Source of the DNA: Acidobacteriota bacterium | GTDB taxonomy: Bacteria; Acidobacteriota; Terriglobia; Terriglobales; SCQP01 | Assembly (NCBI GenBank): GCA_004299485.1 | Contig: SCQP01000008.1 | Location: 1-64,000 of the forward strand | Direction: 5' to 3' | Length of the DNA: 64,000 nucleotides | In this document: one piece after another, positions 1 to 64,000 of the stretch | Layout of the letters: every line of letters starts with the position of its first letter | Position numbering within the stretch: position 1 is the stretch's first letter | Notes under the pieces: model-generated | What the model saw: only the letters and a program-made list of their open reading frames with translations | Databases searched by the model: none | What the model was told of the DNA's origin: nothing | Program-made: the position numbers and the translations under genes

Positions 1-138
1 GCCCTCAAGCAGTGCGGCGGCCACGCCAACGTGACTATGGTCCCTGGCCGCAACCATGTCACCATCCTCACCGGCGTGCAGTCCATGTTCGACCCCCTCG
101 CCGTCGGCCTCGCTATGTTTCTGCGCGGCGTGCGTTAA
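1..138 (+). CDS. alpha/beta hydrolase, C-terminal fragment (5' end outside window)
   Basis: Frame 1 is open from the first base to a TAA at 136-138 and encodes the last 45 residues of a protein. The segment GRNHVTIL followed by about 20 residues ending in FLRGVR resembles the end of an alpha/beta-hydrolase (BD-FAE/dienelactone-hydrolase-like) domain, where the His of the NH[V/F]T motif completes the catalytic triad. Only the final helix and the catalytic-His strand are visible, so substrate and full length cannot be judged. Its stop codon overlaps the stop of the convergent vapC gene by 4 bp (135-138), so the two genes end tail to tail with no terminator between them. The family call is inferred from one motif. 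Confidence 0.55.
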   Translation, partial: ALKQCGGHANVTMVPGRNHVTILTGVQSMFDPLAVGLAMFLRGVR

Positions 139-521
139 CGGAGGAGTTTGGCGCCGGGAGCTTTGGCGAGTTCGCGGTCGAAGGTGCCGAGCGGGAGGTG
201 GCCGGCGGCGCGCGCCTGTTCGAGCAGGAGGCAATCTGTGAAGCTCACGCGAGGCCACTCGCGAAACAGGCGCAAGGCCGCTGCGATCACGGGCGCGTTT
301 TCGAGGGCCAGGTGGGGGTTGTCCAGGAGTAAATCCAACGCCTCGATCTGTTCCTGGCGAGTGCGGCGATAGCGGCTCTGCAGAACCCACACCAGTTCGG
401 CGATCGCGGTCTGGGAAATCCAGGCTCCGCCTACCAGGAACTCGCTCGCGGCGGCAGCCTGCTTGAGATCATCACGGGTCAGCACCCTGACGAGGACGTT
501 AGTATCCGCGGCGCTCAGCAT
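135..521 (-). CDS. vapC: VapC-type PIN-domain toxin (predicted ribonuclease)
   Basis: A 128-residue single-domain PIN protein. The acidic residues expected in a PIN nuclease are present: Asp in DTNVLVR near residue 7, Glu in AELVW near residue 42, Asp in SFTDCLLL near residue 95 and Asp in GTFDREL near residue 114. PIN toxins of VapBC modules are Mg-dependent RNases that cleave tRNA or rRNA when not bound by antitoxin. The target of this one cannot be predicted. The start overlaps the end of the upstream vapB by 23 bp (499-521), which implies translational coupling. The reading frame is intact and of normal length, so the module is probably functional. Confidence 0.88.
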   Translation of the reverse strand: MLSAADTNVLVRVLTRDDLKQAAAASEFLVGGAWISQTAIAELVWVLQSRYRRTRQEQIEALDLLLDNPHLALENAPVIAAALRLFREWPRVSFTDCLLLEQARAAGHLPLGTFDRELAKAPGAKLLR

Positions 522-774
522 TTTCTCGAATGTAATCGGCGATGCCCTGTTTCAACTGCTTGAGCGTCTGACGCTTCGGTGGGCCTTCGGGAAAAAGCGC
601 CTTGTGGATATCCTCGAAACTGGATTTGCGCGCACGACGGACGATGGCCTCGCCGTCCCGGAGGTTCCACTCGAGCGTGGTGCCGGCCTGAATTCCGAGC
701 TCTTTGCGGACCTCAGCGGGCACAGAAGTCTGGTTCTGCGACGTCACCCGGGAGTGGACAGGAGTCGTGGCCAT
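499..774 (-). CDS. vapB: AbrB/MazE-type swapped-hairpin antitoxin (VapB)
   Basis: A 91-residue protein. The N-terminal 45 residues (SRVTSQNQTSVPAEVRKELG, then GTTLEW) have the SpoVT/AbrB looped-hinge pattern seen in VapB/MazE antitoxins: a beta strand, a VP-x-E-[IV]RK helix, and a G-x-x-L-E-W strand. The C-terminal half, charged and rich in K/R/E, would wrap the PIN toxin encoded downstream. The family neutralises the toxin and represses its own promoter, helped by toxin binding. The gene starts only 34 bp after the stop of the large peptidase gene on the same strand. A perfect inverted repeat in that gap (783-797) is a candidate operator. Confidence 0.85.
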   Translation of the reverse strand: MATTPVHSRVTSQNQTSVPAEVRKELGIQAGTTLEWNLRDGEAIVRRARKSSFEDIHKALFPEGPPKRQTLKQLKQGIADYIRENAERRGY

Positions 775-782
775 GGCAATAG

Positions 783-797
783 ATTACCACGGGTAAT
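783..797. promoter_or_regulatory. inverted repeat ATTACC-ACG-GGTAAT, candidate VapBC operator
   Basis: A perfect 6-bp inverted repeat with a 3-nt centre lies 9 bp upstream of the vapB start codon, in the 34-bp gap between vapB and the preceding gene. AbrB-fold antitoxins bind palindromes overlapping their own promoters, so autoregulation is a reasonable inference. No strong -35/-10 pair is evident, so the promoter may lie inside the 3' end of the upstream gene. Confidence 0.45.
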
Positions 798-808
798 GAG
801 AGGTGTCT

Positions 809-3800
809 TCAGAAGCCGGGGAGGAAGCTGAACTCCCAGACGTGGGACTTGAGGGGGCGGTTGTTGGGGATGGCGTAGTCGATGGAGACGACTGCAAAAC
901 CCAGGAGATTGGCGCGCAGAGTGAGGCCTTCGCTGGTGACGGGGCGGCGGGATCCGCCGAGGAAGTCGGGTTTGATCGCCGCGGTCCAGGCGGTGCCGGC
1001 GTCGAAGAAGGGCGCCAGTTCGATGGGAGGAATTTGCGGGCTGCGGAGCACGCCGAGGGGGCCGGTGAGTTCGAGGCGGGCTTCGAGATTGAGGACGCCA
1101 ATCTTGCTGCCGATGAGGCGGTCGAGCACGGGACAGGCGCCGGTGGTCTCAATGCTGGGGCCGCACTCCTGGGGCGAAAAGGAATTGAAGTCGTAGCCGC
1201 GGACGAGCGAGGGATAGCCCAGGAACAAGTCCTGCATGCGGGGGTCACCCGCGCCCGAGCCGTAGCGGCCGAAGGTGAGGACGCGGCCCGCAAGGCTGAG
1301 AGAGTTGGTAACGCCGAGATATTTACGGTAGTCGGCCAGAGCGGTGGCGAAGTCGATGCTGCCGGCGTTGCCGCCGGCCTGCAGGCGGTAGCTCTGGCCG
1401 CGAATGGGGCTGACCCCGCCAAAGATCGAGGTGTCATAGACCAGCGCGGCGGAGCCGACGGCAAAATTGAGTCCCGGCGGGGCGGGAATGCTCTCTTCCC
1501 GGGAAGCAACGGTTGATCCGGTGACGAGATCGACGAGGTTGGTGCGCTGTTCAGCGGCAAAGCCAATATTTTCAAAGCCGGCGGTGAACTCGATCCGCTG
1601 CGCCCGGCTGAAAGGATATTCGAGCACGCCGACCACCTGGCGGTCGAGCTGCCATTGCGTGACTTCCTGCGTCTGGGCCACCGGGCGGCCGTTGATGACG
1701 CCGGTAACGGCGGCGACACTGCCGGAGACAAACGGCGTTTGCCCGCCGCCAATGCCCCAGGTCCAGCGATGGCGTTCGTTGGTGTACAGACCCGAGGCGG
1801 ACAGGTTATTGAGAAAACCGGCTGCACCGCTGCTGCTGAGGGATTCGAAAGCTACGGTCAGATTCTGATAGCCCAGCAGATCGCTGAAGTGCAGCGCCGT
1901 GCCGCCACCGAGCAGCGTGCCGAAGTTGCTGACACCGACGGAGACGCTGGGCGGGGCGATGTAGTCGAGCTCGAGGCCGGGGTGGTAGGGCTCGGTGGTG
2001 AAATTGGCGGCGAGCGCGAGGCCATCCTGCCAGTTCCCCAGGTAAGTGGCGACTTCGCCGGTGTCGCTCGTGCGCCCCGGAAGCAGAGCGGGATGCAGCG
2101 ACGCGGTGGCGGACGGAACCGGCGCGGCTTGCGGGGAGAGACGGACGAGGCTGTAGTTGTTGTCCGAGAATTCGCTGTAGACGATGGCGCCGGTGCCGGT
2201 GGCGACCGACAGCGCTGGGCTGAGGGCGGTGATGCCGCTGACGCCGGTCTGCAGGTTGGTGAGTTGCTCCGGGGCGGCGCCGCCGGTGAGGGGCAGCCGG
2301 TAGATACCGGGAATGCCGCTGGTGTCGGAGATGCAGTAAAGCGATTGCCCGTCGGGCGACCATTGCGGATTGATCTGATTGCCTCTGCCGGCGGTGGGAA
2401 TAGCACTGACCGCGCCGCTGGCCACATCAAGCAGCGCTAAGCGGTACGGGCCGTGGGAGAGATCGCTGAGGTCGGCGGTGAAACGGTCGGTGACGAAAGC
2501 GATTTGCTTGCCGTCGGGCGACCAGGCGGGCTCGAGTTCAGCATAGTTGTCGTTGGTGAGCTTGCGCACGGCGCCGTTGCTGAGATCGAGCAGGTACAAA
2601 TTGGTCTGACCGCCCTCAATGGCGCTCACGACGATTTGGCGGCCATCGGGCGCCCAAGTCGGACTGAAGACTTCGCCGGCGCCGGGGATGAGGTATTTGT
2701 GGACCACCCGGTTTTGGGCGACGTCGTAGATGGAGACGTAGGCATTGCCGCCTTCAACGTGTCCAAACGCGAAGCGGTTGCTGTCGGAGGCCCAGGCGCC
2801 GGCCGAGTTGATGAACTCCAGATTGTTGAAGTGCGCGTCGATGGCGGTCGAGGTAATCTGGCGGACGATCTGGCCGGTTTCGGCATTGGCCAGGAACAAC
2901 TCGATGGAAAATACGCCGCGCTCGGAAAAAAACATCACCCACTGGCCGTTGGGGCTGAGCGCGGGGCTGACGTTGAGGCTGGCCTCGTTCTTTTTGGCCG
3001 CCACCAGAACCTGCGCCGGCGCCACGGCCTCGGTGGCTTGCAGCACCGGACGATTTTTGGCTTCGCTCGCTTGCAGCCAATCGGCGGAAAGCTGTTTGGC
3101 GCTGACGTGCAGGACGGCTTGGATAGCGGCATCGACGTTGCCGGCGCGGGCGGCGTCGAGCAACATGGGGGCGATTTTGTCGTCTCCATAACGCCCGGCG
3201 ACATAGGCCCAGAAGGCTTCGCCGTAGCGGTAGGGGAAGTATTTGTTGGGGTTGCCGAGGTCCTTGACGGTGGGAAATGTGTCGCGGGCAACGGCATCGC
3301 GGATCCACATGGCGGTGTTGGCGTCGCGGGGGCCGAGCGAGCAGTACTCGGCCATGCCTTCGACAAACCAAAGGGGCAGGCGCGAGACCAGCGGAATCGG
3401 GCTGCCGCGGCTGAGGGTCATGTCGTACTGATAGGCGTGGACCAGCTCGTGACCGAGGACGTGATCATCAGCGGCGAGCGAGCCGGCGAGCGGCAGTACG
3501 ATTTTGCGGCCGATGGCGGTCGTGACGCCGCCGGTCGAGGGTGAGATGAAGCCGGGCAGTACCGTGGTCTGCTCGAAGTCGGTATGACTGGCGTAAAGCA
3601 CCAGCGGCTGGCGGGTGGTGAGGACGTGATGAAAGAGCTTGGTGTAACGAGCGTACCAACGCTCCGCCATGCGGCCGATCTCGACGCTGGCCGCGCGTTC
3701 CTCGGGATAAAAGTAGATATCGAAGTGCTGGGTCTTGAGCACCTCGAAATTGAGCGTCTTGTGACGGACCTTGTTCTGGCCAAAATACTGAGCGCGCGCA

Positions 3801-3859
3801 GCCAGGGCGAGCATCGCGCACGAGGCGATTAACAAGACGAGCGTCGGGAGGCGTCTCAT
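809..3859 (-). CDS. secreted HExxH peptidase-like / TolB-type propeller / outer-membrane barrel fusion protein
   Basis: About 1,016 residues from the ATG at 3859, chosen because a signal peptide follows at once (MRRLPTLVLL ... AARAQ). An upstream ATG at 3886 would put nine non-signal residues in front. Residues ~30-260 form a peptidase-MA-like gluzincin domain with HELVH at ~137-141 and a downstream WFVEGMAEY that can supply the third zinc ligand. Residues ~280-600 are WD40/TolB-like propeller blades (SPDGKQIAFVTD, SPDGQSLYCIS). The last ~400 residues look like an Omp85/surface-antigen-type beta barrel ending in a C-terminal Phe. It is probably exported through Sec and anchored in the outer membrane with the peptidase in the periplasm. 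Proteolysis is inferred only from the motif. The gene is divergent from padR. Confidence 0.8.
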   Translation of the reverse strand: MRRLPTLVLLIASCAMLALAARAQYFGQNKVRHKTLNFEVLKTQHFDIYFYPEERAASVEIGRMAERWYARYTKLFHHVLTTRQPLVLYASHTDFEQTTVLPGFISPSTGGVTTAIGRKIVLPLAGSLAADDHVLGHELVHAYQYDMTLSRGSPIPLVSRLPLWFVEGMAEYCSLGPRDANTAMWIRDAVARDTFPTVKDLGNPNKYFPYRYGEAFWAYVAGRYGDDKIAPMLLDAARAGNVDAAIQAVLHVSAKQLSADWLQASEAKNRPVLQATEAVAPAQVLVAAKKNEASLNVSPALSPNGQWVMFFSERGVFSIELFLANAETGQIVRQITSTAIDAHFNNLEFINSAGAWASDSNRFAFGHVEGGNAYVSIYDVAQNRVVHKYLIPGAGEVFSPTWAPDGRQIVVSAIEGGQTNLYLLDLSNGAVRKLTNDNYAELEPAWSPDGKQIAFVTDRFTADLSDLSHGPYRLALLDVASGAVSAIPTAGRGNQINPQWSPDGQSLYCISDTSGIPGIYRLPLTGGAAPEQLTNLQTGVSGITALSPALSVATGTGAIVYSEFSDNNYSLVRLSPQAAPVPSATASLHPALLPGRTSDTGEVATYLGNWQDGLALAANFTTEPYHPGLELDYIAPPSVSVGVSNFGTLLGGGTALHFSDLLGYQNLTVAFESLSSSGAAGFLNNLSASGLYTNERHRWTWGIGGGQTPFVSGSVAAVTGVINGRPVAQTQEVTQWQLDRQVVGVLEYPFSRAQRIEFTAGFENIGFAAEQRTNLVDLVTGSTVASREESIPAPPGLNFAVGSAALVYDTSIFGGVSPIRGQSYRLQAGGNAGSIDFATALADYRKYLGVTNSLSLAGRVLTFGRYGSGAGDPRMQDLFLGYPSLVRGYDFNSFSPQECGPSIETTGACPVLDRLIGSKIGVLNLEARLELTGPLGVLRSPQIPPIELAPFFDAGTAWTAAIKPDFLGGSRRPVTSEGLTLRANLLGFAVVSIDYAIPNNRPLKSHVWEFSFLPGF

Positions 3860-3890
3860 GCCTATATAGATGGACGAGAACGGCACGTTG

Positions 3891-3919
3891 TTGTCAACAG
3901 TTTCCGCTTCACGTATAGT
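3891..3919 (+). promoter_or_regulatory. sigma70-like promoter of padR with overlapping palindrome
   Basis: TTGTCA (3891-3896), a 17-nt spacer and TATAGT (3914-3919) form a near-consensus promoter 23 bp before the padR ATG at 3943. The -35 box lies in the small palindrome GTTG-T-CAAC (3889-3897). PadR regulators usually repress their own operon through palindromes at the promoter, so this is a candidate autoregulatory site. A Shine-Dalgarno GGAG at 3931-3934 precedes the start. Confidence 0.55.
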
Positions 3920-3942
3920 TGTCTAGGCATGGAGAACTGGGT

Positions 3943-4278
3943 ATGGCGATGACGAAGGACCGGCTGCAAGGAACGCTGGATTTGCTGATTTTGAAGACCT
4001 TGGCGGTGCGCGGCGCAGCGCATGGATACGCTATCGCCGCGCACATTGACCGGATATCGGATGCGCTGGTGCAGGTCGAAGAGGGGTCGCTCTACCCTGC
4101 CCTGCACCGGCTGGAGCAGGCGGGGCTGATTGCCGGTGATTGGAGGACGTCGGAGACAAACCGGCGGGCGCGGTATTATGCGCTGCGGCCAGCGGGAAAG
4201 AAACGGCTGGCGGAAGAAGAGCAGCAATGGCAGCGGCTGGTGCGAGGGGTGGGCGCGGTGCTGGCACAGGAGCTATAG
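3943..4278 (+). CDS. PadR family transcriptional regulator
   Basis: A 111-residue winged-helix protein. The PadR signature is clear: LQGTLDLLILKTLA in helix 1, HGYAIAAHI in helix 2, then VEEGSLYPALHRLEQAGLI, the recognition helix and start of the wing. A short C-terminal helix follows. The ATG at 3943 is preferred because GGAG at 3931 is well spaced from it; an in-frame TTG at 3919 would extend the protein. The downstream permease starts 3 nt after its stop, so the two form one transcription unit. Acidobacterial genomes contain many such padR-permease pairs, in which PadR is thought to control the transporter gene. The ligand is unknown. Confidence 0.93.
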   Translation: MAMTKDRLQGTLDLLILKTLAVRGAAHGYAIAAHIDRISDALVQVEEGSLYPALHRLEQAGLIAGDWRTSETNRRARYYALRPAGKKRLAEEEQQWQRLVRGVGAVLAQEL

Positions 4279-4280
4279 CC

Positions 4281-6950
4281 ATGGGACTTTGGCAGCGGTT
4301 GGGACGGACGGTGAGGCCGGGAAAGCTGGATCAGGACATTGCCGAAGAGATGCAGCACCATCTGGCGATGCGCGCGGGCGAGGGCAAGAGCGCGCGCGAG
4401 GTGCGGCTGCGGTTTGGACCACCGGAGCGTATCGGCGCCGAGGCGCATGAGCGCGACGTGGTGACGTGGCTGGAGTCCTGCTTGCAGGATTTGCGGCACG
4501 CGGGCCGGATGCTGCGCCGCAGCCCGGGGTTTACCGCAGTCGTCGTGATTTCACTGGCGCTTGGGATTGGGGCGAATGCGGCGATCTTCAGCCTGGTGAA
4601 CGCAGTGCTGCTGAAGACCCTGCCGGTGCCCGAGCCGCAGCAGATTGTGTTGCTGGGGCAGAAGGGCAACGGCATGGGGTCGATGCCTTTGCTGTCGTAT
4701 CCGCTGGTGCAGGAGATGGCTGCGTCGGGGCGAGCGGAAGGCGTCGAGGTGGGAGCCGCGAGCGGTGCGAACGATTACCGCTTGGGGCCGAACGAAACCG
4801 GGCCGGCGGTCGCCAGCCTGCAGTTGGTCACGGGTGGCTACTTTAGCGGACTGGAGATCAAGCCGGCGCTGGGACGATGGATCAACGACAGCGATACCCG
4901 GGCGGTGGGGGCGTCGCCGGTAGTCGTGGTAGGCTACGGGTTTTGGCAAAAGCAGTTGGGCGGCGCGGTGGATGTGATCGGACGGACGATTGAGTTGCGC
5001 AGTGTCAAGCTCACGATCGTGGGCGTGGCGCCGCGCGGCTTTACGGGGCTGAATCCGGCGAACCCGGCAGATGTGTGGGCGCCGGTGACGATGCAAGCGG
5101 TGCTGCACGCCGGCGGCAGCCGGATGAGTGTCAACGGCGACGACAGCAAACCCTGGACCTCGCAGGAGCAGATCGCGTGGCTGGCCGCATACGCACGGAT
5201 GCCGCGGCCGGGGAGCGCGGCGCGCTTGCAGGGCGAATGGAACGGGTTACTGGCGCAAAGCTGGAAGCGGATAGCGCCGGATGCGACGCCGATGACGCTA
5301 ACGATGAGCCACGGCGCCAGCGGCGACGGGCAGTTGCGCCTTGAATACGGCGGTCCGTTGCGCATGCTGATGGCGCTGGCGGCACTGATGCTGCTGATCG
5401 CGATTGCCAACGTGGCGACATTGTTGCTGGCGCGGACAGTGCGGCGGCGGAGAGAGATTGCCGTCCGGTTGGCGGTGGGGATCAGCAGCGGGCGGCTGGC
5501 GCGGCAACTGGTTACCGAGGGTGTTCTGCTGGCGGCGCTTGCCGGGGCGGCGGCCGTGGCGCTGGCGTTGTGGCTGAGCGGATTTCTGGTGCGGCTCGCG
5601 GGCGCCGGGGACGGCGTCCCGTTCCAGCCGGATTTGGATTGGCGGGTGTGGGTGCTGCTGGCTGGAGTTGCACTGGTGACCGGGGTGGTGTTGGGACTAT
5701 TGCCGGCGTGGCAAGCCAAACGCGGGAGACCGGCGGAAGATTTGAAGAGCGAAGCCGGGCAAGCGAGCGGCGGAAAACACGTGCCGCTGGGGCGTTGGCT
5801 GGTGATCGCTCAGGTGGCGCTGTCGCTTTTGCTCGTGGCTGGCGCCGGCTTGTTTGCTCGGAATCTGGCGGGGATGTTTCACGTGAATCTGGGCTTTCAG
5901 CCCGATCATCTGCTCAGCGCGGAGTTGTTGCTACCGCCGGGGACAGACTTGCCGCTGGCCGCTAGTCTTGCGCTGGAGCAGAGATTGCTGCGACAGGCGC
6001 GCGCGATTCCGGGCGTCACCACGGCGGCGCTGAGCGACAACGGCCTGGATGCCAACTCCAACTCCAACAGCGGGATTGTGTTCCCGGACGACCCCAACCC
6101 GAAAGAGAAACCCCGAGCGGAAGAAGACACTGTGACCCGGTCGTTCTTTGGCACTGTCGGCATGAACCTGGTCCGCGGGCGCGGATTTGACCCTACGGAT
6201 ACCGCGCACAGCCCGGCGGTTGTGGTGGTGAATCAGGCGTTTGCGCGGGCGCATTACGCGGGGCGTGACCCGATGGGTCAGACGTTCGGGTATGACCGCG
6301 ACAGTATCGGCAAATTTCGCATTATCGGCGTGGTGGCGGACGCGCGGGTGAATGATCCGCACAAGCCGGCGGTGCCGATGTTTTATCACCTGGCGGATCA
6401 GGTGGCCGGCGTCCCGCTGCGCCTGGTGGTGCGGACCGCGGGCTCGCCATCGGCTATGGCAGCTCCGCTGCGGGCAGCGATCGCAACCGCCGATCCGGGG
6501 CTGCGCGTGTTCTCGATTGTACCGGTACGCGAGCGCGTGAGCCGGCTGCTGAGCCGGGACAAGCTGGTCGCGCAGTTGAGCGGCGGCTTTGGCCTGCTGG
6601 CGCTGCTGCTGGCGTGTCTCGGAGTTTATGGCGTGATGGCGTATGCTGTCGCGGCGCGAACGAGTGAATTCGGGCTGCGGATGGCGCTGGGGGCGACGCG
6701 TGGCGGGGTCCTGGGGTTGGTGCTGGGCGAGACGGCACGTCTGCTGGCCATCGGCGCGGTGATTGGGGTGGGGCTGGTGCTGCTGTGCGGCCGCTGGGTG
6801 CAGCCCCTGCTGCATGGCGGTGTTGCAACAGCAGATCCAGTTACGCTGGCAGCGGCCATCGCGGTCATGATTGTGTTGCCGCTGTTGGCGGCGGCGATAC
6901 CCGGCTGGCGGGCGGCTCGGGCCGACCCGGCGCAAGTGTTGCGGAGGTAA
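4281..6950 (+). CDS. ABC transporter permease, MacB/FtsX type with N-terminal permease-prefix domain
   Basis: 889 residues from the ATG at 4281 (AGGAG just upstream), 3 nt after the padR stop. Residues ~5-70 form the soluble permease-prefix domain (QDIAEEMQHHLAMR ... RFGPPERIGAEAHERD). TM1 lies at ~84-106, followed by a MacB-type periplasmic core domain to ~350. A first FtsX block has TM helices near 360-383, 413-440 and 457-476. A second core domain follows, with a terminal FtsX block near 767-873 ending in WRAARADPAQVLRR. No ATP-binding cassette is encoded here or next door, so any ATPase must come from elsewhere, or the protein works as an orphan. Cargo is unknown. The last 86 bp overlap the convergent mscS-like gene. 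Confidence 0.9.
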   Translation: MGLWQRLGRTVRPGKLDQDIAEEMQHHLAMRAGEGKSAREVRLRFGPPERIGAEAHERDVVTWLESCLQDLRHAGRMLRRSPGFTAVVVISLALGIGANAAIFSLVNAVLLKTLPVPEPQQIVLLGQKGNGMGSMPLLSYPLVQEMAASGRAEGVEVGAASGANDYRLGPNETGPAVASLQLVTGGYFSGLEIKPALGRWINDSDTRAVGASPVVVVGYGFWQKQLGGAVDVIGRTIELRSVKLTIVGVAPRGFTGLNPANPADVWAPVTMQAVLHAGGSRMSVNGDDSKPWTSQEQIAWLAAYARMPRPGSAARLQGEWNGLLAQSWKRIAPDATPMTLTMSHGASGDGQLRLEYGGPLRMLMALAALMLLIAIANVATLLLARTVRRRREIAVRLAVGISSGRLARQLVTEGVLLAALAGAAAVALALWLSGFLVRLAGAGDGVPFQPDLDWRVWVLLAGVALVTGVVLGLLPAWQAKRGRPAEDLKSEAGQASGGKHVPLGRWLVIAQVALSLLLVAGAGLFARNLAGMFHVNLGFQPDHLLSAELLLPPGTDLPLAASLALEQRLLRQARAIPGVTTAALSDNGLDANSNSNSGIVFPDDPNPKEKPRAEEDTVTRSFFGTVGMNLVRGRGFDPTDTAHSPAVVVVNQAFARAHYAGRDPMGQTFGYDRDSIGKFRIIGVVADARVNDPHKPAVPMFYHLADQVAGVPLRLVVRTAGSPSAMAAPLRAAIATADPGLRVFSIVPVRERVSRLLSRDKLVAQLSGGFGLLALLLACLGVYGVMAYAVAARTSEFGLRMALGATRGGVLGLVLGETARLLAIGAVIGVGLVLLCGRWVQPLLHGGVATADPVTLAAAIAVMIVLPLLAAAIPGWRAARADPAQVLRR

Positions 6951-8007
6951 GGCCGTCGAGCTTGCCCGACAGTTCCCCGCGGGTTTTGGGGAGGGCATAG
7001 GGGTAGTTTTTCTGCAGGAACTCGATTAAACCTTCGCGGATTAGGCAGCGCAGGTCCCAGGCCGTGGGGGCGTCTCTGGCGTCGGCGAGGGCGCGGACCT
7101 CGATGGTGTATTCCTTGCAGTCGGAAACCTGGAGGACGCAGACGCCGCCGTACCATTTGTCGGTGGCGTGACAGAGGCGCTCGAGTTCCTGGCGGAGCGC
7201 GTCGAGCGGGGCGGTGTAGTCGAGATAGAGGTAGACAGAACCGATGAGGGTGGCGGTTTTGCGGGTCCAGTTCTGGAACGGGGTTTCGATGAAATAGGTC
7301 AGCGGCAGGATCATGCGGCGCCAGTCCCAGAGGCGGACGGCGACGTAGGTGGCGGTGATTTCTTCGATCCAGCCCCATTCGTTTTCGACAATGACGGCGT
7401 CTTCGAGGCGCATGGGCTGGGTGAGGGCGATCTGGATGCCGGCGACGAGATTGCTGAGCGTGGGCCGCATGGCCATGCCGACCACGAGAGCCGCCAGGCC
7501 GGCGGAGGCCAGCATGCTGGTGCCGATGGCTTTGGCGCCGGGGAAGGTCAGCAGCATCAGCGCCAGGGTGAGGATGACCACGATGACGCCGATGACGCGG
7601 CGCATGACCTGGACCTGAGTGGCGATGCGGCGGGCTTCGAGGTTATCGGCTACGTCGATGCGGTAGCGGGAGGCGACGATGTCGGCCAGCACCGCGGTGG
7701 CGAGCATGATGCACCAGGCGCCGCCGGCGATGAGGATGAGGCTGAACAGATGCTGCAGACCGGAGTGCCAGAGCAGCGGCAAGGGGGCGGCGGGCAGCGC
7801 CAGCAGCATCGCGACCACCGGCAGGAGCCAGCGCGCGGGGCGGCGGGCGTGCTGGTGGAGCGAGGCCTCTACGATGCGGCCGGGCTTGCCGGCCCTGCGG
7901 GCCAGGATGCCGAAGAGGATGGCGTGGACAATCAGGCCAGCGATCAGCGCCGCACCCAGGACCAGAACGGCACGCAGCCAGGCGTGAAAAGTAACCAGGA
8001 TATGCAC
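6865..8007 (-). CDS. MscS-family mechanosensitive ion channel
   Basis: 380 residues from the GTG at 8007, which has GGAGG at 8016-8020 spaced 8 nt away; a TTG at 8031 in the same frame lacks such a site. There are four or five hydrophobic segments. The pore-lining TM3 and following MscS signature are clear (GTSMLASAGLAALVVGMAMR, then PTLSNLVAGIQIALTQP), followed by the beta domain (RLEDAVIVENEWGWIEEI) and a C-terminal alpha/beta domain. The family opens a non-selective pore on hypo-osmotic shock. The C-terminal tail is rich in Pro and Ala (PEPPASRVSPPPT). It is encoded in the 86 bp shared with the 3' end of the convergent permease gene, so this tail is probably under little independent selection. 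Confidence 0.9.
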   Translation of the reverse strand: MHILVTFHAWLRAVLVLGAALIAGLIVHAILFGILARRAGKPGRIVEASLHQHARRPARWLLPVVAMLLALPAAPLPLLWHSGLQHLFSLILIAGGAWCIMLATAVLADIVASRYRIDVADNLEARRIATQVQVMRRVIGVIVVILTLALMLLTFPGAKAIGTSMLASAGLAALVVGMAMRPTLSNLVAGIQIALTQPMRLEDAVIVENEWGWIEEITATYVAVRLWDWRRMILPLTYFIETPFQNWTRKTATLIGSVYLYLDYTAPLDALRQELERLCHATDKWYGGVCVLQVSDCKEYTIEVRALADARDAPTAWDLRCLIREGLIEFLQKNYPYALPKTRGELSGKLDGLTSATLAPGRPEPPASRVSPPPTAATQS

Positions 8008-8113
8008 CCGTAATACCTCCGTTGCTTCCAATTCTGGAGGGGCAGGCGGGCCCAGCGCAAGCCGGTGGACGGCGGCTCAAGTTCCCGGGCTTTCTGCCGA
8101 TAAGGAGGGAGTC

Positions 8114-8263
8114 ATGTTGAACTTCGTCGGTGGACTGCTCTTCATCTTTGCCGTGCTCGGAGGCGTCGGCCTGAGCTTGGCGCTAAGCGTGCTCGCCCTG
8201 GACGCCGTTGTGAGCCGCATGGACGGGCATCGCCACCGCCCTGGCCACCGGCTTATTGGTTAG
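8114..8263 (+). CDS. small single-pass membrane protein, hypothetical
   Basis: A 49-residue reading frame with an excellent Shine-Dalgarno (AAGGAGGGA at 8102-8110) immediately before the ATG at 8114. Residues 4-32 are strongly hydrophobic and Gly-rich (FVGGLLFIFAVLGG, then VGLSLALSVLALDAVV), followed by a basic, His-rich tail (SRMDGHRHRPGHRLIG). It looks like a one-helix inner-membrane peptide. It sits between the divergently read mscS gene and the convergent kinase gene. I recognise no family. The strong ribosome site and compositional split between helix and basic tail are the evidence that it is real. Confidence 0.55.
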   Translation: MLNFVGGLLFIFAVLGGVGLSLALSVLALDAVVSRMDGHRHRPGHRLIG

Positions 8264-8308
8264 AGAGCGTGGAGAAGCCGCGCTTCGTCCCAGGACGGCA
8301 AAAGCTGA

Positions 8309-10960
<2,652 letters not shown>

Positions 10961-10967
10961 AGTGTAC

Positions 10968-10996
10968 AGTATATCCCCGCATCGCGGGTCACTTTA
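10968..10996 (-). promoter_or_regulatory. candidate promoter of the kinase gene, possibly leaderless
   Basis: On the minus strand TATACT (10973 down to 10968) is preceded at 17 nt by a weak TAAAGT. Only 7 nt separate the -10 box from the ATG at 10960, so transcription would begin at or next to the start codon and give a leaderless mRNA. A small stem, CCCGC-GAT-GCGGG, lies in the spacer. Read-through from the upstream giant gene is the alternative. Confidence 0.35.
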
Positions 10997-11004
10997 GAGT
11001 CTTG

Positions 11005-14000
11005 TCAGAGTCTTGCGCGCAGACCCGAGTCACTACCGCCGCCGCCAGGAGAGCCGGGAGGCTTCTTTGCCTTGGGCGCAACCGGAGGGCAATTGTTGGC
11101 AGGCTTGTTCTTGTCCTGGCCATTCTTGGAGGCCTCAGACGGCGCCTTGGTCTCTGCGCCCTTTTTGGTCTCAACGCAGTTCTGCGCCAGCTTGGCGCCA
11201 GGCGCTGCAGGATTGCTGGTTACTGCAGGGGTCGATGATTTCTCCGGCTCGGCAGGAATAACCGAGGTATTCGGGACATTGCTCGCCGGCGGCGGCGTAG
11301 TCGTACCGGCTGGGTTCTGGCCCTGATTTTGATCCTGCTGATTGTGATTGCGCACTTGCAGCCCGCCGACCGGAATGGTCAGCGTGACATTGTGCATCAT
11401 CCCAGTCGACGATACCGCGTTCACCGTCGCCGTCATGGCCGAGGCGGAGAGCATGGAATTCTGCTCTTCCTTTTTCGCCGTCTCTGGATTGCCCAAGCCA
11501 CCGCAGGCAACGCTGAACGTCAGCGCGCCCGCAATCATCGCCGCCTTCCAGCGCCGCCGCCGCTCGTCCGCGTCAGCCAGCAGGAAGCACAGGGCCAGTG
11601 CGACCAGCGCCGCCGCGGCGACCGCCCAGGGCCAGCGCCCATTGCCCGCTCCCGGCCAAGGCACCGATGCCGCAGATGAAGTCACGGTAAGCTGTGCAAT
11701 CACCGCCGCCGGACCACCGATCGATACCGAAGCCGGAGCCACGCTGCACGTAGCGCCGCCGGAGACCGAACACGTCATGGTAATCGTCTGCTGATCGCCG
11801 GCAATAGAGTTCAGCGACAGCGGAATCTGCACCGAGCTGCCCGCGGAGAGCAGCGGCGCGCCCCCGGCAGCCGCGATGGTGAAATCGCTACCCGTGCCAT
11901 TGAGCGGCACCTGATCGGAAACGCCTCCGCCTCCCGCAATCGACAGCGTCCCGGCGCGCGGCCCGGTGGAACTCGGTTGAAACGCGACGCTGATCGAGCA
12001 ACTCGCCCCGCCCACCAGGACACTGCCGCACTGGTTCGCCGTGATCGGGAACTCGGCGGAAGAAGAGATCACCATCCCGGTGAGCGCCTGCTGGCCGGAG
12101 TTCGTGATGGTAATGGTTTGCGCTGTGCCCGAATGGCCGATCGCCTCGCCCGCCGACCAGCTCATGATGCCCGGGGAAGCATGCAGCGAAGGCGCCGACT
12201 TGTTCGCCGTCGTGCTGCTGCCACTGCCCGACAGGGCCACGGTGGCCAGATCGTTCAGCGTCGCAAACAGGGGCAGCGATGCCTCGCGGCGCGTGCGCGT
12301 GGCGGCGAGCATTGCATTCATCTCGGCCAGCACCCGCGGCTGCACGCGGAAACCCAGGGAGCTGGAGGTTGAAGCCGCGCCGATGACATACCGCGCCGGC
12401 TCCATGTGCGGCATCTCATAAGACTCCGCAAAGAAGTTGCTGACGGTTTCCGTGCCGCCCGGAGCGCCGCTGGTGTTGTTGAACGATCCGTTGAAAGTAA
12501 TCGAACCGGTCGCTGCGCCCGAAATTGCCGGCGTCAGCGTGACTGTGACCTGGCAACTGGCCCCGTTCGCCAGCGTCGAGCCGCAGTTGTCGGTTTCGCT
12601 GAACTCTCCCGAAGCGGTGATGGTCAGGCCGGTGATCGGCTGGCCCGTGCCGTTGGTGAGCGTGCTGGTCTGCGATTCGCTGGTCTGGCCGACGGGCACC
12701 GTGCCGAAGCGCAACAGCGGCGGCGCCAGCACCAGGCCGTTGACGCTGCCATTGCCCTCGACCGCCACCTGCTGCTGCGAGCTTGCGCCCCCGGCGTTAT
12801 CGGTAATCGTCAGCGTGCCGGTGCGATGGCCGAGCGCCGAGGGTGCGAAGGTGATGGCAATGGTGCAGCTCGAATTCGCCGCCAGGGTCGAACCGCAGGT
12901 ATTGGTCTGAGTGAAGTCGCCGGTGACGGAGATGGACTTGATGGCCAGCGCCGCCGAGCCGGTATTGGCGAGGGTGGCAATCTGCGCAGTCCCGTTGTAG
13001 GTGAGGTTCGAGCCCGGAATCGGCTGGCTGCCAAACGCCAGGTGGGTGGGCGAGACCGCAGCCGTGGCCGCCTGACCGAGAGCGGACAAGGCCACAATGT
13101 GAGACCCGATGTTGTCGTTAACCGTTAAGGTGCCGGTACGCGAGCCGACCGTCGAGGGTGTCACCGTAACGTTGATAACGCAAACGCCGTTGGCAGGCAA
13201 CGACTGCGGGCAGTTGGTGACTTCGCTGAAATCGCCGCTGGCGGTGATGGAAGAAATCGCGAGGGCGTCGTTCGCGTTGGGGTTGGTGACGGTGATCGTC
13301 TGCGCCTGGCTGGGCTGATTGACCGGCTCACCCCCAAAGAACAGGTTGGCCGGATTGAGGATCGCGCCATTGACCGCGCTGGGCACAGTACCGGTGCCGC
13401 TCAGTGCGGCCTGCGCGCTGAGGCTGCCATCACGGGAGGTGACGGTCAGCGTACCGCTGCGGTCGCCCTTAGTCGAGGGAGCGAAGCTGACGCTCACCAG
13501 ACAGGAATCGCCGGGCCGGAGCACCCTCGTGGTCGAGCACTGACTGGTCTCCTGGAAGTCGCCGCTGATGGTAACCGGTGCCAGAACCAGATTGGCGGAG
13601 CCGTTATTGGTGACCGTCAGCGTCTGCGTCGGGCTGACGGAGCCGACCAATTGCGAGCCGAAAATCATATCGGTGGGTCCGACTTCGAGGCCCGGCTGCG
13701 TGCCGATGCCGGCGACCGTGACCTGCATGCCCATGATCACCACCGTGCCGTTGGCTGGACCGATCGCGGTCGGTGCGAAGCTGACGTTCACGCTGCACGA
13801 GCGATTGGGGCCGAGCGAGGCCGAGCAATCGCCGTTGTACGTAAAGCCCGGCGGAATCTGGGGCAGGGCGCTAATGGCCCGGTCGCTGCTGTTGGTGACA
13901 AAGATGGTCTGCGCGATCGAGACCTGGTCGATCTGGACGCTGCCGAAGTTCAGATCAGCAGTGCTCAGGAAAACGCCCTGACCGACCGTGAAGCTTTGGG

Positions 14001-17000
14001 TTACGCTCGGGGCAGCGGTGTAGTCATTGTTGCCGGCCTGGGACGCCGTAATGGCCACCGTGCCCGTCGCACCAGTAAGCGTCACGGTGTTACCCGAGAT
14101 CGTCGCCGGACCGGTGATGGTAAACGTAAGGGGCAGGCCCGAGGTCGCCGACGCCTGGATCGAGAAGGGCTGATCCTGCTGGGCGTGGTTCGGAATCGAG
14201 CTGAAGTTGACGGTCTGCGCGGCCTGGGTGATTTGCAGCGTGCCGCCCACATAGTGGAAGGTGTAATTCGCTGCGTTCAGGCCCTCGCTGCCGGCCGTAA
14301 TCGGGTACTGCCCCACATCGCTGGTGGGTCCGGCGGTCGTGGTCCACTGCACCGTGCCGTGGACCACGCTTTGCGTGTCACCGTTGACGAAGCCGGTGAT
14401 CACCGTCGAAAAGCTCGGGTTGCTCGCGCCGAAGATGCGGGTGGCATTTTGCGCGGTAGCGGTCAGTACGGCTGGCGCGGCGGTAACCGGCACGGTAACC
14501 GGCGAGGGCGCCTTGTAGTTGGCGCTCGCCGCCTGCGACGCCGTCACCTCGATGGTGCCGGCGACGCTGGCCGTCAGCGTAGCCGTGTCCGTCGGACCCG
14601 GCGTGATCGTGCCCTGCCCTGCCGGTACCGCGAACGTGATCGGCACGTTGGGGATGCCGCCGCTCGCCGACAGGGCGACCGAGCCGCCGTAGCTCAGACT
14701 CTGCGCCGGCGCAGTAAACACAATCGCCGCCGCCGTCGCTGTCGTCACCGTCAGCGTCCCCGTCTGGTAGGTGATGGTGTAGTTCGCCAGGTTCGTCGTC
14801 CCGTTCCCCGCCGCCGCCTTGGGCGTGATGGTGAACGTCGAACCCGCCGCGCTTGTCGTCGTGTAGGGCCCGTTCGCCGAGGAAGTGGTGTAGGTCTCAG
14901 TGATCGCGTCGCTGCCCACCAGCGTTCCCGTCACCGTGCTCGTGTACGCAGGCGTCCCGCCGTAGGCCACCGACACGTTCGCCGCCGTGATCGTCAGCGC
15001 CACCGGCGCCGCCGTCAGGTTCACCGTCACCGAAGCCGGCGCCCTGTAGTTCGCACTCGCCGTCTGCGACGCCGTCACCGAGAACGTCCCCGCCCTGGTC
15101 ACCGTCAGCGTGGTCGTGCCTCCGGTCGTCGTGATCGTCGCCGCCCCCGTCCCGTCGGTCACCGCAAACGTGATCGGCGTATTCGGAATCCCGCCCGACG
15201 CCGAGAGCGTCACCGTGCTCCCGTAGCTCAGCGGCCCGCTCGGCCCGGTGAAGCTGATCGCCGCCGCCGCCGCGGTCGTCACCGTCAGCGTGCCGCTCTT
15301 AATGGTGATGGCGTAGTTCGAAAGCAGCGTGCCGGTCCCCGCCACCGCCGCCGGCGTGGTCGTGAACGTCGTCCCCGCCGCGCTCGTCGTCGTATACGGC
15401 CCGTTCGCCGACGAGGTGGTATAGGTCTCCGAGATCGCATCCGTCCCCACCAGCGTCCCGGTCAGGGTGCTCGTGTACGCAGGCGTCCCGCCGTAGGCCA
15501 CCGACACATCCGCCGCCGTGATCGTCAGCGCCACCGGCGCCGCCGTCAGGTTCACCGTCACCGCCGCCGGCGCCGTGTAGTTCGCGCTCGCCGCCTGCGA
15601 AGCGGTCACCGTGAACGTCCCCGCCTTGGTCACCGTCAGCGTCGTCGTGCCGCTAGCCGTGGCGATGGTCGCCGCTCCGGTCCCGTTGGTCACCGCGAAG
15701 GTGATCGGCACATTCGGAATGCCGCCCGTCGCCGAGAGCTGCACCGCGCTGCCGTAGCTCAGCGGCCCGCTCGGCCCGGTGAACACAATCGCCGGCGCGG
15801 TCGCGGTCGTCACCGTCAGCGTCCCCGTCTTGATGGTGATGGCGTAGTTCGAAAGCAGCGTGTTCGTGCCCGCGACGGCGGCAGGCGTGATCGTGAACGT
15901 CGTCCCCGCCGCGCTCGTCGTCGTGTAGGACCCGTTCGCCGAGGAAGTGGTGTAGGTCTCAGTGATCGCGTCGCTGCCCACCAGCGTTCCCGTCACCGTG
16001 CTCGTGTACGCAGGTGTCCCGCCGTAGGCCACCGAAACGTTAGCCGCGGTGAGGGTCAGCGGAACCGGCGCGGCGGTCAGGTTCACGGTGATCGCGGCCG
16101 GAGTCGAGTAGTTCGTGCTGGCAGCCTGGGAAGCGGTCACCGTGAACGTGCCCGCCTTGGTCACCGTCAGTGTGGTCGTGCTCCCCGAGGTTGCGACCCT
16201 GGCCGAGCCGGTACCGTTGGTCACCGCAAAGGTGATGGGCACGGTCGGGATGCCGCCGCTCGCGCTCAGGGCAACTGAACTGCCATAGCGGAGCGAGGTC
16301 GTCGGGCCGGTGAAGGTGATGGCTGGAGCGGTCGCCGTCGTCACCGTCAGCGTGCCGGTCTTGACGGTGACGTCGTAGTTCGACAGTAGCGTGTTCACGC
16401 CCGCCACCGCGGTGGGCGTGATGGTGAAGCTGCTGCCGGCGGCGCTCGTGGTCGAGTAGGCTCCGTTGGCCGAGGAGGTGGCGTAGGTCTCACTGATCGC
16501 ATCCGTGCCCACCAGCGTGCCGGTCACCGTGCTGGTGTACGAAGGCGTCGCGCCGTAGGCGACCGAGATGTTAGCCGCGGTGATGGTCAGCGGCACCGGT
16601 GCAGCGGTCAGCGGGACCGTGACCGGGGCCGGAGTCGAGTAGTTGCTGCTGGCCGCCTGGGACGCCGTGACCGAGAACGTGCCCGCCTTAGTCACCGTCA
16701 GCGTGGTCGTGCTGCCCGAGGTGGCGACCGTCGCAGCGCCAGTGCCGTTGGTCACCGCAAAGGTGATGGGCACATTCGGGATGCCGCCCGAGGCCGAGAG
16801 CGCGACCGAGCTGCCGTAGCTCAGTGAGGTCGTGGGGCCGGTGAAGGTGATGGCGGGCGCCGTCGCCGTCGTGACCGTCAGCGTGCCGGTCTTCAGAGTG
16901 ATCTCGTAGTTCGACAGCAGCGTGTTCGTGCCGCCAACCGCGGTGGGCGTGATGGTGAAGCTCGTGCCCGCCGCGCTCGTGGTGGTGTAGGCTCCGTTGG

Positions 17001-20000
17001 CCGAAGAGGTGGCGTAGGTCTCACTGATCGCATCCGTGCCCACCAGCGCCCCGCTCACCGTACTGGTGTACGAAGGCGTCGCGCCGTAGGCGACCGAGAT
17101 GTTAGCCGCGGTGATGGTCAGCGGAACCGGTGCAGCGGTCAAGTTTACGGTGATCGCGGCCGGGGTCGAGTAGTTGCTGCTGGCCGCCTGGGACGCCGTG
17201 ACCGAGAACGTGCCCGCCTTGGTCACCGTCAGTGTGGTCGTGCTCCCCGAAGTTGCGACCCTGGCCGCGCCGGTGCCGTTGGTCACCGCAAAGGTGATGG
17301 ACACGTTCGGGATGCCGCCCGAGGCCGAGAGCGCGACCGAGCTGCCGTAGCTTAGCGGGACCATGGGGCCGGCGAAGACGATGGCCGGGGCCGTCGCCGT
17401 CGTGACCGTCAGCGTGCCGGTCTTATTGGTGATGTCGTAGTTCGACAGCAGCGTGTTCGTACCCGCCACCGCGGCGGGCGTGATGGTGAAGGTGCTGCCC
17501 GCCGCGCTCGTGGTAGAGTACGTGCCGTTGGCCGAGGAGGTGGTGTAGGTCTCACTGATCGCATCCGTACCCACCAGCGCCCCGCTCACCGTGCTGGTGT
17601 ACGAAGGCGTCGCGCCGTAGGCAACCGAGACGTTAGCCGCAGTGATGGTCAGCGGAACCGGTGCAGCGGTCAAGTTTACGGTGATCGCGGCCGGGGTCGA
17701 GTAGTTGCTGCTGGCCGCCTGGGACGCCGTGACCGAGAACGTGCCCGCCTTAGTCACCGTCAGCGTGGTCGTGCTGCCCGAGGTGGCGACCGTCGCGGCG
17801 CCGGTGCCGTTGGTCACCGCGAAGGTGATGGGCACGTTCGGGATCCCGCCGCTCGCGCTGAGGGCAACTGAGCTGCCATAGCGGAGCGAGGTTGTCGGGC
17901 CGGTGAAGGTTATGGCAGAGGCGGTCGCCGTCGTCACCGTCAGCGTGCCGGTCTTAATCGCGATGTCGTAGTTGCTGAGCAGAGTGTTCGTGCCGCCAAC
18001 CGCGGTGGGCGTGATGGTGAAGCTCGTGCCCGCCGCGCTCGTGGTCGAGTACGGACCATTCGCCGAAGAGGTGGCGTAGGTCTCACTGATCGCATCTGTA
18101 CCCACCAGCGTGCCGGTCACCGTGCTGGTGTACGAAGGCGTCGCGCCGTAGGCAACCGAGACGTTAGCCGCAGTGATGGTCAGCGGCACCGGAGCGGCGG
18201 TGATGGTCACCGCGACGGGCGTGGCAGCGGTGTAGTCGGTGTTGCCCGCTTGCGAGGCGGTCACGGTGAAGGTACCGGCTTTGGTTGCGGTTAACGTGGT
18301 CACGCCATTGACAGTGGCTAAGGCCGCGGTACCGGTGCCGTTGGCGACCGCGAAGGTTACCGGGAGCTGTGAGCTAGTGGTAGCGCTGAGGATCTGATGA
18401 TCGCCGTAGAGCATGGAGGTGGACGGCGAGAAGTTCGTGGTCTGGGAGCCCTGGGTGACGGTAAGCGTGCCGGGCTGGAGGGTGATGGTGTAGTTGGAAA
18501 GCAGCGTGCCGGTTCCCGCGACGGCGGTGGGGGTGATGGTGAAGGTGCCGGGCGCGCTGGTGGTGGTGTAGGGGGCCTGATTGACGGTGGAAAGCGCGGC
18601 GTAGGTCTCGGTGATCGCATCCGTGCTCACCAGCGTGCCGGTGACGGTGCTGGTGTACGAAGGCGTTGCGCCATAGGCAATGGACTCGCTCCTGGCCGCG
18701 ATGGTGAGCGCCACCGGAGCGGCAGTGAGCGTCACGGTGACCGGGGTCGCAGCAAGGTAGTTGGTGTCGCCGGCCTGGGAGGCGGTGACGGAGATGCTGC
18801 CGGCTGCGGTCGCGGTCAACGTGGTCACGCCGTTTGCCGTGGCGATGGTGGCGCCGCCGCTGGTGCTGAAGGTGACCGGCTGGGTCGAGCCGCCGCCGGT
18901 GGCGTGGAGCTGTACGGAGCCGCCGTAGTTGAGCGGGGTGGTGGGCGCGGTGAAGCTGATCGTCTGGGTGGCTTTATTGACGGTCAGCGCGCCGGTCGCG
19001 ATGGTGAGGTCGTAGTTCGACAGCAGCGTGTTAGCGCCGGCAACGGCGGTGGGCGTGATGGTGAAAGTGCTGCCGGCGGAGCTGGTGGTGGTGTAGACAC
19101 CGTTGGCGGACGAAGTGGCGTAGGTCTCGGTAATCGCGTCGTTGCCGACGAGCGAGCCGGTCACGGTGCTGGTATAGCTGGGCGTACCGCCGTAAGTCAC
19201 CGAGACACTGGCCGCCGTGATCGTCAATGGGACGGGGGCGGCGGTGATGGTCACGGTGACCGGCTTGGCGGCGGTATAGGAGCTGCTGCCGGTCTGCGAA
19301 GCGGTGACGTTGATGGTGCCGGCCTTGGTGGCGGCCAGGGTGGTGACGCCGCCGGTGGTCGTGAGCGTACCCGTGCCGGTGCCGCCGGCGGCGATGGCGT
19401 AGGAGACGGGCAGACCGGAGCTGGCGGTGGCGGCGAGCGTGACCGAGCTGCCGTAGAGGAGACCGGCAGGGTTGGGGAAGGTAATGGTTTGCGTGCCGCC
19501 GGTAACGGAGCCGGTGAGGGTGACGGACTGCGAGACCGTGGCGTTGAGCGAGTTGTCGGCGAGCGTGGCGGCGCCGGTGTAGCTGCCGGCAGGGGTGGTG
19601 GCGCCGAGGGTGACGGCTTCGGTGCAGGCCAGGCCGGAGGCAAGCGAGGTCGAGCAGTTGGTGGCGGCGGCGTTCTGGCTGAAGCCGGTGCCGGAAATGG
19701 CGACGCTCGTCAGGTTGAGGACGGCATTGCCGGAGTTGGAGACGGAGAACGTACCCTGGCCCGCGGTGCCGTAGCTGGTGCTGAGCGAGACGGTGGCGAT
19801 GGGCAGGGTGGTGGTGCTGGAGCGCTCGATTTCGACGACTTCGTTGGCGGCGAGATTGGCGTAGTAGATGTTGCCAAAGCCATCGATGGTGAGGCCGGCA
19901 AGCGAAGTTGCCGGAGTCAGGCCGGTGACGAGCGTCGCCTTGGTGCCGCTCGGGAAAATTTCGGTGAGCGTGCCGGCGCCGGAGTCGAGGGCGTAGACAT

Positions 20001-23000
20001 CGCCGGCGGCGTCCACCGCAAGGCTGAGCGGACCGGTGAAGCCCGTGGCCAGCGCCGTCGGGCTGGTGGCGCCGGCGGCAAGTTTTTCTACAGCACCCGA
20101 GCCGGGGAAATAAAGATTGCCGGAGGCGTCGGCAACGATCGAGGTGAGATTGGCCCCGAGGCCAGTGACGGTGGCCGGAGCAGAGCAGCTCGAGTTCATT
20201 GCGCAGGCGGCCGCGAGGCTTTGCGCGGTGTTGTTGCCGGCGTAGACGATGCCGCTGCCGGTGACGGCAACGGCGATGGGCACGGTGTTCGCGCCGAAAT
20301 GCTGGAGCGGCGTGAGCTTGCTGGTCCCGGTGGCGAGGCCCTCAACCAATCCGCTGCCCTGGTCGGCGACGTAGAGATTGCCGGCGCCGTCGACGGCGAT
20401 GCCGGAGGGTTTGGACCAGGAACCGGCGGAAATCTGCGTCTGGCAGTTGCTGGTGCACTGCGCCGGATTCTGCTGCTCAAGGACGGTGGCGTGGACGGGG
20501 TCGGTGAGGTACAGGTTGCCGCCGCCGTCAAGGGCGAGGCTGGAGGCATCGACGTTGGTGGCGACGACGACGGGCGCGGGCGTGGGCACATCGACGGTCA
20601 CCAGCGGGGCGGTGGCCATGCGGCTGATGTAGAGGGTGTGCGTGCCGGTGTTGGTCGTGACAGTGACCGCGCCGGCGCGCAAGCCGGGCGCGGCAGGCTT
20701 GAAGTCGACCATCACGGTGCAAGCGGCGTTCTGATAATTGGCGCCGGTGGCGCAGGCGCCGGCGCCGGTATCGGAAGGATCGCGGGTGAAGTCCTGACCG
20801 GTGGCGCCGAGGGTGGTAACCGTGATGCTGCTGACGGTTTCGCGGGAGGTGCCGAAGGAGAAGTCGGCGATCTGGACCACGCCAGCGCTGCCGCTCTGGC
20901 CGCTGGCGGAAGACTGGCCGACGGCGATGGCGGGCGCGGCGACATAGATCGTTGCGATCGCGGGGGCGAGATTGGTTTCGCTGGTGTCGGTGGCGGTGAG
21001 GGTGTAGATGCCGCCGTTGGTGACGGTACCGAGGGTGATGGGCTGGCCGGCGGTGCCGGTGGCGGTGAGGGTCTGGCCGCTGCCGGTGACGGTGACAGTG
21101 ATGCCGTCGGAGCCGGTGATGATGTTGCCGGCGGCGTCTTCGACCTGGACGGTGATGTTGCCGAGCGGCGCGGGGGCAGTGAGGCCGGCGGGCAAGGTGC
21201 TGGTGAAGGCGACCTTCGCGGCGTTGTCGACGCCGTTGCCGTTGCCATTCAAGGGCAACACGTGGGGCGACGGACGGGTGTTGTCGGTGATGGTTTCGGT
21301 GGCGGAGGCGGCGCCGGGAATGCTGGGAGTGAAGGTGGCGAGGAATTCGCAGGCCGTGCCCGGATTCACCGGTGAGGCGGTGGAGCAGCCGTTGCTGGCA
21401 GCGGGCGCGAAGGAAAAGACGCTGGGATCGTTGCCACCGAGTTGCAGGCTGGAGACTTGCAGGTTCAGGTTGCCGGCATTGGCCATGGTGACGGAAACCT
21501 GGGAATTGGGATTGCCCTGAGTGACGTTGCCGAAGATGATGCTGGGCGCGGAGCGGGTGACTTTCTCGACGGTATTCGTGTTGGTGCCGGAGAGCAGGCC
21601 GCCGGTGCGGACGAAGTCGTCGTAGTAGACGTTGGCGGAACTGTCGAACAGGGGCGCGAAGACGAAGTGGCCGCTGGGCGCCTGGGCGATGACGGTCTGG
21701 CTGGCGTCGGGCCGGATCTCATAGATCTGAACGGTAGCGTTGGAGGCCAGGAGCAAATCCCCGGCGGCATCGGTGCCGAGGCCGGAGTAGCAGAGCAGCG
21801 AGCCCGGGCCGGGGCTGGGAACGACTTTGGAATCGGAGCCGCTGGCGGAGATCTTGAATACATTGCAGACGCCGTCGCTGGCGAACAGATTGCCCGCGGC
21901 GTCGGCGGTGACGAGCGCGGCGCCGTAGGGCAGCACGTCGCTGGCGATCTGCTGCAGGGTGTTGGAGCCGGGCGCGGCTTTGAACAGGCCGGCGAAGAGG
22001 TCGGCGACGTAAACGTTGCCCTGACCGTCGGCCGCGATACTGCTGAGCCAATGGCCGGACCAGAGGTTGACTTGCGCGACGGTGGTGTAGTCGGCCGAAC
22101 TTAAGGTTCCGTTTTCGTTGGGGACCTCGTAGACGGCGTCGGGATAGAGGAGATAGAGATTACCGGCGCCGTCGAGCGCGACGCCCTGGATCGGCAGGCC
22201 CCAGGTGTTGATGTTGGCGCCCAGAGCGATGGGATTAGAAGTATTGATCGCGCCGCCGGGCGAGGAGGGTTGGAGCTCGGTCACATCGTTGCCACGCAGA
22301 TCGGCGACGAACATGTCACCGGCCGGATCGAGGGCGAGCTGGACGGGGGCGAGCTGGAGCGTGGAGTTGTCGAAGGCGGGCTGGACGGGATCGGGCACGG
22401 GCGCGGTATCGAAGGTGGTGAGAGCGCCGGTGCCGGTCTGGCTGAGGTACTGCGTCTGCAGGGCGTGGTTGTTGGCGTCGAAGAGGACGACAGCGCCGGC
22501 GCGCGGACCGACCGCGGTCTGCTGGAAGTCGACAATGACGGTGCAGCTCTGGCCCGGGCTGTAGGTCTTGAGGATGCAAGTGCCCGGTGTGGAGGTGTCA
22601 CGGGTGTAATCCATGCCGGTGACGCCCTGGGTGTAGACCTGGATGGCGGCGACGGCGGCGGTCTGCGAGAACGTGAAGGTGAGCGGCGGAAGCGTGATCT
22701 TCGGCGGCGGTGGCATGTGCGAGCCGCCGCTGCCGGGCGCGGAGACGGTGATCGTGACCTGGGCGGAAGTGACTTCGGGATTGGTGGAGTCGGAGACGGT
22801 GATGCTGTAGGCGCCGGCGACGGGAAGCGAGACGCCGGTGAGATCGAGGGTGGCCGAGCCGTTGACCGCGGCGACGGCAGCCAGGGTGTGGGTGAAGCTG
22901 CTGGGGCCGGAGAGGACGGCGACGAGGCTATCGGTGCTGGTGGTCTGGTGGCCGTTGCTGTCTTCGAGCAGGACGGTGAGCGAGGGCAGAGCGGAGGTCG

Positions 23001-25731
23001 TCGCAGCGGGCGGAGCCGGACTGAAGACGAGCTTGGTGGGCTGCGTGGCGGTGGTGGTTCCGGTGAGGGCGACAGACTGGGGCGAGTTGGGGGCGTTATC
23101 GGTGAGCGAAAGCGTGCCGCTGACGGAACCCACGGTTGTGGCGGCGGTGTAGGTGACGTCGAGACTGCAGGTGGCGGCGGCAGCGAGCGTGTTGCCGGAA
23201 GAGGCCGTGCAGGCTTGCGCGTCATGCGCGGCGGCAAGAGCGAAGCCGGCGCCGCTGACCGTGAGGGCGGAGAAATTGAGCGGTTGGTTACCGGCATTGC
23301 GCAGCACCGCGGTACCGGCGGGGCTGGTGGAGTTGACGACGGCGCTGAGGGGAGCCATCGCGGTGGAAGAGGTGAGCGCCTGCAGACCCTGGGTGCCGTT
23401 GCTGTCGGCGATGCTGACGTAAACAGTGCCGTCCTGGCCGATGGCGACGCCCGCGGGCGCTTTGCCCTGATAGACGGTGGAGACGGTTTGGGAAGCGGGC
23501 GAATAGAGCCGGACGCGGTCGTTACCCTGATCGGCGATGTAGACATCCCCGGCGGCATCGACGGCGAGGGCGCTGGCCTGATTGAACAGCGCGCTGGCGG
23601 CAGCGCCATCGGCGAAGCCGGCGGTAGTCGAGCCGGCGAGGGTGACGACGGATTGGGTCGCGGCGATCCATTCCTCGAGCTGGGCGCCGTTGTGATTGAG
23701 GAAGTAGAGATCGCCCTGGGTATCGGCGGCAAGCGCGCCCGGGTGATCGAGCTGGACCACCAGCGTGGTAATGGCGCCGCTGGAGGCAAAGACCTTGCGA
23801 ATGTTGTTGTTGCCGCTATCGCTGATGAAGAGGTTGCCGAAGGGTCCGGCGGCGACGGCCGCGGGCGCATTCAACTGGGCGCTGAGGGCGGGGCCAAGGT
23901 CACCCTTGTTGCCGGACTTGCCGTTGCCGGCATAGGTCACGATGTTCCCGGTGGCGGCGCTGACTTCGCGCACGGCGTGGTCGCCGGTGTCGGCGATGAA
24001 GAGATTTCCGGCGGCGTCGGCAGCGAGGGCGCTGGGGTTCTGGAAGCTGGCGGCAGAGGCGGGACCGCCGTCGCCGCCGGAGCCGGGGCCGTTGTAAGCG
24101 CCAGCGATGCCGGAGCCGGCGAAGCTGGCTTGAGAGTGGGACTGGAGCTTGTAGTCGTAGACGGGCTGCGTGCTCCCGCCCGGGCGGGCGAGGACGAAGA
24201 GATTGCCGAAGCCGTCGGTGGCGAGAGCGCCGGCGAGGCTGGGGATGTTTTCGCCAGGCAACGTAGCGGCCTGCGGCGGCTGGATCATGACTTCGGGGCC
24301 GAGTCCGATGCCGGTGAGCGGGAAGCTGACGGGGTTCTGGCCGTTGTCGGAGATGGTGACCGCGCCGGTCTGCAGGCCGGCGGCGCTGGGTGTAAAGGTG
24401 ATGGGGACGAGGCAGACGGTGCCGGCGGGATTGCCGCCGTTGAAGCTGAAGCCCCAGACCTGCGCGCCGAGCGTACAGCCCTGCACCGTGCTTAGGGTGA
24501 AACCGTTGCCTGTGACGGTGATCTGGGTAGCCCTCTGGGAGGCGGTTAGCTGAATGGCAAGGGTTTGCGAGGCGCTGGCCGCGCCGACGGCCGTCGCGGG
24601 GAAATCGCCGCGGGCGGTAATTTCACGGATGGTGCCGGTGCTGCTGCCGGCGTCGGACACGAAGAGATCGCCGGCAGGACCGATAGCAAGCGCGGAAGCG
24701 TTGAGGAACTCGGCCTGGGAAGCGAGGCCGCCATCGCCCTGCCCGGCGCGGCGGGCCTGATTGCCGTCGCCGGCGAGGGTGACGATGACGCCCGTGGAAG
24801 CGTAAACTTCGCGGATATCGAGGCCGTTGTTTTCGGCGATGTAGAGGTTGCCGGCGCTATCGGCGGTGATGGCCCGGGGGCCGTACAGGTAGGCGCTGGT
24901 GGCGGGACCACCGTCGCCGTTGTTGGAGGAGTTATTGTTGTTGCCGTTGTAGTTTTGGCCGTGATTGTCGTCGTCGCCCTTGCCGCCCTTGCCGTTGCCG
25001 CCGCCACTCGACTGATTGAGCTGGCCGGCGACGATCTGGAGCTTGCCGCCGGCGAGTTTGGCGACGATTTCGTTCTGAACCAGTGCGATATAGATATTGC
25101 CGGCGGCATCGGTGGCAACGCCCGAGGGTTGCAGGCGGAGATCGGTGGCTTGCTTGCTCTTGATGGTGCCGTTGCTTAGGGCGGAGGGACCGCCGCCGGC
25201 GATGACCTGAGGGGCGCCGGCGCCGGGGATGCCGTTGGCGGCAGCGATCTCGAAGACTTCGGTGCTGGTGGCGAAGAGGAGATCGCCGTCGGGATCAATG
25301 GCGAGTGCGAGCGCGGGCGCACCCGAGGAGGTCGAGGCGAGGGCGCTGACGGCGCCGGCGGGGGTGACTTTCCAGATTTTATTGGCGGTCGCGTCGGCGA
25401 CGTAGAGGTTGCCCTGGCGGTCGGTGGCGAGGGATTGGGCGGAGGCGATGGAGGAGCCGGAAGCGACCGGGCTAAGTTGGCCGGTGAGGCGGTTGTAGGA
25501 CCAGAGGAACTGGCCGGCAGTGCGGGTGGATCCGGAAAAGTAGATGTTGCCGCCGGCATCGAGGGCGACGCCCCCGCTGGGGGTGAAAGTAGACGGCGCA
25601 GGCAGGCTGAGAACAGTCGGGACCGCCAGCGCAGGGGACTGCGCGGACGCAAGGGGCAAGCCGAGCGCAAGAGTGCACGCCAGCGACATTGCCAGGGTCA
25701 GGAGGGGGGAGCCTGATCGGCGCATACACAT
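11005..25731 (-). CDS. giant secreted NHL / choice-of-anchor / MBG Ig-like repeat protein (4,908 aa)
   Basis: One open frame of 14.7 kb. The N-terminal signal peptide (RRSGSPLLTLAMSLACTLAL ... ASAQ) follows an ATG at 25731 or 25725. The first ~2,000 residues mix NHL/YVTN-type propeller repeats (DAAGNIYIA, DGSGN-like) with ASPM/choice-of-anchor-D Ig-like domains (TCSLDVTYTA, NCGSTLA). The middle ~1,600 residues are about nine near-identical modules, each an MBG domain (LTITAANVSVAYG ... GTLVGTDAISETY) plus an Ig-like partner, then one divergent copy. More choice-of-anchor-D domains follow. Near the C-terminus are a TM helix, a basic run (DERRRRW), a second hydrophobic segment ending SVACGG, and a Pro/Asn/Lys-rich tail. 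Probably a surface filament or adhesin; that role is inference. No homologous enzyme domain is visible. Confidence 0.9.
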   Translation of the reverse strand: MCMRRSGSPLLTLAMSLACTLALGLPLASAQSPALAVPTVLSLPAPSTFTPSGGVALDAGGNIYFSGSTRTAGQFLWSYNRLTGQLSPVASGSSIASAQSLATDRQGNLYVADATANKIWKVTPAGAVSALASTSSGAPALALAIDPDGDLLFATSTEVFEIAAANGIPGAGAPQVIAGGGPSALSNGTIKSKQATDLRLQPSGVATDAAGNIYIALVQNEIVAKLAGGKLQIVAGQLNQSSGGGNGKGGKGDDDNHGQNYNGNNNNSSNNGDGGPATSAYLYGPRAITADSAGNLYIAENNGLDIREVYASTGVIVTLAGDGNQARRAGQGDGGLASQAEFLNASALAIGPAGDLFVSDAGSSTGTIREITARGDFPATAVGAASASQTLAIQLTASQRATQITVTGNGFTLSTVQGCTLGAQVWGFSFNGGNPAGTVCLVPITFTPSAAGLQTGAVTISDNGQNPVSFPLTGIGLGPEVMIQPPQAATLPGENIPSLAGALATDGFGNLFVLARPGGSTQPVYDYKLQSHSQASFAGSGIAGAYNGPGSGGDGGPASAASFQNPSALAADAAGNLFIADTGDHAVREVSAATGNIVTYAGNGKSGNKGDLGPALSAQLNAPAAVAAGPFGNLFISDSGNNNIRKVFASSGAITTLVVQLDHPGALAADTQGDLYFLNHNGAQLEEWIAATQSVVTLAGSTTAGFADGAAASALFNQASALAVDAAGDVYIADQGNDRVRLYSPASQTVSTVYQGKAPAGVAIGQDGTVYVSIADSNGTQGLQALTSSTAMAPLSAVVNSTSPAGTAVLRNAGNQPLNFSALTVSGAGFALAAAHDAQACTASSGNTLAAAATCSLDVTYTAATTVGSVSGTLSLTDNAPNSPQSVALTGTTTATQPTKLVFSPAPPAATTSALPSLTVLLEDSNGHQTTSTDSLVAVLSGPSSFTHTLAAVAAVNGSATLDLTGVSLPVAGAYSITVSDSTNPEVTSAQVTITVSAPGSGGSHMPPPPKITLPPLTFTFSQTAAVAAIQVYTQGVTGMDYTRDTSTPGTCILKTYSPGQSCTVIVDFQQTAVGPRAGAVVLFDANNHALQTQYLSQTGTGALTTFDTAPVPDPVQPAFDNSTLQLAPVQLALDPAGDMFVADLRGNDVTELQPSSPGGAINTSNPIALGANINTWGLPIQGVALDGAGNLYLLYPDAVYEVPNENGTLSSADYTTVAQVNLWSGHWLSSIAADGQGNVYVADLFAGLFKAAPGSNTLQQIASDVLPYGAALVTADAAGNLFASDGVCNVFKISASGSDSKVVPSPGPGSLLCYSGLGTDAAGDLLLASNATVQIYEIRPDASQTVIAQAPSGHFVFAPLFDSSANVYYDDFVRTGGLLSGTNTNTVEKVTRSAPSIIFGNVTQGNPNSQVSVTMANAGNLNLQVSSLQLGGNDPSVFSFAPAASNGCSTASPVNPGTACEFLATFTPSIPGAASATETITDNTRPSPHVLPLNGNGNGVDNAAKVAFTSTLPAGLTAPAPLGNITVQVEDAAGNIITGSDGITVTVTGSGQTLTATGTAGQPITLGTVTNGGIYTLTATDTSETNLAPAIATIYVAAPAIAVGQSSASGQSGSAGVVQIADFSFGTSRETVSSITVTTLGATGQDFTRDPSDTGAGACATGANYQNAACTVMVDFKPAAPGLRAGAVTVTTNTGTHTLYISRMATAPLVTVDVPTPAPVVVATNVDASSLALDGGGNLYLTDPVHATVLEQQNPAQCTSNCQTQISAGSWSKPSGIAVDGAGNLYVADQGSGLVEGLATGTSKLTPLQHFGANTVPIAVAVTGSGIVYAGNNTAQSLAAACAMNSSCSAPATVTGLGANLTSIVADASGNLYFPGSGAVEKLAAGATSPTALATGFTGPLSLAVDAAGDVYALDSGAGTLTEIFPSGTKATLVTGLTPATSLAGLTIDGFGNIYYANLAANEVVEIERSSTTTLPIATVSLSTSYGTAGQGTFSVSNSGNAVLNLTSVAISGTGFSQNAAATNCSTSLASGLACTEAVTLGATTPAGSYTGAATLADNSLNATVSQSVTLTGSVTGGTQTITFPNPAGLLYGSSVTLAATASSGLPVSYAIAAGGTGTGTLTTTGGVTTLAATKAGTINVTASQTGSSSYTAAKPVTVTITAAPVPLTITAASVSVTYGGTPSYTSTVTGSLVGNDAITETYATSSANGVYTTTSSAGSTFTITPTAVAGANTLLSNYDLTIATGALTVNKATQTISFTAPTTPLNYGGSVQLHATGGGSTQPVTFSTSGGATIATANGVTTLTATAAGSISVTASQAGDTNYLAATPVTVTLTAAPVALTIAARSESIAYGATPSYTSTVTGTLVSTDAITETYAALSTVNQAPYTTTSAPGTFTITPTAVAGTGTLLSNYTITLQPGTLTVTQGSQTTNFSPSTSMLYGDHQILSATTSSQLPVTFAVANGTGTAALATVNGVTTLTATKAGTFTVTASQAGNTDYTAATPVAVTITAAPVPLTITAANVSVAYGATPSYTSTVTGTLVGTDAISETYATSSANGPYSTTSAAGTSFTITPTAVGGTNTLLSNYDIAIKTGTLTVTTATASAITFTGPTTSLRYGSSVALSASGGIPNVPITFAVTNGTGAATVATSGSTTTLTVTKAGTFSVTASQAASSNYSTPAAITVNLTAAPVPLTITAANVSVAYGATPSYTSTVSGALVGTDAISETYTTSSANGTYSTTSAAGSTFTITPAAVAGTNTLLSNYDITNKTGTLTVTTATAPAIVFAGPMVPLSYGSSVALSASGGIPNVSITFAVTNGTGAARVATSGSTTTLTVTKAGTFSVTASQAASSNYSTPAAITVNLTAAPVPLTITAANISVAYGATPSYTSTVSGALVGTDAISETYATSSANGAYTTTSAAGTSFTITPTAVGGTNTLLSNYEITLKTGTLTVTTATAPAITFTGPTTSLSYGSSVALSASGGIPNVPITFAVTNGTGAATVATSGSTTTLTVTKAGTFSVTASQAASSNYSTPAPVTVPLTAAPVPLTITAANISVAYGATPSYTSTVTGTLVGTDAISETYATSSANGAYSTTSAAGSSFTITPTAVAGVNTLLSNYDVTVKTGTLTVTTATAPAITFTGPTTSLRYGSSVALSASGGIPTVPITFAVTNGTGSARVATSGSTTTLTVTKAGTFTVTASQAASTNYSTPAAITVNLTAAPVPLTLTAANVSVAYGGTPAYTSTVTGTLVGSDAITETYTTSSANGSYTTTSAAGTTFTITPAAVAGTNTLLSNYAITIKTGTLTVTTATAPAIVFTGPSGPLSYGSAVQLSATGGIPNVPITFAVTNGTGAATIATASGTTTLTVTKAGTFTVTASQAASANYTAPAAVTVNLTAAPVALTITAADVSVAYGGTPAYTSTLTGTLVGTDAISETYTTSSANGPYTTTSAAGTTFTTTPAAVAGTGTLLSNYAITIKSGTLTVTTAAAAAISFTGPSGPLSYGSTVTLSASGGIPNTPITFAVTDGTGAATITTTGGTTTLTVTRAGTFSVTASQTASANYRAPASVTVNLTAAPVALTITAANVSVAYGGTPAYTSTVTGTLVGSDAITETYTTSSANGPYTTTSAAGSTFTITPKAAAGNGTTNLANYTITYQTGTLTVTTATAAAIVFTAPAQSLSYGGSVALSASGGIPNVPITFAVPAGQGTITPGPTDTATLTASVAGTIEVTASQAASANYKAPSPVTVPVTAAPAVLTATAQNATRIFGASNPSFSTVITGFVNGDTQSVVHGTVQWTTTAGPTSDVGQYPITAGSEGLNAANYTFHYVGGTLQITQAAQTVNFSSIPNHAQQDQPFSIQASATSGLPLTFTITGPATISGNTVTLTGATGTVAITASQAGNNDYTAAPSVTQSFTVGQGVFLSTADLNFGSVQIDQVSIAQTIFVTNSSDRAISALPQIPPGFTYNGDCSASLGPNRSCSVNVSFAPTAIGPANGTVVIMGMQVTVAGIGTQPGLEVGPTDMIFGSQLVGSVSPTQTLTVTNNGSANLVLAPVTISGDFQETSQCSTTRVLRPGDSCLVSVSFAPSTKGDRSGTLTVTSRDGSLSAQAALSGTGTVPSAVNGAILNPANLFFGGEPVNQPSQAQTITVTNPNANDALAISSITASGDFSEVTNCPQSLPANGVCVINVTVTPSTVGSRTGTLTVNDNIGSHIVALSALGQAATAAVSPTHLAFGSQPIPGSNLTYNGTAQIATLANTGSAALAIKSISVTGDFTQTNTCGSTLAANSSCTIAITFAPSALGHRTGTLTITDNAGGASSQQQVAVEGNGSVNGLVLAPPLLRFGTVPVGQTSESQTSTLTNGTGQPITGLTITASGEFSETDNCGSTLANGASCQVTVTLTPAISGAATGSITFNGSFNNTSGAPGGTETVSNFFAESYEMPHMEPARYVIGAASTSSSLGFRVQPRVLAEMNAMLAATRTRREASLPLFATLNDLATVALSGSGSSTTANKSAPSLHASPGIMSWSAGEAIGHSGTAQTITITNSGQQALTGMVISSSAEFPITANQCGSVLVGGASCSISVAFQPSSTGPRAGTLSIAGGGGVSDQVPLNGTGSDFTIAAAGGAPLLSAGSSVQIPLSLNSIAGDQQTITMTCSVSGGATCSVAPASVSIGGPAAVIAQLTVTSSAASVPWPGAGNGRWPWAVAAAALVALALCFLLADADERRRRWKAAMIAGALTFSVACGGLGNPETAKKEEQNSMLSASAMTATVNAVSSTGMMHNVTLTIPVGGLQVRNHNQQDQNQGQNPAGTTTPPPASNVPNTSVIPAEPEKSSTPAVTSNPAAPGAKLAQNCVETKKGAETKAPSEASKNGQDKNKPANNCPPVAPKAKKPPGSPGGGGSDSGLRARL
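14470..19240 (-). repeat. tandem MBG/Ig-like repeats with exact 531-bp period
   Basis: The motif CGCCGTAGG (antisense of the VAYGG/VAYGA segment) starts at 14958, 15489, 16020, 16551, 17082, 17613 and 18144, each 531 bp (177 codons) apart. The next anchors, at 18669 and 19188, are 525 and 519 bp further. Sequence between anchors is nearly identical over hundreds of bases, with third-position and scattered amino-acid differences. This is recent tandem duplication inside the gene, prone to copy-number change and assembly collapse. Confidence 0.92.
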
Positions 25732-25767
25732 CTATGGATCGACTGCTGAGTGAAAATCCTCTAGGGT

Positions 25768-25795
25768 AGTATCTCACGAATCGGGTCACAAACAA
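25768..25795 (-). promoter_or_regulatory. candidate promoter of the giant surface-protein gene
   Basis: On the minus strand TTGTTT (25795-25790), a 16-nt spacer and GATACT (25773-25768) lie about 37 nt before the ATG at 25731. Both boxes deviate from consensus. The 215-bp gap to the upstream sortilin-like gene has no other clear signal. Confidence 0.35.
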
Positions 25796-25946
25796 CAGCG
25801 GTAAGTGGTCAGCGGTGATGTCGGACTCCGCATTTTGACTGCGGCGCTAAGGCTTTGCGGTGAATGGTGGCGAGCTGGAAGGATCGTGAGGTTCGCGGCC
25901 TTTCGCACCCACAGGGCCAACGGCGCGGCCCCGCGTGGGATTTGTT

Positions 25947-28900
25947 TCAGGGTTTAAAGCTGCAGCTCGGGTCAGCAATGGAGTTGGGGGAGATGGTGAT
26001 GGGCTGCAGATGGTTCTGGCTGAGGGTGCGGTTGAAGGCAACCAGCGTCTTCGCGCGCATGGTGTTCCAGGCGGCGACGGTGCGGTCGTAATTGCGGCAG
26101 TCGCTTTCCCAGGTGGCGATCTGGGCCGGGGTGGGGGCCATATCGAGGCCGACCTGCATCATGCTGACGAGGGTGTTGAAACCGTTGTTGGCGTCCACAA
26201 ACGAGCGCAGGGCGCCGGGTTTGGGAGCCGGGCCGCGGCGGAAGAAGAAGCCGGTTTCAACTTTTCCGGCGATGGCCTGGAGCTGGGTCTGCACATCCTT
26301 GGCCTGCGAGGCGACCGCGGAAGGCAGATTGGCCTGCTGGGTAAGGGCGGTGACCTGGGCTTCGGCCGCGGCGGCGGCGGCGTGGCCGTCGTAGCTGCCG
26401 GTCATGGCGTGATAGGCGTTCAGCGTCAGCTTCATTTGGGCGCGCAGGGCGGCCATCAGTTCGGGGCTTTGGCCGATGCGGGGGTCGTTGATGACGGTGA
26501 GTTTGCGGGTATAGGTCTGGCCGTCAACGGTGAGTTTGAGGGTATACACGCCGGGGATGACCTGCGGGCCTTTGGGACCCTGGGTGGTTTCATGCTCGAC
26601 CGAGTTCATCTGGTTTTCCAGATCGGTCTGGAAAGCGGGCGGAGCGGCGTAGTCGAGGTTCCAGGCGAAGCGGCTGGTGCCGGCGGCGGTCGAAAGGGCG
26701 CGGCTCTGGGGTGTGGCCAGCCAGTAGTCGGGATACGCGGCGCCGGTGATGGCCGGCGGCAAGGTGCTGCTGATGGTGTTGACGAGGGCGCCGTCGGAGT
26801 TAAAGATGCTCAGCGAGATGGGGCCGGAGGGTGGCTGGCTCAGATGGTAATAAATGATGGCGCCGTAGGGCGGGTTCTGGGCGTAATGCTCCCAAGGCTC
26901 GGTGGGTTGATCCCAGTTGACGTTGACGCGGGAGCGGATGGCGTCGCCGGGTGAGAACAGATAGGCCGGAGCGGAAGCGATGGCGGAGGCGTGGGCGGCG
27001 ATTTCGCGCAGGGGCGTGTAGTCGTCCAGCACCCAGACGCCGCGGCCATAGGTGGCAACCACGATGTCGTTTTCGTGATTGAAGGTGTGGAACACCAGAT
27101 CGCGGATCGAGGTGGTGGGCATGTTGTTCTGCAGAGACTGCCAGTTACTGCCGTCATCGAAGGAGACGTAGACGGCCGATTCGGTGCCGCAGAACAGCAG
27201 CCCCGCCTGGTAGGGATCTTCGCGCACCACGTTGACCCAGCTTCCGGTGCGCTGATCGCTGGGCAGGCCGTTGACAATTTTGGTCCAGGTTTTGCCGCCA
27301 TCGAGGGTACGCCAGATGAGGGGCACATCGTCATCGGCAGGCGCAATACCCTGCGGGGCGCCGCGGCTGCTGCCGAGGCGGCCGGCGATGTAGGCGGCTT
27401 CCGGATTCTGATGGCTGGCCTGGATGTTGAGGAAGTTGACGTGCTCAGCGCCGGGGATGTTGCTGACGTTGGTCCAGTGCTTGCCGCCGTCCATGGTGTT
27501 GAAGATCTGGCCGTTACTGCTGACCGTCCAGATGACGCCTTTTTTGGCGGTGGAGATGGAGAAGTCGTTGATGGAGTTGCCGCGCGGGCCGAAGGGGCTG
27601 GGCGGCGCCGCGTGGGCGGGCTTGGGCTCGGGCGCGCCGCAGACGATCGCGGGTTGATCCTGGGTGGTGGTGAGGTCGGGACTGACGACTTTCCAGCTCA
27701 TGGCGCCGTCGGTGGACTCCATCAGGCATTGGTAGCCGACGTAGAGGGCATCCGGATGGAAGGCGGTATCGAAATGCTTGGGGAAGTCGCGGCCCTGATG
27801 GAATTTTTCTTCGTTGACGCCGAAGTTGGGCGCGACGTTCTGCCAGTCGCCCGTAGCGATATCAATCTTAATTAAACCGTTGCCGCCGCCGCCGGGACCG
27901 TAACCGACGCCATAGACGATGTTGGGGTTGGTGGGCGAAACGGTGAGGCGGCCAAATTCGGAAGACGGGAAGGGCGCCCAGTCGTGATTGATTTCGCCGT
28001 AGTCACTGCGATTGCGGACCATGACGGCGCCGGTATCCTGCTGCGAGCCGATGACCCAGTAGGGGTAGGTATTGGTGGTGGTGATGTGGTAGAGCTGGCC
28101 GATGGTCTGGCTGTAATAGGTGCTCCAGGTGTCGCCGTTGTTGAGAGTGACGCCGGCGCCCTGATCGAAGCCGACGACCATGCGGCTGCCGTTGTTGGGA
28201 TCGACCCACATGATGTGGGCGTCTTCGCCGCCGGGCGCGCCCTTGAAGGGTTCGAAGGTATTGCCGCCGTCGGTCGAGCGATAGAGGGCGGTGGAGATGG
28301 TGTAGATGACGTTGGGATTCTGCGAACCGACGTAGACGCCGCAGTTGTAGCCGCCCTGACCGTTGGAGATGCGGGCGTCGTGCGGATCCATGTGCGTCCA
28401 GGTCTGGCCGCCGTCATCGGAGCGGAACAGGCCGGAGCCGTGATCGACGCTGTTGCCGATGATGAAGACGCGCTGGGCATGGGTATGCATGGCGACAGCA
28501 ACGCCGATCTGCTCGGGGAGGCTGGGGATGGTAGTGATCTGGGTCCAGGTCTGGCCGCCGTCGGTGGATTTGTAGAGCTCGGCGGGTTTGGGCTTGGGCG
28601 CGCCGGGGCGGGGCGGACCGAAGCGAAAGCCGCCGCTGCCCTGGGTGGCGGCGAAGATGACGTTGGGATCGTCGAAGGCGTAGGAAAGCGCGCGGGTGCC
28701 GTTGAAGCCCTTGGGGTCGAGAACGTTGGTCCACGTCTGGCCGCCATCGGTGGAGCGGAAGACGCCGCGGCCGGTGCGGGTGGCGTCGCCCTGGGTCGAG
28801 GCCAGCACGACGTTGGGGTCGGTGGGTGAGATCAGGATGCGGTTGATCTTGACGGTGTTCTCCAGGCCGACGTGGCTCCAGGTCTTGCCGGCGTCGGTGG

Positions 28901-29270
28901 ATTTGTACATGCCATCGCCGTCACTGCCGCCGATGGAGTCGCCGGTGCCGGCGTAGACGATGTCGGGATTGGAGGGGGCAACCTGCACGGCGCCGACGCT
29001 GTTGACGTTTTTGAAACCGTCGAAGATGAACTGCCAGGTCACGCCCGCGTCCGTGGTTTTTTCGAGGCCGCCCTGCGGCAGGCCGGCATAGAAGACGCCG
29101 GTCTGGCCGGTGCCCATGGCGCCGCTGACGGAGGAGATACGGCCGCCGTGATGGGGCCCAATGTCGCGCCACTGCAGACCGGCGTAGAGCTTGGGGTTGA
29201 CTTGCGCGAAGGCCGCAACCGAGAAACCGAGGAAAGTAAAGGCGGCCAGACGAAGGGCGCGAACCGACAT
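25947..29270 (-). CDS. secreted sortilin/VPS10-like Asp-box propeller protein ('glycosyl hydrolase')
   Basis: 1,107 residues with a signal peptide (RALRLAAFTFLGFSVAAFAQ) and a start at 29270 supported by GGAGG 7 nt upstream. Residues ~25-730 contain many Asp-box/BNR motifs (KSTDAGKTWSHV, RSTDGGQTWTNV, RSDDGGQTWTHM, RTLDGGKTWTKI). These are typical of the two-propeller WD40/YVTN/BNR superfamily often annotated as glycosyl hydrolase or xyloglucanase-like. The C-terminal ~350 residues hold an Ig-like region (GVYTLKLTVDGQTYTRKLTV) and a helical end. I see no catalytic Asp pair that would confirm GH74 activity, so enzymatic function is unproven. It is divergent from the TonB-dependent receptor gene, from which it is separated by 212 bp. 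Confidence 0.85.
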   Translation of the reverse strand: MSVRALRLAAFTFLGFSVAAFAQVNPKLYAGLQWRDIGPHHGGRISSVSGAMGTGQTGVFYAGLPQGGLEKTTDAGVTWQFIFDGFKNVNSVGAVQVAPSNPDIVYAGTGDSIGGSDGDGMYKSTDAGKTWSHVGLENTVKINRILISPTDPNVVLASTQGDATRTGRGVFRSTDGGQTWTNVLDPKGFNGTRALSYAFDDPNVIFAATQGSGGFRFGPPRPGAPKPKPAELYKSTDGGQTWTQITTIPSLPEQIGVAVAMHTHAQRVFIIGNSVDHGSGLFRSDDGGQTWTHMDPHDARISNGQGGYNCGVYVGSQNPNVIYTISTALYRSTDGGNTFEPFKGAPGGEDAHIMWVDPNNGSRMVVGFDQGAGVTLNNGDTWSTYYSQTIGQLYHITTTNTYPYWVIGSQQDTGAVMVRNRSDYGEINHDWAPFPSSEFGRLTVSPTNPNIVYGVGYGPGGGGNGLIKIDIATGDWQNVAPNFGVNEEKFHQGRDFPKHFDTAFHPDALYVGYQCLMESTDGAMSWKVVSPDLTTTQDQPAIVCGAPEPKPAHAAPPSPFGPRGNSINDFSISTAKKGVIWTVSSNGQIFNTMDGGKHWTNVSNIPGAEHVNFLNIQASHQNPEAAYIAGRLGSSRGAPQGIAPADDDVPLIWRTLDGGKTWTKIVNGLPSDQRTGSWVNVVREDPYQAGLLFCGTESAVYVSFDDGSNWQSLQNNMPTTSIRDLVFHTFNHENDIVVATYGRGVWVLDDYTPLREIAAHASAIASAPAYLFSPGDAIRSRVNVNWDQPTEPWEHYAQNPPYGAIIYYHLSQPPSGPISLSIFNSDGALVNTISSTLPPAITGAAYPDYWLATPQSRALSTAAGTSRFAWNLDYAAPPAFQTDLENQMNSVEHETTQGPKGPQVIPGVYTLKLTVDGQTYTRKLTVINDPRIGQSPELMAALRAQMKLTLNAYHAMTGSYDGHAAAAAAEAQVTALTQQANLPSAVASQAKDVQTQLQAIAGKVETGFFFRRGPAPKPGALRSFVDANNGFNTLVSMMQVGLDMAPTPAQIATWESDCRNYDRTVAAWNTMRAKTLVAFNRTLSQNHLQPITISPNSIADPSCSFKP

Positions 29271-29380
29271 GAAAGATCCTCCAGGTTGAACCGACAGTTT
29301 ACATCAATAGGTACTAAGTCTCGAGTTTCCAGTATCGACCGGGGCTGCCCTTGTAATGACGCTGGAGTGTTGCACAGTTG

Positions 29381-29393
29381 ATGACCCCGTCAT
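29381..29393. promoter_or_regulatory. inverted repeat ATGAC-CCC-GTCAT in the divergent intergenic region
   Basis: A perfect 5-bp inverted repeat lies midway between the sortilin-like gene (start 29270) and the receptor gene (start 29483). Its position suits an operator shared by divergent promoters. No regulator is assigned, and five-base arms can occur by chance. Confidence 0.3.
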
Positions 29394-29482
29394 GGCGGAG
29401 CGTTTGAATTAAATTGGCTACCGGAGTGGATAGATGTGCGACGATGGCGGCCATGGGGCGCCGCGGGTCACGGAGGATAGTG

Positions 29483-32400
29483 ATGCGGATCTTAAAATCG
29501 GGTTTTGTTCTGCTTATGGCGGTTGGCCTGATGGGTCTGGGGCAGCGGCTGTGGGCACAAGCGAGCACGACGGGCAGCATTTCTGGAATGATTACCGACC
29601 CCAGCGGCGCTGCCGTACCGAATGCCGCCGTGGTGGCGATCAATAGCGGCACAGGAGCGGCGCATATGGCCAGGACCGATGCGCACGGGAATTATGTGCT
29701 GCCCCTGCTGGCGCCGGCCACGTATACGTTGACGGTTAACGCCACCGGCTTCGCAAAAGCGCAGCGCAGTGTGCTGGTGGAGTTGGGACAGGTGTCCTCA
29801 GGGGCGTTGAAGCTGGCGCTGGCGGGAAGCACGCAAACGGTCGAAGTGGGCGCAGCGCCGCCGCTGTTGCAAACCCAGAATGGCAACGTGGCCAGCACGA
29901 TCAGCGAAAAGCAGGTGCGCGAGCTGCCGATACCGGGCGGCGATATTTATGACCTGGCGCAACTGCAGCCGGGGGCGGTGAATACCGGCAGCTTTTTCCC
30001 GTCGGTAGACGGGATGCCGACCAGCTCGAACATGTACACGCTGGACGGCATGGAAGACATCGACCCGTACAACAACAACACCAACGGCGGCGCGACCAAC
30101 CTGCTGCTGGGCATTAACGACGTGCAGGAAGTGACCACGGTGAGCAACGGCTACAGCGCCAAGTACGGAACGCTGGCGGGCTCAAACGTGAGCATGGTGA
30201 CGAAGTCGGGAACCAACAATTTTCACGGCAACCTGATTTTTGACTGGGCCGGAGAAAACCTGATGGCCAACGATTTCTTCAACAATGCGAGCGGCACGCC
30301 CCGGCCGACGTCGATGGCGAAACAGTGGGTGGGCAGCGTCGGCGGGCCCATCCTGCACAACAAGCTGTTTTTCTTTGTGGACGATGAAGGCCTGGCGGTG
30401 GTGCTGCCCTCGAGTCAGTTGGCGACGATTCCCAGCCAGCCGTATGAGGCCGCGACGCTGGCGAATCTGACAGCGAATCATCCGGCCTCGGTGCCCTTCT
30501 ACCAGTCGATTTTCAAGTTGTACAACGGGGCGGCGGGGGCGAGCCGGGCGACGGCGGTACCGGGCGGCGGCTGTAGCAGCGACTTTACGATGCCGGCACC
30601 GTTCGCGGGGGCGCCGTGCGCGATGCAGTTTTATTCGAACGCCAGCAATTTCGCCTGGGAAAACGTGACGGTGGCGAAAGTGGACTGGAACATCGATCCC
30701 TCCGATCACGCCGATGTGCACTGGCTGCTGGACCGGGGCGTGCAGTCCTCCGGCATTGATCCCATCAATCCGGTGTTCAACCAGGTCAGCAATCAGCCCG
30801 AATTTCAGGCGCAGGCGAACTGGGAGCACACCTTCGGTGGCTCGGCGGTGAACTCACTGCTGCTGGCGGCGCAGCACTATAACGCTGCGTTCGGACCGCC
30901 CAATCTGGCGTCAGCGCTGCAAACCTTTCCCGGTCAGCTCGATTTTGGCGACGGCAGCATCACCACGCTGGGGGGCTTTGACGGCAGCGCGAACGTCGGC
31001 CGGGCGGTGACGCGCATCCAGATTTCCGACGATTTCGTCAAGACCATCGGCGCGCATTCCTTCGACGTCGGCTTCACGGGTTCGAAATACCTGTCCAACA
31101 CCCTGATCGGCAACAACAAGAACGGCGACTGGGTGACGAGCGACATGGATTCGTTCTACAACGGCGGATTGGACACGGCGACGGGTTCCAACACCCAGTA
31201 CGCCAAAGGCTATCCGGCGTTTAGAATGGCGCCGCTGGAGATGATGCGCATCGGCGGCTACGCGGATGACAACTGGCACGTGACGCCCAGGTTCATGCTG
31301 ACCCTGGGACTGCGGATGGATCACCCCACCAGCCCGTCCTGCAGGCAGAACTGCTTTGCCAGCCCGGGCGACTTCCTGGCGATGAACCACGACGCGACGC
31401 AGCCGTATAATGCGGCGATTAAAACCGGCCTGAACAATGCCATCGGCAATATCGGGGCGATTGAGTGGCAACCGCGCATTGGCTTTGCCTGGCAGCCGTG
31501 GGGTGCCAGCGCGGGCACGGTGGTGCGCGGGGGATTTGGGCTGTTTGCCGACAACTTCCCCATCGACATCGCCAGCGGGTTTCTGGGCAATCTGCCGCTG
31601 AATCCGCTGTTCACGCCCTCCAACGGATTGATTTCGCCGGCGGAGGGCAACAATGCGCTCTCGGTGCAGGCGGCGAAGGCGCAAGCGGCGCTGCAATCAG
31701 GCTTTTCCAACGGTGCGACGCTGGCGCAGTTGCAGGCGGCAGTGCCCGGCTTTCAACCGCCCACGCTGACGACCGCGGCCAGCCCGCTGCAGAACCCCAG
31801 CTACGAGAAGTGGAGCCTGCAAGTGCAGCGGCAATTGTGGACTAACGCGGCGCTCACGGTGGGATATGAGGGCAACAAAGGCGATCATGAGCTGATGCAG
31901 AACCCGGCACTGAACACCTACAGCAAAACCGCCTACGCCGGCTTGCCGGGCGCGGCGCCCGATGCCCGCTTTGGCAAGGTGCTGGAATACCAGAGCAATG
32001 GTTCGTCCAACTACAACGGCATGACGGGCACGTTCCGCGATAACTTCACGAGCGGCGTGCTGATGCTGAACTACACCTGGGGGCATAGCATGGACCAGGG
32101 ATTTGGTTCGGGGCAGATCCGGATGGTCGAACTGCCGGACAACCTGCAGGCGCTGTACGGCAATTCGGATGACGACATTCCGAATTCCTTCAGCGGCAAC
32201 TACGTCTGGAACGTACCCTTCCAGAAATGGTTGGGCGGAAGCTCGACGCTGGCGGGCGGATGGCAGGTAACGGGCACCTTCATGGCGCGCTCGGGTCTGC
32301 CGTACTCGGTGCTCGACACCCACACGCGCTCGGTGCTGAGCCGGACGAACTATGACGGCCGGGACGTGCTGGCGAATTTCCTCGGGGGTGCGGTTCCGGG

Positions 32401-32752
32401 TTGTTCGAGCCCGGATCAGTCCTGTCTGGTCGCCAGCGAGTTCAGCCGGGCGAGCAGCGCCTTCGGCAACCAGGGGCGCAATATGTTCCGGGGGCCGGGC
32501 TTCTGGTCCACCGACCTGTCGGTGCAGAAGGGCTTTGCGGTGCCGGGCTGGGAATCGGCGCAACTGGCACTGCGGGCCAATGCCTACAACCTGTTCAATC
32601 ACGTCAACTTCGCCCGGCCCGTGGCTTCGCTCGGCAACCCGCTTTTCGGGCAGATTACGGGCACGACCTATAACGCGTCGTCGATATTGGGCGGCAATGG
32701 GGGCGATGCATCCGTGCGCATGATCCAGCTCCAGATCGGACTGACCTGGTAG
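29483..32752 (+). CDS. Oar-like TonB-dependent receptor with carboxypeptidase-regulatory N-terminal domain
   Basis: 1,089 residues from the ATG at 29483 (GGAGG at 29472-29476); upstream in-frame starts lack a ribosome site. A signal peptide ends near WAQ. Residues ~28-110 are a CarboxypepD_reg-like beta-sandwich (GSISGMITDPSGAAVPNA ... GNYVLPLLAPATYTLTV). A plug domain follows (STISEKQVRELPIPGGDIYD), then a large outer-membrane barrel ending in QLQIGLTW, the expected aromatic terminus. Such receptors are very numerous in Acidobacteriota and are thought to import oligosaccharides or peptides. The ligand is not predictable here. The CocE-like hydrolase gene follows 77 bp downstream on the same strand, so a receptor-hydrolase pair acting on one substrate is plausible. 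Confidence 0.9.
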   Translation: MRILKSGFVLLMAVGLMGLGQRLWAQASTTGSISGMITDPSGAAVPNAAVVAINSGTGAAHMARTDAHGNYVLPLLAPATYTLTVNATGFAKAQRSVLVELGQVSSGALKLALAGSTQTVEVGAAPPLLQTQNGNVASTISEKQVRELPIPGGDIYDLAQLQPGAVNTGSFFPSVDGMPTSSNMYTLDGMEDIDPYNNNTNGGATNLLLGINDVQEVTTVSNGYSAKYGTLAGSNVSMVTKSGTNNFHGNLIFDWAGENLMANDFFNNASGTPRPTSMAKQWVGSVGGPILHNKLFFFVDDEGLAVVLPSSQLATIPSQPYEAATLANLTANHPASVPFYQSIFKLYNGAAGASRATAVPGGGCSSDFTMPAPFAGAPCAMQFYSNASNFAWENVTVAKVDWNIDPSDHADVHWLLDRGVQSSGIDPINPVFNQVSNQPEFQAQANWEHTFGGSAVNSLLLAAQHYNAAFGPPNLASALQTFPGQLDFGDGSITTLGGFDGSANVGRAVTRIQISDDFVKTIGAHSFDVGFTGSKYLSNTLIGNNKNGDWVTSDMDSFYNGGLDTATGSNTQYAKGYPAFRMAPLEMMRIGGYADDNWHVTPRFMLTLGLRMDHPTSPSCRQNCFASPGDFLAMNHDATQPYNAAIKTGLNNAIGNIGAIEWQPRIGFAWQPWGASAGTVVRGGFGLFADNFPIDIASGFLGNLPLNPLFTPSNGLISPAEGNNALSVQAAKAQAALQSGFSNGATLAQLQAAVPGFQPPTLTTAASPLQNPSYEKWSLQVQRQLWTNAALTVGYEGNKGDHELMQNPALNTYSKTAYAGLPGAAPDARFGKVLEYQSNGSSNYNGMTGTFRDNFTSGVLMLNYTWGHSMDQGFGSGQIRMVELPDNLQALYGNSDDDIPNSFSGNYVWNVPFQKWLGGSSTLAGGWQVTGTFMARSGLPYSVLDTHTRSVLSRTNYDGRDVLANFLGGAVPGCSSPDQSCLVASEFSRASSAFGNQGRNMFRGPGFWSTDLSVQKGFAVPGWESAQLALRANAYNLFNHVNFARPVASLGNPLFGQITGTTYNASSILGGNGGDASVRMIQLQIGLTW

Positions 32753-32782
32753 GCGGCTCGCGCCGATGGTGAACACTGGCCA

Positions 32783-32807
32783 GGGGCATTCCTAATACGG
32801 ATGCCCC
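32783..32807 (+). other. stem-loop between receptor and hydrolase genes
   Basis: GGGGCAT (32783-32789) pairs with ATGCCCC (32801-32807) across an 11-nt loop. No U-run follows, so it is not a good intrinsic terminator. It could stabilise or attenuate a bicistronic transcript. Confidence 0.4.
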
Positions 32808-32829
32808 GCTTATTAAGGGGAGAAAAGCG

Positions 32830-34839
32830 ATGAGAACGAAGCGATGGGTGCGGCGCGTGGCGTTGAGCGCGGCCGGGATGGTGGGTGCGGCGTTGCTGGT
32901 CACGAGCGCGGGAGCGCAGTTTCCCACCGCGATCGAGCGGCTGCGGGCGCAGCGCGAAGCGGTCGAGAAGCAGCTCGAAAAAGTGGCCATCATTGACCGG
33001 CGCGTGATGATCCGCATGCGCGACGGCAAGGAAGTGATGGCCGACATTTACCGGCCGAAAACACAGGCCAAGGCCCCGATCATCTTCGTGCGGACGCCGT
33101 ACAACTTCAATTTCTGGGACGTGCGCAACGGCACCTACGCCGACATGAGCCGCCAGCTCTACGCGGTCGAGCACGGCTACGCGTATGTCGAGATCGAGGA
33201 GCGCGGGCACTTTTTCTCGCAGGGCAACTACGACATCCTGGGGCCGCCGCTGTCGGATTCGGCCGATGAAGTGAATTGGATGACGACGCAGCCCTGGTCG
33301 AACGGCAAGCTGGGAACGACCGGCTGCTCCTCCACGGCGGAATGGCAATCGGCGGCGGTAGCGCAGGACATTCCCGGCTGGACGACCTTCAACGTGCAGG
33401 GCTTTGGGGCCGGCGTGGGGCGCGTAGGCCCGTACTACGAGCAAGGCAACTGGTATCGCGGCGGCGCGGTGCAGATGCTGTTCATTGACTGGCTCTACGG
33501 CGAACAGAACCAGGTGCGGCCCGCGTTTCCGCCCAACACCCCCCAGGCGGACCTGATCCGCGCCTCCAAAATGTTCGACCTGGCGCCGCAAATGCCGCCG
33601 GTGGACTGGTCGCAGGCGCTGTGGTATTTGCCCGAAGAGGACATTATTAAGCACGTGGATGGACCGCCGGGCATCTTCGGCAGCCACGTCGGCGGCATCG
33701 CCACCGGCGGCGACATGATCGCCCGCACGCCCAACTCGCCGCAGTGGACCAAAGGCGGGCTGTGGAACGACAGCATGACGATCCGCAAGCCCGGACTGTG
33801 GTTCATGAGCTGGTTTGACGTCTCGGTCTCGCCCAACCTGGCCGAGTACAACTTTGTGCGGCGCACCGCGCCCGCGCCGGTCAATGACGAGCAGTACGCC
33901 ATCATTGCGCCGGTGTTGCATTGCGCCTACACCCGCGCCACGCAGAACACCATGATCGGCGACCTGAGCGTGGGCGACGCGCGGCTCGACTATAACGACA
34001 TTATCTACCAGTGGTTCGACCATTTCCTCAAAGACCAGCACGACGGCGCGCTGCAGCGCCCGCGGGTGCTGTATTACCTGATGGGGAAGAACGTTTGGAA
34101 GCAATCGCCGTCGTGGCCGCCCCCGGGCGTAAGCACCCAGACGTTGTACTTCAGCAGCGGTGGCCACGCCAACACCCTGCACGGCGACGGCGCGCTGACG
34201 CCGGCACCGCAAGCCAGCGACCACCCCGACGGTTACCTCTATGACCCGGCGCATCCGGTGCTGACCTTCGGCGGCGGCGGCTGCTGCGAGGGCAATGCGG
34301 TGAAGTTCGGCTCGTACGACCAGGACGAGCATGAGATGCGCAATGACATTCTGGTATACAACTCCCAGCCCTTCACCACCGGAACCGAAGTCAGCGGGCC
34401 GATCACGGTGACGCTGTATGTGTCCTCGAGCGCGAAAGATACCGACTTCACCTTCAAGGTCATGGATGTGTACCCGGATGGCCGCGCCTTCAACATCACC
34501 GAAAACATCCAGCGCATGCGCTGGCGCGACGGCTACAACCACGCGCCGGTGTGGATGCAGCCGGGACGCGTCTATAAGGTTACCTTCCAGCCCATCGACA
34601 CCAGCTATTACTTCTTCCCCGGCCACCGGTTGCGAATTGCGCTCTCCAGCAGCAACTTTCCGCGCTTTGACCGCAACCTGAACACCGGCGGCAACAACTA
34701 TGACGAAGCCCGGGGCGTGATTGCGCACAACGCCATCCATCACGACGCCGAATACCCCTCCAGCGTCACGCTCACGGTGCTGCCCGCGCGGGCAGCACGG
34801 CCAACGCTCGCCTTCGGCGGCAGCTTGAAGGAGCCCTGA
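32830..34839 (+). CDS. CocE/NonD family hydrolase (X-Pro dipeptidyl-peptidase S15-like)
   Basis: 669 residues with a signal peptide ([20 protein letters not shown] ... AGAQ) and GGGGAG before the ATG. Residues ~55-330 form an S15-type alpha/beta-hydrolase core ([26 protein letters not shown] with a candidate nucleophile Ser167 in G-C-S). The C-terminal ~200 residues match the jelly-roll domain of the X-Pro/cocaine-esterase family ([38 protein letters not shown]). The usual nucleophile context is G-x-S-Y-x-G, and the usual segment before it is D-x-R-G-x-G-x-S. Here they read GCSSTA and [12 protein letters not shown], so this is a divergent member. The last residues (GSLKEP) and the stop codon come from a 105-bp dispersed repeat. 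Likely a periplasmic esterase or peptidase. Confidence 0.85.
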
Positions 34840-34924
34840 GCGCCAGCGGACGGACCCTGCCGAGAATCGAAGCCCGCACTCCAAGCGACCAACGGGAGCG
34901 ACCAGGGCAAATAGTGGCGAGCCA
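34820..34924. repeat. 105-bp dispersed repeat, copy 1
   Basis: Starts GCAGCTTGAAGGAGCCCTGA and ends with GGCAAATAGTGGCGAGCC plus one base. It overlaps the 3' end of the CocE-like gene and supplies its stop codon (34837-34839). It differs from copy 3 at about six positions. It lacks terminal inverted repeats. Confidence 0.88.
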
Positions 34925-34955
34925 CCGGCCGTAGTCGCAGAATGCAGGTGAGGGA

Positions 34956-35031
<76 letters not shown>

Positions 35032-35116
35032 CCTTGGGTTGGTGCTGTCGAACAACATCCGCTCCAGCCGGTCCAAAACCGTCGGTGGCGGTTTCAGTGG
35101 CTCTTGCGGCCGGCTC

Positions 35117-35242
35117 CGGACCCGCCTGCCGCTCCACGGCCTGCAACCGGTGCTGCGGCGCGAGGTGGGCATAACGGCACGTCATGGCAACGGTCCGATA
35201 ACCTATTAATTCTTGCACAGTTCGGATATCCACACCAGCCAT
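35117..35242 (-). pseudogene. tyrosine recombinase (phage integrase), decayed C-terminal remnant
   Basis: About 42 codons encode MAGVDIRTVQELIGYRTVA followed by MTCRYAHLAPQHRLQAVER. This matches the last segment of XerC/phage-type integrases, where the consensus is ...ELLGHKT..MT.RYAHLAPEH...AVE. The tyrosine nucleophile (RYAHL) is kept, but the conserved box III His (LGH) is Tyr. Everything N-terminal, including the catalytic Arg and HxxR, is missing, replaced upstream by the 105-bp repeat. The frame runs on downstream without a natural end toward the tRNA gene. It is a scar of an old tRNA-targeting element, not a working enzyme. Confidence 0.75.
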
Positions 35243-35271
35243 ACGCGGGGGCCGCACGTTGGCACCTGGCG

Positions 35272-35376
35272 GCAGCTTGGAGGAGCCCTGAGCGCCAGCG
35301 GGTGGACGCTGCCGGGAACCGAAGCCCGGACCCCAGGCGACCAACGGGAGCGACCCGGGCAAAAAGTGGCAAGCCA
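35272..35376. repeat. 105-bp dispersed repeat, copy 2
   Basis: Same length and orientation as copy 1, starting GCAGCTTGGAGGAGCCCTGA. It is the most divergent copy, for example ACCCGGGCAAAAAGTGG where copy 1 has ACCAGGGCAAATAGTGG. With copy 1 it brackets the tRNA-Phe gene and the integrase remnant as direct repeats 452 bp apart. Confidence 0.88.
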
Positions 35377-35409
35377 CTTCTTACCGCGCCGTATCCGCTA
35401 GTTAGCAGA

Positions 35410-35437
35410 TTGCAAAAGCCGCGCGCTTATATATACT
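35410..35437 (+). promoter_or_regulatory. candidate promoter of the 1,682-aa NHL/MBG gene
   Basis: TTGCAA (35410-35415), 16 nt, TATACT (35432-35437). The expected transcription start is near 35444, and the first in-frame GTG is at 35445. Translation would therefore be leaderless, or begin at the GTG at 35463. Confidence 0.45.
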
Positions 35438-35444
35438 TTGCTCT

Positions 35445-38400
35445 GTGTGTCCACATGACAGTGTGAATTGTGTCCGGCGGAGATTGCCGCGACTCAGACG
35501 GGTGGCGCTTGTTGGAATGCTCTTTCCCGTGATCGCGACCGCGGCGCGAGCGCAGACAGCCCAGTTCACCAGCGCGCAGAGCACCATCGGCAGCGGCCTG
35601 AACTCCCCCTTTGACGTGGCGGTCGACGGCAGCGGCAACGTCTATATCGCCGACTCCGGCAATAACCGCGTGCTGAAGGAGACGCTCTCCGGCGGCAGCT
35701 ACACGCAGAGTACGGTGGCCGACGCGAGTACCAATGGTCTAAATTCTCCCACTGGCGTCGCGGCGGACGGCAGCGGCAACGTCTATATCGCCGATAACAA
35801 CAACAACCGCGTGCTGAAGGAGACGCTCTCCGGCGGTACCTACACGCAAAGCATCATCGCCAGCGGTTTGTTCAATCCCATTAGCGTGGCGGTGGACAGC
35901 AGTGGCAACGTCTATATCGTCGACCCCGGCAATAACCGCGTGCTGAAGGAGACGCTCTCCGGCGGCAGCTACACGCAGAGTACGGTGGCCAACGCGAGTA
36001 CCAATGGTCTGAATTCTCCCACTGCCGTGGCGGTGGACGGCAGCGGCAACGTCTATATCGCCGATAACGGCAACAGCCGCGTGCTGAAGGAGACGCTCTC
36101 CGGTGGCGCCTACACGCAAAGCACCGTCGTCAGCGGCGTGGGCCCTCTCGATGGGGTAGCGGTGGACGGCAGCGGCAACGTCTATATCACCGAATACACC
36201 TTGAACGTCGTGCTGAAAGAGACGCTCTCCGGCGGCAGCTACACCCAGAGTACGTTGGCCGACGCGAGCATGAATGGTCTGAACACTCCCGCAGGCATGG
36301 CAGTGGACAACAGCGGCAACGTCTATATCGCCGATGACGGCAACCACCGCGTGCTGAAGCTGCAGTTCGCCGCGGTGGATTTCGGTTCGGCGGCCATCGG
36401 CGCCAATGCCGCAGTCACGTTCGCCTTTACCTTCACAAACTCTACGGCCGCAACCATCGGCACGCCGGTGGTGCTGACCCAGGGCGCGACCGGGCTGGAC
36501 TTTGCCGACGCCGGCACGGGAAGCTGCGACACCAACGGCACCAGCCACAGCTACATCTCCGGCAACACCTGCACGGTAGCCGTGAACTTCAATCCACAGT
36601 ACGCGGGCGCGCGCGACGGCGCGGTGGAGCTGACCAACAGCTCCGGCGCGGTCATCGCCACGGCCTACGTTTATGGCGCGGGAACAGGACCGCAGGTGAC
36701 GTTTGCGCCGGCCGTACAGAGCACAGTGTTCGACAATGCCACAAACGGCCTGAGTCAACCCTACAACCTGGCGGTGGGCGGCAGCGGCAATGTCTATATC
36801 GCCGATGCCGCTAACAACCGCGTGCTGAAAGAGACGCTCTCCGGCGGCCTCTACACCCAGACCACGGTCGCCAGCGGCCTGAACTCTCCCCAGGGTGTAG
36901 CCGTGGACGGCAGCGGCAATGTCTATATCGCCGATACCTTCAACAACCGCGTGCTGAAGGAGACGCTCTCCGGCGGCAGTTATACACAGAGCACGGTGGC
37001 CGACCTGAGTACAAATGGTCTGCAACAGCCCTTTGCCGTAGCGGTGGACGGCAGCGGCAATGTCTATATCTCCGATTCCCTCCGCAACCGCGTGCTGAAA
37101 GGGACGCCCTCCGGCGGCAGCTACACATCGAGCACCGTCGTCAGCGGCCTGGGCATTCTCGCCGGCATAGCGGTGGACGGCAGCGGCGACGTCTATGTCG
37201 CCGATGACACCAACAACGTCGTGCTGAAAGAGACGCCCTCTGGCGGCAGCTACACACAGAGTGTGGTGGCCGACGCGAGTACGAATGGTCTGAACGCTCC
37301 CGAGGGCCTGGCGGTGGACGGCAGCGGCAACAACGTCTATATCGCCGATTACAACAACAACCGCGTGCTGAAGGAGACGCTCTCCGGCAGCAGCTACACC
37401 CAGACCACGGTAGCCGGCAGCCTGAACCAGCCCATTGGCGTGGCAGTGGACGGCAGCGGCAACGTCTATATCGGCGATAGGGGTCTCAGCAAGGTGCTCC
37501 TGGAAGACGTGGCGACACCGCCGTCACTCAGCTTCGCGAGCACCGTCGTGTATTCCGGCAACAGCAGCGACAGCCCGAAAACAGTGACGCTGAGCAACAT
37601 CGGCAATGCCACGCTGAACTTCCCGTTGCCCACCACCGCCGGCGCCTTTAACCCCAGCGTAAGCGCGAACTTTACCTGGGACAGCCGGTCGTCCTGCCAG
37701 CAGACAAACTCCGGCACGGGAACCGCCTACACATTGCAGACCGGCGCGAGCTGCACGGTCGCGATTGATTTTGCTCCGGCGATCGTAGGCAGCAGCATCC
37801 CGGGCAGCGTGACGCTCACCGACAACACGCGCAACAACCTGGGCGTGACGCCACCCGCCAACGCCACGCAGACGATTAGCCTGAGCGGCGCAGCCACCCA
37901 GGCCAGCCAGACCATCACCTTCGCCAACCCCGGCACGCAGACCTACGGCGCCTCGCCCACCCTGGCTGCGACGGCCAGCTCCGGACTGGCGGTGAGCTTC
38001 ACCTCGGCCACGGCCAGCGTCTGTACCGTCACCACCGGCGGCGCGCTGAGCGTGGTCGCCCTCGGCACATGCACCATGGACGCCAACCAGGCGGGCAACA
38101 CGGACTACACCGCAGCGCCCACGGTTTCGCAGTCGTTTACGGTGGCGATGGCGACGCCCTCCGTGACGGCTTGGCCGGCGGCTAGCGCCATCACCTATGG
38201 GCAAACGCTGAGCGCATCCCATCTGACCGGCGGCTCGGTGAGCAACAACGGCAGCATCGTACCCGGCACGTTCGCCCTCGTGACGCCAACGGCCGCGCCC
38301 GGTTCCGGCACCGCCTCCGAGAGCGTGATCTTCACCCCCACCGACACGACCGATTACACAACCGTAACCGGCTCCGTCAACGTCACCGTCAACCCCGCTC

Positions 38401-40493
38401 CGCTGACCATCACCGCCGCGAACGCCACCATGACCTACGGCGGGACATTACCCTCCGTCACCTCCACCATCGCCGGCCTCGTGAATGGCGATACGTCGAG
38501 CGCCCTCGGCGCCATCACCTGCTCCGCTTCCACCACCACCCTCAAAACCACCTGCTCCGGCGCAGTTGACGCCAACTACACCATCACCTACGCGAGCGGC
38601 ACGCTCACCGTCAACCCCGCTCCCCTGACCATCACCGCCGCGAACGCTACCATGACCTACGGCGGCAGCGCGCCCTCCGTCACTGCGACCATCTCCGGCC
38701 TCGTGAATGGCGATACGTCGAGCGCCCTCGGCGCCATCACCTGCACCGCCTCCACCACCACCCTCAAAACCACCTGCTCCGGCGCAGTTGACGCCAACTA
38801 CACCATCACCTACGCGAGCGGCACGCTCACCATCACCCCCGCTCCCCTGACCATCACCGCGTCCAACGCGACCATGACCTACGGCGGCAGCGTACCCTCC
38901 GTCACTTCGACCATCTCCGGCCTCGTGAACGGCGATACATCGAGCGCCCTCGGCGCCATCACCTGCTCCGCCTCCACCACCACCCGCAAAACCACCTGCT
39001 CCGGCGCAGTTGACGCCAACTACACCATCACTTACGCGAGCGGCACGCTCACCGTCAACAAGGCAACCCTAACCGTAACGGCAGCGCCGGTCTCCATCGC
39101 CTATGGCAGCGCCGTTCCCGCCTTCTCGCCCAGTTACAGCGGCTTCGTCAACGGCGACACCGCGGCCAGCGCGCTCACCGGCGCGCCCACGCTCACCACC
39201 ACGGCAACCAGCAAGAGCGGCGCCGGAACCTACCCCATCGCCGCCGCTGCCGGAACACTGGCTGCGGCCAACTACAGCTTTACTTTCGCCGGCAGCACGC
39301 TGACCGTCACACCCGCGGCCCAGACCATCACCTTCAGCACCATCTCCACGCAGGCCTACGGCGCCGCGCCGCTCACCCTGGCCGCCACCGCCAGCTCGGG
39401 GCTGCCAGTAACCTTCGTACTGGTCTCCGGTCCGGCAACGCTTTCTGGCGATACGCTCACCCTCACCGGCGGCGGCACGGTCGCCACCGAGGCCACGCAG
39501 GCCGGCAACAACGACTACCAGGCGGCCACGCCGGTCACGCGGACGTTCCTGGTCACCGCACCCGGACTTACAATCTCCCCCTCCACGCTCGCCTTCGGTG
39601 GCGAGCTCACCGGCTCAACCAGCGCCGCCCAGACCGTGACGCTGACCAACACCGGAACCTCGACGCTAACCATTGCCTCCCTTGCGGCCAGCGGCGGCTT
39701 CGCCGAAACCAGCGGCTGCGCCGCCACCCTCGCCGCCGGTGCGCACTGCACCGCGCAGGTGACCTACACGCCGGCCGTCGTGGGCAGCAGTAGCGGCGCG
39801 CTCACGGTGACTACCAACGCCAGTCCGGCCACGGCCACCGTGGCGCTCAGCGGCTCGGGAGAGAATCTGCTGCTGGCGCCCGGCGCCAACCCACCGCCCA
39901 TCGTCACGCCCGGCCAGCCGGCGCTGTTCGCCCTGAGCATCACGCCCTCCGGCGGCCTCACCGGGGGCGTTGGGCTCGCCTGCGCCGTAAAGCCGGCCAC
40001 CCAGGTAAGCTGCTCGCTCGCCCCCACGAGTCTGACGCTCAGCGGCGCCAGCCCGGAGACGATTTCCGTGGTCGCCAATACCGCCGCCGGCGCGGCCGGC
40101 TGGGCGCTGCCCGGCGCCCCAGGCTCACCCAACGCTTGGCTGCAGCTTGGAGGAGCCCTGAGCGTCAGCGGGCGGACCCTGCCGGCAATCGAAGCCCGCA
40201 CTCCAAGCGACCAACGGGAGCGACCAGGGCAAATAGTGGCGAGCCCCTGGCCGCTCTGGATGCTGGCCGCCCTCGCTCTACTCGCGGGCCTCGCTTTCGC
40301 GCTGCGCCGCCGCCGCAGCCACTGGGCCGCCCTGGTTTTTGGCGCCGCCCTCCTGCTGGCCGCCTGCGGCACGCCTCCCGCCGCGCTCAACCCCAGTGCC
40401 GGCAGCACACCTGCCGGCAACTACGTCCTAACCGTCACCGCCACCGCCGCCGGCGGCAGCCGCACCGCCCAGCTCCCCTTCACCGTCCGCTAA
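35445..40493 (+). CDS. secreted NHL-repeat / choice-of-anchor / MBG-domain protein (1,682 aa)
   Basis: A signal peptide follows a basic leader (RRRLPRLRRVALVGMLFPVI ... ARAQ). The start is GTG at 35445 or 35463. About 13 NHL blades follow in two groups (VDGSGNVYIADSGNNRVLKE, then TLSGGSYTQSTV), with a choice-of-anchor-D domain between them. Next come three MBG repeats of 74 residues (LTITAANATMTYGG ... SGAVDANYTITYASGTLTV), a fourth divergent MBG, and Ig-like domains. The C-terminus has a TM segment (WPLWMLAALALLAGLAFAL), a basic run (RRRRSHW), a second hydrophobic segment ending LAACG, and a final Ig-type strand. A 105-bp repeat is embedded in frame just before the first TM. Probable cell-surface protein; the role is unknown. 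Confidence 0.88.
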   Translation: MCPHDSVNCVRRRLPRLRRVALVGMLFPVIATAARAQTAQFTSAQSTIGSGLNSPFDVAVDGSGNVYIADSGNNRVLKETLSGGSYTQSTVADASTNGLNSPTGVAADGSGNVYIADNNNNRVLKETLSGGTYTQSIIASGLFNPISVAVDSSGNVYIVDPGNNRVLKETLSGGSYTQSTVANASTNGLNSPTAVAVDGSGNVYIADNGNSRVLKETLSGGAYTQSTVVSGVGPLDGVAVDGSGNVYITEYTLNVVLKETLSGGSYTQSTLADASMNGLNTPAGMAVDNSGNVYIADDGNHRVLKLQFAAVDFGSAAIGANAAVTFAFTFTNSTAATIGTPVVLTQGATGLDFADAGTGSCDTNGTSHSYISGNTCTVAVNFNPQYAGARDGAVELTNSSGAVIATAYVYGAGTGPQVTFAPAVQSTVFDNATNGLSQPYNLAVGGSGNVYIADAANNRVLKETLSGGLYTQTTVASGLNSPQGVAVDGSGNVYIADTFNNRVLKETLSGGSYTQSTVADLSTNGLQQPFAVAVDGSGNVYISDSLRNRVLKGTPSGGSYTSSTVVSGLGILAGIAVDGSGDVYVADDTNNVVLKETPSGGSYTQSVVADASTNGLNAPEGLAVDGSGNNVYIADYNNNRVLKETLSGSSYTQTTVAGSLNQPIGVAVDGSGNVYIGDRGLSKVLLEDVATPPSLSFASTVVYSGNSSDSPKTVTLSNIGNATLNFPLPTTAGAFNPSVSANFTWDSRSSCQQTNSGTGTAYTLQTGASCTVAIDFAPAIVGSSIPGSVTLTDNTRNNLGVTPPANATQTISLSGAATQASQTITFANPGTQTYGASPTLAATASSGLAVSFTSATASVCTVTTGGALSVVALGTCTMDANQAGNTDYTAAPTVSQSFTVAMATPSVTAWPAASAITYGQTLSASHLTGGSVSNNGSIVPGTFALVTPTAAPGSGTASESVIFTPTDTTDYTTVTGSVNVTVNPAPLTITAANATMTYGGTLPSVTSTIAGLVNGDTSSALGAITCSASTTTLKTTCSGAVDANYTITYASGTLTVNPAPLTITAANATMTYGGSAPSVTATISGLVNGDTSSALGAITCTASTTTLKTTCSGAVDANYTITYASGTLTITPAPLTITASNATMTYGGSVPSVTSTISGLVNGDTSSALGAITCSASTTTRKTTCSGAVDANYTITYASGTLTVNKATLTVTAAPVSIAYGSAVPAFSPSYSGFVNGDTAASALTGAPTLTTTATSKSGAGTYPIAAAAGTLAAANYSFTFAGSTLTVTPAAQTITFSTISTQAYGAAPLTLAATASSGLPVTFVLVSGPATLSGDTLTLTGGGTVATEATQAGNNDYQAATPVTRTFLVTAPGLTISPSTLAFGGELTGSTSAAQTVTLTNTGTSTLTIASLAASGGFAETSGCAATLAAGAHCTAQVTYTPAVVGSSSGALTVTTNASPATATVALSGSGENLLLAPGANPPPIVTPGQPALFALSITPSGGLTGGVGLACAVKPATQVSCSLAPTSLTLSGASPETISVVANTAAGAAGWALPGAPGSPNAWLQLGGALSVSGRTLPAIEARTPSDQRERPGQIVASPWPLWMLAALALLAGLAFALRRRRSHWAALVFGAALLLAACGTPPAALNPSAGSTPAGNYVLTVTATAAGGSRTAQLPFTVR
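38403..39068 (+). repeat. three tandem MBG-encoding repeats, 222-bp period
   Basis: CTGACCATCACC recurs at 38403, 38625 and 38847, exactly 222 bp (74 codons) apart, with near-identical DNA between. The units encode LTITAANATMTYGG through YASGTLTVNPAP. Confidence 0.9.
40142..40246. repeat. 105-bp dispersed repeat, copy 3, inside a coding region
   Basis: Starts GCAGCTTGGAGGAGCCCTGA and ends GGCAAATAGTGGCGAGCC plus one base. At 105 bp (35 codons) it keeps the host frame open and adds about 35 residues (LQLGGALSVSGRTLPAIEAR, then TPSDQRERPGQIVA) before the C-terminal TM helix. The frame used here has no stop, whereas copy 1 in another frame ends a gene. Confidence 0.9.
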
Positions 40494-40613
40494 ACCACAC
40501 CCCGCCGACCGATAGACCGACAGACCAGATGGCGAACCTACCACTCTGGCCTGCCACTAAGGCCCAACGCGGGCGTAAAACGGCGCATCGGACCCGCTAC
40601 GGAGGCAGGGTCC

Positions 40614-41237
40614 ATGCACAAGAGTGGAATTATTGTTTTCGCCATCGCGGTGTTGGCATTGAGCGTGGCGGCAGGCGCGCAGGGATTGCAGCGATCAGAG
40701 ATTTCGCTGCAAGTGTCCGGCTTGTTCACCTCCAATAGCAATGGCACGCCGACGAGGCATCTGGCAACCGACTCAGCCGGGCTGCTGGTGGGCTACCGCT
40801 TTCACCTGACGTCGTGGGAAGCGCTGGAAGCGGAGTACGGCTACACGCGCGACGGTCAGCGCTACTTTACGCCGGCAACGGCGGTAGGGACGCCGGCGAC
40901 GAATTTTGCGATCACGTCGAATTTTCAAGAGCTGATCGGAAACGAAGTAATAACGACGCCCAGGATCTTGGGGACATTCCAGTTCTTCATTCTGGGCGGC
41001 GGAGGCGCGGTGATGTTCTCGCCGCGGTCCGGTCCTTCCACGCTGCTGCTGCGGCGGCAGACGCGGGGTGCGTTCAACGCCGGGGCGGGATTTGACTTCC
41101 ACGTCGGGCACCTGGGAGCGCGGGCGGAGTTTCAGATGCTGTGGTTCAAGACTCCGGATTTCCGCAACCCGGCACTGGCGTTGAATAAGTGGACGCACGT
41201 GTCGCAGCCGTCGGTGGGGTTGATCCTCACCTTCTGA
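40614..41237 (+). CDS. small outer-membrane beta-barrel protein (OMP_b-brl type)
   Basis: 207 residues with a signal peptide (KSGIIVFAIAVLALSVAAGA) and GGAGG ahead of the ATG. The rest alternates polar and aromatic residues in short strands (LLVGYRFHLTSWEALEAEYG, GAGFDFHVGHLGARAEFQML) and ends in Phe (VGLILTF), as expected for a Bam-inserted 8-stranded barrel of the OmpA/OmpW-like class. No periplasmic peptidoglycan-binding domain is present. Function is unknown; proteins of this class serve as structural or adhesion barrels. It stands alone between the NHL/MBG gene and the convergent decarboxylase. Confidence 0.8.
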   Translation: MHKSGIIVFAIAVLALSVAAGAQGLQRSEISLQVSGLFTSNSNGTPTRHLATDSAGLLVGYRFHLTSWEALEAEYGYTRDGQRYFTPATAVGTPATNFAITSNFQELIGNEVITTPRILGTFQFFILGGGGAVMFSPRSGPSTLLLRRQTRGAFNAGAGFDFHVGHLGARAEFQMLWFKTPDFRNPALALNKWTHVSQPSVGLILTF

Positions 41238-41308
41238 GTTAACAGTTCTTAGTCCTCAGTTTTCAGTTCTGCGGCCGCCCCCGCCGATAGCACGCCTGAC
41301 GAGCGTTC

Positions 41309-41370
41309 ACTGATAACTGATAACTGATAACTGAGTAGCGTTCACTGATCACTGATAACTGAAAACTGAG
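41309..41370. repeat. 7-nt tandem repeat, ACTGATA type
   Basis: ACTGATA repeated three times and ACTGAG (41309-41335), then a degenerate second block (CACTGATCACTGATAACTGA and AACTGAG). It lies between convergent genes and encodes the last residues and stop of the decarboxylase gene on the other strand. Confidence 0.8.
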
Positions 41371-42823
41371 TGAGGCATTCCAGAAGCGCCGCGATGTCGC
41401 CCGCCTGCGTGCGGTAGTTCGTGATGCAGCAGCGGATGGCGGCGCGGGGTTTGCCGTCGCGCGCCGGCAACGCCGCGGCGGAGACCCAGACCTGGCCGCT
41501 GGCAACGGCGGCGCGGACGATGGGGTCGATGACCGCGGGCGTGTCGCCATCGGGGCGGTCGGGGGCGAGGCAGACCAGCGGCAGAGGGGTGTCGTTGACG
41601 ATGCGGAAGCCGGCGCCAGGTGCGGCCTGGCGGAGCAGGGCGGCCATGGCGAGCTGATGACGCAGGACGGCGGCGTAACCTTCCCAGCCGGCGACGGCGA
41701 GCGAGAGAAAGAGCTTGAGGCCGATGAAGCGGCGCGACCACTGCATCGAGTGCGCGAAGGGGTCGATGCCGGCGGTCGCGAGGCCGGAGGCGTCGCGCGG
41801 CATGTAGTTTTCATCGACGCGGAAGGCGCGTTCGAGGATGTCGGCATGGCGGGTGAGAAACATGCCGGCGCCCATGGGGACAGAAAGCGATTTGTGGGCG
41901 TCGAAGGTGATGGAATCGGCGCGCTCGACGCCGGCGATGACGGGGCGAAGCTCGGGAACGAGAGCAGCAAGACCACCCCAGGCGGCATCGGCATGCAGCC
42001 AGATTTTTTCGCGGGCGGCGAGATCGGCGAGCGGGCCGATGGCATCGACGGCGCCGGTTCCGGTGGTGCCCAGGGTTGCGACCAGCAGCAGGGGCTGGAA
42101 GCCGGCGGCGCGGTCGCGGGCGATGGCGGCGGCAACGGTTGCGGGCTGGAGGTGCATGGCGTCGTCGACGTCGAGCACATGCACAGCGCCGGTGCCGAGG
42201 CCGCAGAGCCGGGCGGCTTTGACGATGGAGTGATGACTGTGGTTGGAGACGTAGATGGCGGGCGGGCGCGGCAGCGCACGGGCGCCGCCGCGGGAAAACT
42301 CGGGGAAGGCGTGGCTGAGGGCGCAGAGGAGGGCGGTGTGGTTGGCTTCGGCCCCGCCGCTGGTGAAGACCCCATCGCTGGAGGCGGCCGGGTAGCCGAA
42401 TTTGGCGGCGACGGCACGCAGGACGTAGGCTTCGATTTCGGCGGCAAAGGGGGAGTGGCTCCAGGCGGCGATCTGGGGATTGAAGGCGGCGACGAGAGCA
42501 TCGGCGGCGACGCCCATGGTGGTGGGCGCGGGATTGAACAGGCCGAAGTAGCGCGGATGGGGCGTGTGGACCTGATGCTCCCAGAGGCCGGTGACGGCGA
42601 ACTGCAGCGCCTCGGCAGGCGCGATCGGGTGGTCGAGGTCGATCGTGCCAATCTGGGCGCGCAGCGCGGCCGTGCCGGCCGCGTCGAGCGGCTGGGAGAC
42701 GGGGTCGCCGGGCAGCAGGCGCAGATAGCGCTCGATTTCGGTGGAAAGCTTTTGCCAGAGCTCCAGCCGCAGGTCGGCATCGAGCGCTAGATCGGCGTTA
42801 GCGGAAGTCACATTCAGGTCCAT
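41342..42823 (-). CDS. PLP-dependent group II decarboxylase (aromatic-L-amino-acid/glutamate decarboxylase family)
   Basis: 493 residues. Fold-type I PLP enzyme of the DDC/GAD group. It has the HTPHPRYFGLFNP N-terminal motif near 86-98, SGGAEANHTAL at ~155-165, the ring-stacking His in SNHSHHSI (~193-200), LGTTGTGAVD (~251-260), HADAAWGG with Asp279 for the pyridine nitrogen, and the Schiff-base Lys311 in TFDAHKSLSVPMGAG. Group II enzymes decarboxylate Tyr, Trp/DOPA, Glu or related acids. The canonical N-[PA]-H-K-W motif is replaced by D-A-H-K-S, so substrate assignment is uncertain. The C-terminal residues (QFSVISDQ) are encoded by a short tandem repeat. The start, at 42823, is 38 bp from the likely sucA start on the other strand. 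Confidence 0.88.
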   Translation of the reverse strand: MDLNVTSANADLALDADLRLELWQKLSTEIERYLRLLPGDPVSQPLDAAGTAALRAQIGTIDLDHPIAPAEALQFAVTGLWEHQVHTPHPRYFGLFNPAPTTMGVAADALVAAFNPQIAAWSHSPFAAEIEAYVLRAVAAKFGYPAASSDGVFTSGGAEANHTALLCALSHAFPEFSRGGARALPRPPAIYVSNHSHHSIVKAARLCGLGTGAVHVLDVDDAMHLQPATVAAAIARDRAAGFQPLLLVATLGTTGTGAVDAIGPLADLAAREKIWLHADAAWGGLAALVPELRPVIAGVERADSITFDAHKSLSVPMGAGMFLTRHADILERAFRVDENYMPRDASGLATAGIDPFAHSMQWSRRFIGLKLFLSLAVAGWEGYAAVLRHQLAMAALLRQAAPGAGFRIVNDTPLPLVCLAPDRPDGDTPAVIDPIVRAAVASGQVWVSAAALPARDGKPRAAIRCCITNYRTQAGDIAALLECLTQFSVISDQ

Positions 42824-42861
42824 AGCAGATGGCTATAATTTTAGAAGAGCACTGCACCACC

Positions 42862-45618
42862 ATGCCGGAACTCTTTACCGAAATCGATTCTTACCTGCAA
42901 TCGCTGGGCGCCAATGAAGGCTACGGCCGCGAATTGTGGCGGTTGTATCAGGCCAATACGCACGCCGTGCCGGAAGCCTGGCGCGTAGTCTTTCAGAAAT
43001 TTCCCCGCCACAACGGCTTTCATGCCAACGGCACCGCGGCGGCGGCGCCGGCGCTCGTCTCCGCGGCCCCCGATCTGGACACCATCCGCAAGCAGGCCGC
43101 GGTGTTTCAACTGGTTCATGCCTTCCGGGTGCGCGGGCATTTGCTGGCCAACGTCGATCCGCTGGGCATGAGAAAGATTGTGCCGCATGAGGAGTTGGAG
43201 CCCGAGCACTACGGCCTGGGCGCGACGGAAATGCAGCAGCCGTTTCTGTGTCCCTTGGCGGGGCGCTCGCCGGAAGCGGGGCCGACCTGCAGCCTGGCGG
43301 ACATTCTGCATGTGCTGCGCACGACCTACTGCGGCACCCTCACCCTGGAGTTCATGCACCTGCAGCGCCCCGAGGAGCGGCAGTGGCTGCAGGACCATAT
43401 GGAACCGTTCCAGGACGAACGCGGCCTGAGCACGGCGCAGAAGCGGCGCATTCTGGCCAAGCTGACCGAGGCGGAGGAGTTCGAGCATCTGCTGCAGGCC
43501 CGCTTTGTGGGCCACAAGCGCTTCTCGGTGGAAGGCGCCGAATCGCTGATTCCGGCGCTGGATCGCTTCCTGAACCTGGCGACGCGGGACGGGGCGCAGG
43601 AAGTGGTGCTGGGCATGGCGCACCGCGGACGGCTGAACGTGCTGGTGAATGTCCTCGGCCTGAGCATGAGCGAGATGTTCTCGAAGTTCGAAGATCAGGA
43701 CCCGGAGAGCGTCGAAGGCTCGGGCGACGTGAAGTACCACGTGGGCGCGCGCGGCGTGCATGTGGGGCCGGAGGGCAAGCGCCTGCCGGTGGAGATGATC
43801 AACAATCCCAGCCATCTCGAGGAAGTGGATCCGGTGGCCGAGGGCAGCACCCGGGCGCGGCAGGATTTGCGCGGCAGTTTCGGCGACGAGCGCGGGCGCC
43901 ACGTGATCCCGCTCCTGATTCACGGCGATGCGGCGTTTGCGGGCGAAGGCGTGGTGGCGGAGACCCTGAACCTGTCGCAGTTGGGCGGCTACCGGACAGG
44001 TGGCACCTTCCATATCGTCATTAATAATCAGATCGGGTTTACGACCTCGCCCGAGGGGGCGCGCTCGTCGCTATACTGCACCGACATTGCGCGCACGATT
44101 CAAGCGCCGATTTTTCACATGAACGGCGACGATCCGGAAGCGGTGGTGCGGGCGACCGAGCTGGCGTATGCCTACCGGCGGGAGTTCCGCAAGGACGTGG
44201 TGATCGATATCGTCTGCTACCGGCGCCATGGCCACAACGAGGGCGATGACCCCAGCCTGACCTCGCCGGTGATGTACCGGAATATTGATCAGCATCCCTC
44301 GGTGCGGGTGCTGTACGCGGCAGCGCTGGTGAAGGCGGGGGTGCTGAGCGCGGAAGAGGCGGAGGCGGAGCGCAAGGCGACGCACGAGGCGCTGAGCCAG
44401 GCGGCCTCGCAGCCGGCAGCAGCGGCGGCGGCAATCGAAGCCGAACCGGAGCCGTACGTGCCGGCGACGGCGGTGGCGGAGGCGGAGCTGGCGAAGGTAG
44501 GCGAAGGCCTGACCGCGCTGCCGGAGGGATTTCATCTGCATCCGAAGCTGAAGGGCTTTCTGGGCAAGCGCCTGCAGGCCATCCGCGAGCGCGGCAACAT
44601 CGACTGGTCGCTGGCGGAGGCGCTGGCGCTGGGCACGCTGGCAGTCGAGGGCGTGCCGGTGCGCATGAGCGGCCAGGACACGGGGCGCGGGACGTTCAGC
44701 CAGCGCCATGCGCTGCTCTACGACTACGAGACCGCGGCGCCGTATATCCCGCTGGCAAATATCGACCCCGCGCAGCGATCCGTCGAGATCTACGACAGCC
44801 TGCTATCGGAAGAAGCAGCGATGGGCTTCGAGTTCGGCTACGCCATGTCGCACGCCACGGCGATGGTGCTCTGGGAGGCGCAGTTTGGCGATTTCGCCAA
44901 CGGAGCGCAGGTGATTATCGATCAGTTTCTGGCGGCATCGGAGACCAAGTGGCAGCGCGCGAGTGGCCTGACGCTGCTGCTGCCGCACGGCTACGAGGGC
45001 CAGGGGCCGGAGCATTCAAGCGCCCGCCTGGAGCGCTTTTTGCAGCTCTCTGCCGAGGGCAACTGGCGTGTGGCGAACTGCACCACCGCGGCGCAGTATT
45101 TTCACTTGCTGCGCGATCAGGGCCTCCGCCGCCCGCGCCGCCCACTGATCCTGATGACGCCCAAGAGCCTGCTGCGCCACGCCGAAGTCCCCTCGCCCTT
45201 CGCGTCCTTCACCAGCGGCGCGTTCCAGCCCGTAATCGGCGACGCCACGGCGCCGGCGGAGACCAAGCGCGTTCTCCTCTGCTCAGGCAAGATTTGCTAC
45301 GACCTGACCAAGGCGCGCAAAGCGAAGAAGGCAACCGAGCCCGCCATCATCCGTGTAGAGCAGCTGTACCCGTTCCCCGCCGAGGCAATCACCCGCGAGC
45401 TCTCGCGCTATCCCCAGATGCGCGAATGCTACTGGGCCCAGGAAGAGCCCGAAAACATGGGCGCCTGGACCTTCGTCGCCCCCCGCCTCCGCCCCCTGCT
45501 GCCCTCAGCCCTCGAGCTGAAACATGTGAGCCGCCACGAAAGCCCCAGCCCCGCCGCCGGCTCCCTCCGCCGCCACAACCAGGAGCAAGCCGCCCTGGTC
45601 GCCGAGGCGCTGGGGTAA
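42862..45618 (+). CDS. sucA: 2-oxoglutarate dehydrogenase E1 component (ThDP-dependent)
   Basis: 918 residues from the ATG at 42862. An in-frame ATG at 42829 would add 11 residues, but TATAAT at 42834-42839 looks like a -10 box and would put the transcript start between the two. The protein decarboxylates 2-oxoglutarate and passes the succinyl group to E2 lipoyl domains in the TCA cycle. The E1-specific N-terminus is visible (LGANEGYGRELWRLYQANTH), as is the conserved LEFMHLQRPEERQWLQDHME. The ThDP motif runs from HGDAAFAGEGVVAETLNLSQ to IVINNQIGF, and the C-terminal transketolase domain contains QEEPENMGAW. Length is normal. Neither E2 nor E3 is encoded in the window. Confidence 0.96.
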   Translation: MPELFTEIDSYLQSLGANEGYGRELWRLYQANTHAVPEAWRVVFQKFPRHNGFHANGTAAAAPALVSAAPDLDTIRKQAAVFQLVHAFRVRGHLLANVDPLGMRKIVPHEELEPEHYGLGATEMQQPFLCPLAGRSPEAGPTCSLADILHVLRTTYCGTLTLEFMHLQRPEERQWLQDHMEPFQDERGLSTAQKRRILAKLTEAEEFEHLLQARFVGHKRFSVEGAESLIPALDRFLNLATRDGAQEVVLGMAHRGRLNVLVNVLGLSMSEMFSKFEDQDPESVEGSGDVKYHVGARGVHVGPEGKRLPVEMINNPSHLEEVDPVAEGSTRARQDLRGSFGDERGRHVIPLLIHGDAAFAGEGVVAETLNLSQLGGYRTGGTFHIVINNQIGFTTSPEGARSSLYCTDIARTIQAPIFHMNGDDPEAVVRATELAYAYRREFRKDVVIDIVCYRRHGHNEGDDPSLTSPVMYRNIDQHPSVRVLYAAALVKAGVLSAEEAEAERKATHEALSQAASQPAAAAAAIEAEPEPYVPATAVAEAELAKVGEGLTALPEGFHLHPKLKGFLGKRLQAIRERGNIDWSLAEALALGTLAVEGVPVRMSGQDTGRGTFSQRHALLYDYETAAPYIPLANIDPAQRSVEIYDSLLSEEAAMGFEFGYAMSHATAMVLWEAQFGDFANGAQVIIDQFLAASETKWQRASGLTLLLPHGYEGQGPEHSSARLERFLQLSAEGNWRVANCTTAAQYFHLLRDQGLRRPRRPLILMTPKSLLRHAEVPSPFASFTSGAFQPVIGDATAPAETKRVLLCSGKICYDLTKARKAKKATEPAIIRVEQLYPFPAEAITRELSRYPQMRECYWAQEEPENMGAWTFVAPRLRPLLPSALELKHVSRHESPSPAAGSLRRHNQEQAALVAEALG

Positions 45619-45634
45619 GCGGAAGCAGGCGTCG

Positions 45635-45799
45635 ATGCGGATCATCTGGGCCATCGCCGCGGCGAGCATCTACGTGGCCTGGCGCCTCACCCACCCGAAA
45701 AACGCGCCGCTGCCGGCGCCGAAGAGCCCGGTTGGAATCATCAAAGGCCCGCTCCGCGCGACCTCGGCCGACCACGACACCGCCTGGGACGAGATCTAG
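45635..45799 (+). CDS. small hypothetical protein, 54 aa
   Basis: Begins with ATG 17 nt after the sucA stop. Residues 3-16 are hydrophobic (IIWAIAAASIYVAW), followed by a Pro-rich stretch (HPKNAPLPAPKSPVG) and an acidic end (HDTAWDEI). GC at third positions is high, like its neighbours. The ribosome site is weak (GGAAG, AGG). It may be a small membrane-associated peptide cotranscribed with sucA, or chance. No family recognised. Confidence 0.35.
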   Translation: MRIIWAIAAASIYVAWRLTHPKNAPLPAPKSPVGIIKGPLRATSADHDTAWDEI

Positions 45800-45865
45800 C
45801 GAAGCGACAGGCCACTTCCCTGCCCGCGCGTCTGCGCGGAGCGACGCGCAGCGCAAAGAAAAAGA

Positions 45866-45905
45866 GGCGGTCCTATAGACCGCCCCAACCCCGCTTCTGG
45901 CGGGG
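45866..45905 (+). terminator. two adjacent stem-loops downstream of sucA
   Basis: GGCGGTC-CTATA-GACCGCC (45866-45884) followed by CCCCGC-TTCTG-GCGGGG (45889-45905). Stems are strong, but the U-run is missing. They sit between convergent sucA and csb2 and may end transcription in both directions. The remaining bases to 46103 hold no supported gene. Confidence 0.5.
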
Positions 45906-46103
45906 GGAGTTGTAACCACATGTTACTACGCAACGCGACCCCAAACCGACCCGGCTATGCGAATTAGAGGGCGACGGCAGGGCGGAAGCTCACCTTGAAA
46001 TTCGCGCCCTGACCGACCCGGATGCGAAGTGCTGCGAAAACGCAGGGGACCCATTGGTAGCGTGTCGCCGGCCGAGAGCCGGTTGATTGCTCGCTGGCCC
46101 GCT

Positions 46104-47651
46104 TCAGCGCTCCGGTAGGAGCAGGCCAAGGCCTTGGTAGCGCCGGTCACCGATGAGGAGTGGGCCGCGGACCGGCTCGGTGAATTCCAGCCTAACGTGC
46201 GTGATCGTGACGGCGTCGCCCGGGGCGCGGTAGATTTCGGCGCGGGCCGTGGACGGAAGCAACGGAGTAAGAGTGGGCGTGATTGACGCGCTGGCGACGA
46301 GGTCGTTGGGCAGCCCGGCGTCGCTCAGGCTTTGGCGAAGCAGGGCCGAGATTTCGGCAAGACGCCGGAGGTCGCGTTCGTTGCGCGTCAGCGCGCTACC
46401 GTCGGGCGACTTGCTTGGGACCTTGTAGCTGCGGGCGAGCGCGACGGGGGTCGCCGACAGCCAGACGCGGCCCGCGCTGACGTACAGCCGGTAAACTCCG
46501 TCATCGCCATCGTGTTCGAGGCGGCGGACCCGAAAACCGGGTTCGATTTCTGTGCCGGCGATTGCCGATGCGAGGGTGCTGTAGATGGAACGGGCGAGGG
46601 CAGTATCAGACGCGTTGGCGTGGCCAAACAGCGCAAAGCGGCGCACGCGGCCGTCGGCATTGCCCGAGGGGCTCAAGGACGGGAGCGGAACAAAGGCCAG
46701 GTGGGGTTTCCGCGTGGGCCTGTTATCCGGCGCGTGGCCGGAAATGAGTTCGAGCGCAAGGGCTGGGTCCGCCCAGCGCCATACCTCGCGGGCGAAGCTG
46801 CAGGCGAGGGACCGCAGGGGCGAGCGCCAGCGGTGGGCGCTGAAGGGGTCGCAGGAAACCGGACGCTCGTCGGGGTCACACGTATCGGGAACAATCTGAA
46901 AAAGTGAGATGTGCACGGGGAGGCGAGGCGAGGCGATGTCGCAGCTGTAGCCCTGAAGGCGAAGGTCGCGGCGAGCGGGCGGTTTTGCGCTGCGTGCGAT
47001 TCGGTTCCGCTGCTGGTCGAAGCGCTCAAGCAGCTTATCGGTTGAGTACTGCATTGCGGCCAGCAGGCTGATGCCGGCTGGCGGCTCCGACGGCCGCCAC
47101 GCTTGCAGGTCGACAGATGGCCGGCCCCCGCTTCTAGTGATCAGGGCGCGGCATAGGACGCGGTCCTCAGCGCGGCCGAGATACCCCAGCTTGGCAGCCG
47201 CTTCGTTCAGAGAATCGAGGTTGTCTCTTGCTTCGGCGAGGCCGTGCCCGCTAAGCTCCCAGAAATAGTCAACCCGGAGGGCGCCGGGATCAGATGCCGC
47301 AGCGCGCAAGTAAGGAGCGAGGTCGATGTGGTAGCGGGCGAACTCTTTTTTAGCGGGACTGTTGTGGGGCATGGCGACCTGCGGACGCTGGCGCTCGCGG
47401 TCGTCACCTAGCCTGTTCGCGAGTATGGTGGGCGGCGAGAGCTTTTCGAGCCAGCGAAGGGCAGCAAGCGTCCCGCCGGCGTATTCGGATCGCAGCGATG
47501 CGGGTAAATTGGCGAGAACCGAGGACATGAGGGCCTGGTGCAGGCGAGCGGGCGCGGGCGGCCAATCGAGCTCGTCGCGCATGGTCCTGTCCTGGCGGAC
47601 GCCCGAATAGCTGTGCGCGATGAAGCAGCAGGAGATGACGAGGCAGGGCAT
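46104..47651 (-). CDS. csb2: Csb2, type I-G Cas5-Cas6-type protein
   Basis: 515 residues; last gene of the interference operon, starting 6 nt after the csb1 stop with AGGGAAG as ribosome site. The N-terminus (CLVISCCFIAHSYSG ... DWPPAPARLHQALM) has the ferredoxin-like strand and WPP-x-PARL helix characteristic of Csb2/GSU0054. The C-terminal third contains RFALFGHANASDTALARSIY and a final RAMP-like segment (ITHVRLEFTEPVRGPLLIGD, then RRYQGLGLL) with the G-rich loop expected of Cas6-type RNases. In type I-G, Csb2 is described as a Cas5-Cas6 fusion that cuts pre-crRNA below the repeat hairpin and stays bound to the handle. No separate cas6 exists in the locus, which fits. Catalytic residues cannot be assigned from sequence alone. 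Confidence 0.85.
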   Translation of the reverse strand: MPCLVISCCFIAHSYSGVRQDRTMRDELDWPPAPARLHQALMSSVLANLPASLRSEYAGGTLAALRWLEKLSPPTILANRLGDDRERQRPQVAMPHNSPAKKEFARYHIDLAPYLRAAASDPGALRVDYFWELSGHGLAEARDNLDSLNEAAAKLGYLGRAEDRVLCRALITRSGGRPSVDLQAWRPSEPPAGISLLAAMQYSTDKLLERFDQQRNRIARSAKPPARRDLRLQGYSCDIASPRLPVHISLFQIVPDTCDPDERPVSCDPFSAHRWRSPLRSLACSFAREVWRWADPALALELISGHAPDNRPTRKPHLAFVPLPSLSPSGNADGRVRRFALFGHANASDTALARSIYSTLASAIAGTEIEPGFRVRRLEHDGDDGVYRLYVSAGRVWLSATPVALARSYKVPSKSPDGSALTRNERDLRRLAEISALLRQSLSDAGLPNDLVASASITPTLTPLLPSTARAEIYRAPGDAVTITHVRLEFTEPVRGPLLIGDRRYQGLGLLLPER

Positions 47652-47657
47652 CGGGCG

Positions 47658-48920
47658 CTACTTCCCTTTGCCCGCCTTCGCCGCTTCGATTTTTTCTTGA
47701 GGCGGTTTGACTTTGGCGGCCTTTTCGAATTCCGCCTTAAGGTCCGGCGCAAAGCACTCGAATTCTGGCAGGTTTGGCGGAATACCGAGCTCGTCGCCTG
47801 CTCTAACCGCCACGGCGATCAGGAGCTCGCGGTTGTCGCAAAGGCCAAGCAGCCCCTGGGCCTCAGCGGAACCCCTGCCGGCGCCGAGAAGCTCATGCTT
47901 CGTGGCTGCTTTTTGAAGAAGCTCGCAGCCGGAGCGGAGGCGATGGCTGCCTCGCGAGCGCGGATAGGCCTCAGCAAGGACGGCGAGCGCAAGAAGATAA
48001 CGGCGGGCTGCGTTGGTTTTCTGAGCTTCACCGCAGAAGATCGAGGCGATGTCAGTGAGAGAGATCAGCGACAGGCGCTCGATCTTTTCGCAAAGGATGC
48101 CACCTAGAGAGCCTTTCTTGCTAAGCGCGTTGGAGAATCCGCAGGTTGCGATCGCGTCCTCCTCGGCCTTCGTTGTGGACTGTTTTTCGAGTACTTCGCT
48201 GGCAAACTCATCCTTCGAGTATGGGGCGTTATAGACGGAGTGCTTTTCAAACGGGGTGACATTGAAGGCGTCGATGCGGCTGAGGAGGATGCGAGCGTGC
48301 TTGTACCCGTCGCCGCGGCTATCCCAGAAGCCAAAGATAAGGCTCGTGGGCATCAGCTTCAGCAGTGCGAGGCCATCGCCATGAGCAAAATCGCTGATCG
48401 CCGCCTTGACCGTCTCGCTCTGCCTGGAGAGCCGGACGCGGAAGTCGCCAATGCGATGCGGTAGCTGCAAAACGCTGGTCGGCTCTGGCTTGCCAGGGAT
48501 TCTGGCCGTGCCTTGCGGCACAAGCTTGCGCAGCTCCTCGTCGACGAGGAAGGCAAGTTCGGTGCGGTTCGCCTGGGACTGAGGCGAGTCGATCGTGCAT
48601 TGGCGCGCACGTAAGACCTTGTAGCGGAGGTGCTTGCGGTGGTTGTCGTCGGCCCATTCCTGTTCCAGATCGCCCCACTCGATACCATTGAGGTCGTAAA
48701 CGGGCGGAGGGTCGTTTTTGCCTTCGCCGGCATAGGAGGCGGGGAAGACTGGGAAGTCGAAGCCGCCGGCCGGCTCAAGCTGCTCGATGACGCGGATGAC
48801 GGCGGGATGCGAGGCCGCTTTGCCGGGCTTGCGCGCTTCGACGCCGAGGAGAGCATCAAGGTGCTGGTTCGCTTCCGTGATTTGCTGCTCTGTGACTTTA
48901 GGGGGTTCGGACATTTTCAT
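47658..48920 (-). CDS. csb1: Csb1, type I-G Cas7 backbone protein
   Basis: 420 residues. The family hallmark CTIDSPQSQANRTE lies at ~108-121, after WADDNHRKHLRYKVLRARQ, with the FGFWDSRGDGYKHARI and later GGILCEKIERLS blocks characteristic of Csb1 (GSU0053). Csb1 is the Cas7 homologue whose multiple copies coat the crRNA spacer in the type I-G surveillance complex. The ATG overlaps the upstream stop by 4 bp (ATGA), so translation is coupled to the cas8g-like gene. CAGGAG precedes the start. The C-terminus is Lys-rich (PPQEKIEAAKAGKGK). Confidence 0.92.
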   Translation of the reverse strand: MKMSEPPKVTEQQITEANQHLDALLGVEARKPGKAASHPAVIRVIEQLEPAGGFDFPVFPASYAGEGKNDPPPVYDLNGIEWGDLEQEWADDNHRKHLRYKVLRARQCTIDSPQSQANRTELAFLVDEELRKLVPQGTARIPGKPEPTSVLQLPHRIGDFRVRLSRQSETVKAAISDFAHGDGLALLKLMPTSLIFGFWDSRGDGYKHARILLSRIDAFNVTPFEKHSVYNAPYSKDEFASEVLEKQSTTKAEEDAIATCGFSNALSKKGSLGGILCEKIERLSLISLTDIASIFCGEAQKTNAARRYLLALAVLAEAYPRSRGSHRLRSGCELLQKAATKHELLGAGRGSAEAQGLLGLCDNRELLIAVAVRAGDELGIPPNLPEFECFAPDLKAEFEKAAKVKPPQEKIEAAKAGKGK

Positions 48921-49702
48921 GCTCCTGCAGGGGATGCTTCGGGGAAAAATTTATAGTTGCCGGCATCGCCGTGGCCGGCGGGTCGGCGGGCGAAGGCAAG
49001 CTTGCTACCGGCCATGCCCCGGACGCGGCCGGTGCTCACAAGTCCTGCCATTGCCAGCGGGATGGGGTTGCACCAGGCAAATACTTCGACGCCATGCACC
49101 GACGTTTGCCAGATATGGACGGGAGCGAAGAAACTCGCGCCAGCCAAGCTGAGCCGTTCAATCGCCGGGAAAACAGGGTCGCGGTTGCTCGTACCTTCAG
49201 CGTCGCTGGAGAAACCCAAGTCGCTGGCATGGGATTCCAGTTCGGAGTCGAAACCCCAGCGACCGGCCCCATAAGCAACCTGCCGCAACCAGTCGCTCGT
49301 TTCCGAAGGAGGCCTGAGCTTCTGTTCGCTCAAGAACTTGGCGGCGCGGACGTTGCCACTGAAGACCTTGAGGGCACTCATTCTGCCCCTGCTGTCCTGC
49401 AGCGAGATATATGGGTTGGCACCGAGCTCGTCGCCGCAGGCGATGACGCCGGCGGCGGGGCCGGAGGGGCTTGGCGACCAGTTCAAATTGCCGACATAGT
49501 CGTGAGCCGCGGTGAAGAGCCGGTTTTTGGTGAGGCCAGCATCGATTTCGAACTTCCCGTTCTCTGCCCAGCGACAGGTGCCGGAGGGCTGCTGAAGGGC
49601 CGACTCACGCTCAGCGATTCCCGCGAGCGCGATCGCCGCGAGGAAGTGGGCGAGGTTGCGCTCGTCGAGAGCGAGGAGGAGGGGCTCAGGATTCATCGGC
49701 AT
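48917..49702 (-). CDS. Cas8g-like large-subunit candidate of the type I-G complex (GSU0052/Csb3-like)
   Basis: 261 residues, overlapping the end of cas3 by 17 bp and the start of csb1 by 4 bp, so firmly in the operon. Position (between cas3 and csb1) and segments such as LLALDERNLAHFLAAIALAG, CRWAENGKFEI and FARRPAGHGDAGNYKFFPEA fit the small conserved protein seen at this place in type I-G loci. That protein has been assigned as Cas8 (Cas8u2/Cas8g) and has also been named Csb3. At this size it is far smaller than Cas8 of other type I systems. A role in PAM recognition and Cas3 recruitment is inferred from family and position, not from motifs. Confidence 0.7.
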   Translation of the reverse strand: MPMNPEPLLLALDERNLAHFLAAIALAGIAERESALQQPSGTCRWAENGKFEIDAGLTKNRLFTAAHDYVGNLNWSPSPSGPAAGVIACGDELGANPYISLQDSRGRMSALKVFSGNVRAAKFLSEQKLRPPSETSDWLRQVAYGAGRWGFDSELESHASDLGFSSDAEGTSNRDPVFPAIERLSLAGASFFAPVHIWQTSVHGVEVFAWCNPIPLAMAGLVSTGRVRGMAGSKLAFARRPAGHGDAGNYKFFPEASPAGA

Positions 49703-52508
49703 CTCCTTCAGCTTGCTCGTCTTCGGTCTGGACTTGGCTGGCCTCGACGTCGGCGGAACGGATGAGGGCCTCGAGATAGGCGAGGCGCCAAGAGCCGAGC
49801 TGGCGCTGGAGGTTGCAGAAGCGCAGAGCGGCGTCGACGCGGGTGGCGTTTTGCTTGGCGGGCTCGATCCCAGGCGTTAGCCCCTCGTCGGCGATTGATG
49901 GCCGGACGTGGCCGTGGTGGCAGGCGACGAAGTGAAGTACGAGATCGCGCCAGAGCGCGGCGTGATCGACGGGCAGGCCGGGCGGGGGCGAGACGTGGTC
50001 GAGTGCGTGGCGAAGGGATTCCCATTCGTGGCGGAAGCCGTTGAGGGGCCGCGGACGAGAGAGACGCGGGTTCAGCTTGGCGAGTTCCGGCTCGGCGGAC
50101 TGCCGGCCGAAGGCATCTTGCCACTTTGGGAAGCGCTTGCCTTCATCGTGCAGGCGGGCGGCGGTAGTAAGAAGTGAGTCGAGAAAAGCATCGCCGGGTG
50201 CGGCCGCTTCCGCCAGGCGGTGGGCTTCAGCGGCAGCGCGAGTGAGGTGGCCGTGGACACAGCCGACGTCGTCCAGATATTGGAGTTGCTGGCTGGCCGC
50301 GCGGTCAGGACGGAAATACCGAAACGTATAGTCGACGGCGCCAACGCGAAGAATCTGGCGGAAGGTTTGCTTCCAGCTGGGATCCGGTTGATCGGGCGGG
50401 CTCGCTTCGGATTCAGAGTCCCAGGCAATTGCGCCATCCTGAGCGACGCGGCCTGTGGCGGGTGCGATTGTGCGCCGGTAACACGCGGCTTTTTGAAGCC
50501 CATCGAGGACGTCGGAGATGGAAACCATGCCCGCTTCGCCGCCAGCGTCCTTCAGCAGGCCGGCGCAACCGTCCAGCGTGTTGGCGGCTGCGGGAAGGAT
50601 GAGCGTCGAGCCGGGGCGGAGCGCCCGCAGGATCGGGTCGCAGGACCCATCTGCGAGCTTGCAGCGCCAGCGGTCGCGGTCGCGGTAGAGCAGCGGTAAC
50701 GAGGAGCCTGGACTGCCCTTGAGCCAATCGCGAACGGCGCCGATGCTGACGTGGTGCAGCTCTGCGCGTAGCGGAGGGAACCGCGTAAAGATTGCTTCCA
50801 GAGCGGCGCGGACGTCGCCTGCGCTCTCGGCGTCATCGTCGAGATCTATCCAGCGCAGAGCTTCCACCTCGAGGCGAAAGGCGACATCGATTAGGGGTGC
50901 CGAGCTTTCATCTTCCGTAAACCCGTAAAGGAACGGATGGGGCGAGAGATAAGGGCCGCGATCCTCGGTGGTTGCGGTGAAGGCGCCGAGGACGGCGTCG
51001 GTTAGGGGAGGCGCCTGAACGGGCGGGGCGGCGGCGGCGGCAAGTTCGCAGGAGGACCAGTCGTTGGGGGCTGCGGCCTCAGCAAGTATCTTACGAGTGG
51101 CGCCCAGCGGCCAAGCCTTAAGCTGCTTTTCGTCGGCCTCTGCCCACGCGGCACCGGCGAGGAGGGCTCCCGAGACCGGCTGGTTAGCGGCGCGCAGATC
51201 CTTTGCCAGGCATTGGAGTTTCTCGGCGACCGCCGAGTCGGGTTCGGGCGGTACGCCCATAATATGCATTTGCGGGACAATGCCGCTGGTGCTCAGTTGG
51301 CCACGACGATCAAGGCGACCGAGGCGCTGCAGGAGCGTCGGCAGGTCGGCAAAGTCGCAGACGATGGCGTCGGCGTCAGCGTCAAGGCCGACTTCGGCGG
51401 CGGCGGTGCCGACGAGGAAACAGGGTTCCCTCCCTTCAGCGGACGTGCGCTCGCCAACGAAGCGCCGGAAGATGACATTGTCCGCGAGTCGCTCGCGCTC
51501 GTAGCCGCGCAGACGACCGGTGATGAGGCAGACGTTTTTGGATTTCAGCCCCCTAGCGACGCTCGCAGCGGCGGTGGCTTCGCGGACGAAAATGGCGATT
51601 CGGCGCACTTGGCCTGCATGGGCGAGCTGGAGAGCTTTTTCCGCGAGCTTTCCCGGCAGCTGCTTCTTTTCGACGGCGGGCACCTCGATGACGGCGCGGC
51701 GTGTCGCTTCGGCGGCAAGGCGAGGCCTCAGCGCTGGATCCTCGCGTTCGTGCTCGGTTAGCCGGAACGGCGTTGGGGTGGGTGGTGGCAGGCCCGGGGT
51801 TCCCGAAAGCTCGGTAAGCCAGAACGGAAGCCGGGCGAACGCCGCAGCCAGCGGAAGTGGGAGACTTTCGAGCGAGGACGTTTGCTTGGCGTGAATCTGG
51901 CGCAAGGTAAGGACGAAGGCAGGGACGAGGTGGGCTTCGTCGACGGCAACCCAGGTGTCGGTACCGAGAATGCCGGCATGCTGCGCGCGCCCCCACTTAC
52001 CGAGGCCATAGCCTTGAAAAAGGAGACGACTGCCGATCTGATCGACCGTCCCGACGATGAGCTGGGGAGCGGCCGGGCGAATTACCCAATCCCGGTCCTG
52101 CAGGGTTTGCCCACGGAGCTCCACGATCTCGAAGGGCTGCGCGTCGGCGCCCAGAGTGGTGAGACCGCTGCGAACCGGGGCGAGGGTTGAACTGTCGGCA
52201 AGCCTTTCGCGCAGGGCTTGCGCAATCCGATAGACCTGCTGAACAAGGACGCGCCTATTGACAACCCACACCAGACGGCGCGGGACTGCTTTGGCCCCCG
52301 GGCGCTGCATGCCGTAGCGGGCGAGGGCGATTAGCCAGAGGAACACAAGATCCGTTTTACCAGCGCCGCAGGGCAGGTCAACCAGCCGGGGATAATCGCC
52401 GGCCGCGATTTCTCCGAACATGCGCTCCATCCAACGCATGGGCGTGAAATCGCGGAGCGCTTCGTACTGGTGCCCGAATGAGTCAGGGGCTGGGTTGCTC
52501 GCCGGCAT
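49686..52508 (-). CDS. cas3: Cas3, helicase with C-terminal HD nuclease (type I-G arrangement)
   Basis: About 940 residues from the ATG at 52508. The frame stays open to 52610, but those starts lie inside or upstream of the predicted promoter. Superfamily-2 motifs are present: Walker A LPCGAGKT (45-52), DEAH in VAVDEAHLVP, motif III as LSGTPG instead of SAT, and motif VI LLQRLGRLDRRGQ. The HD nuclease lies in the last ~250 residues (ARLHDEGKRFPKWQ, FRHEWESLRHALDH, VACHHGHVRPS). Helicase-before-HD order is typical of type I-G and opposite to most Cas3 proteins. The enzyme is recruited to R-loops and degrades the non-target strand in the 3'-5' direction. First gene of a four-gene operon. Confidence 0.93.
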   Translation of the reverse strand: MPASNPAPDSFGHQYEALRDFTPMRWMERMFGEIAAGDYPRLVDLPCGAGKTDLVFLWLIALARYGMQRPGAKAVPRRLVWVVNRRVLVQQVYRIAQALRERLADSSTLAPVRSGLTTLGADAQPFEIVELRGQTLQDRDWVIRPAAPQLIVGTVDQIGSRLLFQGYGLGKWGRAQHAGILGTDTWVAVDEAHLVPAFVLTLRQIHAKQTSSLESLPLPLAAAFARLPFWLTELSGTPGLPPPTPTPFRLTEHEREDPALRPRLAAEATRRAVIEVPAVEKKQLPGKLAEKALQLAHAGQVRRIAIFVREATAAASVARGLKSKNVCLITGRLRGYERERLADNVIFRRFVGERTSAEGREPCFLVGTAAAEVGLDADADAIVCDFADLPTLLQRLGRLDRRGQLSTSGIVPQMHIMGVPPEPDSAVAEKLQCLAKDLRAANQPVSGALLAGAAWAEADEKQLKAWPLGATRKILAEAAAPNDWSSCELAAAAAPPVQAPPLTDAVLGAFTATTEDRGPYLSPHPFLYGFTEDESSAPLIDVAFRLEVEALRWIDLDDDAESAGDVRAALEAIFTRFPPLRAELHHVSIGAVRDWLKGSPGSSLPLLYRDRDRWRCKLADGSCDPILRALRPGSTLILPAAANTLDGCAGLLKDAGGEAGMVSISDVLDGLQKAACYRRTIAPATGRVAQDGAIAWDSESEASPPDQPDPSWKQTFRQILRVGAVDYTFRYFRPDRAASQQLQYLDDVGCVHGHLTRAAAEAHRLAEAAAPGDAFLDSLLTTAARLHDEGKRFPKWQDAFGRQSAEPELAKLNPRLSRPRPLNGFRHEWESLRHALDHVSPPPGLPVDHAALWRDLVLHFVACHHGHVRPSIADEGLTPGIEPAKQNATRVDAALRFCNLQRQLGSWRLAYLEALIRSADVEASQVQTEDEQAEGDADES

Positions 52509-52531
52509 GCTGAGATACTGCTGACTTGTGG

Positions 52532-52899
<368 letters not shown>

Positions 52900-52907
52900 G
52901 GCGCGAT

Positions 52908-54710
52908 ATGGCTACACCATCCCTACAGCCGGAGAATGTCGAAACCAGTCCGGGGAAAAAGCCGCTCCCCGAGCTGTTGCCCGCGCGCATGTTGAATGAA
53001 TTCGTCTACTGCCCGCGGCTGTTCTACTACGAGTGGGTCGAGGGCGTATTCCGCGGCAGCGCCGACACCGCCGACGGCTCGGCGCGCCACCGCCGCGTCG
53101 ATGGCGAGCCGGGCGCCTTCGCGCCCGCGCCTCAACTGGCAGAAGCCGGAATCAAAGCGCGATCAATTGAACTTTCCAGCGACCGCTTGAAGCTGTTCGC
53201 GCGCCTCGACTTGGTGGAATCGGCCGACGGCGGGGCAGGCGTCGAGGTAACCCCTGTCGACTACAAACGCGGCCGTCCCGCCGATGCGGACGGCATGCCC
53301 GCCGCCTGGCCCGCCGACCGCGCCCAGATTGCCGCCCAGGTGCTGCTGCTGCGCGACAACGGCTACGCCTGCCGCGAGGGCGTCCTCTACTACGCCGCCA
53401 CCAAGCAGCGGGTGACGGTGCCGGTCGATGCGGCGCTGGAAGCCGAAATTGCCTCCCTATTAGAGCAAGCGCGCACGGCGGCGGCCGGTCCGCTTCCGCC
53501 GCCGCTCGAGGACAGCCCCAAGTGCCCGCGCTGTTCGCTCGTCGGCATCTGCCTGCCCGATGAAACCAGCGCCCTGCACGCGCTCGAGCTCTCCCACGCC
53601 GGAGCCGGGCGCCAGTTGGCTCTGTTTGCCGAACCGGCGGAGCCAGGCCGGCCGGTGCGCCAACTCGTCAGCGCGCGCGACGATCTGCGCCCGCTCTACC
53701 TCAACTCGCAGGGCATGCGCGTGGGCAAATCGGGCCAGGTAATTCAGGTGCGAGAGAAAGACGCCCTGGTGCAGGAGGCGCGCCTGGGCGAGATTTCGCA
53801 GGTCAACGTCTTCGGCAACGTACAGGTCTCCACCCAGGCGATTCAGGAGTTCTGCAGGACGAATGTGCCGGTCTGCTATTTCTCGCACAGCGCATGGTTT
53901 TACGGCATCACCACCGGCCTGAGCAGCCGCAACGTGCTGCTGCGCCGGCGGCAATTTCACACCGCCGACAACTCCGCCCTGGCGCTGGAACTGGCGCGCG
54001 CCCTGGTGGCCGGCAAAATCCGCAATCAGCGCACCCTGCTGCAGCGCAACCATATCGCACCTCCGCCCGAGGCGCTGCTGCAAATGAAACGGCTGGCCGA
54101 CGAGGCCCTGCTGGCGCCGTCGCAGGCGAGTCTGCTGGGCATTGAGGGCGCAGCCGCGGCAACCTACTTCCAGCATTTTCCGGGGATGCTGAAGCCCGAA
54201 GATGATTTCGATGCCGGGGCCTCCGCCGGCGCCGGGCTGCGCTTCGACTTCCGCGGACGCAACCGCCGCCCGCCGCGCGATCCCGTGAATGCTCTGCTCT
54301 CGCTCGCCTACAGCATGCTCACCAAAGACCTGACTGTGGTCTGCCAGGCGCTGGGCTTTGACCCCTACTGGGGCTATTACCATCAGCCGCGTTTCAGCCG
54401 CCCCGCCCTGGCGCTGGATCTGATGGAGCCCTTCCGCCCGCTGATCGCCGACTCCGCAGTCCTAAGCGCGGTCAACACGAGAATGGTCACGGCCGACGAT
54501 TTCGTCCAGTCCGGACCGGCCGTGGCGCTGACCGAGAAGGGCCGAAAGGGTTTTCTCCACGCCTACGAGCTGCGCATGGGCAGCCTGGTGACCCACCCCG
54601 ACCTGGACTACCGCGTCAGCTACCGTCGCCTGCTGGAGATTCAGGCGCGCCTGCTCATCCGCTACCTCGACGGCGAGCTGATGACCTACCCGCCCTTCGT
54701 GACCCGATGA
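52908..54710 (+). CDS. cas4-cas1: Cas4-Cas1 fusion protein
   Basis: 600 residues. Residues ~20-225 are a RecB-like Cas4 domain. It has a first iron-sulfur Cys35 (EFVYCPRLFYYE), Asp118 and Lys120 of the nuclease motif (VDYKRG), a Q-type helix (AQIAAQVLL), and a C-terminal cluster Cys206, Cys209 and Cys215 (CPRCSLVGIC). Residues ~250-600 are Cas1 with metal ligands Glu413 (GIEGAAAATY), His492 (YYHQPRFSRP) and Asp504 (LALDLMEPFRP). Cas4 trims and orients prespacers by PAM, and Cas1 with Cas2 integrates them. The fusion is a hallmark of type I-G adaptation modules. The stop lies 213 bp before the first CRISPR repeat. Confidence 0.95.
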   Translation: MATPSLQPENVETSPGKKPLPELLPARMLNEFVYCPRLFYYEWVEGVFRGSADTADGSARHRRVDGEPGAFAPAPQLAEAGIKARSIELSSDRLKLFARLDLVESADGGAGVEVTPVDYKRGRPADADGMPAAWPADRAQIAAQVLLLRDNGYACREGVLYYAATKQRVTVPVDAALEAEIASLLEQARTAAAGPLPPPLEDSPKCPRCSLVGICLPDETSALHALELSHAGAGRQLALFAEPAEPGRPVRQLVSARDDLRPLYLNSQGMRVGKSGQVIQVREKDALVQEARLGEISQVNVFGNVQVSTQAIQEFCRTNVPVCYFSHSAWFYGITTGLSSRNVLLRRRQFHTADNSALALELARALVAGKIRNQRTLLQRNHIAPPPEALLQMKRLADEALLAPSQASLLGIEGAAAATYFQHFPGMLKPEDDFDAGASAGAGLRFDFRGRNRRPPRDPVNALLSLAYSMLTKDLTVVCQALGFDPYWGYYHQPRFSRPALALDLMEPFRPLIADSAVLSAVNTRMVTADDFVQSGPAVALTEKGRKGFLHAYELRMGSLVTHPDLDYRVSYRRLLEIQARLLIRYLDGELMTYPPFVTR

Positions 54711-54923
54711 GCGCAGCGCCGATGCCCGGGCCGAGTGCCGCCACCGCCGCGAGCGGTCCCGTGATGCGGAAATCCCGGCACCCGCTCGCACCCAATAAAC
54801 CCTTGCCCTCCATCCACTTGCGCAACCACAGCAACAGACCTATGCTGAAAACGTTGTCGCCCCCAAGGGCCGCTCGCAAACCGCCCGCGGAACGCTTGAA
54901 AACACGCCAGTTTTACGCGGTCC
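54711..54923 (+). promoter_or_regulatory. CRISPR leader region
   Basis: 213 bp between cas4-cas1 and the first repeat, with no supported gene. TTGCGC (54818-54823), 17 nt and TATGCT (54841-54846) form a modest promoter candidate for the array. Leader placement on this side is supported by repeat polarity and by the mutated terminal repeat at the far end. Confidence 0.6.
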
Positions 54924-57900
54924 ATTTCCGCAGCCAATCGGCTGCGGCCTCATTGAAGCCCTGCTGGTGTCCGGTTTCCGTACCAGATTGCGGACATTTC
55001 CGCAGCCAATCGGCTGCGGCCTCATTGAAGCGGAAATAATAGAGCCTGGCAAACCCGCGGGGCGGGCAATTTCCGCAGCCAATCGGCTGCGGCCTCATTG
55101 AAGCCCGCTGAAGGCGGGCGTGAGCGTGTGCACCATCAGATTTCCGCAGCCAATCGGCTGCGGCCTCATTGAAGCGTTTGCGTGACGGTCCATTGCCAGA
55201 TGCTATCGGTTATTTCCGCAGCCAATCGGCTGCGGCCTCATTGAAGCCCCTTCAACTCGCTTAGCTCCACCCGGATCGTTTCATTTCCGCAGCCAATCGG
55301 CTGCGGCCTCATTGAAGCATCGCTGCTTCCTGGGCGGTTCCACCAGGGGCTTTCATTTCCGCAGCCAATCGGCTGCGGCCTCATTGAAGCGTGATGGCGT
55401 CCACGATCGTGCCATCCGCCAGCTCCATTTCCGCAGCCAATCGGCTGCGGCCTCATTGAAGCGGGTCTCATTCACCCCGTTCACTGTCGCCGCGGTCTCA
55501 TTTCCGCAGCCAATCGGCTGCGGCCTCATTGAAGCCGTCGGATCCCGCGCGGCTGCTGGCCGCGGCGACCAATTTCCGCAGCCAATCGGCTGCGGCCTCA
55601 TTGAAGCTCGACCTGCTCTGGCGTCAGCCCTACCGTCGCGGTCATTTCCGCAGCCAATCGGCTGCGGCCTCATTGAAGCTGCGTCGTCAGCGCCGTGCCC
55701 GCCACCAGCGGCACCATTTCCGCAGCCAATCGGCTGCGGCCTCATTGAAGCCGCTCGAGCATCGCCGGGGTGACGTTGACGCGCCATTTCCGCAGCCAAT
55801 CGGCTGCGGCCTCATTGAAGCTCTGTGTCACCGAGCTGCTGCACCTGGTCCAGGAAGATTTCCGCAGCCAATCGGCTGCGGCCTCATTGAAGCCGGGGAC
55901 CATTTGCGCGGAGTCATGTTAGGCTCGGGGATTTCCGCAGCCAATCGGCTGCGGCCTCATTGAAGCGCCAGGTCGGAGAGCGCCTGATACAGGCGCACGT
56001 CGCATTTCCGCAGCCAATCGGCTGCGGCCTCATTGAAGCGCATCCTCGAGCGTCGCCGTGTAGAAGGTCCCGGTCGGCATTTCCGCAGCCAATCGGCTGC
56101 GGCCTCATTGAAGCAACGCGCGCGGACGGCGGCTGAGTGAACCTGCTACGATTTCCGCAGCCAATCGGCTGCGGCCTCATTGAAGCCATCCGCAAGGGTG
56201 GCAAACAGCCCTGGGTAGTTCAGATTTCCGCAGCCAATCGGCTGCGGCCTCATTGAAGCGAGTGTTTCAATCTTGCTCTGGACGGCGGTGCGGGTATTTC
56301 CGCAGCCAATCGGCTGCGGCCTCATTGAAGCGGGGAGTGACTAATCAGTAAAGTCGTCTGCGGCCGCATTTCCGCAGCCAATCGGCTGCGGCCTCATTGA
56401 AGCGGCCAAAGTTGCACCGTGGTCACAAAGGCGGGGGCGGATTTCCGCAGCCAATCGGCTGCGGCCTCATTGAAGCTCGTAGACGAGGCGCGCCAGTTGC
56501 AGTCACCGCATAGATTTCCGCAGCCAATCGGCTGCGGCCTCATTGAAGCATCACCAGCTCACCCGGCGTGCTCAGCGCGAAGATATTTCCGCAGCCAATC
56601 GGCTGCGGCCTCATTGAAGCTGACTACGCGGCGTTGTGCGCACAGCTTCGGGCAGGCATTTCCGCAGCCAATCGGCTGCGGCCTCATTGAAGCCGACGTT
56701 TTGGCCGGTAGGCGTCATGGCGAGCTGATACATTTCCGCAGCCAATCGGCTGCGGCCTCATTGAAGCGCAAAATGAACACCACGTCCTACACCTCTACTG
56801 AAATTTCCGCAGCCAATCGGCTGCGGCCTCATTGAAGCGACCCTCGATAATGTACCCCGAGACGGACCCTTCCCACATTTCCGCAGCCAATCGGCTGCGG
56901 CCTCATTGAAGCTTCTTGTCCGCTTCGCGCCGGGCCGCGTCGATAGCCATTTCCGCAGCCAATCGGCTGCGGCCTCATTGAAGCGGCGTGACCAACGGCA
57001 GGCGATGGGCGATCCGCCTGATTTCCGCAGCCAATCGGCTGCGGCCTCATTGAAGCGCGGTCCAAGCTCGGCGCTAAGCTGTCCGATGCCCATTTCCGCA
57101 GCCAATCGGCTGCGGCCTCATTGAAGCTTCGTGGTGCCGGTGGGCGCGGGCATCGAGCGCGGAATTTCCGCAGCCAATCGGCTGCGGCCTCATTGAAGCA
57201 AATCGTCCTGCTGGTGGCGGCGCGCTTCGAGGGCGGATTTCCGCAGCCAATCGGCTGCGGCCTCATTGAAGCTTGAGCGTCGAGCCGGGGATGATCTCGG
57301 CCGAGTAGATTTCCGCAGCCAATCGGCTGCGGCCTCATTGAAGCAACGGTTCCCGGCTCGCAAACTCGACCGGCGTATAATTTCCGCAGCCAATCGGCTG
57401 CGGCCTCATTGAAGCCCGCGCAACGAGGACGCTGGCTACGCCAAGCTGCTGATTTCCGCAGCCAATCGGCTGCGGCCTCATTGAAGCAAGCTGGCGCGGC
57501 GCTGCCAAGCGGCTGACGCGCACATTTCCGCAGCCAATCGGCTGCGGCCTCATTGAAGCTTGAGCGTCGAGCCGGGGATGATCTCGGCCGAGTAGATTTC
57601 CGCAGCCAATCGGCTGCGGCCTCATTGAAGCTGCTCCTACCACCGTTGCGAGCACGCCGTCGTTCGCATTTCCGCAGCCAATCGGCTGCGGCCTCATTGA
57701 AGCGTCTTCCCTGACGGATCTGACGGTTCTTCCTTACCGGCATTTCCGCAGCCAATCGGCTGCGGCCTCATTGAAGCGCCCGTGGACGTCGTCGAGTACG
57801 ACCCGATTGGCGATATTTCCGCAGCCAATCGGCTGCGGCCTCATTGAAGCGTCGTGTGCCGCATCGCTCGTGTCATGGCGTGGTTGATTTCCGCAGCCAA

Positions 57901-60900
57901 TCGGCTGCGGCCTCATTGAAGCTGACGATGGCGCGGAAATGGTGGCTTGCGCCGCGGATTTCCGCAGCCAATCGGCTGCGGCCTCATTGAAGCTGAAGTC
58001 GAGGGGATCTCAAGCGGCCACTGCGCCCGGATTTCCGCAGCCAATCGGCTGCGGCCTCATTGAAGCAGCTTGTCAATCGCCTGCTGCTTGTCCGGGCCGT
58101 CATTTCCGCAGCCAATCGGCTGCGGCCTCATTGAAGCGCGCAGGAGGCGCTCGCAGCTTCGTCCGCGACTGCCATTTCCGCAGCCAATCGGCTGCGGCCT
58201 CATTGAAGCTGACTATGCGAACAGCGACCCGATTCTGGCAATCGATATTTCCTTAGCCAATCGGCTGCGGCCTCATTGAAGCGCGGGTGCGGCGTCCTGA
58301 TGGCGATACGGCCGCCCTGATTTCCGCAGCCAATCGGCTGCGGCCTCATTGAAGCAATAGACGCTGCAACGTCCTCGCGCCGCTCGTACAGATTTCCGCA
58401 GCCAATCGGCTGCGGCCTCATTGAAGCTTCACGTAGTCGGCGCCGAGCAGCGCGTGGTCGCTCATTTCCGCAGCCAATCGGCTGCGGCCTCATTGAAGCC
58501 AGCGGTTGCGCCACTCAGCGCCGGGGTCGTTTCTTATTTCCGCAGCCAATCGGCTGCGGCCTCATTGAAGCGCCATAACAGCCGTCTCCCGGCGGCGCTG
58601 GCCGCGCATTTCCGCAGCCAATCGGCTGCGGCCTCATTGAAGCCTGCTCGCGCGCCTGCTGCTGGTTAAACTGCGCCTCATTTCCGCAGCCAATCGGCTG
58701 CGGCCTCATTGAAGCTTGTAGTACCGGCAGGCGGCGGCCCCGTAAAGCACGCATTTCCGCAGCCAATCGGCTGCGGCCTCATTGAAGCGCTACTTTTCAA
58801 GATCGGCGCCAACAGCGACGATGCCATTTCCGCAGCCAATCGGCTGCGGCCTCATTGAAGCCACCAGACTCCGTGCCGAGCTGGCCGACAGCCACGGCAT
58901 TTCCGCAGCCAATCGGCTGCGGCCTCATTGAAGCGCCGGGGGCGCCGGTGGCAGCAGTCGTGGCGGCCAGATTTCCGCAGCCAATCGGCTGCGGCCTCAT
59001 TGAAGCGTCAGAGCGCCACACGCCTTCGCCGTCCACGATGCGCATTTCCGCAGCCAATCGGCTGCGGCCTCATTGAAGCCGCGTCATGCGTTCGAGCGTG
59101 GCCCCGGACGCCGCCATTTCCGCAGCCAATCGGCTGCGGCCTCATTGAAGCGTTGCGCCGTTGACGAGCACGGTGTATTTTAGCAGATTTCCGCAGCCAA
59201 TCGGCTGCGGCCTCATTGAAGCCCTCAGTAGGCGGCGGCAAGCTGGGCGGTCACCGTGAATTTCCGCAGCCAATCGGCTGCGGCCTCATTGAAGCCATTC
59301 CAGGGTCTGGTTTCGCCAAACGCGCAAAGGCATTTCCGCAGCCAATCGGCTGCGGCCTCATTGAAGCGTGATACCACATTACGCGCGGCACCACGGTCAT
59401 CCTATTTCCGCAGCCAATCGGCTGCGGCCTCATTGAAGCTATTTGAAGCTGGGACCACCGCCCCCCATTCGGCAGATTTCCGCAGCCAATCGGCTGCGGC
59501 CTCATTGAAGCAGATCGCCGAGCCCGGCGAGTGCGCTGGGGCTGGTCTATTTCCGCAGCCAATCGGCTGCGGCCTCATTGAAGCGACGGTGTAGAAGGTC
59601 GTGTCGGAGCCGGAGAGCAGCATATTTCCGCAGCCAATCGGCTGCGGCCTCATTGAAGCGTCGTCGTTCCAGTGGGCTTGCGCTCGTCGGTCCACATTTC
59701 CGCAGCCAATCGGCTGCGGCCTCATTGAAGCAACGTATCTGCACGCGCTGGCCAGGGCACCGACAGGATTTCCGCAGCCAATCGGCTGCGGCCTCATTGA
59801 AGCCCGCAAGCGTCGCGGTGTTCGCAAGGACCATGCGTGCATTTCCGCAGCCAATCGGCTGCGGCCTCATTGAAGCTGATTCAAGCGCAGCAGGCACTTA
59901 GTGCGCTCAAGAGCATTTCCGCAGCCAATCGGCTGCGGCCTCATTGAAGCTGCTCTTGGCATTGGGCAGGGACAGGGAGCAACCAATTTCCGCAGCCAAT
60001 CGGCTGCGGCCTCATTGAAGCTCGACGGCATCCAGTGGCACAAGTTTCCGGAGGCGCATTTCCGCAGCCAATCGGCTGCGGCCTCATTGAAGCGGCCCAC
60101 GCGCACCAGGCATCCGCTGGCACCCAGTCAGATTTCCGCAGCCAATCGGCTGCGGCCTCATTGAAGCATGAAACGCTTGTGCTCTCGCTTCGCAAGGTTC
60201 CAGCATTTCCGCAGCCAATCGGCTGCGGCCTCATTGAAGCCCCTTCGTCGGCCGCCACGCTTGGGCGTCCATGTCGCGATTTCCGCAGCCAATCGGCTGC
60301 GGCCTCATTGAAGCGTTCATCCCGGCTGGGAGTACGCTCCCGGAGCATGGATTTCCGCAGCCAATCGGCTGCGGCCTCATTGAAGCTCACATTCAGGGAG
60401 ATGCGCCGCTCGGGCGCCCGCGATTTCCGCAGCCAATCGGCTGCGGCCTCATTGAAGCCTGAATCGAATTGCTTAATGCAAGCTCAACGCTGATCATTTC
60501 CGCAGCCAATCGGCTGCGGCCTCATTGAAGCTTCACTGCGCGCTCCATCCTCGCGCCGGTCGGGCGTATTTCCGCAGCCAATCGGCTGCGGCCTCATTGA
60601 AGCACTGTGACTTCCGGCGGTTGCCGCTGAGCACCAATGATTTCCGCAGCCAATCGGCTGCGGCCTCATTGAAGCCCGCAGCGGTATGGTGCCCGTGATG
60701 CTCTCATCGAATATTTCCGCAGCCAATCGGCTGCGGCCTCATTGAAGCCCGCAGTGCGTGGATGCGACCTGGAACCGAAAGAATGATTTCCGCAGCCAAT
60801 CGGCTGCGGCCTCATTGAAGCTCTACGCGGTGCCAGCCGTCCAGCGATTCATCGTAATTTCCGCAGCCAATCGGCTGCGGCCTCATTGAAGCTTCATTTG

Positions 60901-63219
60901 CACTGTCCCTCACGGAGCAACACCAAAATTTCCGCAGCCAATCGGCTGCGGCCTCATTGAAGCAACTCGTGGTAGTTGAAATACGGCCGCAGATATTTGA
61001 TTTCCGCAGCCAATCGGCTGCGGCCTCATTGAAGCCAGAGAGATGTGATGCTGTCATCGCCCAGCCCGCGCTGATTTCCGCAGCCAATCGGCTGCGGCCT
61101 CATTGAAGCGTGCTTCTAGCTTTGTTCCCAATGTACGTGTCACTTCGATTTCCGCAGCCAATCGGCTGCGGCCTCATTGAAGCAACGGCATCCGGCGCTT
61201 CTGCGTCAATCTCCTTGCATTTCCGCAGCCAATCGGCTGCGGCCTCATTGAAGCATGAGGCCCTGCGTGCTCTTGAACTGGAGCGCCTGTATTTCCGCAG
61301 CCAATCGGCTGCGGCCTCATTGAAGCCTGCTGTGGCGCAGGGCGACGCGCAGCCGCAGCCCGGATTTCCGCAGCCAATCGGCTGCGGCCTCATTGAAGCA
61401 TGTTCTAGTGATCGACTCTGTGTCGCATGAGTGGGCATTTCCGCAGCCAATCGGCTGCGGCCTCATTGAAGCACGCCTTCGGGCACATCGGAGCCGTGCA
61501 ACAGCTTGCCATTTCCGCAGCCAATCGGCTGCGGCCTCATTGAAGCGGCGCGGGCCATCTCGACTTCGTAGGGGTCGCGGGATTTCCGCAGCCAATCGGC
61601 TGCGGCCTCATTGAAGCGAGGCGTCCTGCTGCGCGTAGTTCGTAAGCCCGCGATTTCCGCAGCCAATCGGCTGCGGCCTCATTGAAGCTGTGGGTGCGAG
61701 CGGAATAGGTTCTACGAATACGCTCATTTCCGCAGCCAATCGGCTGCGGCCTCATTGAAGCCGGCCCATGCGCCAATGGCCGCGCCCGTCGGACTCTCGC
61801 ATTTCCGCAGCCAATCGGCTGCGGCCTCATTGAAGCCCGTACCGCAACATCAGGTGACTTCCGGCGGTTGCCGCTGAGCACCAATGATTTCCGCAGCCAA
61901 TCGGCTGCGGCCTCATTGAAGCCTGATAAACGGCGAGCGCGTGCCGGTCCTCGAGCTATTTCCGCAGCCAATCGGCTGCGGCCTCATTGAAGCCCGGGAG
62001 AAGTCAGCGTGGAAATGGTGTTGGGAAATATTTCCGCAGCCAATCGGCTGCGGCCTCATTGAAGCAAGGTCACCTACACCAACGACGTGCCGCCAGCGCC
62101 ATTTCCGCAGCCAATCGGCTGCGGCCTCATTGAAGCGTAATCGTTGGGTCATTGTATACTCCGTTGTGAGGTATTTCCGCAGCCAATCGGCTGCGGCCTC
62201 ATTGAAGCTTCGTTCCAGGCGTTGATGTTGAGCCAGTAGGCGTAATTTCCGCAGCCAATCGGCTGCGGCCTCATTGAAGCCCTTTGTCACCAGCAGCGAT
62301 ATATTGCGCTACTGCCTATTTCCGCAGCCAATCGGCTGCGGCCTCATTGAAGCTACGACCTGGGCAAAGTGCTTGAAGCCGTGCCGGTTATTTCCGCAGC
62401 CAATCGGCTGCGGCCTCATTGAAGCCCCAAGGAAACCGTCTGGCCCTTGCTGGCGCCGATAATTTCCGCAGCCAATCGGCTGCGGCCTCATTGAAGCAGG
62501 CCTTCGATGGCCAGCCCCATCTCAGCGGCGGCCTATTTCCGCAGCCAATCGGCTGCGGCCTCATTGAAGCTGTTCGACACCAATCTGTGCGGCCGCCGCC
62601 CCCGCCATTTCCGCAGCCAATCGGCTGCGGCCTCATTGAAGCGTGAACGTCTGCGCCAAGTGCGGCCTTGCGGAACTGATTTCCGCAGCCAATCGGCTGC
62701 GGCCTCATTGAAGCTGACCAGGGTGAAGCAGCTCGGCGGGGACGCGAAGCATTTCCGCAGCCAATCGGCTGCGGCCTCATTGAAGCAACTACCAGCAGGA
62801 AGGCGCCTACTTCGCCGGGCGTATTTCCGCAGCCAATCGGCTGCGGCCTCATTGAAGCAGATCGCGGTCGTCGGGAATCTCGACGCGGCGGTCAATTTCC
62901 GCAGCCAATCGGCTGCGGCCTCATTGAAGCACGCGACGGACGGGGCACCGCAGCCATGGATGCAGGCATTTCCGCAGCCAATCGGCTGCGGCCTCATTGA
63001 AGCCTGCCGTATCAGACGCTATGGGATGAGGACGAAGCCATTTCCGCAGCCAATCGGCTGCGGCCTCATTGAAGCCTCAGCTTTGGACGCGGAGGGAGGC
63101 GGGGCCATGCTATTTCCGCAGCCAATCGGCTGCGGCCTCATTGAAGCGCGTGGCAGGCATGGGTGAGCGCGACGGGGACGGTCATCTCCGCAGCCAATCG
63201 GCTGCGGCCTCATTGAAGC
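54924..63219 (+). CRISPR. CRISPR array: 115 repeats of 36 bp, 114 spacers
   Basis: The repeat starts ATTTCCGCAGCCAATC and ends GGCTGCGGCCTCATTGAAGC. I counted 115 copies from 54924 to 63184 by hand. Mean period is 72.5 bp, and most spacers are 34-39 nt. The repeat holds a perfect 8-bp stem CCGCAGCC/GGCTGCGG with loop AATC. Its last 8 bases, ATTGAAGC, match the usual type I 5' handle, so transcription is left to right. Two repeats deviate: 58247 (CCTTAGCC in the stem) and the terminal 63184 (ATCTCC). The spacers at 57273-57308 and 57560-57595 are identical, and one spacer (61837-61886) is 50 nt. Processing by Csb2 and use by the adjacent type I-G complex are inferred. Confidence 0.98.
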
Positions 63220-63259
63220 GGCCGGGTCGCCAGTCTCATGCCACGGGCGGGCAGCGGAA

Positions 63260-63543
63260 ATGCAGGCGGCCGAGACCTGGCTTGCCTGGCAGATTGCAAC
63301 GGAGAGCAAGTCTCCGCTGGCTCGCCGGCGCGCACGCGCGCGGGCGCGGCTTGCCAGCGGCTCGTAAACGCGGGCCGCAACCCTCGGGCTGGACCGCTTG
63401 CACCCCGGCGCGGAGGCGCCCGATCGGCGGCTGGCTACGCCGCGCCGCAGTACCTCGCGGCCAAGGCGGTAGCCAACGTCAAATACGTCCTCGGCGGCAT
63501 GAGCGGCGCGCGCAAGCACGAAAGCACGCGCGACGAGATCTAG
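63260..63543 (+). pseudogene. possible decayed phage-type gene in two frames
   Basis: Two short segments show the strong G/C third-position bias of genuine genes here. One runs from ATG 63260 to TAA 63367 (QAAETWLAWQIATESKSPLA then an Arg/Ala-rich end). The other lies in a different frame and ends at 63543 (QYLAAKAVANVKYVLGG then MSGARKHESTRDEI). Neither is recognisable. They could be pieces of one frameshifted gene, or chance in GC-rich DNA. The proximity to a terminase-like HTH gene suggests, weakly, a prophage remnant. Confidence 0.25.
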
Positions 63544-63764
63544 AACAAACGCGCACGCATCCCCCGCTCCAGCCAACCAAAGTACAATTTTCCGCCTCTA
63601 ATCTATTGACACCCAATTTCTGCGGAACGCTACCGGCGTGGGCTTCGCGCCGCCCAACGCTCCCACGCGGGCAGCCCGCCGCGCACCATCGCGGGCGCGG
63701 TTCTCCGAAGAACATCCGATCCCTGCTCAGGTTCCTGAGGCCCCCACGCCTTCCGAGCCTTCGC

Positions 63765-63792
63765 TAGCCACTAACCACTAGCCACTAGCCAC
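63765..63792. repeat. 7-nt tandem repeat, TAGCCAC type
   Basis: Four heptamers: TAGCCAC, TAACCAC, TAGCCAC, TAGCCAC. They lie 24 bp before the start of the HTH gene. Confidence 0.85.
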
Positions 63793-63816
63793 TGTTCCCC
63801 TGCCACGGAGGTCTCC

Positions 63817-64000
63817 ATGGACTTCAAGGCTTCTCCCGCTCAGCGCCGTCTGCTGGACTACATCCACGCAAACCCCTCGCCCCTGCCCACCCTGGGGCTG
63901 TGCCAGTCCGCCAACGTCAGCCGCGCCAGCTTCTACCGCTGGTGCCGCGACCCAAACTTCCGCGCCTGGCTCGGCATCGCCTGGTCCTCCCGCCTGCTCC
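63817..64000 (+). CDS. helix-turn-helix protein, terminase small-subunit-like (3' end outside window)
   Basis: The first 61 codons, starting at an ATG with GGAG 7 nt upstream. The sequence (SPAQRRLLDYIHANPSPLPT ... LCQSANVSRASFYRWCRDPN FRAWL) fits the HTH of phage small terminase (phBC6A51-type) or insertion-element transposase N-termini: a helix, a SANVSR-x-[ST]-[FV]-Y-RW recognition helix and a D-P-x-F-R-x-W-L segment. Small terminases bind the packaging site of phage DNA. With so little sequence, a stand-alone DNA-binding protein remains possible. Confidence 0.6.
   Translation, partial: MDFKASPAQRRLLDYIHANPSPLPTLGLCQSANVSRASFYRWCRDPNFRAWLGIAWSSRLL

Follow-up and report, generated by a model that had tools for sequence, protein, structure and literature searches.

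The window analysed here is a stretch of 64,000 nucleotides, namely positions 1-64000 of contig 8 in the source genome, an assembly of 3.30 Mb in 22 contigs that is 98.8% complete (G000 hereafter). A 5.5-kb part of this window contains three copies of a short repeat, all in one orientation as an earlier note on this DNA had reported, which are 92-97% identical to the genome consensus, copy 2 being the most diverged of the three (92.7%). The repeat touches two genes, one for a CocE-like protein and the other for a large NHL/MBG protein, and the features of the locus are as follows.

32830-34839, + strand: CocE-like ORF ending inside copy 1
34815-34925, + strand: copy 1 of the 111-bp unit, with the TGA stop of the CocE-like ORF inside
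35267-35377, + strand: copy 2 of the 111-bp unit, located between genes, some 70 bp upstream of the 1,682-aa gene
35445-40493, + strand: host gene for the 1,682-aa NHL/MBG protein with a C-terminal TM segment
40133-40136, + strand: target motif CNNN (here CGCT) of copy 3, in the flank aacgctt/GGC
40137-40247, + strand: copy 3 of the 111-bp unit, an in-frame insert that makes up codons 1565-1601 of the 1,682-aa gene
40140-40184, + strand: hairpin 1 region of copy 3 (coordinates by unit alignment)
40207-40222, + strand: order-wide core GCGACCAACGGGAGCG of copy 3 (hairpin 2)
40236-40247, + strand: 3' terminal hairpin of copy 3, GTGGCGAGCCCC (consensus GTGGC-GA-GCCAC)

The stop codon of the CocE-like ORF is indeed provided by copy 1, as the TGA at 34837-34839. 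Copies 1 and 2 flank a tRNA-Phe gene (34956-35031), and another pair of copies in G000 (C1:42692 and 42953; L014 1655-1744) flanks a tRNA-Ser gene. The window also contains, on the minus strand (11007-25731), an open frame of 4,908 aa whose repeats are related to the 1,682-aa NHL/MBG protein.

The unit had been described as 105 bp long, a value that has to be corrected now that copies have been extracted from G000 with their flanks, 99 of them full-length and another 15 partial or related. From the 99 copies and two empty sites, the unit is Y followed by GGCGGCAG and ends in GAGCCAC, amounting to 111 bp or 37 codons; the conserved stretch from GGCGGCAGC to GAGCCAC spans 110 bp, and the base preceding it is T or C in 97 of the 99 copies. 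Its ends pair only via TGGC/GCCA, in agreement with the previous statement that terminal inverted repeats are absent. When G000 was searched with a pattern taken from the middle part of the repeat, at least 114 matches appeared (43 on the forward and 71 on the reverse strand), whereas the reversed pattern, used as control, had none, and the repeat is thus not confined to the three places in the window. Copies of G000 are 0-9 bases off the consensus, with a mean pairwise difference of 6.2, and such low divergence implies that amplification has been recent or recurrent. Judged by sequence comparison, the repeat is a real, dispersed, mobile element.

Copy 3 lies in frame just before the C-terminal TM segment, as had been proposed, and adds 37 codons (WLQLGGALSVSGRTLPAIEARTPSDQRERPGQIVASP) instead of the 35 originally counted; the 37 codons sit between GSPNA and WPLWMLAALALLAG. 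Homologues of the 1,682-aa protein match both sides of the insert and have no inserted segment; they come from several other genera and share the same C-terminal layout. An insert common to orthologues of many lineages, or a repeat restricted to three places, had been named as what would speak against a mobile element, and the opposite was found on both counts. Around 12 copies of G000 lie inside intact-looking genes, to which they add 37 residues with the reading frame kept (a peptide from within the insert is, for example, TPSDQRERPGQK). For the M24 peptidase of creatinase type (C18:146114) the 37-residue gap is exact in 10/10 orthologues, and for an acyl-CoA synthetase (C14:150430) it is exact in comparison with one orthologue, L245 of genome G002. 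The other in-frame hosts are a GT2 glycosyltransferase, a MerA-like flavin reductase, ThiE, a hydrogenase maturation protease, a MacB/FtsX-type permease, an ArsR-like regulator and a 1,105-aa sortilin/YCF48-like protein. Two in-frame copies occur in the single gene for the latter protein (L103 7609-10923, minus strand), and two also in an acyl-CoA synthetase gene (L109 613-2604, minus strand), one at the N-terminus and one inside. Orthologues were compared across the insert for six proteins, with the gap being exact for the peptidase and the acyl-CoA synthetase and approximate for the flavin reductase, the sortilin-like protein, the glycosyltransferase and ThiE; for the remaining host genes the support consists of the intact ORF and the domain match. 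All 10 host proteins scanned have Pfam domains above cut-off beside or across the insert, among them M24 peptidase, AMP-binding enzyme, ThiE, GT2, Pyr_redox_dim and HycI. In the AlphaFold2 model of the M24 peptidase, residues 213-245 of the insert lie in a low-confidence loop, as expected for a segment without homologues, and the rest of the fold is modelled with confidence; the mean pLDDT is 81.4. Many other copies of G000 are intergenic.

Most in-gene copies use the two stop-free sense frames, and in the single copy that is read in the stop-containing sense frame the TGA is changed to GGA. The earlier note had drawn attention to a length that is a multiple of three and to several open frames. 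Both features hold for the 111-bp unit, with four to five of the six frames being open; this openness is, however, no greater than in base-shuffled sequence of the same richness in GC, and the idea that open frames are an adaptation was dropped on this ground. The more telling feature is the multiple-of-three length. Typical units measure 111 bp in G000, 108 bp in the families of G002 and G004 and likewise in those of G006 and G011, and 114 bp in those of G001 and G003, as well as in a second family of G000. They differ by indels of one to four bases at four places of the alignment, and yet the typical totals are all multiples of three, a rule that rests on four sequence classes and would have a probability of about 0.01-0.04 by chance. 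This is suggestive of selection that would keep the unit length divisible by three.

The site of insertion follows a simple rule. Of 99 copies, 89 have a C at the fifth base ahead of GGCG, with the bases between being nearly free, and the insertion point falls directly after 5'-CNNN^, a one-sided target; the same target C is found in 25/26 copies from six related genomes. The flanks of the 99 copies show no positional identity, and there is no target duplication, neither here nor at the empty sites. These sites, taken from other species and not from strains, include one in the M24 peptidase gene, where the orthologues of G002, G001 and G004 read CGCGGC-TTT/TTC across the site: Compared with them (L226, L236 and L228), the copy at C18:146114 has exactly 111 bp extra, with nothing duplicated or lost. 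The empty sites that the earlier note had suggested looking for are therefore present, and exact, in three orthologues.

G000 also has five short copies of 41 bp (C1:305002, 311434 and 361167; C2:63932; C16:329078), which share one start, at the internal CCAA^GCGACC site, and each follow a CNNN in their turn, as would be the case under one common cleavage rule. They look like a derived or minimal element. Several other copies are shortened at the 5' side and keep an intact 3' end; random 5' truncation of the LINE kind was considered and rejected, given that short copies mostly have one common start. Seventeen close pairs of copies occur in G000, in the same orientation with the exception of one partial copy, and seven close same-strand pairs are spaced 231-265 bp from start to start. 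A composite element enclosed by such pairs was rejected, since the intervening sequences are unrelated. The orientation of the copies is strongly tied to the local GC skew, with 93 of 114 lying on the C-rich strand, and more weakly to the strand of the neighbouring gene (59/102). Coding strands are C-rich here on average, but the skew is the better predictor, which speaks against a mere effect of gene orientation; the bias is suggestive, even if replication cannot be assigned from these data.

Three hairpins are supported by an alignment of 21 units, which were drawn from seven genomes. The 5' hairpin is bulged, with GGCAAC/GTTGCC or GGCAG/CTGCC outside and GACGCCC/GGGCGTC or GATGCC/GGCATC inside; a short middle hairpin surrounds the core, and the 3' terminal hairpin is formed by GTGGC/GCCAC or GCGGC/GCCGC. 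Pairing is found in 90.7% of the cells, a value that leans towards structure because the hairpins were drawn by eye from the alignment before counting; it falls to 30-48% when the partners are displaced by one to three bases. Covariation scores 0.169 versus 0.089 in shuffles, none of 500 reaching it, and RNAalifold alone recovers the first two hairpins. Folding both strands, as had been recommended, gave no excess stability: The predicted energy of single sequences is no better than that of shuffled sequence on either strand, and it is covariation only that supports the structure. The reservation of the earlier note about a palindrome was well placed, as the unit, instead of being one palindrome, comprises three distinct hairpins that covary. 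This structure may be active as single-stranded DNA or as RNA.

The relatives in which repeats of this kind occur are metagenome assemblies of Acidobacteria, and when GTDB genomes were scanned with the pattern of a related family, Acidobacteria only were retrieved. Species-specific families are found in seven genomes, the copies within a species being far more alike than those of the next species: genus-mates have diverged families of their own, with about 82% identity in G004 and 71-77% in G001 and G003, and others are present in G006 and G011. The second family of G000 (C12:62881, C12:65579 and C16:321042) is about 76% identical, 114 bp long and resembles the families of G001 and G003. Beyond the unit itself, a 14-base core is present 81 times in G000, and 58, 14, 47, 82, 56 and 30 times in G021, G022, G026, G028, G029 and G037, respectively, against 0-1 per sampled genome outside the order and none in the control. 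In G007, which belongs to another genus of the same family, the core is part of a longer high-copy element of more than 130 bp ending in GAGGCCGTGCCTC (L277, L255, L262). The assembly of G007 seems to be interrupted by this repeat, given that several of its contigs start some 93 bp ahead of the core. Genus g9 (L257, L260, L264, L267) often has the core, as CGACCAACGGGAG, in inverted doublets of REPIN-like layout, and doublets of this type are present also in genomes without a match to Y1 transposase (G022 and G037). The 111-bp unit thus appears to be one branch of a wider superfamily of repeats in the order.

How, then, could such a unit be moved? We estimate a probability of about 0.7 that it belongs to a group of small non-autonomous mobile elements of Acidobacteriota, in which one strand would fold into the three hairpins and, moved by an enzyme acting in trans, would enter the target in single-stranded form immediately behind 5'-CNNN, with neither duplication nor loss of target bases. 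Insertion in a gene would usually add 36-38 disordered residues and not destroy the gene: Genes would generally survive owing to a unit length divisible by three and to the openness of most frames, and copies would persist in them because 37 codons are added without frameshift. Copy 3 would represent one such lineage-specific insertion, and the best reading of its peptide is that it needs no function for the host. The combination of no target duplication or terminal inverted repeats, one-sided CNNN^ target, structured ends, GC-skew orientation and 41-bp copies makes the system akin to single-strand elements of the IS200/IS605 type, and we lean slightly towards an enzyme that acts on single-stranded DNA.

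Alternatively, the unit could be a REP/REPIN-type element moved by a RAYT, or Y1 tyrosine transposase, whose gene has been lost from G000 or missed in it. This would suit a structured unit without target duplication and with 5' target specificity; IS200/IS605-like logic would account for a 5' target. Y1_Tnp is present in two genus-mates and many members of the order, and the core GCGACCAACGGGAG occurs also in inverted doublets in genus g9. However, G000 has no Y1_Tnp candidate, although a multi-copy transposon could have dropped out of an assembly in 22 contigs, and the domain is equally unmatched in G001, G004, G022 and G037, in all of which the repeat or its core is present. Y1 gene numbers and the core repeat do not go together among relatives: those genomes with 8-12 such genes in which the core was counted have at most one copy, and no copy was found near the sampled Y1 genes of relatives. 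Considering also that the unit bears no terminal GTAG or CGTC tag and does not form inverted doublets in G000, we regard a RAYT as unlikely. Y2_Tnp, the transposase of IS91, is absent from G000 as well.

A retroposed RNA, that is, a bacterial SINE spread by target-primed reverse transcription, would be compatible with a covarying structure that could be RNA and with the 5'-shortened copies that keep their 3' end, but RVT_1 is absent from G000 and from every genus-mate searched, the start of the most frequent shortened form is one fixed base and not a random point, and neither a tail nor a target duplication is seen; this origin appears very improbable. Selection by the host for a regulatory RNA, a terminator or a useful peptide module copied by recombination could be invoked from the conserved hairpins, the many intergenic copies and a weak hairpin followed by a T-run on the antisense strand. 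Yet the insertions are species-specific at the sites checked and affect unrelated genes in different frames, and Rfam gave no match up to E = 1 for nine loci from five genomes, leaving this explanation an even slimmer chance. A classical MITE depending on a DDE transposase would agree with the size, copy number and non-autonomy of the unit, and in-frame fusions of MITEs to genes are known (PMC2229807); it is hardly credible, as the inverted repeat is limited to TGGC/GCCA and no target duplication appears in 99 copies or at empty sites. Returning to transposition of a hairpin-folded single strand, a bolder version of it, which we advance tentatively and hold to be somewhat doubtful, would see a gene-adapted lineage whose sequence changes across Acidobacteriota species, with bases gained or lost, while its length stays divisible by three, served by a single-strand enzyme that is neither a Y1 or Y2 HUH protein nor a reverse transcriptase and cuts after CNNN.

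Searches of the open-access literature yielded no description of the 111-bp repeat, which is best read as a new variant of coding-tolerant small mobile repeats; the likeness to coding-tolerant palindromic elements suggested by the earlier note is apt as far as behaviour is concerned. The closest parallel, the Rickettsia palindromic elements or RPEs (Ogata et al. 2000), are 105-150 bp long, dispersed and in frame in many unrelated conserved genes, and form long palindromes with terminal inverted repeats of about 12 bp (PMC2229807, PMC10969869). Our unit has a similar size, dispersal and in-frame insertion in several unrelated genes, but these descriptions of RPEs set it apart by its three separate hairpins, lack of terminal inverted repeats, CNNN^ target and presence in Acidobacteriota. 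REP/REPIN sequences are likewise small structured repeats of high copy number, sometimes inside ORFs (PMC3116915, PMC3733652), and CGTC-REPs without associated transposase offer a precedent (PMC3733652). The 111-bp unit shares these properties, and differs in not being 20-40 bp long, in lacking both inverted doublets and a Y1 transposase in G000, and in its tags, GTAG being absent from the consensus unit and CGTC only internal in some related families. Non-autonomous elements derived from IS200/IS605 have neither terminal inverted repeats nor target duplications, insert directly 3' of a short target and show subterminal hairpins and strand bias. All this applies to the present unit, with its short conserved target; however, TnpA is missing in G000, the target is reduced to CNNN and no autonomous copy was found. 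MITEs such as Correia/NEMIS and ERIC are non-autonomous elements of 100-200 bp, some of which are fused in frame to genes (PMC2229807). They have terminal inverted repeats and target duplications, in contrast to our unit, which has neither.

Mobile DNA inserting in frame into conserved proteins is mainly known from intracellular bacteria, Rickettsia and Wolbachia. The present unit shows the same in-gene behaviour in Acidobacteriota. Its near-identical copies number more than 100, its empty sites are exact and its target is defined, which makes questions dating back to the Rickettsia work testable: how such elements move, how proteins tolerate them and whether new peptides enter proteins in this way. 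If the unit length is truly kept at a multiple of three, it would provide direct evidence of a selfish element that has evolved to be harmless in genes.
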